A DNA stretch of 64,000 nt from contig OZ014411.1 of assembly GCA_963965975.1 (NCBI GenBank), positions 12,230,501 through 12,294,500 on the forward strand, given 5' to 3'. The notes beneath the pieces were generated by a model, which was given only the letters and a program-made list of their open reading frames with translations, ran no database searches and was not told the origin of the DNA. Both the position numbers and the translations under genes were made by a program. The DNA is from Xestospongia bergquistia. Its lineage: Eukaryota; Porifera; Demospongiae; Haplosclerida; Petrosiidae. Positions 1-64,000 of this stretch are shown one piece after another (positions within the stretch are counted from its first letter, which is position 1; each line of letters opens with the position of its first letter).

Positions 1-72
1 GCTGTACTTTTATAGGACGATCATAACATTTGCTGTCTTTGTGTTTTCTCATGTGAGCTGATATCATAAACC

Positions 73-75
73 ATG
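73..75 (+). other. possible one-codon initiator exon (ATG directly followed by GTAAGT)
   Basis: An ATG preceded by ACC is followed at once by a perfect donor, GTAAGT, at 76. There is an in-frame TAA at 67-69, so any coding would start here. The donor is phase 0 and would join the phase-0 acceptor of the first ankyrin exon at 3295, giving M-NDSLIESARKG. A second good acceptor lies at 308-309 (polypyrimidine tract then CAG), which would add only about 19 codons before a stop. This is a candidate only; the gene could equally start left of the window. Confidence 0.25.
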
Positions 76-1011
76 GTAAGTACATTAAACAATAAACATA
101 TAGTCCTATTGCTAAATATTACTCAGTCATAAGTAACAGGAAATAACATTCATCCTGCTTTGTTAGATAGTTTATGGATCACTCCATGAAGATTAGAATA
201 GTTCCTAATATTTAATAATATTACTGCAAGCTAATGTTTACTATTCATAATTATTAATAACTAACTGTCTGCAACTTATTTCTATATAATTACATATTTT
301 TCTTCCAGGCCCCAATAAATAGTGAACATGAGATGAACTATCTCTGTAACCATTGTTATATAAACCATTAAAGTGACTCATGTACTTATACTTAGTCTCT
401 CTAAGATTTTTCTATATGTATGTGTAACCTTGTTGTTAAATGAAAAGTTTGATATGCCCAATAAGCTTCATATGGCAAAACTAGGCTTTTATTTATATAC
501 ATACTTTATATTGAAGTTTCTAAAAGAAATATTCAAAAAATTCGATCATTTTGTGAATTTTGCCACTAGAAACCACAAGAATGAGAGGAATCCAATAGTA
601 TCAAAATTAATTAGGGTCATTCTCTGCAGCCAATATTTTAATGTAAGTAAAATAAACATTGCAAGATTACAATATGTAATGTGTACAGATTGTCCTAAGC
701 AAATGAAGACTAACCATTTATACTATGGTTTATGTGATATAAAAAAAATTATTAATATACCTAATCAATGAAATTTAGGATTTATCAATTATAATGCTCA
801 CCAAATTTCACATGGCATATGCAATGTACTACACAATCCAAAGATTATTCTAGGCCATACTGTATCTATATACACTGTATTACATTGTCCATAATGTTAT
901 GTATAGTAGTTTCTATTTCCATTTATGTAACTGTTTATAATAACAACTAATAATATTTTGTATCTACTCAATATGAAATAATTGTTTGGTACCTGCTCAC
1001 CTATACTATTT

Positions 1012-1254
1012 CGTCTATTCCCAAAAGAACAATTCACCTACTCCCATTTTCGTCTATTCCTAAAAAATCAGTTCTGTTCACCTACTCCCATTTCGCCTAT
1101 TCCCAAAAGAACAATTCTGTTCACTTACTCCCATTTTCGTCTATTCCCAAAAAATCAGTTCTGTTCACCTACTCCCATTTCGTCTATTCCCAAAAGAACA
1201 GTTCTGTTCACTTACTCCCATTTTCGTCTGTTCCCAAAAGAACAGTTCCGCCTA
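1012..1254. repeat. minisatellite, six copies of a 43-44 bp unit
   Basis: The core CGTCTATTCCCAAAAG recurs at 1012, 1051, 1094, 1138, 1181 and 1225 (spacing 39, 43, 44, 43, 44). Two variants partly alternate, one reading AAAAGAACA and one AAAAAATCA after the core. The open frame across it is a by-product of the repeat and I do not regard it as a gene. Confidence 0.85.
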
Positions 1255-1874
1255 CTAAATGATCAAAAGAATCATTTCTTCTGATAAAATCTTATCAAGT
1301 GTTAAGATAAACAGTTTACATGATAATAGTATGTACACCATGCAGTATACGACCAGTAAAGTTATGTCATCATAAAAGAATAAAATATTTGCTTCAAATC
1401 CACTGACAAAAATTATTTATGTACTAAACATGAATTCATGTTACTGCTTGTAATTCATATATCAGTAGTGTAGTGTTAATACTAGAATAGATTATTGTAA
1501 TAATCTAACTTGACCATACTGTCTATGTAGTTACTATGATTATTACATTTACTATCTTCTTAAACAAATTTTATGTAGCTATGTTTTGTTTGTACTATCG
1601 TTGAGAAATCAGTGCTAAAATATGACATGATGATACAAAAAATATGGATTTAAAGTCCAATTGTTGTAAAATGTGCCACTTTTGTAGCCAAGATGTGACA
1701 TTGTTGCAATTAGATTATGAGAAGGATTATAATAACTATTATCACGATATTACTCATCTTTAGTTAATAATGCAGAAACTTTGTGGCAGAGTCTACTACT
1801 ATATCTTGTTTACTGTATATACTTTCTCATTTTGCATGACATCTTACATAGACAAATGAAAAGCACTAAAGTGC

Positions 1875-2486
1875 TTAACCCCGCTGCGGTCTTATCCAGA
1901 GACCTCCTAGAGTGACGTATCTCACGTGATGCGCAAGACGATTATTGATGACTCAGCATTTCTCTTCAATCAAAGGGAAAAAGCTTTGCCTTTTAGTGCT
2001 TTACACTCCAATTGACAAAAGGTTCAATACTTTCCAACTTCTTAGTAAAAGTTAGTGATTCTCCAATGACAGCTATGGTGCTAGTATTTTTAGTTCGCAC
2101 TCAATGTATCGACAAAGATAACTGCCAAAAGTTAGTAAAGCTGTCATAACTTTCCAAAGAAGTATTTTTGCAAAAATTCTCACTTTGAAAAGTTAGAAAA
2201 TGTCATAAGCTGTATGCAGGAGGTTTTTATTGAATTTTCGAGTCTTTACTGAAAGCTGTGCTTTTTTCAAATGTTTTTCAGACTTTTAAAGCTTTTTGTT
2301 CGTTTGACGCTCCTTTTGGTAGTATTTATAAGAAGTGCAGAAGTTTTGCTACCGTCCACTATAGTTTGGTGGCTACCAGTGCCGTGTTTGCCGAGTTAGA
2401 GCTGTTTAAAACCATTTGTCCGGGTAACAGACACACACACACACACAGACTCCTCGCTATGCGCCCACGCACAGCGAGGTTATTAA
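1875..2486. mobile_element. possible TTAA-flanked non-autonomous transposon
   Basis: The block is visibly richer in GC than its surroundings. It begins TTAA-CCCCGCTGCGG and ends CGCACAGCGAGG-TTATTAA, so the ends form an imperfect inverted repeat (CCYCGCTG) beside TTAA or TATTAA. It contains a CACGTG box near 1933, AGTGCTTT-type short repeats and an (AC)n run at about 2430-2447. No transposase is visible. TTAA target use is typical of piggyBac-like elements, but the ends are too imperfect for a firm class. Confidence 0.35.
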
Positions 2487-2779
2487 CCTCTTAATTTGAG
2501 AGAAGAGGTGATCTGAGGGTGGCGCAGGCAAAGCTGGTACCCAAACACTGAACCCTGTGTTTGGAGTGCTAAATGTTTGGAATAGCAGTAAGTGAAGTGT
2601 ACATACATAATCTACAGATAAAGGATTAACTGAAAAAGCTGCCATCTTAGTGCCATCTTTTATTCAACCTACAACAGCATGTCTGACTTTTCATAAATAT
2701 TATGGTTAATGTGCAAGTTCTTGCACTAAAATTTCTTGTCTTGCTAAAAACGTTTGGTTATTTTTCTCCTGCTTGAAAA

Positions 2780-3294
2780 AATATATTCCATTAAATATAC
2801 TTAAGTTACTAAGTTATAGTTTAAATAGGGTTAAATTATGTTTACTAATGAATTGATGTCCTTGTGTAGAGTTTATTCAAAAGATTCTTTTACTGTTTAT
2901 TTCTTTCTTGCTTTAGTTATTGTTATTTTAAGACAATCTCAATTGCTATTTCTCATATAAATACTGTATAATTTATCAAGCAGCTATAAAACATCATTTA
3001 TATGGAATACCTGTAAAGTTTTTGTTACAGGTTTTAGATATGTTAAGTGATATTGCAAGGTAATGTAATGATGTTAGTCTGTTTGTGTTAGCCCTAGATA
3101 TAATACTGAGTTAAAGATTGTCACTGTATCAATCATGTTTCTCTTAAGATTGCATACATTACTAATTTGATTAAGCAAATTTTCAAACTTTTATTAGCAA
3201 TGAAATAAAATGATCAGCAAGTTGCTGATAATATTTTTAAACTATATATTTGAGGTTTTAAAACTATATTATTAGTGTTTTTGTTTTTACTTAG
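2780..3294 (+). repeat. intronic flank duplicated at 19410-19972
   Basis: The sequence upstream of the first ankyrin exon of module A reappears, diverged, upstream of the first ankyrin exon of module B. Both contain GTTTACTAATGAATTGATGT and the run around GGAATACCTGTAAAGTT. The copies become alignable from about 2780 and 19410. The tandem duplication that made the two modules therefore included intron sequence 5' of the first ankyrin exon. Confidence 0.75.
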
Positions 3295-6200
3295 AATGAC
3301 AGTCTAATTGAATCTGCTAGAAAAGGAGATTTGTCTGGAGTAGAAAATGCTATCTTAATAGGAGCCAATGTAAATGCTATGTCTTTGGTAAGTCTATTTA
3401 ATTTTATTGTACAAAAGAATATGAATGAAGCAGCTAGTCTGAAATATCTGAATATGAAGAATGTTATAATTGTGAGCCTGCCTTGGTTACTATAAAAATC
3501 TTTGTACTCTGAATTGCTAAGAACTTATGATATGTATCCAAATTATTGTTAAGGTAATAATAATTATTGAGAATTGCCTAAGCAATAGATTCTTGCAGGC
3601 TTCATATATTTATTGGGTCCATGTATGTTTCTACTATTGGTTTCCTGTGTTAGTGGTAAAATTAGACAGTTGATGATAGAATTTCATTATACAACTAAAA
3701 AAGGTCATACTGATATTGTTGAAATATATCGATGTTGTTAATAAGGTAATTCAGATCATGAGAATAGGTATACTTTACTCTAATCTTTAATCAGAACAGA
3801 ACATAATTAGATACATTATCAAAATATGCCTTAATTGACTAATGAGATTGTTCCTTTACAGGTCAATTAATAAATATTTCACCTCCAAGAGAGATGTACA
3901 AGTTATTATGCATTTTTTTTCAGAGGCCATTCTTAGCTATTTGATTAAAATTGATAAATTATAAAGTGGTCCTGGAAGCATTAATCAAGCAATGACTGAG
4001 ATTTAGGTATGAACTTGATGAATGTTGCTGACGAATTACAGTGGTAGTCTTGTTTTTATATTGATGACATTATAGTAAGAGTTGTTGATAGTAGTTTGTG
4101 TCAAGTTAAGAGTACTTGATGTGACTGATACTTTTTCAAAGTAGATAATATGTTATCTAGGTTTATAATGTACTAGTGTACTCATGTAATATCTTTACAA
4201 CAGTGTTAGTAAAGATAATGTACAATCTATAGAATATATTACCTTTGTTAACATTAATGGGGTTACTGTATTATATTTAGGAAGGATTGACTTCAGTTAT
4301 ATTAGCTGCATATAATGGACACAAAGATGTCGTTTCAATTTTAATACTGAGAGGAACCAATCTAGAACTTATTAATTGATGCATTAAGTATTTAAACACA
4401 TATGCTAAGATTATAAATCAAGAGCTAAAATATTTGGAGCGTAATCTGGTTATTTCAAAAGATCTCCCTTTTGCTCCGAATAACTAAAAACTTATCAAAT
4501 TAATTCATGTTAATGTTAAGATAATAATAATTAACAAGTACTGCCTAATCAATGTATTCCTGCAGACTTCATATTTTATTGTGTCCCTGTATATTTCTAC
4601 TATTGGTTTGCTATGTTAATGGTCTAAGTTGACAATTGAAGACTTGTCTTTATTACAATAGGATAGATGGTCGGCTCTGCAGGAATACATTGATTTTGAG
4701 TTTAATTTGTTCATTCACTTTAGTTTATACAATAATTGCATGTGATAAATGAAGTGATAAATAAATTAAATTGCATCATTTAACTGCTGACTAATTTTGT
4801 AGACATTAAACAAAACAAAGAGGAGATTTTAAAAGTCACTTTGTCCCTGAGTCTGTAACTGACTCATAGGGTTCATTGTTTAAGATCTTTTAGAGTGAAT
4901 AGAGTAAAGAGACATTCTAAATTGACAAAACTAAAAATGTAGGCAAGTGGAGCAAATTTATTTTAGAAATTTTTGGCCTGGACATTGTCATGTTTGTGTG
5001 TTGATGATGATGATGATGAATGGACAGATTAGTCATGACAATAACAGGATTCCTAGGGATGTCTGTCCTTAAAGTATTTTAGTACAAGCTGAACAAACAG
5101 TAGGGATTGTATGTTGTCTGTGGTTAGGACATTGCACTTTTTAAAGTTGGCTTTAGAAAAATTCTGTAAGGCAGTATCTGCATGAACTAAGTAATGACTA
5201 CATATGAGAGATCAATCTTTGATTCTTTTTACACTACTTGATCAACAGTCATTTATACATCTTAATATGATTTTATGTCAGTAATTCCAAAACTTCTTAT
5301 TTCTGGGAAGACAACTAATACTGTTTTTAATTAAGTTTTAAAAAAAGGCTTAAAGTTGTAGTGTATGTTAAGGCATATAAGGATGTTAACGAAGTAATGT
5401 CTCTCATGATAGCATTGGTGAAGTTGTATACATAGTCTAATAGCCTCATTTAGTCTATATTATGCTCATAGCTAAATAGCAAGTATCCAATATGAACTGC
5501 CATTTTCCTGGATACATTAAATAGCTCTACTGCAATTATTATTGTTTATGTTATATTATGAATCCTGAGCTTAATTATTTTGAGCCTAATCTGGTTATTT
5601 TAAAAATGCCCTTTTTACTTCAAATTACTGAAAACTTTTGAAATTTATCTATATTATTTTTTAATAGTATAATAATTGTCAAGTGTTGCCTAATCAATAT
5701 TGGATATTTGTAGGCTTCATATTTTTATCAGTTCTGTGTATGTTTTTACTATTTATTTTAGTGTGTTAGTGGTCTAATTTGACAGTTCATGATCTCTCTT
5801 TTATTATAATAGGATGGATGGGCAGCTCTTCATTGAGTTTAATTGGGTTATTATAAAAATCTCCTTTTTACTTCAAAATATTAAGAACTATTGAGATTTA
5901 ACCATGTTATTATTAAGGTAATAATAATTATCCAGTCTTGACTAATCAATGTATACTTGTAGGCTTCATATTTTTATCTGTGCCATAGATGCTTTTCCTA
6001 TTTATTTAGTGTGTTAGTTGTCTAATGTTTGTATTTATTTAGTCTGTTAGTGATCTAAATTGACAGTCAATATTTGTCTTTCATTACAATAGGATGGATG
6101 TGTGGCACTTCATTATGCAAGTATTAATGGACATAGTAATGTTGTTGAAATATTACTCAACCATAATGCTGATATCGACATTGTTACTAAGGTAATTCAG

Positions 6201-9200
6201 ACCATGAGAATGAGTGAGCTTTACTCTAATCTTTAAACTGTGGTGAAGAGATAATAACTAGATATTTATCATGGTATTTGTTAATTGACCAATGAGATAA
6301 ATAAATTGTTGACCTCTTTTAATAGTGTTTAAGTTATTATAAACTTTTGTGTAAGGCTGTGGTTTCTAAGGTTATAACAAGTAATTTTGCTAAAACTGCT
6401 TTTTATAAGTCAATTAATTTTATTTATTATTACAATTGTTTAAATTTGTAATAATAATTCAGCAGTTTATGTAATTTAAAGATCTTGCATACAGAAGACA
6501 ATGTTCCTAAACTATTAAATATAAAAATGACTGAGATTTAAATATAACTTGAGGAATGTTTACGACAAATTACAGTGGTAGACTTGTATTTGTATTGATT
6601 AGATTATAGTAAGAGTTGTTGAGAGTAGTTTGTTTAATTAAGAGTAGTTGATGTGACTGATATTTTTAAAAGTAGATATAATAGGTTTATAATTTAGTTC
6701 ACATTAATGGGATTATTGTAATATATTTAGAAGGGGTCAACTCCAGTTATGTTAGCAGCAAAAAATGGCCACAAAGATGTAATTTCAATTTTAATGCAGA
6801 GAGGAGCCAATCTAGATCTTGGTGATGCAGTAAGTATTTATGTGCATATGTTATATTATAAATCCAGGGTTTCATCATTTTGAGTTTAATTGGGTTATTA
6901 TAAAAATCTCCTTTTTACTTCAAAATATTAAGAACTATTGAAATTTATCCATGTTATTGTTAAGGTAATAAGAATTATCTAGTCTTGACTAATCAATGTA
7001 TACTTGTAGGCTTCATATTTTTATCTGTGCCATAGATGCTTTTCCTATTTATTTAGCGTGTTAGTTGTCTAATGTTTGTATTTATTTAGTCTGTTAGTGA
7101 TCTAAGTTGACAGTCAATATTTGTCTTTTATTACAATAGGATGGATGGGTGGCTCTTCATTATGCAAGTTTTAATGGACATAATAATGTTGTTGAAATAT
7201 TACTCAACCATAATGCTGATATCGACATTGTTACTAAGGTAATTCAGACCATGAGAATGAGTGAGCTTTACTCTAATCTTTAAACTGTGGTGAAGAGATA
7301 ATAACTAGATATTTATCATGGTATACATCAATTGACCAAGGAGATAAATAAATTGTTCACCTCCATTAGTAGAGTTTAAATTATTATATACTTTTGTCTA
7401 AGGCTGTGGTTTCTAAGGTTATAACCAGGGATGTGTCAAGCATTTTGGTGCTTGTGCTTAAGAGTGCTTTAAGCACTTTTTTTGAAGTACTTGCAAGTGC
7501 TTTGAAGCATTTTGTTAATCAAAGTATTTGTGCCTGTACTTGTGCTTAAGCACTTAGTATAGTGCTTAGTAGTTTTTAGGCCAGACTGTTTCTGGTTGTC
7601 TGATAGTAAATTTGAAAAACTACTATTTATTCATTGTAATAAAAATTTTGAATTAACAATCTTATTAATATAAAATAAAGTACATGTTCTTATGCTTGTG
7701 CTCAAAGCTCTTTTAAAATGCTTTGACTTGGTACTTGAGCACTTTTTGTAGAAGTGCTTGAAAAAATGCTTAATGCTTCAAATACTTTTTAAAGTGCTTA
7801 CGCTTGTGCTTTAAGTACTATAGTGAGTGCTTGACCCCATCCCTGATTATAGCATGTAATTTTCCTAAAACTGCTGAGGTATTTTTAAATATTTTATAAG
7901 TCAATTTAGTTATTATTACAATCATTTTGATATTGTTCAATATTACTCGACCATAATGCTGATATCGACATTGTACTAAGGTAATTCAGATCATTGGAAT
8001 GAGTGAGCTTTACTCTAATCTTTAAACTGTGGTGAAGAGATAATAACTAGATATTTACCATGGTATTTGTTAATTGACCAAGGAGATAAATAAATTGTTG
8101 ACCTCTTTTAATAGTGTTTAAGTTATTATAAACTTTTGTGTAAGGCTGTGGTTTCTAAGGTTATAAGAAAGTAATTTTGCTAAAACTGCTTTTTATAAGT
8201 CAATTAATTTTATTTATTATTACAATTGTTTAAATTTGTAATAATAATTCAGCAGTTTATGTAATTCAAAGATCTTGCATACAGAAGACAATGTTCCTAA
8301 ACTATTAAATATAAAAATGACTGAGATTTAAATATAAACTTGAGGAATGTTTACGACGAATTACAGTGGTAGACTTGTATTTGTATTGATTAGATTATAG
8401 TAAGAGTTGCTGAGAGTAGTTTGTTTAGAGTAAGAGTAGTTTTTAAGTAGGTTTATTGTTGTTTAGGTTTGTAATGTACTAGTGTACTCATGTAAAACAT
8501 TTACAATAGTGTTAGTAGTAGATATAATTTACAATTGTTATAATATATTCCCTTAAATCATATTAATCTGGTTACTGTAATATATTTAGAAAGGGTCAAC
8601 TCCAGTTATGTTAGCAGCAAAAAATGGCCACAAAGATGTAATTTCAATTTTAATGCAGAGAGGAGCCAATCTAGATCTTGGTGATGCAGTAAGTATTTAT
8701 GTGCATATGTTATATTATAAATCCAGAGCATCATCATATTAAATTTAATTGGGTTATTATAAAAATCTCCATTTTATTTCAAAGTACTAAGAACTATTGA
8801 AATTTATCTATGTTAACGTTAAGGTAATAATAATTATCCAGTCTTGACTAATCAATATATACTTGTAGGCTTCATATTTTCATCAGGGCCATAGATGCCT
8901 TTACTTTTATTTAGTGTGTTATTGGTCTAATTTGACAGTCAAATATGTGTCAAGATGTAGCATACAGAAGACAATGCTCCTGAACTGTTAAACAAGCAAT
9001 GACTAAGATTTAAATATAAACTTTATGACGAATTACATTGATAGTCTTGTATTTGTATTGTTGAGAATATAGTAAGAGTTGTTGAGAGTAGTTTGTTTAA
9101 TTAAGAGTAGTTGATTTGACTGATAGTTTTAAAAGTAGATATAATAGGTTTGTAATTTAGTTCACATTAATGGGATTATTGTAATATATTTAGAATGGAA

Positions 9201-12200
9201 TGACTCCAGTTATGTCAGCTGCAAAAAATGGCCACAAAGATGTGATTCTGATTTTAATAGAGAGAGGAGCCAATCTAGATCTTGTTGATGCAGTAAGTGT
9301 TTAATATATGCATATGTTATATTATAAATCCAGAGTTTCATCAGTTTGAGTTTAATTGGGTTATTATAAAAAAATCCATTTTACTTCAAAATACTAAGAA
9401 CTATTGAAATTTATCCATGTTATTGTTAAGGTAATAATAATTATCCAGTATTGACTAATCAATATATACTTGTAGGCTTCATATTTTTATCAGGGCCATG
9501 GATGCTTTTACTATTTATTTAATGTGTTGGTGGACTAATTTAACAGTCAAATATTAATTTTGTCTTTTATTACAATAGGCTGGATTGGTGGCTTTTCATT
9601 ATGCAAGTAGTAATGGACATACTGATGTTGTTGAAATATTACTCAACCATAATGCCGATATCAACATTGTTACTAAGGTAATTCAGATCATGAGAGTGAA
9701 TGAGCTTTACTCTAATCTTTAATCTGTGGTGAAGAGATAATAACTAGATATTTATCATGGTATGCATCAATTGACCAATTAGATAACTAAATTGTTCACC
9801 TCCACAGTAGTGTTTAAGTTATTATACACTTTTGTCTAAGGCTGTTGTTTCTAAGGTTATAACATGTAATTTTACTAAAACTGCTGCGTTATTTTTAAAT
9901 TTTTTATAAGTCAATTTATTTATTATTACAATCATTTTAAAATTTGTAATAACAATTCAGCAATTTATGTTACTCAAAGATGTTGCATACAGAAGACAAT
10001 GTTCCTGAAACTGTTAAACGACCAATGACTAAGATTTAAATATAAACTTGATGATGAACTACAGTGGTAGACTTGTATTTGTATTGTTGAGATTATAGTA
10101 AGAGTTGTTGAGAGTAGTTTGTTTAATTAAGAGTAGTTGATGTGACTGATAGTTTTAAAAGTAGATATAATGTTGTCTAGGTTTGTAATGTCCTAGTATA
10201 CACATGTAATACATTTACAATAGTTAGTAGAGATAATTTACAATTGTTATAATATATTCCCTTGGTTCAAATTAATGGGTTTGTTATAATATATTTATAT
10301 TATAATATATTGACTAATGTAATTGCTTCATTACAAGTAAAGAAATATATTATACTCCTCTCGAAGAGGTGTATAGATTATTATACACTTTTGTCTGAGC
10401 CTACAGTTTCCAAGGTGATAAGAAGCAACTTTGCTAAACTTACTGCATTATATTTAAATTTTATATATGTCATTTTATTTATTATTGCAAACAGTTTTAA
10501 ATTTAGATTTGCAATAACTAAGTGAGCAGTTTATTGTACTCAATAATGTTTGATATAGAAGATAGTGCACCTAAAAGCATTAAACAAACAATGAGTAAAA
10601 TTAAAGTATGAATTTAAGGAATGCTGATGGTGAATTATAGTGGTATAGCCTTATATTTGTATTGATGAGATATAGTAAGAGTTGACAGTTCGTGATTTCT
10701 CTTTTATTACAATAGGATGGATGGGCAGCTCTTCAATGTGCAAGTCAAGAAGGACATACTGATGTTGTTGAAATATTACTCAACCATAATGCTGATATTG
10801 ACATTGTTAATAAGGTAATTCTGATTATGAGAATGAGTGTGCTTTACTCTAACTTTAATGTCCTAGTGTACTTATGTAATGCATTTACAATAGTGTTGGT
10901 AGAGATAATTTACAATCGTTATAATGTATTGCCTTAGTTCACATTAATGGGATTATTGTAAAATATTTAGAATGGAACGACTCCAGTTATGTCAGCTGCA
11001 AAAAATGGCCACAAAGATGTGATTCTGATTTTAATAGATAGAGGAGCCAATCTAGATCTTGTTGATGCAGTAAGTGTTTAATATGTGCATATGTTATATT
11101 ATAAATCCTGAGTTTCATCATTTTGAGTTTAATTGGGTTATTATAAAAATCTCCTTTTTACTTCAAAATATTAAGAACTATTGAGATTTAACCATGTTAT
11201 TGTTAAGGTAATAATAATTATCCAGTCTTGACTAATCAATGTATACTTGTAGGCTTCATATTTTTATCTGTGCCATAGATGCTTTTCCTATTTATTTAGC
11301 GTGTTAGTTGTCTAATGTTTGTATTTATTTAGTCTGTTAGTGATCTAAGTTGACAGTCAATATTTGTCTTTTATTACAATAGGATGGATGGGTGGCTCTT
11401 CATTATGCAAGTTTTAATGGACATAGTAATGTTGTTGAAATATTACTCAACCATAATGCTGATATCGACATTGTTACTAAGGTAATTCAGACCATGAGAA
11501 TGAGTGAGCTTTACTCTAATCTTTAAACTGTGGTGAAGAGATAATAACTAGATATTTATCATGGTATTTGTTAATTGACCAATGAGATAAATAAATTGTT
11601 GACCTCTTTTAATAGTGTTTAAGTTATTATAAACTTTTGTGTAAGGCTGTGGTTTCTAAGGTTATAACAAGTATTTTGCTAAAACTGCTTTTTATAAGTC
11701 AATTAATTTTATTTATTATTACAATTGTTTAAATTTGTAATAATAATTCAGCAGTTTATGTAATTCAAAGATCTTGCATACAGAAGACAATGTTCCTGAA
11801 CTGTTAAATATGACTGAGATTTAAATATAAACTTGAGAAATGTTTACAACGAATTACAGTGGTAGACTTGAATTTGTATTGATTAGATTATAGTAAGAGT
11901 TGCTGAGAGTAGTTTGTTTAGAGTAAGAGTAGTTTTTAAGTAGGTTTATTGTTGTTTAGGTTTGTAATGTACTAGTGTACTCATGTAAAACACTTACAAT
12001 AGTGTTAGTAGTAGATATAATTTACAATTGTTATAATATATTCCCTTAATTTATATTAATCTGGTTACTGTAATATATTTAGAAAGGGTCAACTCCAGTT
12101 ATGTTAGCAGCAAAAAATGGCCATAAAGATGTAATTTCAATTTTAATGCAGAGAGGAGCCAATCTAGATCTTGTTGATGCAGTAAGTATTTATGTGCATA

Positions 12201-15200
12201 TGTTATATTATAAATCCAGAGCATCATCATTTTAAATTTAATTGGGTTATTATAAAAATCTCCATTTTACTTCAAAAGACTAAGGATTATTGAAATTTAT
12301 CCATGTTATTGTTAAGGTAATAAGAATTATCCAGTCTTGACTAATCAATGTATACTTGTAGGTTTCATATTTTTATCAGGGCCATGGATGCTTTTACTAT
12401 TTATTTAATGTGTTGGTGGACTAATTTGACAGTCAAATATTTGTCTTTTATTACAATAGGATGGATTGGTGGCTTTTCATTATGCAAGTAGTAATGGACA
12501 TACTGACGTTGTTGAAATATTACTCAACCATAATGCCGATATCAACATTGCTAGTAAGGTAATTCAGATCATGAGAATGAGTGTGCTTTACTCTAATGTT
12601 TAATCTGTGATGAAGAGATAATAACTAGATATTTACCATGGTATACATCAATTGACCAATGAGATAAATAAATTGTTCACTTCTCATAGTAGTGTTTAAG
12701 TTATTATACACTTTTGTGTATAATAACTTAACAATTTTGCTAAAACTGCTTCATTATTTTTAAAGTCAATTAATTTCGTTTATTATCATAATTGCTTTAA
12801 AATTTGTAATAACAATTCAGCAGCTTATGTAACTGAAGAATGTTGCCTACAGAAGACAATGTTCCTGAACTGTTAAACATAAAAATGACTAAGATTTAAA
12901 TATAAACTTGATAAATATTTATGATGAATTACAGTGGTAGACTTGTATTTGTATTGATTAGATTATAGTAAGAGTTGATGCAGTAAGTATTTATGTGCAT
13001 ATGTTATATTATAAATCCAGAGCATCATCATTTTAAATTTAATTGGGTTATTATAAAAATCTCCTTTTTACTTCATGCAAAATACTAAGAGCTATTGAAA
13101 TTTAACCATGTTATTGTTGAGGTAACAATAATTAACAAGTACTGCCTAATCAATGAATTTTTGCAGACTTCATATTTTTATTGGGTTCCTGAATATTTCT
13201 ACTAAGCAAACAATGACTGAGTTTTAAGTATGAAGTTGATAAATGCTGATGACAATTTACAGTTATAGTGTTATATTTGTATTGTTGAGATTATAAGTAA
13301 GAAAGTAGTTTGTTTGAAGTAGGATACTGTTAGTAGAGATAATTTACAATCATTGTAATATGTTCCCTTGGTTCACCATATTGGGATTATTGCAATATAT
13401 TTAGAATGGATCAACTTCAGTTATGTTAGTTGCAAGTTTAGGACAGGAAGATGTAGTTTCAATTTCAATAGAGAGAGAAGCCAATCTAGACCTTGTTGAT
13501 GTCAATATTTGTCTTTTATTACAATAGGTTGGATGGGTGGCTCTGTTAGTATATACTGTTTAAGTTATTATAAACTTTTGTCTAAGGCTGTGGTTTCTAA
13601 GGTTATAGCAAATAAATTTTGCTAAAACTGCTGCGTTATTTTAAAATTTTTTATAAGTCAATTTATTTTTTATTACAATCATTTTAAAATTTGTAATAAT
13701 AATTCAGCAGCTTATGTATCTCAAAGATGTAACTCAAAGTGTACTCATGTCATACATTTACAATAGTGTTAGTAGAGATCATTTACAATTGTTATAATAT
13801 ATTCTGTTGGTTCACATTAATGGGATTATTGTAATATATTTAGGAGGGAATGACTCCAGTTATGTTAGCTGCAAGAAATGGCCACAAAGATGTGATTTGG
13901 ATTTTAATAGAGAGAGGAGCCAATCTAGATCTTGTTGATTCAGTAAGTGTTTATGTGTATTATAAATCCAGAGCTTCATCATTTTTAATTTAATTGGGTT
14001 ATTATAAAAATCTCCTTTTTACTTCAAAATACTAAGAGTTTATATTTAAAGAAGATCCAGGATTTTGGGTAACAGGTATATAGTTTATATGCTATGTTGA
14101 TAGTTATTTATAATGTTCACAAATACCAATTTTTTTGTCTGGTTTCATGACTTATACTATGAACAAGGTTTACTCCGAAAATTGAACTTTTTCACAAATC
14201 TGCTTCAACTTTGGATCTGATTACATACAGAAGCTATAGTTGTCAAATACCCAAATGAAAGTCTAAATAAAAGCAATATTGTTGATGTACAAATGGATAC
14301 AGTAAAAGAAGCATTAAAAGTCAGGGTGGGCTTTGCAAAAAAAGATAAGTTTGGTGCTCTATTTTAATTTTTGTGATAGCTTCACTGAGGTCCCCAAGAC
14401 CTTCTTCAATACCAGATTTCACTTGATGAAAACACTCTCAGCTCAATCTAAAAGACAACAGCCCATTCAACCAATAATACCTCTAAAATACCTTAAAAAA
14501 CTTGCAATAATAATACTCTTACAACTCCTTCATTACTCACTGTACATAGTTAATTTCATGACCTGAATATGACATTAGTCATTTTGTTTATCTATTTTCA
14601 CTGTATTGATCTTTTTTAATGCCTATCATAATCTAAATAGGCTTAGCTCTGCTATTAGTTAGTGTCATTAGTCAATATGAACATTCTTCTTCCTCTGATG
14701 TGGTATTTCAATCCTCTACATGGTGTGCCTGTGTACAAGATTTCTGAATCTCACATTTGATGTACTGCCACTGGCCTTCCCTTTAGCACTTTACAATGAT
14801 TTGATGTTGTTTATGCTATATATGGCATTCTTTGTCTCTAATGTAGCAACTTTGAGCTGTGATCTGTAGCAATTTTTACTTTGTTATTCTATGCTGAGCT
14901 CTCTGTACTATAAGTAATGGCTTACCCTCAATTTATGTTCAATGACTTAAGATTAATCATCCAGAGTTGTAACAAGCTGATGATAATATCTCTTCATAGA
15001 TAATTGCAATGGCAATTGTGGTCCTTCTATTGTAGCTAAGTGTACATCTATAGATTGAAGTCCTAATTTGTCATCAGTGTAAATAAGACACGTGGACTCA
15101 ATCTCTGGATTGTGCTGTGTTTTTATTACTGAAGTCTCACTAGGAAACAGTCTGCATGATGTGAAATAGGGAGAGAGGCTGGCTGTGCAAAGCTACAAGG

Positions 15201-18200
15201 TACTTGCTTGTTACCTGATAATAAATGAGACTTGGACAAGGCAGACAATAGTATTATTGTCCCATTCTCTTTAGCAAGTCAAATGATTTCTGATTGGTAC
15301 TGTATATCTACTGATCAAAAAGAAATGTTGTTGAAGAACTGCATATTTCACAAATCTTCATTGAAATTATCCAGTTCTTATCCACCCTTTTTCATTCAAA
15401 CCATATTTAGTACAAAGAATATTGTTTGCTATCAACATGAAGTCAAGATATTAATATCAAATATCATATCACCGATGGTGGAAATATCCTAGCTGTATTT
15501 TCATATAATAAGCTAAAACTGTAACTCAGCCCTTTTCCCCAGATGTACTAATACAAAAATTTTAATACCATTCACTTTTAATAGATTAGGAGAGTTAAGA
15601 TTTAGTGGCATCCCTGTTTCAAAAACTTTGTATATTCTCCCTACATTATTCTATAAATATTTCTGTGTCAAGGTGTATTCTAGAAGATCAAAATACTTTT
15701 TATGTGTCTTTTACTGTATTCATTTGTACATCAACAATATTGCTTTGTTTAGACTTTCATTTGGATATTTGATGACTCTAGCAGAAACAGAATTTGAGTA
15801 TTAAATTCTGATAGCTTTCTTCTTTGTACATGTACGTACTATATTAGGACCAATCACTTCCTAATATGGAAGTAAAAACATATTTGTCCTCATTTGCTGC
15901 ACTTTAATGAATGTAAACTCATGTTTTCGTTTGTAATCTTAATTTACATTATTTCTAATTTTAGATACTCATCATAGAATAACGATTCTGGACTTCTTTA
16001 AGCTGAGCATAAAATCCAGAAAATAATCTATACTTACTGCATAAAGTTGAAAAATATGCTCTACTTTAGGTGCAATGTTCTTTCTTTGCATCAATTTCTT
16101 GCTGTAAATATAAATAATTATACATAAAATGGTTTCCAAAGACTAGCTCTTGGTAGTGAACTGCAGAAACCACCACTTTTGTTTCTAAACTCTCAACGAG
16201 ACCTAAAAAGGTCATACATCATAATTGAGCACGTTACCTCTTGAATTTGATGTCCAAACTGTTTATTTATATTGAGTTTTTGGGAATCAGAGACAGAGGA
16301 GGCAGAACAATCAACAAATCCAATGTTTGAACAATTATGTCTGTGTTGCTTAGAAAATGAAAGATATTGATCGATTTGAGTGAGATATTCACTTTTGTCT
16401 GTCAATTCTTTTTAATGACCAATCCAGGCCATCCTACATAGGCAATACATTGTATAGTGTCATGTTTATATATATTATATTAGAGGATATATAGTGTATA
16501 GTGTGAGTTAGTGATATAAATAATATTAATGTTATACTATTCAATGTATTTATGTCAATTAATTTATCTAGAGACAATGGACAGTTCTACATATTGCCTC
16601 AAGTAAAGGTCACTTCGAAATAGTCCAGTTACTCTTACTTTACCAAGCAGATCCTAATATTTGTGACAAGGTTTGTATATAACTTCATTTAGTGATAATC
16701 TACTATTACACAGGATGGTAATACTGCATTGCATATTGCCTGCAAAGAAAGTCATATAAATGTTATACAATTGTTGCTGTCTCAAGGAGCAGATATGACT
16801 ATTAAAAATATTGAGAGTAGGACTTCATTAGATGAATGTTGTGACACAAACAAAGATAATATTATTAGTCTTTTCTCTAAGTACAATCCAAAACGAGGTG
16901 AGTTAATAAACAACAAGTATGTAGTACTCCTACTTGTTTGATTTGTTATTATTTAGTGTTGCAAGATGTGTCTGAATGGAATATTGAATACTTCAATAAA
17001 GAGCAGATTTTTGAGAAACCAGACTATGGAGTCAAGTTTGTCATTCCACCAGCATCAGTGGAACTAGGGCAAAAAGTCACAACTGATATCAAACTAGTTG
17101 CACCAGAGGAGTCAGAGATCATCCTCCCTCCAGATGTTGAGCTTGTTAGCTGTTTATATAAGATTGAAACAAAGGGAAAATTCTCCAAATCTATTGAGCT
17201 TCATCTCCAACATAACATTGAAATAAGGTCACAGGAAGAATGTCAACAGCTTGCTTTTATAACAGCTGAAGGGCCACCACCTTATAAGTTTGAACTTGTG
17301 CCAATTGATATCAATCGAGAGTTCAAATCTAACAAGATTTCTGGTGTTATAAAAGTTTCCGATTTTATTGTAGTTGGTGCAGTTAAGCAAAAATTAGAAA
17401 GTGCTCTCTGTCAGCAACTGTCTTCTAGCTACACTATGACAGTGTTCTTTAAGCACATATTAAAGTCCAGTTGGGCAATTCAAGCGGTGATCACAAAGAA
17501 CCTTGGACCCTTTATTAAGGTGCAATTATGCAAAATTTGAAAATGCTAACAAAAATTGTACTGTCATTATACAATTTTTATTTTATAGTATATATTTTAT
17601 ACTGTTATTCTGTTCTAGAGAGTGAACACAGAGAAAGGTTTTGAAAATTGGAGTCAGTTACAACAATTCTCTTTCCACTTTGATCCAAACATCAATAAAG
17701 TGACAATTTTACTAGATGATGACTGCTATAACATCAAGCCATTGAATAGGCCCCATGAAGTAAATTCATAAAATTTTGCTGTATCACTACAATTAATAAT
17801 TTTGACAAGGTTACAAAAGAAGATGTTGATAATAGTAGTCCTGACACTACTCTACTTAGCTTAAGTTTTGAGGCTACACTTAAAGCTGAGCAGAAGGAGC
17901 TCACAGATTTAGAGCTCACTTTTAAAGGAATAAGAGATGAAAAGACTTTAACTATTACTAGTCATCAATTACAATCAATGCAAAGCAACTCAGGTATGGT
18001 ACATAAAAGTATTTGAATTTATTTTTCTATCATATAGATAAAATTATTGAGTCCACTGCTCCTTCTGACACTAAACAAAAAGGGACTTTGTCTCAAAAAA
18101 AAATTTTGGATTTGTTATGTAAGTTACCATCTTTTTAGATATTATAATAACAACTTTTCTTTCTTTTTTAGGTAAAGAGCCTAAGAAAAAACACCTGATA

Positions 18201-19177
18201 CAAACGCTTCACCCAATAAAGTATCAGTGGAATGTTATTGGTGAGCAACTTGATGTGGATTTTGGTGATATAAAGTCTCTCCAATACGATGTGCAATATA
18301 GTGATACCATAAAATTGTCTGAAATCCTTCAAGTTTGGATAAATAAGAAAACTTGTGAAGTATCTTGGGAAAAGATTATCTCTGTTGTAAAAAATCGTCC
18401 AGTTGAAAATACTAGACTAGCTGATGAGATATGTGAATTTTTAGCAAGACCTGAGATCATGAATGAATATCTTCCTTCTGATCAACCTGGTAAAATTAAA
18501 TGATTATGATTGATAAAATCATCCTAGATTGTTTTGGAAGATCCTGATTATACAGTAAAACACTGATTAGAACTCTACAGATTGTATTATTAACAGCAGT
18601 GTCTGTGGAAGACTATAGCTATAGAATACTATAAATATAGGCAGTGAACCAAACTATTGAATTTTATCAAACATACTCATCGTTGTAGCACTAATAGTTA
18701 GGGTTAACTAAAATTCATAGGTTGCTATATAATTGGTAGTTAAAGCAAAGATCACTTTTAATTGTCATGAATAGCAAAGTCTATAATAAAATGAAACTAA
18801 TGGGCATATTTATAATTATACATATACCATATTATTGTCCATAATAATTATAGGACTACCTGGCAACCTGAGCATATTTGACAGTAAAAATAATGATAAA
18901 TTATATTTATTGATTGGTCCTGTGTCACTCTAGGTAAAGTGATTACCACTTTTGATTCTCCACCTCCAATTCTATCAAAACCTACTGAGATAAAAGGTAT
19001 AACTATATAGCTATAATGTTAAATATGTTAATAACTAAAAGATAGTTACACAATAACTAGACAAAATTCATGCCATGAACTTATTTGAAGAATTTAAATA
19101 TTTAATTATATTGTTGTTGAGTAGAGGTAGATGAAATGGAAAAAGAAGCTCCCTTGCAGTCATTCTATCTTATTGCA
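3295..19177 (+). CDS. module A: ankyrin-repeat / ZU5 / UPA-like / death-domain protein (multi-exon)
   Basis: Spliced coding region of 989 codons in this model. Exons: 3295-3387, then 99-bp ankyrin exons at 6093, 6731, 7140, 8590, 9194, 9579, 10716, 10971, 11383, 12083, 12460, 13844 and 16572; 16714-16897 (last ankyrin repeat); 16957-17519 (ZU5); 17619-17759 and 17810-17993 (UPA-like); 18038-18118; 18172-18489 (death domain); 18934-18996 and 19125-19177 (proline-rich linker). All use GT-AG and phases join. ANK-ZU5-UPA-DD is the ankyrin/UNC5/PIDD-like layout of cytoplasmic adaptors; ankyrin repeats bind partner proteins and the death domain self-associates. No stop ends the last exon, which closes in phase 0. 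Either it is read through (stop about 13 codons later), or transcripts stop just after the death domain (TGA at 18501), or it splices on to module B at 19973. The true start is uncertain. Confidence 0.75.
3681..3745 (+). pseudogene. decayed ankyrin exon
   Basis: Remnant of a 'GH-D-VVEILLNHNADI' type exon. The stretch GGTCATACTGATATTGTTGAAATA is followed by a deletion, then ends AATAAG|GTAATTCAG like the intact exons. The 5' acceptor and part of the repeat are gone. Confidence 0.6.
4281..4379 (+). pseudogene. decayed ankyrin exon with lost donor
   Basis: An AG acceptor and 32 good codons (EGLTSVILAAYNGHKDVVSI...) match the 'TPVMLAAKNGHKDV' exon type. The end reads AAT TGA and the usual GCA|GTAAGT has become GCATTAAGT. 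It therefore has an in-frame stop and no donor, and is probably skipped. Confidence 0.65.
4662..4681 (+). pseudogene. truncated ankyrin exon start
   Basis: The sequence GATAGATGGTCGGCTCT after an AATAG acceptor matches the first codons of the 'DGWSALH' exons. It then runs straight into unrelated sequence. Confidence 0.5.
5001..5020. repeat. (GAT)n microsatellite
   Basis: About six GAT triplets inside an intron of module A. Confidence 0.8.
5813..5833 (+). pseudogene. truncated ankyrin exon fused to downstream intron
   Basis: Acceptor AATAG is followed by seven codons (DGWAALH) and then TGA. The sequence after that (GAGTTTAATTGGGTTATTAT) is the intron that normally follows the other ankyrin exon type. 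This is a deletion joining two array units, the kind left by unequal exchange. Confidence 0.6.
7436..7845. mobile_element. hAT-like MITE, 410 bp, with 8-bp target duplication
   Basis: The ends are CAGGGATGTGTCAAGCA and TGCTTGACCCCATCCCTG, an imperfect inverted repeat of about 17-20 bp. The flanking 8-mers GTTATAAC (7428-7435) and ATTATAGC (7846-7853) agree at 6 of 8 positions. Paralogous introns at 6380, 8160, 9858 and 11658 carry the uninterrupted sequence (GGTTATAACAAGTAATTTT-like), so they serve as empty sites. The interior has many AGTGCTT/AAGCACT motifs and no transposase. An 8-bp duplication with CAGGG ends fits the hAT superfamily. Confidence 0.8.
7929..7980 (+). pseudogene. decayed ankyrin exon remnant
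   Basis: 3' half of a type-1 ankyrin exon (ATATTACTCGACCATAATGC...ATTGTACTAAG|GTAATTCAG). It has lost its acceptor and one base (TTGT-ACT instead of TTGTTACT), so it is frameshifted. It lies just 3' of the MITE. Confidence 0.6.
12973..12987 (+). pseudogene. residual 3' tip of an ankyrin exon
   Basis: Only GTTGATGCA|GTAAGT of a type-2 exon remains. It is fused to upstream intron sequence and followed by the usual downstream intron. This is a deletion scar of the array. Confidence 0.5.
13405..13503 (+). pseudogene. decayed type-2 ankyrin exon fused to next intron end
   Basis: An acceptor and about 32 codons (NGSTSVMLVASLGQEDVVSI...) run to GTTGAT, where the GCA|GTAAGT donor should be. Instead the sequence jumps into the 3' end of the type-1 upstream intron (GTCAATATTTGTCTTTTATT) and a truncated type-1 exon at about 13529. 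The conserved NGH has also changed to LGQ. Confidence 0.6.
14241..15774. repeat. 66-bp inverted repeat enclosing 1.4 kb inside an intron of module A
   Basis: Left arm 14241-14306 and right arm 15710-15774 are reverse complements with few mismatches (shared AAATGAAAGTCTAAA and AGCAATATTGTTGATGTACA). The intron holding it (13943-16571) is far longer than the others of the array, so this is probably an insertion. On the minus strand short open stretches look coding-like (for example near 14955-15065 and 16240-16405) but have stops between them. I do not recognise a protein. It could be a fossil transposon or a fossil gene in the opposite direction. Confidence 0.5.
16572..16897 (+). other. last two ankyrin-repeat exons of module A
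   Basis: 16572-16670 (RQWTVLHIASSKGHFEIVQL) and 16714-16897 (DGNTALHIACKESHINVIQL). These two are clearly diverged from the near-identical array repeats and sit next to ZU5. The second exon ends in phase 1 (CGA G|GTGAGT) and joins the ZU5 exon. Module B keeps the second (22824-23007) but I found no copy of the first. Confidence 0.8.
16957..17519 (+). other. ZU5-domain exon of module A
   Basis: 187 codons plus the shared split codon. The ZU5 signature is YGVKFVIPPASVELGQKV near the start, followed by the beta-strand-rich stretch ILPPDVELVSCLYKIE and SIELHLQHN. ZU5 occurs in ankyrins, UNC5, PIDD and ZO-1. The equivalent exon of module B is 23066-23625, with about three quarters identical residues by eye. 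It is followed by the UPA-like exons 17619-17759 and 17810-17993. Confidence 0.8.
18172..18489 (+). other. death-domain exon of module A
   Basis: Residues from LHPIKYQWNVIGEQL through LADEICEFLARPE follow the six-helix death-domain pattern: W..IG.QL, a middle L..VW and W..II, and a final LADEI helix. Directly after the donor, reading on would stop at TGA 18501 (GKIK-stop), a possible alternative end for the protein. The splice to 18934 recreates P-G-K in frame. Confidence 0.75.
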
Positions 19178-19409
19178 GTAAGTTCATTTGTTACTATAAT
19201 GATTGCTGATGATGATTGAATTAAATAAAAATAACATAACAGGCTTACTATTTTTGGCTTAGTCTACTGACAATGAAATAATAATTATGATATAAAATTT
19301 TTGTCAACATTTTTAAAAATCTACTTTGCGAAATATGGGCTGATCATATTGAACCAATTAATGGTCAATTCTGGAAAGCTGCTATACTGTATACAATAAT
19401 ATATTGAGA

Positions 19410-19972
19410 ATATGTTCCATTAAATATTATTATATATATTTTCTAATTAATACATCACAATTCTGGAGTGCTAAACAACTAAATTATAGTTTGAATAGTG
19501 GTTTCTAAGTTTAAATTATGTTTACTAATGAATTGATGTCTTTGTGTTCGAGTTTATTCAAACTTCCCTGTAGTGATTTTTTTTCTTCAGTTATTGTTGT
19601 TTTAAGACACTGTCTACTTCTTTTTTCATATTCATACTATACATGTTATCAAGTAGTTATAGAACATCATTTATGTGGAATACCTGTAAAGTTATTGTTA
19701 CAGGTTTTAGATACGTTAAGTGATATTGGAAGGTAATATAATAATGTTATCCTGTTTGTGTTAGTATTAGATATAACACTGAGTCAGAGATTGTCACTAT
19801 ATCAATCATATTTTTCTTAAGATATTGTATACACAAAGTTCATTACTAAATGATTAAGTAATAATTATTTAATATCAATGAAGTAAAATGATCAAAAATT
19901 AATGATAATATTTTTAAAATATAAATTTAAAGTTAGGAAATTATATCAGTAGTATTTATGTTTTTACCTTAG
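19410..19972 (+). repeat. second copy of the module 5' flank; junction of the A/B tandem duplication
   Basis: From about 19230 to 19410 the sequence matches the intron inside module B at 25446-25625 (TGGCTTAGTCTACTGACAAT). From about 19410 on it matches 2780-3294. The switch marks the duplication joint, placed inside introns on both sides. No coding exon with an ATG was found here. Confidence 0.7.
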
Positions 19973-22900
19973 AATGACAGTCTAATTGAGTCTGCTAGAA
20001 AAGGAGATTTGACTGGAGTAAAAAATGCTCTCTTAATTAAAGCCAATATAAATGTTGTATCTTTGGTAAGTCTACTTAATTTATTGTACAAGACAATATC
20101 ACTAAAGTAGCTCGTTTAAACAATGATTTCTAGCAGGCTTCATATTTTTATTGGATCTGTATTTGTTTTACTATTGGTTTACTCTTTTAGTAGTCAAATT
20201 TGACATTTAATGATTTGTTTGTTATTATAATAGAATGGATGGTCGGCTCTTCATTGTGCAAGTAGTAAAGGCCATACTGATGTTATTGAAATATTACTCA
20301 ACCATAATGTTCATATTGACATTGTTACTAAAGTCACTGATATTATGAGAATGAATGTACTTTACTCTAACATTTAATCTGAAGTATAGAGATAGTAACT
20401 AGACTTTAAAATAGTAAGCCTTAATTAACAAATGAGATCTGTTCATTATAAGTCCATTAATAAATGTTACGCCTCCCAGAAATGTAAATAAGTTATTATA
20501 GACTTTTTTACTGATAAGTTTTAACTGGCAATAATGTTGTCTAGGTTTATAATGTACTATTGTATCATATATTCCATTTGCAATAGTATTATTAACAGAG
20601 AATAAATAACAAATTGTTATGATATGTACTCTTGGTTGACATGAATGTGTTTGTTATAACATATTTAGGATGGATCTACTCCAGTTATGTTAGCTGCAGC
20701 TAATGGTCAGAAAGATGTGATTTTAACTTTAATACAGAGAGGAGCTAATCTAGACCTTGTTGATGTAGTAAGTGTTCAATGTACATATGTTATATTGTAA
20801 TTCCCAAATGGTAACTTTTTGAGCACACCCTTGTTAATATCAAAATCTCCTTTTTACTCTAAATTACTAAGAAGTTACCAAATTTATCCAAGTTATTGTC
20901 AAGGTAGTAATTATTTTTGATTTGCCTAAGCAATGGTTTCTTGGAGGCTTTATTTTTTATTGGATTATTGTATGTTTTTTACTGTTAGTTTACTATGTTA
21001 GTGGTGAAATTGACATTTAATGATTTGTTTGTTATTACAATCGGATGGATTGTCGCCTCTTCATTTTGCAAGTAGTAAAGGCCATTCTGATGTTGTTGAA
21101 ATATTACTCAACCATAATGTTGATATTAATGTTGTTACTAAGGTAACTGATATCATGAGAATGAGTGTACTTTAACATTTAATCTGAAGTATAGAGATAG
21201 TAACTAGACTTTAACATACTAAGCCTTAATAAACTTTTTTCTGAGACTGTGCTGTTAAAGTTATAACAAAAATTTTAGAAAACTTCTTAATTCTATTTAA
21301 AAGCAGTATATTTATTGTCTCAAACAGTTTTAAAAGTAGGTTTATAATGACTAATTCAACAGCTTGTGTAACTGAAGGATGCTGTATATGAAAGATAATG
21401 CTTTTATATGCATTTAACAAGCAATGAATCGAGATTTCAGAATAAACTTTATGAATTCAAACGATAAATACACTGTTAGTCTTGTATTTGTGTTTATGGC
21501 ATTATGGTAAGAGTAGTTGATGTGACTTATACTTCTTAAACTGGATATAATGTTACCAAGGTTTTTGTAAAATACTGTTGCATCATATATTAATAACATT
21601 TGCAGTAGTATTAATAGAGAAAATTTACAAATTGTTATTATATACACTCTTGATTGACGTGAATGTGTTTATTTTAAAATATTTTTACTGTAAAGTAGTA
21701 AGAAGTTACAAAATTTATCAAAGTTATTGTTAAGGTAATAATATTTTTTGACATTTCCTAAACAATGGATTCTTTGAGGCTTTAATATTTTTATTGGGTC
21801 CTTGTATGTTTTTACTATTAGTTTACTATTTTAGTGGTCAAAATGATGTTTAATGATTTGTTTGTTATTATAATAGAATGGATGGTCGGCTCTTCATTTT
21901 GCAAGTAGTAGAGGCCATACTGATATTGTTGAAACATTACTCAACCATAATGCTGATATTGACCTTGTTACTAAGGTAAGTTATATCATGAGGATGAGTG
22001 TGCTTTACTCTAACATTTAATCTGACATGTATAGATAGTAACTTGACTTAACCATGCTTAGCCTTAATTGAGAAATGAGATTGGTCCGTTACAAGTCAAT
22101 TAATAAATTGTACACTTCCCAGAAGTGTATAAGTTATTATAGACTTTTTCTGAGTCTATGCCTTTTAAAGTTATTAGAAGGAATTTGGCTAAAACTTCTA
22201 AAGTATATTTTTAATTTTCTAAAAATCAGTATATTTATTGTTCCAAACTTTTTTAAAAATAGATTGTAGTAACTAATTCAACACTTTATGTAACTGAAGG
22301 ATGTTGGATATTAAAGATAATGATGCATTTAACAAGCAATTGCTGAGTTTTAAGTATAAAGTTAGTGAATGCTGATGATGAATTACAGTGGTAGTCATGT
22401 ACAGTGGTAGTGTTAACTCATGAATAATATGAAGGGGGATAACAAACCTTACCCAGAATAGTTTTGTTCATGACAGTAACAAAAATTTCTTTAAAAACTC
22501 GTGCATTTTTAAGAAAAGTTAAGCAAAGAAATAAATATAAAGCATATTCTAAAAGAAAGTAAATATAAGGATGGCTAATATCAGTACAATACAAAGAATG
22601 CAAACAAGATTATAGGGATGACAAATGCATCATCCCTACATAATAGCACAGATGTTTCAATCAATTTAGGATACTCACCAACTATATAATTCACTTAGTA
22701 TTATCATTGATATATATTTGCATTCTATGCTTATGCTATTATGTAAGGATAATGTAATTGCCATCCCTATTTCTGGGAATGTTAGTCTATGACTTCTTTC
22801 AGTAATAATCTACTTTTACACAGGATAGTAATACTGCATTGCATATTGCTTGCAAAGAAGCTCATATAAATGTTATACAATGTTTGCTATCTCAAGGAGC

Positions 22901-25900
22901 AGATATGACTATTAAAAATATTGAGGGTAAGACTCCATTAGAAGAATGTTGTGATACATGCAATGATGAAATTATTGGTCTTATTTCTAAATATGATCCA
23001 AAACGAGGTGAGGTGTTAAACAAAACAATATAACGCTTATACTTGTTTAATTTGTGATTATTTAGTTTTGGATGATGTGTCTAAATGGAATATTGAATAC
23101 CTCAATGAAGAACAGGTTTTTGAAAAATCAGACTATGGAGTCAAGTTTGTCATTCCACCAAAATCAGTGGAAGTAGGACAAGAAGTCACAACTGAAGTAA
23201 AAGTAGTTGCACCAGAGGAGTCAGAGATCATCCTCCCTCCTGATGTTGAGCTTGTAAGCTGTTTCTATAAGATTGAAATAGCAGGAAAATTCTCCAGACC
23301 TATTGAACTTCATCTTCAACATAATGTTGAAATAAAGTCACCAGAAGAAAGTCAACAGCTTGCTTTTATAACAGCTAAAGGACCACCACCTCATAAGTTT
23401 GAACTTGTGCCAATGGATATTGATCAAGTGTTCAAACCTTACGACAATTCTGGTGTTGTAAAAGCTTTTGATTTTTGTGTGTTTGGTATAGTCAAGTGGC
23501 TAAAAGCCTCTTTCTGTCTACAACCATCTTCCACCTATGCCATAACAGTTTTCTTTAAGCAAATTTTAAAGTTCAGTTGGGTAATCCAAGCTGTGATCAC
23601 AAAGAATCTTGGACCCTTTATTAAGGTAGTCAATTAAATAAATATGCAAAATTTGAAAATGCTAACTGAAATTTTACTGTCTCTGCACAATTCTCATCTT
23701 ATAATATTGTCTACTGTTCTATCTGTTCTAGAGAGTGAACGCAGAGAAGGTTTTTGAGAATTGGAAACAGATTGAGCAATTATCTTTCCACTTTGATCCA
23801 GATGTCAATAAGGTGACATACTTACTGGATAATGACTGCTACGACATTGAGCCACGGAAAATACCCTGTCATGTAAAGACTTTAAATTTTGTTGTATTGC
23901 TATGATTATTATTTTTTACAAGGTCACAAAGGAAGCTGTTGATAACAGTCGTCCTGACTCTGCTCTACTTTACTTTAAATTTGAAGCCACACATAAAGCT
24001 GAGCAGGAAAAGCTTTCAAATTTAAAGCTTACATTTAAAGGAATGAGAGATGAAGAGAGTGTAATTATTACTAGTGGTGAATTACAATCAATACAAATCC
24101 ACAATGGTATGATACATAATGACATATATTTGCACTGAATTTGTTTTTGCTGTCATAAATTATAGATACAATTATTGAGTCTCTTTCTCCTTCTGTCTCT
24201 AAAAATGTAGAGCCCATGTCTCTGAAAGAAATTCCGAAGGATTTGTTAGGTTAATTAGCATATTTTTCCCTATAGTATGATAACAACATTTCCTTCCTTA
24301 TTAGATAAAGGGCCTAAGAAAAAACATCTAATGCAACTACTTCACCCAATAAGGAATGATTGGGAAAATATTGGGGAACAACTGGAAGTGCCACATGATG
24401 ATATAATGTCCATAAGACAACCCAATATAGCACATGATAATACTAGAAAACTCTCTGCAGTCCTTCAAGTTTGGAAAGATGGAAAAACTTGTGAATTTTC
24501 TTGGAGAATGATCATTACTGTGATAAATAATCCTCCAGTTGAAGAAAAGAGAGTAGTTGATGAGATATGCAGTTTTTTAGCAAGACCTGAGATCATGAAT
24601 GAATATCTCTCTTCTGATCAATCTGGTAAAATTAATATGATAAAGCTATCCTAGAATAGTTTTGGAAGATCCTGACAATATAGTAAAACACTGACAGGAG
24701 CTACACAGATTGTATTATTAACAGTAGTATGTATGGAAGACTATAGCTATAGAATATTATAAATATATAGGCAGAGAAGCAAGCTATTGAGAAACTTCAT
24801 CAAACATACTCATTATTTTAGTATTCATGGTTTGGGTTAATTAAATTCATAGGTTGCTGTATGCATTGGCATAGATCACTTTCTATTGTCACATATAGTT
24901 ATAGTCTACAATAAGACAAAGTAAATGGATGTAATTATGTTCAGATGCAATGTTGTCCATAATGATTTTAAGATGACCTGTCAAGCTGTGCATGCTTGGC
25001 AGTAAAATTATATTAATTTTTTTTAACAATAGTTCCTGTGTCACTCTAGGTCAAGTAATTTCCACTTTTAATTCTCCACCTCCAATTCCATCAAAACCTA
25101 CTGAGATAAAAGGTATAACTATATAGCTATAATATTAAATATGTTAATAACTAAAAGATACTTACACAATAACTAGACAAAATTCATGCCATAAACTTAT
25201 TTGAAGAATTTAAATATTTAATTATATTGTTGTTGAGTAGAGGTAGATGAAATGGAACAAGAAGCTCCCTTACAGTCATCAAATCCTATTGGAGTAAGTT
25301 AATATGTTATTATGATTTATTGCTATAATATTATGTAATTTAATAAAACTCTTATATATTGTAGTACAAGTGGTTATACATAAATGAAAATGTTCTTCTG
25401 AAGATTGGTGATGATGTATATACTTGAATTTAATAAAATAAGATTATAGACTTATTACTATTGGCTTAGTCTACTGACAATGAAATAATAGTTTTAATAT
25501 AAGATTTTGCTAGGTATATTTTTTAAAAATACTTTACGAAATATAGGCTGATCATATTGAGCCAATCAATGCTCACTTCTGGAAAGCTACTATACTGTAA
25601 ATTATAATATATAAGAATTTGTTTAAGAATATGACAAAAATATCTCTTTTAGTTTGCTGCTCACCATCTTTATAAACAAGCTAAACAATGGGAGGAGAAA
25701 GATAATGATATGATAGTAGCTACTAAACATATGGCCAGACTGATGATGTATATGTCAAAGCTTGCCCAGTAAGTGTTATTGAGTGAAATATATACTTCAA
25801 TTTCTAGTTTATTTCATGTTTATGGAATTAAATATCATTAATATAAATATTTATACCTGTAGTTAAGGGTCTATAATTTAGCATTGAAACTAGAAAATAT

Positions 25901-27626
25901 ACTCTGAGTAATGTATTAATGAATTACATTCAGTTTGACAATAATTATAATATTCTTTCTTTTATAGAGGTGAAGAGAGTGACTTCAATTTCGAAAAATT
26001 TATCCAAACAGCTAATCCTATCGTCAAAGACAATAAGGAAGTTGTTAAAATAGCTACAAAAGTTTCTGAACTCTGTACAGATATACAACTGAAAAGTGTG
26101 AGTTACAGAGACTTTGACAACAAAAATATCCATACACAGAGTACCTATGTATCTGTAGTAATTAAGATTATATTTAACCCTTACTGCACACTGCATACGC
26201 AAGTGTTACTGTACTTTCATGTCTGTCGATGTCTGTCTATATGATAGCTGGCAAAATTTGAAGTATGAAAGAATTTTCGAAAAAGTACAAGCAAGATGGC
26301 ACAAATGTCTGCCCCAATAAAACTACTATGGGAACAAAGTACAATTGTCTACAATTTTACTGTCAGAATTTTCATGTTTCATTTTGTGGTTATGGTGAAT
26401 TTTACTTACCTTCTCAGCTTTCTTTGCTAACAGTTGTAGCAGTAAGTAAATATATCTAGAAGGAGATCTAGCTATCATAAGACTATTGATATAATAAATT
26501 TACAAAAGTTACACTAAGTCTACAAATACACAAGTTAGCAGAGAAAAAATCTTACAAAACTGCACTTGACTGCGTCTGTCACTGCCACACCCATCATATG
26601 ATCTTGGCGCGCCTTTAGTTTTAACACATTTACCGTTATTTATCATGCATCATTTACATGAAATAAAGAAGTCTTCATACAATTCTGTTGCCTATATTAT
26701 TATAGGTAATTAACAAGTTCTTATGCAGTGCCAATATAGCAATTGCAAAGCAAACTGACTCACAAGTGTTCGTTATGTATTCAACTTGTTAAGACTTCTC
26801 ACATGAATTAATTTGTGATTTTTTTCACACATTAATTTGTTATTAGCAAGCTTTTTTCTTTATATTTAACAAAGTGTTGTATATTCTTTACAGACTCTAT
26901 CACGAGTTCTTGATGAAGTTCAAAGTTTTGAGACACTATTCGAAATTAATAGCCGTGTGTTTACAAAACTAGAAGATGGTAAGTTGTGAACTGAGTGGTA
27001 CTAATAGTCAACCATTGCTATAAATCACCAACAGAAGTATATATAACTAATTTAACCAAGATACTATTTCCCCTTAACTATTAGTTAACTTAAAAGACAA
27101 TAAAAGTAACTAGTAATAATAAAATAGTTTGTAAGGTTTGACTATATGCATTTTAGACCAACACTTGGTCTAAAATGCATATAGTCATCTTTGCTATACA
27201 ACTCATCCTACAAATGTGAAAGTAAATTATATGATTTGATTATATTGAGTTATTTGGTACTTTGTGTCTTAGAAGATTAGCTATATTCCACACAGTCAGT
27301 TGATACTCCTATGATTAAAAGCTCCTTGATAGCAGTGTTTTATTATTTTGGTATAATATACCTTTTATCCTCAAATTATAAGCATGTATACATTATATTA
27401 TGCATATATGTATTTTAAATGTAGTATTACATATGTACCTTCTCTGCCTTGTTTGTGCTTTCTTCACTTCACAGATCCTGAACAATTCACTAGATTGGTG
27501 ACACACAATGCTAAGAATCTGATGAATGCTGTCAGTAAAGTACTTAAGGCTACAGAGAATGCTTTCATGAAACTACCTTCAGACGTTCGTGCACACTTGA
27601 CTGGTCTGAACTGGGTTAAAAAATAA
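19973..27626 (+). CDS. module B: ankyrin / ZU5 / UPA-like / death domain / vinculin-alpha-catenin-like tail protein
   Basis: Exons: 19973-20065, 20234-20332, 20669-20767, 21044-21142, 21877-21975, 22824-23007 (ankyrin); 23066-23625 (ZU5); 23732-23872 and 23923-24106 (UPA-like); 24166-24249; 24305-24625 (death domain); 25050-25112 and 25241-25293 (linker, SPPPIPSKPTEIKEVDEME); 25653-25768, 25968-26097, 26894-26978 and 27475-27626 (tail, stop TAA). The sum is 2562 nt, 854 codons. The tail has WEEKDNDMIVATKHMA, a middle LCTD, and HNAKNLMNAV, which align in order with the C-terminal bundle of alpha-catenin and vinculin, the F-actin-binding part. Likely role: a cytoplasmic scaffold linking ankyrin-bound partners and death-domain assemblies to actin (inference). 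No initiator Met was found; it is probably the 3' part of one transcript with module A. The acceptor of exon 21044 is CG instead of AG. Confidence 0.8.
23066..23625 (+). other. ZU5-domain exon of module B
   Basis: Starts in the split codon after the last ankyrin exon and ends TTTATTAAG|GTAGTC. It carries YGVKFVIPPKSVEVGQEV, ILPPDVELVSCFYKIE and PIELHLQHN, the same landmarks as module A. Followed by RVNAEKVFENWKQIEQL in the next exon. Confidence 0.8.
24305..24625 (+). other. death-domain exon of module B
   Basis: Landmarks are LHPIRNDWENIGEQL, LSAVLQVW, SWRMIITVI and VVDEICSFLARPE. The splice to 25050 uses the same phase as in module A, producing S-G-Q-V. Confidence 0.75.
25653..27626 (+). 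other. vinculin/alpha-catenin-like helical tail (four exons)
   Basis: Exon 1: FAAHHLYKQAKQWEEKDND then MIVATKHMARLMMYMSKLA. Exon 2: helices around FIQTANPIVKDNKEVV and KVSELCTDIQLKS. Exon 3: TLSRVLDEVQSFETLFEI. Exon 4: FTRLVTHNAKNLMNAVSKVL, ending LNWVKK. The order W..xNDxIV..K.M...M.M, then a C-D motif, then AKNLMNAV is that of the alpha-catenin C-terminal domain. Only module B has it; module A is cut just before it by the duplication joint. Confidence 0.75.
27140..27186. repeat. perfect 22-bp inverted repeat with 3-nt spacer
   Basis: GACTATATGCATTTTAGACC and its complement face each other across CAC, inside the intron 26979-27474. The arms are perfectly paired. Confidence 0.9.
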
Positions 27627-27645
27627 CACTGAATTGACAAAACAT

Positions 27646-27651
27646 AATAAA
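27646..27651 (+). terminator. polyadenylation signal AATAAA
   Basis: Canonical AATAAA 20 nt after the stop codon of module B, the right place for a short 3' UTR. Confidence 0.6.
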
Positions 27652-30600
27652 TTGCTGAAGTTTTATCTGTACCTTTTAGTTTTCTTAAATATCATTGTAA
27701 CTCTCTAGATATATAGATATGCTATTTTGTAACTGCTGATTTGGTTTTTCCTAAAATAATGTCATTTATAAATGAGCATTCAATAAGCTCTATTTAGTTA
27801 CACCACAAAGTGACCATAACTTGGTTATACCACTTGCTAAATGTATATGATTCAATATTGATATCATTGGGTTCCTATTATTCTTGCAGTTCTTATACAA
27901 GGGCATGTTTGATGACACACTTAATTTGTTTTTTAATGTAGAGTGATGTCACCAAATTAAAGAACAAACACAGATAAATTTAAAGATAAAATATTATGTT
28001 CTAACTGTGTTAAAAGTATGCTTTAAAAAGACTACTTTTAAAGTCTATCACACTGGATTAAGTTAGTTTGGGTGGTCTAATAAATGATTAATCTGACTGA
28101 TCCATAACTATAGTATGTGATGTGAAAGGACATGACTGTGAAGTTACATATGAATTGATAACATTATATGCCACTTCTTAGTAAAGTGTTTTATAAATAA
28201 CCACAAAGAATCTTAAGCAATCTCTTTTTAACGTATTATATCGTCTTATGGTATATTATTTCCTTGTATAACAGCTACTGAACTACTTTTTCTAAATGAA
28301 ATATAATAAATACAAAGATTTTTAAAATTCTATTAACTATTTTTATTTTAATCAAATTACACACCCGAACAGAAATGTACATGGCAAATATAATAAAAAA
28401 GTATAGCAATTATAATAATAACAAGAATTACTCCAACAATTATTATTCATGGCCAAGTACCAGTAATGAGATATGAATATACTTTTATTGTACATGTGTT
28501 TACATTTGAGAACACCAAATTAGAAAAATATACAAATACAGTAAATGATAACTGACCTATATTGGACATACTCTATAGAAGATGAAGTATCAGGTACTAT
28601 TATATTTATATGCAATATATTATGCATAAATACATAATGAAGAAAATTATGTGCAATCTATTAAAAAATTACTTTGGTAACAAGAACTAACCAAACTACA
28701 ACTGATAACAGTTATCTATCTGTGTTCATAGTGATAATGATACAAACATGTACCTGCTATTAATAATTTTTATGTCATTCGTGTGATTTTATTAAAGTTA
28801 GTGTAAAATAAAGAGAAAATAAAAGATAATAATTGCATCTATAACATTAGTTGTGTCTCTGAAAATAGAACTCCATTTGAAAAAAAGTTTGTTATTTTCT
28901 AAGACAATGTTAGCTACCTTTAACTTACAAATACAAATCAATATTTACAACTTTACATAAAGCATTTTAATAACTTGTATTAGTAATACCTACATATTAT
29001 TAAGATATCAAATATAGTATAGTTAATATCATACAATTTCAATTACTGTAGCAGTACATATTATTTACCTGTAAATTTTCTTCTTTATTTACATTGTATT
29101 CTATTTTACATGTACATCCAGCATTAGTTATAATATATCCATATGAATAAGAAACTCTATAACAGCTCCAATTTTCACACAAAAAGAGAGAGAGACACTC
29201 AATGCATACACATACAGAGACAGAGATGTGGAGAGATACATACACACTTCTTACCTTAGCAATATCAAATTCTCCACCATGTGTGTTCAGAGCTTTTCTG
29301 CTTGTTCAATAAGAGGTAGTTTTTAATATTATGCTAGTTTATGAAAAGTTAACTAACTTACCATTCAGAAGGTAAACTGTTAATAATGTCTGGTATACTC
29401 CTTGATAATCCTGTCTGCTATGACCCTATCATAATTAATATTGCATTAAATCATGTTCCATAACAAGCTTATAATATGAATTATATTCTTGAATTTTTTT
29501 AAATACCATTATTATGTTATTATGTTATTATGTTATGTATATATAAAAAGTGGATTTTCTCAATGCAGCTCTACATGGGAGATGTAATTAATATTCTAGA
29601 TTGAATTTGCTTGTGTTTTTTTGATAATCCCACCATAGCCATTGGAAATAAGCTATAGAGGATATTGACAAGTCATTTGAAACACTGCATCACAAAAACA
29701 ATTTCATTTTAGTCATATTAGTCATGTACATTATAATATATTCAATTGTGAAATCCCATTTACTTCAGTACAATAGATTTAAACTATAAATATTAATACA
29801 ATTAACTAAACTACATATAAAGGTCAAACTAAATACATCAAAGTAGCTGCTGTCTTATGCTACTAAAATTACTGATGCTGTTCTAAGAGCTTATCTGTCA
29901 CTGCTAGACTTCAAACAATGAAAATATATTACAAAGATTGGATGTGTAATACATCAAATAAATACATGTGACCTATATACCCATTATTGATTTAATATGA
30001 GCACAATGACATAATTAATTCTGTTTATGCAAGTAATGATTAATTTTAGAGAACACAATATAACAGGAAATGTATGTAATTTATTATTGCAAATCAGTAC
30101 AAATAAAGCAATTTATTAATCATATTTCAGCTCAATTTTGGTTGTAACAACCATAAATACTTTAACTATTTGCACCAAAATAATAATTCTTGTATATATA
30201 TAATTCATAATTACTCTTCATTATTCAATAACATGAAAAGTCGTAGGGTTATGGTGTTTGATTACTTTTGAGGAATATATAGTTATTTGTGTTTAGTCAC
30301 ATTTGATAAGTTTTTATATAAACAATCCTGAAATAACAACAAATATAAAAGTTATTATCAATGAAGTCAATTAGTTGAGCTTTATAAACATGATATTTTA
30401 ATAAAGAGAAAATGTTTCCACTCGGAGGTTATAGCTACCACACTTAATGTTAGTATTTTTAGATCATGGTAATAGGTGGTTGACATCCTTTGACTGCTTG
30501 TTGTGCTATTATGTAGGAATGATGTCGAAACGTTTTCTCTTACTAAAATACCATGTTCATACATTCTAACTAAAAAACATTATTGATAATTCAATAACAT

Positions 30601-32971
30601 GGTAAAGAAATTATACGAATTTATAGAAAAGTTATTATTTAGCAGCTAAAATTTAAGGAAGATGACATGATATCTGTACTCTACAGTGCCAGTTTTCACA
30701 ATTTAAATGCTTGGCTGTGTTAGAATTATAAAAAAGGCATGAAATAGTTTGTAATAAAATGCTAATGTATTTATAATTGATCCTAATTGTTTTTTATAGT
30801 CTTCTGACAAGAACACCATTGAATGTAATTAAAAAATTAATTAATTAATTAATTTAATTGAACTGTACATCTTTAACACATGACTAAATAAGAATTGCCT
30901 AAAAATAAAAATAGACCTTTCTCTATAAACAACCTGATTGGATATAAGATAAAGTACTGCACGTGTACTTTGTCTCTCTGAACATGTCATTCACAGTCTT
31001 GTCAATTAAATAGCATGTCCATGCTATATTCAGATATGCTTATTTTAAAGGAGGTGGATATATATTAATATTAACATAATTTTTAAAAGATAAGGAGAAA
31101 AAAATTCATAAATCAAGGAAATAGCAAGACTATAATTGGGAATTATCATCCTATAATTCTTTTCAATTGGAAGATATTGACTTCACAGTAAAACACTGAC
31201 TAGAGCTAAAATGAAAAAAGATGACTTATTGTTACAACAGATATTTTGTAACATTTAAGAATGATGGTCAAAAATATTCCAATATTAAAAAAGGAACCTT
31301 GTACTTAATGCAGATGTCCATTATCGAGAAATAACTGCAGACGTGATATAGTTTGTGAAGGGGGCAGCCTTACATATAGTAGAATATCATTAGAGAAATT
31401 TGTGTAGAAACGTACAAAAGCAGTAGATACATATTGTTTAGTGATATTGGAATAGTACAGAATTATATGTGATATATGGCTATGGAATGCACATTATATA
31501 TATGCAGTTAAATCTAACATACACAATTAAACTTAGTAATTCAAAGTGCATATTTATAAAAGATTGAGTAGAAAAACAAAAAAGTCTAGAGTTCTGGAAC
31601 ATTCTAGAAGCTTCATCTCATCTGCCAAATTGATTATAGCTATTAAAAACTTACGTCTACTCAGTATTTTCACTTTACTGTGGTATCATAGATTATTTAC
31701 AAATGATCCTCTTAATTAATTCAATTTCAAAAAAACACAAAGAAGGATCATGTCAGAAAATTACTACTGCCAATATACGAACTAGACCAACTCTACAACT
31801 GAACAAGCAACACAAGACATTAATTACTAACTCACATTACATCATAGAAGAATGCAATAATTATACTTGATGAAATACCATATTTACTATGGCTGTTGGT
31901 ATGGCCATACTAATACTTAAACAATCAAATACAACTCCAAAGATGTGATTAACTTATTCTTATTTTGATATGAATTTCTTATCCCTGTTATATCCACTCC
32001 TTTCAATAATATCATGCATAAGCCATGCCAATTTTTTTATTTGTAAAAAAGTTTCGTTTTCAAAGTTTTGTGTGGACATGCACCCAAGTCTTGTCTTTGA
32101 TTGAATACTTGTTTATTTTATAAACCTCAAGCTTAAACATGTACAAATGTCTACACGTTTTAAAAGGATCATGTATAGGTATGCTGGTTATGTTTTATCA
32201 TATTATTTTAAAAATTACTAAAAATATAGTTTTATATATTACACACACAGCGAGAAAGAGAGATTACATGGTACAAAGGAAATTATCTACATCCTACCAA
32301 TGGCAGTAATTATGAATATAACGTGACTTGTTCTCCCAAACGTTAATGGTTCAAACAACAACAAAGATGAACTTTTGACAACTTTCACTGTTTACATTCT
32401 TTGCATTATTGAGTCACTAATAATAAGAAGAATACAAATAACAAAGCATTATTATTATGACGTAAATATATGGACACCCGTAAATGGTTACATTTTCTTT
32501 AACGAAATAATGTTATTTTGTTATGTTATGACTGTATATACAAAATTGCTACAATAACCTGAATATTTATAGATTATAAACCTAAAGTTGAAGCTAGAGG
32601 TCAAATAATAATATAGAAGAATTAAGAAATGGTAAAATTATGAGTGCATTATCATGAAACAACTTTGTAATTGTATTTGTTTAAAAACTAGAAGTAGCAC
32701 ATTTTCTTCACTTTTGTCTTGTATTTGGAAATGTTATTAAATAAATGTTGTCATTGTAACAAGCATGATGTCTTTGTTGATGTCAAAGTTTATATTTTTG
32801 TATAAAACAGCATTATTGATTACTTAAACATATGTTAGAAATGAAGACAATTTCATGATTCCATTACAAGATTTTTGTAGTAATCTATGTATCCTCATAT
32901 TACTGCTTAGAAAGTTGACGGAAAGTGAGTCTTTTAGAAATCAGGTCAAAAATCTACAGCATTCAAGCAAT
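27652..32971. other. gene-free AT-rich spacer
   Basis: I see no convincing gene here. It holds short purine runs (AGAGAGAGAGAC near 29185) and short ATTA/TTAATTAATTAATT tracts near 30835. Short open frames lack codon bias or splice context. Confidence 0.6.
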
Positions 32972-35292
32972 ATGGATCTAGTACTATGGTTGCTACTGTC
33001 ACTGTCCTCTTTGTCTAGTTGTCTTATATTAACAAAACCTGATGATCTGAATAAATATCTTTGTGAGTCAACTCATCTCCTTCTACCAGACACAGAGATA
33101 ATTCTCTCCTCTGATGTAAAGCACGTCCTGTCCTCAAATTCTTTCTGTCTGGTTAGTAACACATTTAAATATCACCTTAAGTAGTATATCAGAAACACCC
33201 GTAACTATCACTTGCAGGCAACAAAGTAATAGTTCTCCATTAAATTGTTTTGGGTTCTATAATATTAGTGCACTTTTCATTAAAAATGTACTTGTAACAA
33301 AGTGTGGGGGCCTATGCCATCAACTAACAAACCCTATCCTAATGATACTACTTTCTATTTTAATGAGGATCAATCAGTCACATTGTTTGTCAGTTATTGT
33401 TATGACATCAAATTGTTTGGAGTTGCTATTAACAACTATTATGGTTTTGCTATTCTTCTAATTAATCCAAATAACAAAGTTACCCTTAATAATATCAATA
33501 TCACTTCTACTCCTCAGTGTTCTGGTAATTGGAGTACATTTTGTGGTGGATGAGGACTTATATTGTACTTTAGTAACATAATTATATCAAAGTCATAAAG
33601 TATTACAAGCTAGTGTTCTCCTAAACAACACATTTATAGAAAGCAATTTGAACATTGTACCATATAGTGATATTTCAAATGCAGCTAATGTCGATGATAC
33701 ATTTTTAAATTTTACTATTTATTTATTGGAGAATGAAAACAATTTCATATATTTACATTTTGAGGTATTGAGTTATTATTCTACAACTTAAGTTGAACTT
33801 ATTCCTCAAAGCCGTCCACCAGGATTTATACACAGTGGTGAGACCAAAGCATGCATATTTAGTCTATTTCTTTAAACGTTTGGGATCACACAATGTAACA
33901 TTGATTTCAAAACAATTGTTACTCCACCACAATCATGGCTAGGACTAATGGACAATGGAAGTAGTGTTGGTTACACTAAATACTGTCCTCCTGGATACTG
34001 TCTACCAAATACAACTATAAGTATAACACAGCCTGACATTATGTGTAGAGGGAATCGTATGGGATGGCTATGTGGTCAGTGTAAAGAAGGTTACAGTATT
34101 GTCTTAGGGAGACTGATTGTTACCAATGTTCTAATACAGTACATTCTGCACTTGCTATATCATTTCGTATATTAGGTGGTATAGTGTATGTGTTAGTGTT
34201 GTTTAGTTTGAGATTGATAATTGACTTAGGTACACTTGGAGGTTTTATCTTTTACCTTAATATTATGCAATGGTATGTCATAGCTTGGTCCGACATTGAA
34301 CTTGAAAATACAAATCTATAATTTATAATGTATTTGATTACTTCCATCAAATATAAATGGAATATACCATTTTGTATAAAGAGTGATCTCAATGAGCTTA
34401 GCAAAGCTGCTATATTGTACACTTACCCAATTTATTTGTGGCTAATAGTTGCTGTCATTGTCCTCTTAAGTCAATTTTCAACAAGAGTTGCTAACCTTAT
34501 TCTTGGCTCCTCTGTACAAGTACTTGTAACATTGATGTACATTTCATACTCAGATCTTTTATCAATTTCACTATTTGCTCTTACACCAGCACATATCTAT
34601 TATAACAACTCCACTAGTTCTGGTGAATCACTTGTTTGGTTTAGTGATGGTAGTGTCCTCTATGGTCAAAATCCTTATCACATTGCTCTACTATGTGTTA
34701 GTATAGCAATGATATCATTTTTCATTGTGTCATTTACATTGGTTGGATTGTTTGGAGTTAAAATGTTGAGAAATCGTTTCATTGCCAAATACTTTCGTCA
34801 ATTTATTGATGCTATTCATGGACCTTACAAAGATAACTTTAAGTGTGGTTTGGTGTGAGGTTGCTTGTGCTCTCTGTCATTTACATCACTACAGCTGTTC
34901 TTGAAGGTAGTAATTTGACTCCACAGTTTTTACTAATACAGATTATTTGGGGGTCATTTACTATTGTTCAAGCTATTGTTCTACCATACAAGAAGATATT
35001 GAATGCGTTACATATATGGTTTGTGGTACTTCTCTTAATTTATTTCAGCATTACTCTTGCCTATAGTTCATCAGAAAACCACACCATTGGTGATACTGTG
35101 ATAGAATTTGAAATTGTTTTATGCTTCATAACCTACCTTCAAATCATAATGTATCATATGTATATATCTATGAGTTGTTTTCGTTGCATCAGACTGTGTT
35201 ACCAAGTTCAAATAAAGAGTACCTTTAAGAAACTAATCAAAACTACTTTCCTAAGAGACTGTGAAAGTAGTGAAGATTGTCCACTACTATGA
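32972..35292 (+). pseudogene. broken copy of the beta-helix/multipass membrane protein gene
   Basis: Paralogue of the intact gene at 47779-51537. It starts ATG GATCTAGTA with a signal-peptide-like leucine-rich stretch and KPDDLNKYLC, matching KSDDLNKFLC. It is disrupted: an extra T near 33165 shifts the frame, GGA TGA GGA near 33552 replaces GGA TCA GGT, and more shifts follow near 34150 and 34845. About 1.4 kb is missing: the sequence jumps near 33690-33760 from the region equal to 48490 to that equal to 49930. The Cys-rich segment (MCRGNRMGWLCGQCKEGY) and most membrane helices remain readable in pieces. Confidence 0.85.
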
Positions 35293-37626
35293 CATGATGA
35301 TTCATTTCAATATGACAAATGGGAGTCAGACAATTGAGAATCAGCTAGTCAAGAATATAAAACATTATTAATTGTTGTACCTTGTACACACATATATGAT
35401 TCATTAGAAGTAGTTTTTTGAGCAGACATATTAATTAATATTATTATTATATTCATTAATTTTTATTACTAGTTGACTCAAAATAAGGATCTTTTTGTTA
35501 GTAATTATGATACTCACTTATATTATAATATTTTAATTGATGTTGATAGAATTAGATCACATATGTTATTATGATTGATGGTTTATGTCGAATGAATGAT
35601 GTCATATTGTGACAAGCATTTCTTTTTTAATGACTATCTCATGTGCAAAGTAACATAGTAAAATTACCTGTAATTATTGCAAAAAAATTGTCAGCAATTA
35701 CTATTGTTTACAAAATGCTGTTGGTAATTAAAATATTATTATACATATTTACCATTTTAGGTGCTATATTTAATAGTTACTTTTTTCACTTGATAAAGAT
35801 TTGTTTAATACAATACCCTCATTGACAGTTAGAATCCTAACAATTATAATATAACAAAGCAGAATGGTATCATAATGAGTATAAACTGCTCGTCATTTGA
35901 TGAATGCTGTTACTGGTCATGAATCACTACATCTTTAACAGTACACATTGGATCATAACATAGGATTGATACCTCTATTTATGTTAAAACATTATTAAGT
36001 AAAGATATAGAGTAATTAAAAGTGGATAGCAAGAAAATGAAATGGATTTCATTTAAATGATAGGATATTAAAGCCTCTTTTTATAGTTACATATATACTC
36101 CTACTACTAGTGTAGTTAATGTGTGAGAATTTGCTACATTGTATGTACATTAGAACGATCCAACCATGACATTTAAAACAAACCCTTATTTGGCAACATT
36201 ATTAGACAGTTTTATAAATTGTCATAAATGAACATCAGAGGATGCAAATGATATTTTAAATACAAAAATAATTTTTAAACATGTTTTGTAGCCATAAATG
36301 CACAAAATCTGGTTACATTGCTTTGGACAAGAAAGTAAATGTTTAGTTTATCCATTATTTGACTTTTAGTTAAATTTTAAAAAAAACACAACTTGTTAGA
36401 TTCACAAGTAAAACAATTATAGTAACTGGAACTATTATAAGAAAAGCTTGAAAAGAACAGAAGCAACTCCAGAACCATTGGCAAGTAAATGAAAGGATAT
36501 CACTGGAGATAATTAAATTAAACAAACTCTGTGAGTGTTTGTAAAACAATACGAATACTAGTACCTGCAGATTGACTTATCATGTCTTTGACATGTTTCA
36601 GCCTAAGGTCATCTGAATCCTAGCTAAACCAAAGGAAAAGAACAAACAGCTTGTATTACATTATCAGTAAAACTCACAAAGATGAAAAATCACTGAGAAA
36701 AAGGTTCGGAAAACAAATGGTAGGATGAGGTGATTGGTGCTTAGATATCAAAACTTTATTTTTACATGTCTCTGCTGATGTGTCTTGTTAACATCCCAGG
36801 TAAACTGCATCTTTAAATTCACTTTCCTCCAATATAATAGACACTCTTTTGGCTAAGGAAAATAGAAAGTTGGCATTAGCTCTATTGGGTCTATGTCGAC
36901 ATGCAGCTGGTATTTCAGAGTCATTTTAATTCTTAATCAGTTTATTGATGTGGATAGCTAAGTTCCATTTTTTGCTACCTCTATTGAGCATGTAGACAGC
37001 GAAAGGGAAACAGAGTTAATACTCCCATGAAAATTTGTCATCTAGCTGTAAAATCCCAAGAGGCCTGGACAATTCTTCTCAAGACTTTCATAGTGTAAGA
37101 CCAATAAGTGAAAGTTGGTGGGAAGGCTCCACGGTTTGTGCTTTAGGAAGAGGGTCACTTGCTTGATCTACAAAAGGACAATATCAATCTAGGGTTGACT
37201 GCCTAGGGAGACTAACAGAACTTGGACATCGATTATTAACAGCACTATGGATTATTAGAGTACTATCTGTAGGAACATGTAGTGGTGACAAATATTACAG
37301 AGAGCACGATCGGCAATAGATGAGTGTTAAGAGCTATCATCAGCCATTTTTAATCACATGTTTTAATATAATATTAGTCAGGTTATGTGAAATATTTAGA
37401 ATTGATTTAAATGTCTTACACAACATAGATAGCTCCTCTATTGTGCAATGAAATGACACTAATAGAATATGACATACACAGTACATGCTATAATCATAAC
37501 ACTTCAACTCTAGGTAAAGATCATTATATATTATTGAATATTGATGAAGTTGTTCAATATATATTTTGACAATGCAGCAAAAATATTTGAATCTTGAAAC
37601 AAGTAATATTACTACTAACAATATGA
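35293..37626. other. spacer between the membrane-protein pseudogene and HLCS
   Basis: No gene recognised. Around 36810-36925 the plus strand has one open, coding-like stretch (LLAKENRKLALALLGLCRH) without an ATG or splice partners. It may be a fossil exon. The rest is AT-rich. Confidence 0.5.
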
Positions 37627-40600
37627 TCAATTCATACAAATGAGTCCTTTCATGATATCAAAAGTATTACCATCGGGTTGTAAGGATAGAATGTCACCAT
37701 TTGATGTACAAACTCGAAGGTAGCCATATTCATTAATACCAGTGATAGTAGCACTATCTATTCCAGGATAACCAAACAACTGGACAACTGAGTCCCTAGC
37801 AAAAGATGCAAGAATAATTCATAACTTCATCAAATGATATAATCATATAGTGTCATCAGAAAGATTTTAGTATATTATGGCAAAACAATAAGGTTTTTAG
37901 GTACCTATAAGAACCTACTACTCTTAGTCTAGTGTTAACATTTTAGGAAATATTACACCATCAAACCTTTGCATTTTAGTCAAAGTACCGCTTTTTGATA
38001 CTAGCATTTGAAAGAAGCAGTTTATAAAGACAAAGTTACAAGTTGTGTATCATACTTCACACATTTTGGAGAGTGTGTAAATACTGGACTGAAATATGGC
38101 AGACTGCAATTTATGGAATATGGAATAAAATCCAATAAACTCTATATTATAATTATTATAGTTGTGGTTGAAATAGCTAAAAGCAGACATTTTCGAAGAT
38201 AAGCTTGATATATGCACTAAATAACAATTATAAATGAAATAAAGTAACAAAAAGCTACAAAACAAATAAATACTGAACTAAACATAATCTTCTCAAAGCA
38301 TGAAACAAGCTAATGTAATCTACAATATTTGCTGGTTATTAGCTTGTATCAATGCAGGAAGAACATAATCACTTAATAATGATATGTGTCTAACAAATAA
38401 GTAATTGAAAGTTAGAGTCAAAGCCTAATATGAGTCCTTATGTGTGGCCACCAAGAAGTAAACAACAGCCATTAAATAAGCCAAATGAAATGTTGAACTG
38501 AGCTAATACAATGAATGTATACATTTATACATGTCACACTTACTGATGCATCCAATAGTGGTAATACAAGCTTTCAATAGCACTTAAACCCCACTCTTCA
38601 TAAAGTGACAAATAAATCTCCAATTTGTTTAAAGTACCTGCTAGCAACTGTTCGAGTTTTAATAATGGCAGTTGAGTCTGGTTCTCATTATTGTATATTG
38701 TAATACAATCATTAATAGATACTGTAGGATAATGGTTACTGACATTAACCCCACAACCTAAAGGGAGGGATCACTAAAATTAAAGAAACTAAATGAAATT
38801 AACCATTTTCTTACATAAAAAATTATAATTATGATTTTCAAGAGTAAAGAAGTGATACATACTACACATGGGAACATACATTACAATTTACTCATTGTAT
38901 ACTCAATATATAATGCAATTAAATATCTAAACACAGTACAGTCAATGTTCATAGTCCATATACACTTTTAGTAGTACACTCCTTACCAATGACAGCAGTA
39001 GTCACTTTGTCAAAAGTATAAGATGTCACTAGAATTCCTCCTAGCTTGACTTCATGTTTATAGTATATATCATTAGGCCATTTAATGAGAAAAGGAATAT
39101 TCTAAAGGTAAGAGATCATAATCTAACCAGTCCTTCAGAGATTGTTAAAATGTATTTTAGAACAGATTATAACGATAATAAAAAATACTAGTAAAGTATA
39201 TTATTATCACAAACACACATAGCCTTGGAATAGATTATGTAGAATAAAAAGTATACTGTGGAACATTTGAGAAGGAACTGTGAAAACATATTTTTGGACA
39301 TTGCAAATTTTAACCTTTATGAATTATAATGTACACATGTACCATGCCTATTAACTGGAAGTAGTGGATGTTTTTGTTATCCTTGTAAAAGGCTTTATTT
39401 TCAGGAAGTCATGGAGATATACCTCCTCAAAATTTTTGCAGTATAAGATTTATCATTAAGCATGTTAGTGTTCAACATGTAGGGATGTCACTAGAAAAAA
39501 ATGGTCACCACATTCAATCTATACATTATGACACTTTCAAAATGATTCTATAATAGTATTATTAGGTAGTGTATTATTAGGTAGTGTAATGATTACGCAT
39601 ACAAACTCATTATGCTGTACTGACTAGCTACTTATGTGAGCATTTTCATGTTGATTTGTGTGTTCATTCCAACCTTGTTTCTTTCCTTTTTGGCATTGTC
39701 ATGCCAACATCAACTTTCATTTTTGCAAAATGTTTTATAACTTGTTAATTATGCATTACTAAAAGATAATGAATCCAAGTATTAAAAGCTAAGAAACAAT
39801 GGCAACAGGAAAGTACTTTCAAAGCAAATAATCAAGCTATTAATGTTATAAAAAAACTAACAACATGCTCAATACTATAAAACTCAATCTATTTATTACA
39901 TATTCTCTCACCTCATAGCCAGGCATAGATCTTATAGCTGAAACAACAGATAGTGCTACAATATGTTGAATTAGACTAACTCTTTTACTAAGACGAGATT
40001 GGAACGTATACTTAAGAGGACACGAGAACATCATGCAACCTTTGGGTGAGATCCATACATTACTGCCTCGACCTGATAATCATGTAAAGATAGGAAATAA
40101 GAACAGACATGTTATCAAAAATAGTTGACAAATGAGCCAAATCATTTTGACAAGAGACTACATGAGTTCATCTTGACATTAAGTAAAAGATATTAATTAT
40201 ATAGAAATAAACATTAGTGCTAATTGTAAAAAACAATTGACCTTTTCCTTTAGTCTGTTGTCCAGGAGTACAAACCACACCCAATTCATTGCTCATACAT
40301 TCTGTTAAATTGAAATTGCCAGTAAAGAGTGTTTGTGATGATGTCATTACTGGACCAATTAGCAGGCTTCGTCCCAAATATTTAGTAGTCAAGTAACTGA
40401 AAAATAGTTCACAATCAAAATCTAAACTGCTTAGTTGTCGTTGAGAAGGTCTAGCCAGTATAGTGACCTGTATAAGAAAAGGTTATTATTGTATTTAAAT
40501 TTATTCATTATATACAAGTTATAGTAGATGCCATAATGACATTTGGCACATTTGCCCATAATACTAATAGGTTTACAATGGTCAATGCAGGTATGCATGA

Positions 40601-42054
40601 TAAAGCTAATGTAAATGTACTACTTACTTTAACACTGGGAGTCAATTGACTGTATTATTGGCTTTCACATAATTATTTTTATCATTAACTAACTTTTAAC
40701 AAGGCAAACACTACTTCTTTTACAAGCAGTTAATTCTTGCCAATAACTAATGCTATACTATATATAGTACATGTAATTATATATTAATGATGTGGTATAA
40801 GTCAGGTCTATTATTAACCTCTATACCTGTTTCTCTGTGGATGGTATTGGAGGGTCAACAGGTGTTCCTATGTTGTAGTCATCAATAATAATAAGTGAAC
40901 TAGACTCAGCTCCTTTAATTAAGACTGATGATTGAAGTGAAGTACTGTCATAAGGTTGAATAGATGAAATAAAAGTGTCTTGAAACTAAAGTAATGAATG
41001 AAGCCATTAGAAACATATACACAATTACAAATAATGATATTTATATTGATAATATTCAGTAATACTTTCTTGGCTTGAAAATCATTAAAATAAACAAAAT
41101 ACAGTGAAATACATTTTTATAGATACAATATAACCATACAACAATGAAACAATTTAAATAATTTCAAAGTTAATCTAAACAGTCATAGTACATACAGCTT
41201 AGACGAGTTACCTTTCTATTCGCAGAGGCTAAGTAAACAGCAGATAAAGCAGGCATCTCAGATGAGCTACACCGTAAACCTAAGTCAATAAAAATTGACT
41301 GTAGAAATTTGTGACGAGCTTCAGTAGTCTCTTTAATTTTAGAGATATTACTCATATCAGATTTAGCATAGCTAATAGGATCAAACAAGTGAATTGATGA
41401 ACAAATATACTTGTATTCGCTATAACTAATACATTGTACACATGGTACTATATTTGATTCAGCAATATCAGTATCGTCTTTAGTAGACATATTAGCAAGG
41501 ACAGTAGTGGTTACATTGTCTGGTTGTAGTACAGGATTAATTACACGATCAGTGTATGGAATAGACACAGCATAAAATGGGTCAAAGGTAGAATCAGAAG
41601 GATTAACTTGTAACACTTTACCAACATCATCATGTATCTGACATTGTTGCTGTATATGTAGTTTACTACTCATTAATTGATTAAGATTGTTATTAATAAT
41701 TAGGCACTTTCCACCTAATTCAATAAAGGATACCAATTGCTTTAGTTCATCATTAGTTAATTCATATGATGGTGGTATAATCAATAATAAACAGTTATCT
41801 CTCCATGGTTTATGGGTAATGTCAGAGGCAGGTAGTGAGTACACAGCATATCGTTCAATCCCAAGACACGTTTGTAACTCTCCCTTAATTTTTTGGAATA
41901 CAGAGCTGGTATCACATGATGAAGAAACGTGAGGTAACAATACGAGTATATTTGGGGGCTTTAGTCTTTTCAGAGGAATACTCATTGCAGATAACAGTTG
42001 TGCTCTGAAGCATAAATTGACGTGTTTCGACAACAACAAGCCACTCGAGAACAT
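37627..42054 (-). CDS. HLCS: holocarboxylase synthetase (biotin-protein ligase)
   Basis: Attaches biotin to carboxylases via biotinyl-AMP. Exons on the minus strand: 42054-41212, 40985-40827, 40467-40242, 40072-39912, 39101-38987, 38757-38544, 37795-37627; 1887 nt, 628 residues (human HLCS is 726). The N-terminal part (PPNILVLLPHVSS, DNCLLLIIPPSYEL, GGKCLIINNN) matches the amidotransferase-like N-terminal region of animal HLCS. The catalytic part has KGKGRGSNVWISPKGC (the GRGRGGNVW biotin loop) split across exons 3 and 4, KWPNDIYY at about residues 470-477, LGGIL, CGVNVSN, YYHYWMH and the C-terminal PDGNTFDIM. The start MFSSGLLLSKHVNLCFRA looks able to act as a mitochondrial presequence; MSIPLKRLKPPN 23 codons on could give a cytosolic form. 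The first of the three glycine-box arginines is Lys (KGKGRG), as in other lineages the box varies slightly. Confidence 0.93.
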
Positions 42055-43465
42055 GTGACAAACAAGACCTCGCCCTCTTTAAAAGGGAGTGGCTTATACT
42101 TGCACAAATTACAGTAGGCGTTAGTAATTTGCTAGTCAAAGTTTTGCGTTTCTTCTAATTTTGTAATAGAGAGACAATAAATAAAATCAAGCTAAGTAAC
42201 TATTTCAAATGCCAACTAAGATAAGGCTCCTATTTTAGTAGCTATATACATAGATTACATGATGTAGACAAAACTTGTATTCAGATCCTAAGTATTATTA
42301 GTTCTGTGTTATGTTATAGACATGTGTCATATGTTGAAAGTGTGTAATAACGTAATAATGTTTGTCAATGCTATAATACTTGTAGCAATTTAGTATAGTC
42401 AATAAATTTTCAATTACTTTAAGTTTGTAATTGTAAATTATATTATAATAATTATGTAATTATAAGTTGATGGAATATACTATCAATTTACAATTATGTA
42501 ATGGATACATAATTTTGCATATGTGTTTTACACTTAGGCTACCTTACTTACTGTAGTTGTTAGTACATGCCAAAATAATAAACTAGTGATACACTATATG
42601 TGCTAGAGTTGTATGAGCAAACTTTGTGCAGACTAATTACATTTTTTTCATTATGATTATATTTCTTGTTCATCAATGTTGTTTGTAACTCAGAGAGATT
42701 GTGTTAGTAATTCCCGGGAGTCTGTAGTCTGGTAGGCCAAACACAATAAGCAGATTAAGTATATCTGTAAACTAATTAAAAGTGGTACAAAGAGTTGTAA
42801 ATAAAAGGAACAACTATTCTTTTTTCCTTACATTTGTTGTGCTTAAAAACAATTTATGTATAAATATCAGCATATTAGATCAGACACTATATCACTTTTG
42901 GTTACTTTTCCTATTCTTGTTATAAGTCATAATATCTGCTAGACAGGTTAATATTCAGCATTTCAAGAGAACATACCATGTGGTCAGTCTCATGAAAGTT
43001 AAATGGATGATGTTCAGAGTTTATAACAATTATGATACATTAAATGTCATAGGTATACATGTCGTTTAATTATGTTTGTGGACAATGAGATAGTGTACAC
43101 GTGGTTTGTTCACTTTTAAATAAAACAACAAGTGTTTCTTAGTTCTTGTTGCACAAACTAAAAATAATAAGCTAGTAAGGCTAGACAAGTGGATACCAGA
43201 TTAATTATGCATGCAGTAGTTATAATTCATTGCAGATACAGCATGTGGCATACAACTATTGAGGCCATGTGCTGTATTAGCAATGAATCAGCAATAGCAC
43301 TTGGCACCATAGGATTTCAAAATAAATGATCCATACACTAGCAATCTGTGGTTTGTTGTATGGATGTTTGGTGTTTGTGATGTCACAGTTTCTGGATGCA
43401 GTGTTATAGCACTGTATCTGTGTACAGTGTTGTGATCTCATTTCATCAGGTTTAAGTACCTTGCA
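42055..43465. other. spacer upstream of HLCS
   Basis: The HLCS promoter should lie in the first few hundred bases (TTTAAAAGGGAG at about 42078 is TATA-like on either strand). No gene is visible. Two short repeats of the form ATGCAGTGTTATAGCACTGTATCTG near 43397-43421 recur at 45340-45440. Confidence 0.5.
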
Positions 43466-43796
43466 ATGAAGTTGCTAATTATATCTCTTCCATAATTCTT
43501 TAGCAGTCACTAGTAAAATCGTGTACATTGATGTTGTACCTCAGCTGCAGTTAGACTGTGTCACTCTCATAAGCAGGATCAATGATATACCACTCATCTG
43601 GATCAAGCTATTCAGGTACTGTCCATCAATTTCAATATTATGAAACAAGGTTGTCATATATATACTTAATCACTTTACTCTTATTCAAAATACATCAGTA
43701 TCATTGTTGATGAAATGCATTGATGGTCTGGTATTTGTTTTTGCTAGTGTATTTAACCTTTCATTTATTAATATGATTTCATTACCATACATGCTT
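43466..43796 (+). repeat. left copy of a ~340 bp direct duplication flanking the satellite
   Basis: CAATGAAGTTGCTAATTATA through CCATACATGCTT matches 45594-45943 with scattered substitutions and small indels. Shared landmarks include TTGATGTTGTACCTCAGCTG and AACAAGGTTGTCATATATAT. Confidence 0.85.
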
Positions 43797-43799
43797 AAC

Positions 43800-45350
43800 T
43801 TATGCTAAAATTATGTTAAGATTGGATTAAAATTGTGTTAACATTGCATTATACATGTGTTAAAATTGTGTTAAGGTTGCATCAAGATTGTGCTAAAGTT
43901 GTGTTATAATTGTGCTAAAATTGGTTTTAAAATGAGTTAAAATTGTGTTAAGATTGCATTAAAATTGTGCTAAGATTGTATTAAGATTGAGCTAAAATTG
44001 CCTTAAAGTTGAGTTAAAAGTACATCAAAATTGTGTTAATATTGCGTTTAACTTGTGCTAAAAATTGTCAAGAATCTGTTAAAATTGTGTTAAGATTGCA
44101 TTAAAATTGTGTTAAAATTGCATTAATAATGTGTTAAGATTGCATTATAATTGTGTTAAGATTATGTTAAAATTGTGTTAAGATTGAGCTAAAATTGCCT
44201 TAAAATTGAGTTAAAAGTACATCAAAATTGTGTTAATATTGCATTTAACTTGTGTAAAAAATTATGTCAAGAATCTGTTAAAATTGTGTTAAGATTGCAT
44301 TAAAATTGTGTTAAAATTGCATTAATAATGTGTTAAGATTGGATTATAATTGTGTTAAGATTATGTTAAAATTGTGTTAAGATTGAGCTAAAATTGCCTT
44401 AAAATTGAGTTAAAAGTACATCAAAATTGTGTTAATATTGCGTTTAACTTGTGTAAAAAAATTATGTCAAGAATCTGTTAAAATTGTGTTAAGATTTCAT
44501 TAAAATTGTGTTAAAATTGCATTAATAATGTGTTAAGATTGCATTATAATTGTGCTAAGATTATGTTAAAATTGTGTTAAGATTGAGCTAAAATTGCCTT
44601 AAAATTGAGTTAAAAGTACATCAAAATTGTGTTAATATTGCGTTTAACTTGTGTAAAAAATTATGTCATGAATCTGTTAAAATTGTGTTAAGATTGCATT
44701 AAAATTGTGTTAAAATTGCATTAATAATGTGTTAAGATTGCATTATAATTGTGCTAAGATTATGTTAAAATTGTGTTAAGATTGAGCTAAAATTGCCTTA
44801 AAATTGAGTTAAAAGTACATCAAAATTGTGTTAATATTACGTTTAACTTGTGTAAAAATTATGTCAAGAATCTGTTTAAATTGTGTTAAGATTGCATTAA
44901 AATTGTGTTAACCTTAGGCTAAAATTATGTTAAGAATGGATTAAAAATGTGTTAAGATTGCATTAAATTTGTGTTAACATTGCATTATATATGTGCTAAA
45001 ATTGTGTTAAAAATGAGTTAAAATTGTGTTAAGATTACATTAAAAGTGCATGAAAATTGTGTTAAGCTTGCATTAAAATTGTGCTAATATTGTGTTAAGA
45101 TTGCATTAAAATTGTGTTAAAATTGGATTAATAATGTGTTAAGATTGCATTATAATTGTGCTAATGTTATGTTAAATTGTGTTAAGATTAATTAAGCTAA
45201 AATTGCATTTAAATTGCACTAAAACAGTGTTAAACTTGTGCTAAAATTGCGTTTAGATTGTGTTAAAATTGTGCTAAAATATCAGTAAGATTGTATTAAG
45301 ATTGTGCTAAAGTTGTGTTATAATTGTGCTAAAATTGCATTAATAATTGC
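43800..45350. repeat. hierarchical satellite: 11-12 bp subunits in ~199 bp higher-order units
   Basis: Basic unit is TTAAAATTGTG(T) with variants such as TTAAGATTGCA. In the core, a marker GAATCTGTTAAAATTG recurs at 44072, 44271, 44471, 44670 and 44868 (spacing 199, 200, 199, 198), defining about four near-identical higher-order copies. The edges are more diverged, as expected when exchange works mainly in the middle. No coding capacity. Confidence 0.92.
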
Positions 45351-45593
45351 ACTGTATCTACATACAGTGACATAGCACTATTTGGTTTACATGCAGTGTC
45401 ACAGCACTGCATCTGGATGCAGTGTCATAGCAATGTATCTTTGAGCTTCTATTTATCATGTTATAAAAGTCATTAAGCAGTGACTTGGAAATGAAATATT
45501 AACAACATGACTTTCTTCTATATATGCTGCTTCTTACTTAAGACAATGTTTATATAGAGCAGGTATATCAAACACTTGAGTAGCAAACACAAC

Positions 45594-45943
45594 AATGAAG
45601 TTGCTAACTATATCTCTTCCATAATTCTTTAATAAAATTGTCTACATTGATGTTGTACCTCAGCTGCGCGCAGTTAGACTGTGTAAATCCAATAAGCAAG
45701 ATCAATGATATACTACTCATCTGTATCAAGCTCTACAGGTGCTGTCTATCAATTTCAATATTTTGAAACAAGGTTGTCATATATATACTTAATCACTTTA
45801 CTCTTATTCAAAATACATTGGTAACATTGTTGATGATAACTGAGAGCATAGGTATAGTGAAATGCAATGATGGTCTGGGATTTGTTTTTGTTAGTGTATC
45901 TAACCTTTCATTTATCAATGTGATTTCATTATCATATATGCTT
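45594..45943 (+). repeat. right copy of the direct duplication flanking the satellite
   Basis: See the copy at 43466. It contains an insertion (AACTGAGAGCATAGGTATAG) absent from the left copy, and a CGCGCAG variant. Confidence 0.85.
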
Positions 45944-45953
45944 CATCAATTTT

Positions 45954-46196
45954 TTGAGCACCATCATTGATATCATTTATAACACAACACATGTTGACTT
46001 TAATAACCTTAAAATAAGTGTAGAGTTTAGAGACAATACAGCTCCATTAAGAAGTAGTATTTATAGCTCTACACTGGGAAAATGTTTATGGTTAAATCCT
46101 AATTCACTTGACACTAATAGTTTAAAATGCCAAGTTAGTTCAATCCTTACACTTCAGAAAGGAGATGTTATCAATACAGAGGATTCTTCTTGCTAA
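45954..46196 (+). pseudogene. fragment of the beta-helix membrane-protein family
   Basis: Open frame of about 80 codons. VDFNNLKISVEFRDNTAPLR followed by SSIYSSTLGKCLWL parallels ISQLNVTLIFNNNTATLAG and NSIYVSPLYDCQQL in the intact gene at 47779. No signal peptide, Cys-rich segment or membrane helices adjoin it, so it looks like an isolated relic. Confidence 0.55.
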
Positions 46197-47778
46197 AATT
46201 TGATTCTCTTTGCTGTACTAGATGTAATGAACATTACAACTTATGACAGCAATATGTTCCCTGGGTGGTGAGGCAGTGACATCATCTCCTAATGATATTA
46301 GTTCTAACATATCCTCTACATTAGGAATACAGGGTGGCACCTAGAAATAATAAAACAGGAGCAACTAAAGTTATTTTTGAGGACATAATAATGGAATGTT
46401 AAATTGCAATATTTACAATCAAAAGATATCCTACAACAACAGTTTTTATTGAATTTACAAAAATGTAATCAAGGTTTATATAACTTAATAATTCAACAAA
46501 TTATATATTCATCCTCTCCATGATTGTTGAAGAGGGCTGGAGAGAATGGCTATGTTAGCCTACCCCACAACTTCTCTCATATGTTAATAGTCATAGAAGA
46601 TATTTCTTCAATGTTTTTGTTATTATTTATGAAGGACATATTATGGTCATCTACTGTCAATAAGATTGTTTACTAGTTTGATGTTGACACAATGTGGTAG
46701 TTCATAAAGCATGATCTGTTGACAGCTGTTAATATGTTTAGATTTTTTAGACATTTTATACAAAACAACATAGCAAAATTACTTGCAATAGTGGATACAC
46801 AATATGCCATCTGCTATCACTGAAGATATACATATTATTCTTGTATAATGTTCTGGTATGACTATTCTGTAATAACAACAGTCTCTTTGAATACATTATA
46901 AATTAATTCAAGAGCTAGATTGTTGTACTTTTATTCTAGATCTATCATGTTCTTCTAAATATATACAACCTTGTAAACATGGCTAATTTGTTCTTGATCT
47001 ACAGACACAAACAAAAACAAACATGTTTATAACATGATCATAATTTGAAAATGGATCATGTGACAGTTTAGTGTTTCTACATGTACAATAAATAACACTA
47101 TGTTTTCAAACATTTTAGATCTATACATGTTCAGATCTTTATCATTAAGAAGTTGATTATATCTGTCATTTAAAGATTAATGATACACATAGCTCCACAC
47201 TATATAGAATTGGCATCTGTCATTGTGTACACTCTGCTTAGTTTGACCACACAATGTTATGATGAATATTAAGTGCTTTATATTAACTATTTATCTGAAT
47301 AGATATCTTTCAGATAATGCTATTTGTCAACAACATACACTTTATATTGAATATACAGAATTAAATCAATGACACATTTTAAATGAATCTTCACGAAATA
47401 CTACTTTCTCTAGAATATCTAAATTGTCATTAAACTCATTGGAAATGTATATATAAAGTCAGTATAGAAAATAACAAAATCTACTTGTTGTTATAGTTTA
47501 CATTATAGAAAACATTATATTAGAATCAACACACATGAACTGTTAACAGCTGCTAATGTTGACATTATTAATAACTTTATGGCATTGCATTAGAATACAT
47601 AAGATAACTCATTTTAGCTACACAACACACCATTAGAGGTTGTTTACAAAACACTTTTATAGGATGACAGGATGAGTTAACATATAATACTATAAAAGTA
47701 GCTAAGACTCCAACATAACCAACAAATGTTCAAGCTAATTTTTTAGTTGCTGAACACAGATATTCCTAACAATTGGAG
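46197..47778. other. spacer upstream of the membrane-protein gene
   Basis: No gene seen. AT-rich. The promoter of the gene at 47779 should lie at its right end. Confidence 0.5.
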
Positions 47779-50700
47779 ATGATTCCTGTGCTATGTTTGC
47801 TAATATGTGTGTCCTGCCTACCATTAACTCTGTCTCACATTCACTTCTTGAACAAATCTGATGATCTGAACAAATTCCTTTGTGGCACTGATCCTTCTCT
47901 TCTACCAAACACTCAGCTACTCCTCTCCTCTGATGTAGAGCACATCCTGTCATCAAAGTCTTTTTGTCTGGTTAGTAACACATCAAATATTACCTTAAGT
48001 AGTATATCAGAATCTCCTGCAAATATTACTTGTAGACAACAAAATACTGTAGTTATTGGCTTTGGTTTCTATAATGTTAGTGGGTTATCCATTGATAATA
48101 TACATATAACAAAGTGTGGGGGACCTATGCCATCTCCTAATCAAACTAACACTCTGTATCCTAATGATACAACTTTCTACTTTGTTGATGGTCAGTCAGT
48201 TACATTGCTTATCAGTTACTCCTCCAATATCATGCTGTTTAGAATGACTGTTATCAGTTATTACGGTTTTGCCATTCTTCTTATCAATCCTAATAACAAT
48301 GTAAATCTTACCAACATCATTGTCAATACTTCTTTTATGGTTATTAGTAATTCACCACAAGGTGGATCAGGTCTTGTAATATATTTTAGTAACTTGAACA
48401 ACAGAACTGAGTTGTTGCAATCACATATACTTTTAAACAAGATTGTTATGCATTGGAATTTGAACTTAGTATCACACAATGAAGTGTCAAATGCAGCAAA
48501 AGTCTATACTATAAAGCCTAAAGCAATTAGTGCATTTGCAGCTGGTTTGACTGTAATATTTAGTCAAGGGAACTACACTGCTGATGTTCATTTGACAAAT
48601 TTCTATGGGAATTACACTGCAGGTGGTGTCTTTGATGGTATAGCATTTATATTTAGTGATGCGCCAGTTGGAAGGACTTCCATTGCAATTAAAAAGTCTA
48701 AATTTAACCACAATGTAATCAGTAGTGGTAAACGGGCTTTTTTTGGAATTGGTATTATGGTAACTAAAGCAAAGTCTAGTAATGACTGCACACTAAATGT
48801 ACCCAATGTAAAATGGAACATAATAACAATTTCAGATTGCGTTATGTTTGACAGACATTATGTACATTACACAGGTGATGAATTCAATTTTTCCTTTAAA
48901 TTAAACCAATACAATCACTCTGCGTTTCATATTATTACTGATTCTAATGTGCTTAGTAATATCATCATTCATATATCTAATTTGAAATATGCTCAAAGTT
49001 ATAGTGGGATTCGTAATCCATTTATATTCTCAGAAACAACTAAAGGACGCAGAAATGTTCAAGTCATTTTAGAATCTATAAATTTAGTTCAAACTTTTCT
49101 TACTGCCATCGAGACAACACTAAATACTGGCAAATTGGTTTTTATTAACACAGCATCTGTTCATATCAATGGAACCAATTACTTTGCTCAAATGACAGGT
49201 TCAGTTATACAAGCATACAACAGTGATATACATTTAAATGGTTCATCAAAATTCCATGACAATAACGCTAGTCATGGAGCTGCTATTCGACTTGATTCAT
49301 CATCGCATCTCTTCATTCATGAATCAACTAATGCATCTTTTATTAACAATCATGCTTCTTTTTACGGTGGTGCAATTTACTCACATATGGATAGAAATCT
49401 CCCTATCATAAATCCACTATGTACTATTCAAATAGTAAGTCATGCTAAGAACATTTCCCAATTAAATGTCACATTGATTTTTAATAACAACACTGCCACA
49501 CTGGCTGGAAACTCCATTTATGTTTCTCCATTGTATGACTGTCAACAATTGTACCTAACAAATGTAAACTCTAGTGACTTAATTAACAAGGTATTTCACT
49601 TTATTGGAGACAATAAGGTTGGAGAGATATCTTCAGTAGCTGTGAAAACTCAACTTTGCAATAAAAATGGCTCAAGTGACAATCACCCAATCAAAGTGTA
49701 TCCTGGTCAAACAATAACAATTGGTTTAAGAGCAAATGATCTGAATAAAAATCCAACATATGCTCAAATTTTCACAAGGTTGACCAAAGCTGGAAGAAAG
49801 TGGTATAATAATCGATATGAAAAAGTTTACATCATATATGAGTTACCTGCTAGGCAAAAAATTCAAACTGTCTACAATAACGGTTGTACTCCATTGAATT
49901 TTACCATTTTATCTCAGAATATAAATGTTGAGTTAGAACTACATTTTGAAGTTTTAGGATATGTTCCTAAAACTTCAGTTAAATTACTTCAACTGACATG
50001 CCCTTTAGGATTTGTCTATAATAGTGAGGCCAAAGCATGTGGATGTAGTTTATTTCTAAAAGGGTTTGCTATTACACGATGTAACATTGATACTACATCT
50101 GTTGTCATTCCACATCAATCATGGCTTGGAGTTGTGGATAATGGAAGCATTATTGGTTACACTGAACACTGTCCTCCTGGATACTGTCTACAAAGTACAA
50201 TTATTAACATAACACAGCCAGACATTATGTGTAGAGGGAATCATATGGGATGGCTGTGTGGTCAATGTAAAAATGGCTTCAGTAATGTCTTAGGAAGTGA
50301 TGACTGTTACAAGTGTTCTAATACACTGCAAATTGCACTCAATATAACATTTGGTATACTAGGTGGTTTTGTGTATGTATTAATGTTGTTTAGTTTGAGA
50401 TTGACCATAGATTTAGGTACACTTGGAGGCTTCATCTTATGGCTAAATATTTTCTGGCCACTTGTCATACCGTCATCTGATGAAGCTTTTAAAACTAGAA
50501 GTTTGAAATATATAGTGAATTTCCTTTCTGCCATCAAATATCAATGGAATATACCAGTTTGCATAAAGAGTGACTTCGATATGCTTGGGAAAGCTGCTAT
50601 TTTGTACTTTTTCCCACTTTATTTTTGGGTAATAGTTGTCGTCATTGTCCTCATAAGTCGATGCTCCACCAGAATTGCTAACCTTATTGTTGGGTCCTCT

Positions 50701-51537
50701 GTACAAGTACTTGTAACATTAATGTACATCTCTTACTCAGATCTTTTATCCATATCATTGCTTGTTCTCACACCAGCACATATTCATTTTAATAGCAGTA
50801 ATAGTTCTGGTAAGTTACTGGTTTGGTTTAGAGATGGCAGTGTCCTGTATGGTCGGAATCCTTTTCATATTATTTTACTATGTATTAGTATTATAGCACT
50901 GTCTTTCTTCATTGTGCCTTTTACATTGGCTGGATTGTTTGGAGTTAAGATGTTAAGATTTGGTTGTATTTCAAAATACTTTCGTCCATTTATTGATGCT
51001 ATTCACGGACCATACAAAGACAACTTGAGGTATTGGTTTGGTTTGAGGTTGATAGTCCTGTCTCTCATTTACATTAGCACTGCTATATTTCAAGGTAGCA
51101 ATATGACATTACAGCTTTTACTGACTATATTTGTTCTGGGATTTTATACTATTGCTCAAGCTGTTGTCTTACCTTACAAGAACAAGATATTGAATATACT
51201 TGAATTATGGTTTATGGTACTTCTTCTGGTTAATTTTATTGTATACCTTCCTTACAGTGCATCAGATTATCCTATTTCAACCAACATTGTGACTACACTT
51301 GAAATTGTTCTTTGTTTTGCTACTTATTGTATCATTTTGTTATATCATGTCTATATTTCAATGAGTCGTCTGCATTGTATTAGGAAGTATGTACAATATC
51401 TCAAAATTACCAACTGTATTGTATGCAAAAGTATCAAGAAACTAGTGAAGAGTGATGGAAATAATGTTCTTGTACCATTTCTGAGAGATCATGATTCTTT
51501 TGAGTATGAAGAAAGGGAGCCAAACAATATACAGTGA
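47779..51537 (+). CDS. large secreted-domain / multipass membrane protein, beta-helix-like ectodomain
   Basis: Single-exon frame, 1252 residues from ATG 47779 (the codon two before it is TTG). An N-terminal signal peptide (MIPVLCLLICVSCLPLTLS) precedes an ectodomain of about 800 residues. That ectodomain is rich in N-x-S/T sites and short beta-strand repeats (NNTATLAGNSIYVS, NNASHGAAIRLD, NNHASFYGGAIYS) of the kind found in right-handed parallel beta-helices. A Cys-rich segment at about 790-845 (CPPGYC, MCRGNHMGWLCGQCKNGF, DDCYKC) leads into about nine hydrophobic helices (roughly 851-1197) and a short cytoplasmic tail. The overall shape is receptor- or transporter-like. I do not recognise a named family. 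A broken paralogue lies at 32972-35292 and a fragment at 45954, so the family expands locally. Confidence 0.85.
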   Translation: MIPVLCLLICVSCLPLTLSHIHFLNKSDDLNKFLCGTDPSLLPNTQLLLSSDVEHILSSKSFCLVSNTSNITLSSISESPANITCRQQNTVVIGFGFYNVSGLSIDNIHITKCGGPMPSPNQTNTLYPNDTTFYFVDGQSVTLLISYSSNIMLFRMTVISYYGFAILLINPNNNVNLTNIIVNTSFMVISNSPQGGSGLVIYFSNLNNRTELLQSHILLNKIVMHWNLNLVSHNEVSNAAKVYTIKPKAISAFAAGLTVIFSQGNYTADVHLTNFYGNYTAGGVFDGIAFIFSDAPVGRTSIAIKKSKFNHNVISSGKRAFFGIGIMVTKAKSSNDCTLNVPNVKWNIITISDCVMFDRHYVHYTGDEFNFSFKLNQYNHSAFHIITDSNVLSNIIIHISNLKYAQSYSGIRNPFIFSETTKGRRNVQVILESINLVQTFLTAIETTLNTGKLVFINTASVHINGTNYFAQMTGSVIQAYNSDIHLNGSSKFHDNNASHGAAIRLDSSSHLFIHESTNASFINNHASFYGGAIYSHMDRNLPIINPLCTIQIVSHAKNISQLNVTLIFNNNTATLAGNSIYVSPLYDCQQLYLTNVNSSDLINKVFHFIGDNKVGEISSVAVKTQLCNKNGSSDNHPIKVYPGQTITIGLRANDLNKNPTYAQIFTRLTKAGRKWYNNRYEKVYIIYELPARQKIQTVYNNGCTPLNFTILSQNINVELELHFEVLGYVPKTSVKLLQLTCPLGFVYNSEAKACGCSLFLKGFAITRCNIDTTSVVIPHQSWLGVVDNGSIIGYTEHCPPGYCLQSTIINITQPDIMCRGNHMGWLCGQCKNGFSNVLGSDDCYKCSNTLQIALNITFGILGGFVYVLMLFSLRLTIDLGTLGGFILWLNIFWPLVIPSSDEAFKTRSLKYIVNFLSAIKYQWNIPVCIKSDFDMLGKAAILYFFPLYFWVIVVVIVLISRCSTRIANLIVGSSVQVLVTLMYISYSDLLSISLLVLTPAHIHFNSSNSSGKLLVWFRDGSVLYGRNPFHIILLCISIIALSFFIVPFTLAGLFGVKMLRFGCISKYFRPFIDAIHGPYKDNLRYWFGLRLIVLSLIYISTAIFQGSNMTLQLLLTIFVLGFYTIAQAVVLPYKNKILNILELWFMVLLLVNFIVYLPYSASDYPISTNIVTTLEIVLCFATYCIILLYHVYISMSRLHCIRKYVQYLKITNCIVCKSIKKLVKSDGNNVLVPFLRDHDSFEYEEREPNNIQ

Positions 51538-52857
51538 ACTCAATAATGTATATTTCCAACTATTCAGTAGAAAATGCTGAACAAGTTATCATGTTACATT
51601 AGTTTTGTAGTTTATGTTGTCAATATGTAGATAAATTAAATTGTTACGTGTATAGATATAAAAAATTGTTACTTCTGTATTTTTGATTTGATCATAATTA
51701 TAAATTTTGATGTATTACAAATGTGATGAGGTCTCTGACTACTGTAAATACAAATGAAATATCATAAATCTGAGAGGAGTAGATCTTATATCATTCCCAA
51801 AAGCTAGTAGTACTAGTTGCTTTGGACTTGTTCTGTCTCATCAGATATCTCTGACATCCTGTCTCTTTGCCTCTGTCTCTTCATCCATCCATCCATCCAT
51901 CCATCTATGGTACTTATAGCATGTATTACGAGAAACAGTGTTGTATGTATCTATATAATTATTTTAAAGGTGTGGAGATTCAAAAATTACAATATCAATC
52001 ATTAAGAATACTGTAAAATAAATCAAACTTCAAGAAAATATTAAAAATTATGATGTTAGATGGGCACATCAAGAAAGACCATAGAGATTCATTTAAAATT
52101 CTTATTAAGAATGATGGAAGGGCTCACATTTAGCCCAAATTGAATTACTCTTTTCTACAATGTTGATGAAAAGGACAAAATTTAACCGATTGTCAGACAA
52201 TGTCTCTCAAATTCATACTGTATGCAAAGATGTCACTGACCATGATCAGACTGAATAAGTAAAATAAAATGCTCAGCTTGTCAAATTCATCAACAAATAT
52301 ATTGATAAATTCAGATCCCACAATCAACAATTTGAACCTGGCAATTAAGTTGCCAACGAGTACACTTGATTATCTCTGAATTGATCTATTTTCATTGGTT
52401 GTTTTGTAGCATCATAACTGACATCCATGCACCCTATCAATGCCACTCAATATACAAGTATACAATTACAATTTTTATCAGAATACTAATCAAGATGTGG
52501 AGTTGAAATTTGTTCAAGTGATCACATATAAAACTAATTATTAATCGTTTTTACTTGTATATCATTTAATCGATTTTACAGGTGCATATATTATGTCAAA
52601 TATACAACGAAACAAGTCAGGTTCTCTAAATACAAGTATCTTACGTACGTATTTCTTCCTTCTGTCTGACCTTGGTATCATTACAACACCAGTAACTGGA
52701 AGATTACAAATTGAATATAGAATATAATATTGTTTGATGATAGCAAATATATATGGAAACAAAGATTAAATGACTTGAGTGAGATAAAGGAAACAGATAA
52801 CTCAAGAAATGATTAATGACAGGATAATGGGGTAACTGTTACTTTATATCAGCATGC
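51538..52857. other. spacer between convergent genes, with a (CATC)n run
   Basis: No gene seen. Contains six CATC units at 51882-51905. It separates the 3' ends of the membrane-protein gene (+) and the PHD gene (-), so it should hold both polyadenylation sites. Confidence 0.6.
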
Positions 52858-55476
52858 CTAGTTGTTACAGGGTTCGTTTTCTTCACACTTGAAACAAGTC
52901 CAGTGTGGTAAGTTTAGAGCCAAATATTTTGACAGTCCAGCACACTGAGCATGATACCACTGATTACAAGTGTTACATTGTCGCCATAGCAACCTAGCAT
53001 TTCGCCTTCGAGCAATGCACACGTCAGGTGGACAAAGTTTGAGGTTGTCGTCATCTTCGTTAGCTGGAGGTGGTCTACCATTGACATTAACAGATGCAAC
53101 AGAAGGATCTACAAAAAAATTAAGTGTCAAGAATGTGTAAATTTGCCACTTGTAAAGAAGTGAGTGAATATTATGTACATTCCACTTTTTCTGAATTGTT
53201 TGGTGAAACAAGCTTTTTTAATGCAAGTCCTAGAATGTGACCTACCTAGTCAGATATTTACTGATACATTCTACTCTAGCTACTATACCTTCATAGTCGT
53301 CATCATTTTGATCTTCACTACTTTCTTCATCTTCATCTTGACTCTCATTGTAATCTTTATCATCATCCCATTCCTTCTCATCGTCATCTTCCTCGTCATC
53401 TTCATGTTCACCATTCTCTCCTTCTTCTCCATTTCCACCTTCCTCATTGGCATCACCCTCACCAGCACCCTCCTCTTGTTCCTGTTCTCCTTCACTATTA
53501 TCGTCTTGTCTATTAGGATCCCTCCTTATAGGATCATCATCCACAGGCTCAGGTACTGTCTGTTTATTTTGTTTAATTGTTTTAAGATTTAGACGAGCTG
53601 ATCTCCTAATTACTTTTGGTGTATCGGTCTCTGGTAATATAGAGGTACGTTTTGTTTTAGGCAAAGGGTGTGCACTCTTTGTAACTCTTTTGGTAGTTCC
53701 TAAATGAATAGTAGATGAAACTATAACAATCAGATTTGCTAATAATAAACTCATCCATTATAATCTGTTATTGATATTAAAGTGTCAACAGATTGTAATA
53801 CATGTTACTCAGTATTGGATTATTGCTCTCATGTGTCTAGTAAATAAATAAAGATTATAAATTTGCCTTAACATTATTTTGATGACCCTGTTTGTGCTGT
53901 AAGGGACTAGATATATACTCAACTGTATATTTAGAATGGTGAGTTGGTAAAAGCTATGAAACTGTTTAAAAACATTTCTTGACTTGTATGAACTCAGAAG
54001 CTTCGACCAGTCATCCCCCAATTTTCATGATAAAGTAATGATAACATTTGGTTGCTAATATTATTCATAGTCCCATACAACAATACAATAATAAGGTAGA
54101 AAATGTTTACATATAGAAATATGGTGCAAAACAATCTTAAGACCACCTAGCACAGTGTGCGGGCTGAAAATTTAATAGGCAAGTGTGGCTACATGAGATT
54201 TTAATGCCTTGTTAAAGGTGATATATTTGCTAGGACATAAAAGACATAGAATTAATTCTAACGATGGTAGAATGTAATTTGTCAAAACATGTATTAACCC
54301 TAGGACATGCTAGACATGAGAATAAATCAATGAAGAGACACTCTTAGGACATGTGTGGATATCTTAGGACATCTTCACCATGTAATAAACATGTTGCAAC
54401 ATCATATGTACATGTGGGGATAACTATGACATTTGAAGGTAATGCTAGATATTCAAGTTGTTAGAGAATTATACATATGTAGATTCTGTCAAACAGTATC
54501 TAGACTAAAACAATGTTAACTTTCCAATTATAATCTTATTTAATATGGATGACCATTTGTATACAATTATTTCATTGGCAGGATTAAGATATCTTAAGCA
54601 AAAAAAACTTTAGCAAGAGCAACAATAGTATGAGTCTATTTAAAGGTAAGCTCAGTTAATAACCACATGCTACATCATACATGAAAATCTAAATGAAAAT
54701 GTATTGTGAAATTTGGAACTGTTTTGACAGTATGACAGTCATTGTAACTTTAACAAAAGTTCCCTACTACATTCTCTAGTATTAGTATGTGAGGAGCCTG
54801 CTTGCCATCCATGTATCATTGACCATATTTGCTGGGAAAGATCCCAACTACAATTTCTAACAATAACATAAATATCAGTAAACATAAAGAACTTACGCCT
54901 TCTTTTTCGTGTCACACGTACAGATGACAATTGGGGCTCTATATCATTAGCCATGGTTGATAACGGCAAGGTATGGGGCTCTATACCATTAGCCATGGTT
55001 AATAACGGCAAGGTATGGGGCTCTATATCATTAGCCATGGTAGATAACGGCAAGGTATGGTCATTATTTGAGGTGCTGTCAGGTTCAACAAGAGTGTTAT
55101 CTCCATTTTGAAGAAGGGTAGCTTCAGCTGGTATATCAGACTGATGGGGAGAAGCTGCAGTCGCTGGATTGCTAATATTGGCAGAATTGACTTCATCAGA
55201 GACAGGAACATTGACTGTCATATTAATTTTATCATTAATAGGAACACTAACAATCATATTGACATCATCAGGAACAGGGACAGGAACATTGTTCAAAAAA
55301 TTGATGTTATCTGGAACTGGAACATCTGTTATATTGACATCATCAGGAGCAGCAACATTTTCTGAAATGGTAATGTCCTCAGTAGCACTAGTTATATTGG
55401 CAATATGGATGTTATCTGGTGCATTGATATCACTAGCTGTATTTACTTTAACAGGAGCATAGTCGTCATCCGACAT
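52858..55476 (-). CDS. acidic nuclear protein with C-terminal PHD finger
   Basis: Exons on the minus strand: 55476-54897, 53699-53289, 53108-52858; 1242 nt, 413 residues, all GT-AG. Residues 1-193: low-complexity, with repeated PDDVN/PDNIN motifs and three 14-residue repeats (HTLPLSTMANDIEP). Then a basic patch (TRKRRR), a second basic stretch (VIRRSARLNLK) and a long Asp/Glu-rich segment at about 240-330. PHD finger at 356-405: C356, C361, C375, C378, H383, C386, C402, C405, with the CNQWYHAQCAGL core. PHD fingers read histone H3 tails, so a chromatin role is likely. The start at MSDDDYAPV follows an acceptor 11 nt upstream (TTTAG at 55488-55492), so a 5' exon probably exists; the frame is open back to that acceptor. 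Confidence 0.85.
54933..55058 (-). repeat. three 42-bp tandem copies inside the PHD-gene coding region
   Basis: GGGGCTCTATA starts at 54933, 54975 and 55017, a perfect 42-bp period. Each copy encodes 14 residues, so gain or loss keeps the frame. Confidence 0.9.
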
Positions 55477-55487
55477 GCTGAAACCAT

Positions 55488-57173
55488 CTAAATATAAAAA
55501 GTATAAGCTTAGTATACAAATATAGCCTAAGAACAAAATAAGTAAAGGATATTTATAGATTTGAGATTGCTATTAAAAATTGCAAACTGATTGTTAGCTT
55601 GATTTCATTGATAACATCTACTAATAACTGGTGGTAACTAGAAAGCAATTATAGTATACATAGAGGTCAAGGTGTAAACCAGACTTGTATCATGTTGACC
55701 AATCAGATTGTTTGATTTCAACTGCTACAGTAGATATGCAGTATCTATTGCATTAAATGTACGTGATGAGATCCACTTATTAGCTTTAACTAACATAGCA
55801 ATGTTTCTCGTTTTATTTGTAGTAGAAAAATGGGCTTTCTTATCTATACTTTGGTCTGTTATATACAACGGGGCTACTTTGCTTTGAGAGCTATGACTAA
55901 AACTGTTTTTATTAGCTCTAGCCCTTACCTTGGGGTTTAGCAGAATATCATATCATTTGTGACTTGATTTGCAAAAAGGGACCACTTCTGTCACAACATT
56001 TGTGACCTGATTTGTGAAAAAAACATTGTTAATAGATAAACAGTTTTGCACACATGTAGAATAATTATGCATATGTACCAACTGTATGTATACAAAACTG
56101 AGATGTTTTAACAGTAGCTTGTTCAAAAGACAGATCACAAATGTTTGACAGAAGTAGTCCCTTTTTTGCAAATCAGGTCACTTTTAACTGTATCAATGAG
56201 ATCCCAATTTGGCTTAGTAGTTCTTTAGTATAGATATGAACCATTTAAGAGTTCTATAAAAATACCAACTTAAGTATTAACCATTTAAATTTGTATTATG
56301 TTTGTTATAATTGTACAGGATAGAAAATTAGCTACTAAATTGCTTATCATAATAATAGAAATAACAGCCTCAGAAAAGACTATATACAAAGTGAGTTGTG
56401 TACATACTCATACACAGAGCAATCTGATTGGTCAATTAATCCTTTATAGGGAAAATTAATTATTGTGGCGTGTTATTAATAAATTAATAACTGCCTGAGG
56501 ATATTTCATAGAAGCTTGCATCTCTGTTGCTATGTTAAGCTTGATACTTGTCCTGTAAGATCATTTAGGATTTTATAATAGATTGAACTCTTGAAGAATC
56601 ATATCTAGTCAACTATATGTTCACGAGTGCTTGAGATAACTATGTTTGTTAGAATATAGTGTTTATATTCGTATTATTGCATAACAACTTTTAACAATTA
56701 TAGCAGTTAAAAATGCTCTTGTAGAAGTTAAACAAGACTTTACTGGTTGCTAGAATGTACAAAGATGTGAAAATAACTGCATTTTTTAGGCATTCGTAGA
56801 AATGAAAGAATCCAGCGACTTGAAAGGTATACATGAGTTCACTACTAGCAAGAAATAACTATTGACTGTATATTTTAAATTACTATACCCTATAGTTGCT
56901 CAATATAAATTTGAACCAACTAGCTATAAGACTTCTACTGAAAGAGAGCAAACTTGTTGGACATAAAAATAGGTCCATCATATTGTTTAGGGCATTCTAT
57001 TATACAAGTATTGCTGTGAGACTTCTGAGGGTTATAATAACATCCTACATAGTCGTAATAACTATATGTAATAAGTAACATAAATGAAAATTATCCTATT
57101 ATACGTAGAAATAAAATTATCTAATCTAAAAAGGTACACTAACTTAAAACAATGTATCATAGTCATGATCAAA
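55488..57173. other. spacer upstream of the PHD gene
   Basis: No gene recognised. It contains the foldback repeat at 55959-56181 and probably the promoter or 5' exon of the PHD gene. Confidence 0.5.
55959..56181. mobile_element. foldback/MITE-like element with 51-bp inverted arms
   Basis: Arms 55959-56009 and 56131-56181 are reverse complements with few mismatches (both read GTGACYTGATTTGCAAAAA, then GGGACYACTTCTGTCA). They enclose about 121 bp. No coding capacity. Confidence 0.7.
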
Positions 57174-57713
57174 CTAACTTTCTGATTCATCACTTTCTGA
57201 CAGCTTTAACTGGAACAATTCTGGTTTGGTGTGAGAAAAATTAACATTCATAGAATCATCTACAATATCATCTGAGACATCACATGTCTTTATTGACTTA
57301 ATATGAAGATCCAATAAATCAGCATGTTTACGAGCATACTCATCGTCGTGTTCCTGCAGCTTACATCTCAGGACTCTAGCTGTACATCCTGCCCAGGAAT
57401 ACTTACAGTCCACTATTTGCTTAGGACACTCGTTCATTACATGTTTGTTCAAATCACACTTTGCAATGTTGCTACAGCCATTAGGGCAAGAGGTCGTGTA
57501 ATGAGGACACTTTACCACGTGTTTGTAGAGTTTGTCTAGTTTGCCAAACCACTTACATCCTGATTTATACATAACACAACGTACTACCAAATTCTTCTCT
57601 TGAATAACAGATAAAAAATTCATTTTGGAGCGAGGGAGATCGCAAGGTATGGTCTTGCAGAGAAGACAGGAGACAGTAGGACCTTCTGAAATACTCTTTA
57701 CATGTGACGCCAT
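57174..57713 (-). CDS. small TRAF-type zinc-finger protein
   Basis: Single-exon frame of 179 residues from MASHVKSISEGP. An upstream in-frame ATG at 57884 would add 57 less convincing residues. Two TRAF-type zinc-finger blocks: C46-x6-C53-x11-H65-x3-C69, then C76, C80, C86, H91, C96, then C103-x6-C110-x11-H122. This is the CKW..L..H...C / C...C..H...C pattern of TRAF proteins. The N-terminus has only C16-x2-C19 (VSCLLCKTIPCDL), so there is no complete RING, and no MATH domain follows. The C-terminus is acidic (LSESDESES). Possibly a truncated relative of TRAF-family signalling adaptors. Confidence 0.8.
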   Translation of the reverse strand: MASHVKSISEGPTVSCLLCKTIPCDLPRSKMNFLSVIQEKNLVVRCVMYKSGCKWFGKLDKLYKHVVKCPHYTTSCPNGCSNIAKCDLNKHVMNECPKQIVDCKYSWAGCTARVLRCKLQEHDDEYARKHADLLDLHIKSIKTCDVSDDIVDDSMNVNFSHTKPELFQLKLSESDESES

Positions 57714-59129
57714 GATACACCAAGTAACTTTTGAGCATGCGTAGATTTGCATTGCCGCCAAAGTATAAGTACAAAATGACGCTTTGTAACTACTTGTTAT
57801 TCGATCTATAAACCCACAAACACAACTTTTTCTGGCAATATCCCCGATCTGTTTGAATGGAAATTGTAAAATGCAATTTTTCAATATTCATAGTGACATT
57901 TAATTTTTAAATTTCGTAGGGCTTCAAACTAGTGTGCCATATCTTAGCTAGATTTTGTTGAAAAAAAAAGGCTCTGACATATAAACAATTGTCATTTCTT
58001 TCTATAGAGCTATTGACTTAGCTACATATATAATACTGTCCTGTTAGAAATTAATGATCAAGGGGGTGCCATATAGTAATATAATGTTATAGCATAGATA
58101 TGCATGAGAGCCACTCATAAATATTAGAGAACCAACCTCATGGTAGAAAGTAAATGTGTATTAGTGCATGATTTAAGATTTATAAAATGTAATTATAATA
58201 TGGAATACAGATAGAGTCATAATTGGGGGGTCTGCCCCTGGTCCCTTGAAAAATATTAGGGACTCCAGTCTCTCCTTCCTATACCTATTATAGTACTATT
58301 GGCTATGAATTATTGATTAATATTTGTAAATACATATGGCTCAACAGATAGTGTTAAAGTGAATAAAAAAATCTTAAAAATCATGTGATGTGGTTGGAAA
58401 ATTAAAGTTAAATTTTGAACAAAGATCACAGAAGGAATGGCAGTATGGAAATCCCTACATAGTAAACCAAACAATCATATTAGTACACAATTTAAGAGAA
58501 ACGTCTCTTTTATACACCAATAAAAGGTTAATACTGAGTGGTTACTATGTAGGAATTTCCATAGTGTCGTTCTTACTATGATCTTGTTCAGATCATTTGG
58601 CTGCCAGCCATGTACATGAAATTTTGTGAATTTGTTTTTAATTGTTTACACTTTAGTAAATTCATATCAATAAAGGAGAAGTTTCTGTTATTATATGTGT
58701 ATTTTCATTGTCATGTGCAAATCTTTTAAATTAACTAGTAAAATACAGTAAATATATATACTAACTTGAAATACTCTAGAACAGAACTTAAATGTCTAAT
58801 ATTAACCTCTCATTGCAATTATGCAGTACAGTATAGTCAGGGCGGATACTGGTGTGAAGATTCCTATAACTATGAGTAATAGCTTAGAAAATTAAATGTA
58901 AAAGAAAGTAGCTATAGCAAGAACTTTTACAGAAGAGTGAGATATTAAGTTTGTAATTCAAATAGAGAATCTGTTCAACAGAACAAAAACTACCATAATT
59001 GTTTGGGGAAAACAAACTGGAGAACTGTCTTGTAATAGAGCTGTCATTCCTTTAAAGGAGCTTATCCAAATCCCAAATGAAAATTTAGTAAAGAAAAAAT
59101 TTCGATAACACATATAGTATGATTTGCAT

Positions 59130-59133
<4 letters not shown>

Positions 59134-59162
<29 letters not shown>
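59134..59162. repeat. (AT)n microsatellite
   Basis: About fourteen uninterrupted AT dinucleotides. Confidence 0.9.
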
Positions 59163-60494
59163 CTGTGATATCACTACTGAATACAATGTTATCCTGTAGG
59201 GTAAACAGAAGCAAAACCACAAGTCTGGTCTTAAATACATTATTCAAATCACATTCCATTTAAAATTGTTAATTGTTCTAACAATGTTACATGTAATCAC
59301 TATTGTAAAAAGGAGTTACATACATAAGTTTCATGAGTATGAGAAAAACCATTTGGGCAGACAATACGAATGATCAAGTAAATTGACTTTCGAAGAGCAG
59401 TCCAATATTGATTGTTGAATTGGAGTTGACCCAGGGCAAAACAGTTTCAATAGCAATGTTTAGTATGTCTTCACGTTAGTGGTTGTGAACGTTGTATGGG
59501 CACAGTCCATTTATGTTAACAAAACTAATCCGTTTAGTAGGAGCATTGTCATTGTGACAGACAATATGAACAAATTTGTTTATAGAAGGTTCAGGTACAA
59601 GTAGTTAGTGAGGTATGTATAGAGGATGAGAGAACAAAGATAGCATTTGAGTAAAAGAGACAAGAATTATTGCCACAGAGGTAATACTGAAGAGTATTAA
59701 CATTTGATTTGTTCATTGCAATTGGTACATGAATGATCGTATTGTCCAGATAATACAGTAAATACTGTTATTAAGTAGTATATACATTAACAGATTTATA
59801 TAGTTCATCCATTTAATCCTGAACCACCACAACAGTAGACTATAGAACAAAAAGTAATAAAGACAACATTTTTCTAGAGAATCCTAGCAGCTGCAAGAAG
59901 AGCACTAACATGTTAGTTCATAAAAGTGCACAAACATTGGCTAGTACAATTGATTGTGCTTTTTTAACAAAAATATGATTACTCTTAAAGATGATAACAG
60001 CTGCCATAACACATAAAAGTCATATATATATTTAGCAAAACTCACATTACTATAACAACAACTAGTGTTGATGGAATACATGAACACTGCCTTCATCTAG
60101 CTTACAAAATAAAGTGCTGTTACAGCTAGATGAGCTAGGGTAATTGCAATAAAGTCCAGCTCATCCATCTGCTTGAAAAGGTTTATTTTTATTGGAACTG
60201 GACATAGGATTAAGTTGTGAATATGTGAATGTAATAGAGTATTACCACTCTTATAAATTGTTTGATGTAGTTATCAAATTCATCTTCAATATTAATTTAT
60301 TCAATGTGTCTGCCCAATTAAGTCAATGCAAATTTGAAAGTCTGTAATGGCCAGTGACTAATCTATAATGCCACCAACTACAATATGAGTCCATTATAAG
60401 TCACTCTTCAGAATGGAAAGGATAATGCATCCATCATTTCTTCATTTATCATTGATGATCTCAACTGTGATCATTGTGATGAATGACGTTACTA

Positions 60495-60502
60495 TGACGT
60501 CA
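60495..60502. promoter_or_regulatory. CRE palindrome TGACGTCA
   Basis: A full TGACGTCA palindrome about 60 bp upstream of the ATG of the SH2 gene, within a cluster of ACGT cores (GAATGACGTT, GACGCAACGTAG). This is the consensus of CREB/ATF factors. Position near the start suggests a promoter site. Confidence 0.5.
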
Positions 60503-60561
60503 TAAGACGCAACGTAGTAATTATATACTCACAAGAGGTGTGGTTACTGTATTAAGCAGTT

Positions 60562-63511
60562 ATGGCTGTTCAACGAGAACATCAACCTTTACGTTTTGTA
60601 ATGTCAGAGCCACGACCTGTCTCTGGTATTCTATCCTCTACTCCTGGAATACCGAATAGGTGGAATGCTGTACCGTACAGAAGTGATTGTTTACCGGTGC
60701 CAGGAACTTCCCCTAGTGTTGTAGACTCTATATCAGAGAGTAATGTTACAACAAAAAGACCACCAGCTATAGACGAGATACCGTGAGTTGTAGTACAGAC
60801 TATTTTCCTTAAATTATACGAATTAAACATATCAGTCATGAGAGAGAGAACTATTTAAGAAAACTCCTAATATGTAATTTGTATTTTCCCTGGCATTCAC
60901 TGATTGGCAGACATTATTGTATTACTGAAGGTGTTTGGCAGTGTAGTAATAGTTTATTTATAAATTTATATATATGCGGTTTAGATATGTTTAGGAATAC
61001 TTTGCCTGTAACTATAAGTAGATGAGGGCTTGTATTTGTAAGGAAGGGTGTTTGGCAATGCAGGAAAGGAACGAGCATATGAATCTGACAGGTTTTAAAG
61101 AACATTTTTCTCTAGACATTAAGAGGAATGAGAGATCACAGACTAATTATAGAAGCTACATTTATGGAAATTATTCTGTCAGCAATAATGTTTACATTGG
61201 GACAAGTGAAGCAGATTAAGAGATCAAAGCAACATTGAAAAAATAATGTAGTCTTTTACTGCATAAGCAGATTCAGTATAGTGTCTTCCATTCTTTAGGG
61301 ACAGATCTCACTTAGTACCTTTGTGGTTGACATTGCTTGTATGTATAAACAAAATCATAGATAATACTATGATGTAATGTCTTTGTAATTCATAAAGGGA
61401 AAGTACATGTACATGTATGTAAAACGAATATATCATGTCATATGTATAGGATTTGTACCAATATCATGTGTTAGATACTTTGTCATATTTACATGTACAT
61501 TTTAAAGTGTGTGGGTTGAAAGAAGTAATGGGTGGTGCTATGTTTACACACATACACACACACACACACACACATATGTACTTATACATGTACTGTTCAC
61601 TTTACTTATATTTATAGGTTGTTTTGATATTAATTAGTTGACTATAGGTGTGCCATACAATGTATAAAGATAATACTATCTAATCACATTTGTAATGACC
61701 ATTACAAATGTAGTAATTGTACCACAAATTACTTAAAAAGTATTATCTAATAATATATGTCATTAATTATCATGTTTATACTGTACTCTAGTCCTTTAGA
61801 AGGACATCAGTATTGACAACATAGCTCCATTTGAGGGTCAAACTGTAAATCTGGGAATTTTTGTGTGTATGAATTTTTATTTGATTAATATTTGTGTAAA
61901 TTTTGTGGTTTAATAGCTAATCAAGACAAGGAATGTGGTATTCTTCATGTTTGGAACAAGCATGTAGTATTATGTGTCATTATTATAGTGATAACAGGTC
62001 TGAAATCCCACAGCATGGTCTTAATTGTTCTGGGAATTTATGTGTTATTTTCATTGCCAAGCATAGTTTGACAATGAATATAATGATTAAATTTATTGAC
62101 ATTTCTAAATAATAATAATTATTTGTTGAATTGAATAAATTGTTTGAAGTTAATATTTTTACTGTACTCAAGGATTAATGCTGAGCTTCCTCTATGTACC
62201 ATAATGGCGATGTTAGTTGGTGCAACCAAACTTAGACTGGCCTGGTTGGTTTTGAAGAAAGGATAAGTTCTCTGTGTGTAGATATTAGACATAAAATAAT
62301 ATGATTGTTGTTGGACTTGAACTGGTACTTGTTCTGTCATTTGAACTAAGAGTTTAACTAATTAATAGGTACCCTCATGATACCACTCTTTAGTAAGAGA
62401 CTATGATACATCAACTTGTTATCCTATATATTCAGATGCACAGTGTTAGGTGGTGTGGATTACAAAAATGTGATAGAAATTAGGTTGCCAAATTTAGAAC
62501 AGCACTGCTAGCATTCTTTATGTGGCAAGCATGTACATGTATATGTAAGGTTTGTCTTGTTGTGCTGACCAAATTTGTTTGTGTAAATTGTATAGTGCTA
62601 TCAATAGGGTGATGTAAAGGACTACCCACTTGTTTTCTGTTATTACTTTTAGAATTTCTATTAAACCTACAGAGTTTGTAATATATTCTATACAGTCACT
62701 GTTTGTTCCTATACTATCTAAAGGCCACCATACATTATTGTATATAATGTGTTGCTCACAACAAAATCACCTTGTATGTATTACTCTTATATACATATTG
62801 GTCACCTTTTTTGTCCATAGACTGTATGAATCTCTCCCATATGTCTTGGTAAATACTGTATTGATAGTTGAGTCTAGAGAAACATATTGATGCAGCAGTA
62901 ATGTACTTAGGTGTCTTTGTTAACAATATGTACTCTATAGTTTATGTATCATTGGTCCTGTGTGTCCTTGTCTGATGATTACTGTTGTGACAGATTTGAA
63001 GTCTATCCCACTATATTCTTGTTAAAACTCTATACAAGTATATCCATTCACATATACGATTACATGATATGTATTTATACATGTAAAATATATATACATG
63101 TACATGTATATTAGTGGACATGTGATGTCCTGTTTTTAGTGTACAATGAACTGTGAAGTGTAGTGACAGATGTGCTGACTTGCAATGACTTGCACTATAG
63201 ATGCCTTTAACACTTCTTCTGTAGTATTTTTTCAAAGAGCCATACTAATTATGGCAATAACATGGTCATCAGATATAAATACTATAAATAGTATTTATAG
63301 TACAAATATATCGTGTCCTTACTGTATTTTATAACAATACGTTGTCATGTTGGTAATGATGTGACTGGCTTTCTTTACTCTATACTAGATGGTATCATTT
63401 CAATATTAGTCGTCATGTTGCTGAAAGTTTACTGATATCAACTGGAGAGGATGGTAGTTATCTATTAAGAGATAGTGGAGCTAATCCTGGAGAATTCACT
63501 CTATCTGTCAG
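60562..63511 (+). CDS. SH2-domain adaptor, 5' part (continues beyond the window)
   Basis: Exon 1 60562-60782 (ATG in MAVQREHQPLRF; ends phase 2 at CC|GTGAGT) joins exon 2 63389-63511, making P-W-Y-H. Exon 2 encodes the first half of an SH2 domain: WYHFNISRHVAESLL, then GSYLLRDSGANPGEFTLSVR. It includes the phosphotyrosine-binding Arg of the FLVR-like motif (YLLRDS). The WYH-N-R-AE-LL start and GSYLLRDS resemble DAPP1-type adaptors; NPGEFTLSVR also resembles tyrosine-phosphatase SH2 domains. Exon 1 encodes a Pro/Ser-rich N-terminus. The rest, which would decide the family (PH domain, phosphatase or none), lies to the right. The exon ends in phase 2 (AG|GTACAA). Confidence 0.8.
61546..61574. 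repeat. (CA)n microsatellite
   Basis: CA run interrupted once by TA, in the intron of the SH2 gene. Confidence 0.9.
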
Positions 63512-64000
63512 GTACAATAAAGTATACTCTTGTCATTGGAATATATTTAACAGGCCTCAAACGTATGCTTTCATAGGAATAAGAGCTGATAATGATTGTA
63601 AATTATAAACACTATCTTTATAGTTGTATAACAGTTCACTCTGTAATGACTTCTATATTACCCAGTGTGGTTGACATTAGGTCAACATTGACGTATAACA
63701 TATAATGATAATTTTCATGGCACACTTTAGCCTATGATTTTTTGATTATATCTATTCTGTGTCCTATCTCTGTTGTAATCATTCTCTCTATAAAGATGTC
63801 ATTGTATATTGACTCACTGTACTTCTAATAGCTTTGAAACTATATGCTACAATCAATGATTAACTGAATGTTACTATAGGACTAAAACAAGTGTCTAGGA
63901 TGTCCTTTGTAAAAGCTTTCTGCATGACAAGTACTAAATATAATATATATATTATATACATGCAATATTTATGTGTATGTGTGAATGTTATAAAATTTTG
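63512..64000. other. intron of the SH2 gene to the window edge
   Basis: Starts with the donor GTACAA. No further exon of the SH2 domain was recognised before the window ends. Confidence 0.5.

What the first reader, a model, noticed from the sequence alone, without database searches (positions are those of the whole stretch)
19973..27626. ANK-ZU5-UPA-death-domain protein fused to a vinculin/alpha-catenin-like tail
Seen: one continuous splice chain, 854 codons with matching phases, runs from ankyrin exons through ZU5 and a death domain into four exons encoding WEEKDNDMIVATKHMA, LCTD and HNAKNLMNAV. Known: these motifs in this order mark the C-terminal F-actin-binding bundle of alpha-catenin/vinculin, and ANK-ZU5-UPA-DD is the layout of ankyrins. 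I know of no described protein joining the two. Inference: an ankyrin-like adaptor that carries its own actin-binding tail, in an animal near the origin of junctions and death-domain signalling.
Basis: partly seen in the sequence, partly recalled or inferred. Interest (0 to 1): 0.88.

Follow-up and report, generated by a model that had tools for sequence, protein, structure and literature searches.

The report
Death-domain adaptor with vinculin tail
An animal genome, probably a sponge's, carries what looks like one gene joining an ankyrin-repeat death-domain adaptor to the actin-gripping tail of vinculin, a combination I did not find described; no RNA data were at hand to prove that both halves are made as one protein.

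Summary
The reading is largely right. An in-phase AG-GT exon chain (820 aa, 16 exons) runs from ankyrin repeats through a ZU5-like exon and a death domain into two linker exons and four exons encoding a vinculin tail. Pfam: Vinculin 104.9 bits (cut-off 38.1), Death 23.1 (22.6), ZU5 19.2 (below 21), no UPA. The tail is vinculin's (E 1.8e-26), not catenin's (1.1e-7). Corrections: the 854 codons include an ankyrin exon without AG acceptor; no start codon was established; it is not a canonical ankyrin. A tandem copy upstream (3295-19177) has the same kinds of exon, linkers included, but no tail; homology stops about 30 bases before the first tail exon, so under a simple tandem duplication the order death domain, linker, tail is older than it. 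The ZU5 exon gave 160 hits, itself and copy 1 among them; the last tail exon gave two besides itself. Most likely an exon-shuffled fusion in a large ANK-ZU5-death-domain family, tethering signalling to F-actin. Transcription across the join is untested; the own-genome search failed in 18 tries.

The parts
19973..20065 (+). ankyrin-repeat exon 1 of copy 2 (no start codon; begins in phase 0)
   Evidence: 77% aa identity to 3295-3387
20234..20332 (+). ankyrin-repeat exon 2 (weak donor AAA|gtcact)
20669..20767 (+). ankyrin-repeat exon 3
21877..21975 (+). ankyrin-repeat exon 4
22824..23007 (+). last ankyrin-repeat exon
   Evidence: copy 1 counterpart 16714-16897
23066..23625 (+). ZU5-like exon
   Evidence: Pfam ZU5 19.2 bits, cut-off 21; 160 hits incl. 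itself and copy 1; low-confidence fold, weak best PDB matches are ankyrin and UNC5b entries
23732..23872 (+). exon at the UPA position; UPA not detected
23923..24106 (+). exon at the UPA position; UPA not detected
24166..24249 (+). short spacer exon before the death domain
   Evidence: dN/dS 1.77 over 27 codons between copies
24305..24625 (+). death-domain exon
   Evidence: Pfam Death 27.4 bits for the exon, cut-off 22.6; copy 1 counterpart not detected at E<=0.1
25050..25112 (+). proline-containing linker exon 1
   Evidence: counterpart 18934-18996 in copy 1
25241..25293 (+). linker exon 2 (holds an in-frame ATG)
   Evidence: counterpart 19125-19177 in copy 1
25653..25768 (+). vinculin tail exon 1 (H1, H2; helix limits recalled)
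25968..26097 (+). vinculin tail exon 2 (H3, start of H4)
26894..26978 (+). vinculin tail exon 3 (H4); not hit on its own by tblastn of human vinculin
   Evidence: for the miss
27475..27626 (+). vinculin tail exon 4 (H5, short C-terminal arm, stop)
   Evidence: AATAAA at 27646
3295..19177 (+). tandem copy 1: ankyrin exons, ZU5-like exon 16957-17519, DD-position exon 18172-18489, linkers 18934-18996 and 19125-19177, no vinculin tail found
19416..19478 (.). junction of the tandem duplication (homology to 25623 ends, homology to 2808 begins)

Best explanation
One split gene, member of a large family of ANK-ZU5-death-domain adaptors (probably sponge), that gained the C-terminal end of a vinculin gene by exon shuffling. 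Shown: an in-phase exon chain; a vinculin tail covering all five helices with its stop; a tandem duplication whose right edge lies just before the tail, which under a simple duplication makes the order death domain, linker, tail the older state. Inferred: the chain is transcribed and spliced as one; the repeats bind a partner, the death domain recruits other death-fold proteins, and the tail anchors the complex to actin filaments, so that signalling is confined to, or switched by, the cortical cytoskeleton. The upstream tail-less copy would be an untethered form or the first half of a longer double-module protein.
For: In-phase chain without stops over 16 exons. Vinculin 104.9 bits, Death 23.1, ankyrin families up to 142.1. 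tblastn of that vinculin against the window: 6 rows at E<=10, three on tail exons, three at chance level (E 4.5-5.9), no head exon. Copies 1 and 2 share DNA from the last ankyrin exon to the linkers with matching AG/GT borders and open frames; homology ends at 25623, about 30 bases before the tail. In copy 2 no AATAAA between death domain and linker, one 20 bases after the tail's stop. Last tail exon found on two other ENA contigs with the same stop. A sponge vinculin (Oscarella) is reported to interact with actin in vitro (PMC6820919, passage).
Against: No RNA evidence and no established start codon. Linker exon 2 holds an in-frame ATG, so the tail could start on its own. The variant signal ATTAAA lies at 24840, between death domain and linker, and in copy 1 an AATAAA lies at 18785 in the same intron and an ATTAAA at 18495. 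AATAAA is common here (27 sites in 16.5-29 kb), two in the intron between linker and tail. The linker's likeness to vinculin's proline-rich linker is not significant by itself (473 of 5000 shuffles as good). The linkers show no purifying selection (dN/dS 1.14, 39 codons). Residues 173-820 of the chain found nothing at E<=0.001 among 4732 candidates. ZU5 below cut-off, UPA absent; ZU5-to-DD region has no PDB sequence match at E<=10. The copy 1 death-domain exon is not seen by Pfam. The two relatives of the last tail exon score 16.3 and 16.8 bits for Vinculin, below the cut-off, as single exons.
Confidence: 0.6

Rival explanations
1. Two neighbouring genes: the adaptor ends just after the death domain by reading into the intron (stop at 24652-24654), and the tail is a separate short actin-binding gene or a relic of a vinculin gene, perhaps starting at the ATG of linker exon 2.
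For: Reading on from the DD exon gives a stop after a few residues in both copies; an in-frame ATG lies in linker exon 2; ATTAAA at 24840 and, in copy 1, AATAAA at 18785 lie between DD exon and linker; no transcript seen.
Against: Linker exon 1 stays open, in phase and with AG/GT ends in both copies, which a separate tail gene would not need, though gene conversion may have kept it alike; in copy 2 no AATAAA between 24625 and 25050; no vinculin head exon found in the window.
Confidence: 0.24
2. A form of the best explanation: one giant gene in which both ANK-ZU5-DD-linker modules are spliced in series and share one start (upstream of copy 1) and one tail. Its odds lie within those of the best explanation.
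For: No phase-0 start candidate for copy 1 in 2780-3294 and none shared by the copies; an ATG|gtaagt lies at 73-81 upstream of copy 1; copy 1's last linker exon ends on a codon border and the exon at 19973 begins in phase 0.
Confidence: 0.28
3. A decaying locus: a chance fusion that is no longer under selection.
For: One ankyrin exon lacks its acceptor; dN/dS between copies is 0.63 from last ankyrin exon to DD and above 1 in the spacer exon and the linkers; the last tail exon of two close relatives differs by several residues and a 3-aa gap while the adjoining intron stretch, read as protein, is nearly the same.
Against: The other exons keep frame and splice sites; dN/dS is below 1 over 489 codons (no test against 1 was run); the last tail exon reads open in this and two other contigs.
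Confidence: 0.13

Closest known systems
Vinculin (tail domain, Vt), incl. VIN1 of PDB 6bfi (a sponge vinculin, recalled)
   Same: Five helices H1-H5 in order (limits recalled); I997 and V1001 kept; a proline-containing linker precedes it
   Different: No vinculin head found; C-terminal arm ends at WVKK and lacks the last five residues with Y1065; H4-H5 loop seven residues shorter in the alignment
Canonical ankyrins (ANK repeats - ZU5 - ZU5 - UPA - DD)
   Same: Order of ankyrin repeats, ZU5, death domain
   Different: One ZU5-like exon, no detectable UPA, a vinculin tail behind; PMC5135030 (passages) could not identify repeats plus that cassette in nine sponge species
UNC5 / PIDD-type ZU5-UPA-DD proteins
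   Same: A single ZU5 followed by a death domain; the low-confidence ZU5 model matches UNC5b weakly (rank 7, E 0.043)
   Different: Ankyrin repeats in front, no HFS self-cleavage motif in the chain (motif recalled), vinculin tail behind
Alpha-catenin actin-binding domain
   Same: Same family of bundles; the AKNLMNAV stretch resembles catenin's (recalled)
   Different: 35.2 bits against 96.4 for vinculin

Membership tests
Vinculin family, tail domain | Profile match above Pfam cut-off | tested here: met
   98.7 bits for the tail alone, cut-off 38.1
Vinculin family, tail domain | All five tail helices present in order | tested here: met
Vinculin (whole protein) | Head domains D1-D4 | tested here: not met
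   only tail exons match in the window at better than chance; Pfam matches profile 640-847 of 852
Vinculin family, tail domain | Binds F-actin | not testable with these tools
   I997 and V1001 kept; binding not measured
Ankyrin | ZU5-ZU5-UPA cassette | tested here: not met
   one ZU5 match, below cut-off; no UPA at E<=10
ANK-ZU5-death-domain adaptors | Ankyrin repeats next to a ZU5 | tested here: inconclusive
   ankyrin families met, ZU5 19.2 bits against a cut-off of 21; the exon has 160 hits, 120 listed, 33 of them with a precomputed ZU5 and one (P0077) with ankyrin repeats in the same open frame
Death-domain proteins | Profile match above Pfam cut-off | tested here: met
   27.4 bits for the exon, 23.1 for the chain, cut-off 22.6; copy 1 exon not detected; fold model of no use, pLDDT 42.3
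PIDD/FIIND-type self-cleaving ZU5 | HFS cleavage motif | tested here: not met
   no HFS in the 820-aa chain printed (read by eye); motif recalled
Single fused gene | One transcript from DD to tail | not testable with these tools
   no RNA data held

The most novel reading that the evidence does not exclude
A single long protein with two ANK-ZU5-DD modules in series and one vinculin tail: a death-domain scaffold bolted to F-actin, so that cytoskeletal tension or rearrangement gates a death or immune signal. It would be a direct covalent link between the actin clutch of cell adhesions and death-fold signalling.
Probability: 0.2. Interest if true: 0.78.

Novelty: new variant of a known kind. Interest (0 to 1): 0.52.

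Why it matters
Vinculin's tail is known (to me) as part of vinculin. Grafted onto a death-domain adaptor it would mean that an early-branching animal wired such adaptors straight to actin. Sponges are reported to hold large sets of death-fold proteins (Amphimedon, passages of PMC8195603). The locus also catches exon shuffling together with a tandem duplication, which helps to order the events.

Tried and rejected
Catenin origin of the tail: rejected, 35.2 against 96.4 bits. Vinculin head exons in the window: none found. Linker as a proven vinculin linker: not significant (473 of 5000 shuffles for both exons together, 532 of 5000 for linker exon 2). Shared phase-0 start exon in the duplicated upstream stretch: none. 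Relatives of the ZU5 alignment in bacterial/archaeal genome contigs and viral contigs: 54 and 191 pattern matches, none confirmed. Residues 173-820 of the chain against the protein collection: no hit among 4732 candidates. ZU5 to DD against PDB sequences: no hit at E<=10; with ankyrin repeats included, 460 matches, the 60 shown all best-matched on the repeat end. ZU5 fold, from the window exon and 40 of the 120 listed relatives: pLDDT 58.7; best PDB match E 0.011, none at E<=0.001, yet ranks 1-14 of the 50 rows shown (629 at E<=10) are entries on ankyrin, some with spectrin, or on UNC5b. Death-domain fold from two sequences: useless, pLDDT 42.3.

The tail was not sent for structure prediction: that tool takes sequence that the window's DNA gives letter for letter, and I judged that a spliced tail is not that. 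Whether the genome holds an intact vinculin or more such fusions could not be asked: the genome search did not complete.
Full report
What is there. The window (30% G+C) is intron-rich DNA that looks like a sponge's by its gene content (my inference; no tool named the organism). Between 19973 and 27626 on the + strand lie 16 exons with AG/GT borders that join in one phase into 820 aa. In order: five ankyrin exons, a 560-base ZU5-like exon, three short exons, a death-domain exon, two linker exons, four vinculin-tail exons and a stop at 27626, with AATAAA at 27646.

Domain evidence. In the 820-aa chain Pfam gives ankyrin families at up to 142.1 bits, Vinculin 104.9 (cut-off 38.1), Death 23.1 (22.6), ZU5 19.2 (21, below cut-off) and no UPA at E<=10. 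Linker plus tail match PDB vinculins at E 1.8e-26 and catenins at 1.1e-7. The ZU5 exon gave 160 hits at E<=0.001, itself (P0001) and copy 1 (P0043) among them; 120 were listed, 33 of these with a precomputed ZU5 domain. Its fold model is poor (pLDDT 58.7), yet ranks 1-14 in the PDB are entries on ankyrin or UNC5b, the best at E 0.011, none at E<=0.001. Copy 1 scores lower: ZU5 17.4 bits, and its death-domain exon is not detected at E<=0.1.

Is the join real? The strongest evidence is a tandem duplication. DNA 22768-25348 matches 16658-19230, 25403-25623 matches 19201-19416, and 19478-20115 matches 2808-3438, all at about 80%. So a unit from about 2800 to the intron before the tail was duplicated head to tail, the junction lying at 19416-19478. 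Copy 1 has the ankyrin, ZU5, death-domain-position and both linker exons, in frame with AG/GT borders; tblastn at E<=0.01 found no tail there. Since the right edge of the unit lies about 30 bases before the tail exon, a simple tandem duplication implies that the sequence read death domain, linker, tail before it. Between copies dN/dS is 0.63 over 489 codons from the last ankyrin exon to DD and 1.14 over 39 linker codons. The intron between the linker exons differs at 3 of 128 sites, the linker exons at 12 of 116 (Fisher p 0.014): this suggests a local gene conversion followed by change in the exons, and shows no constraint on them.

Against the join: no RNA; no established start codon; an in-frame ATG in linker exon 2; a variant polyadenylation signal ATTAAA at 24840 between DD and linker, and in copy 1 an AATAAA at 18785 in the same intron and an ATTAAA at 18495; the linker's resemblance to vinculin's linker is reached by 473 of 5000 shuffles; AATAAA is frequent (27 sites in 16.5-29 kb), two in the intron before the tail.

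Other copies. The last tail exon found three proteins among three candidates: its own contig (653,791 bases) and two others on contigs of 2360 and 3737 bases, both 88% by BLASTP over 90% and 81% of the query. These carry three more residues in the H4-H5 loop and nearly the same intron stretch read as protein: close relatives or other haplotypes, not distant orthologues. So in that collection the ZU5 exon is common and this tail exon rare, as far as one 89-aa query can tell.

Mechanism. Most likely an adaptor of the ANK-ZU5-DD kind whose tail pins it to actin filaments. Binding by the repeats, recruitment by the death domain and actin binding are inferences from the families; none was tested. 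A long-gene variant, both modules sharing one start and one tail, is open: copy 1 ends on a codon border and the exon at 19973 begins in phase 0, and no start exon shared by the copies was found.

Literature. Searches that answered: 0 papers; 5; 15; 1; 20 of 61 listed; 9; 20 of 115 listed; three failed. Passages only were read, in PMC8195603, PMC5968619, PMC4265756, PMC6040629, PMC5135030 and PMC6820919. They speak of sponge vinculin and catenins, death-fold expansions in Amphimedon, and canonical ankyrins not found in the sponges surveyed; none of those passages names this fusion. The library is open-access only.

Verdict. An in-phase and probably single gene that joins an ANK-ZU5-DD adaptor to a vinculin tail: a new combination of known parts, of moderate interest until a transcript is shown.

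Noticed in passing
3295-16839: Copy 1 holds about seventeen ankyrin-like stretches by tblastn (my count), some broken (for example a stop at the end of 4281-4376).
   Followed up: partly
about 18930-19190 and 25046-25306: Stretch around the linker exons far more alike between the copies (intron 98%) than the other introns compared (66-83%): likely recent gene conversion, with the exons inside it more diverged than the intron.
   Followed up: partly
2990-3089 and 19663-19762: Island upstream of ankyrin exon 1, about 92 of 100 sites alike between copies (my count), without an obvious shared start codon.
   Followed up: partly
25550-25600 and 19342-19392: Well conserved patch in the intron before the tail; my reading gives ADHIEPIN..FWKA in both copies; could be an old exon.
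   Followed up: no
27140-27186: Perfect 22-base inverted repeat with a 3-base loop in the last tail intron (read).
   Followed up: no
47770-51534 and 33-35 kb: 1255-aa open frame without stops, and shorter frames of like kind, with weak DUF7630 matches below cut-off.
   Followed up: no
41173-42078 (-), 57177-57887 (-), 63360-63605 (+), 52861-53217 (-): Neighbours: biotin-protein ligase N-terminal domain, TRAF zinc finger, SH2 domain, PHD finger (ten frames chosen).
   Followed up: no
1010-1260: Imperfect tandem repeat built on CCTACTCCCATTTCGTCTATTCCCAAAAGAACAGTTCTGTT-like units (read).
   Followed up: no
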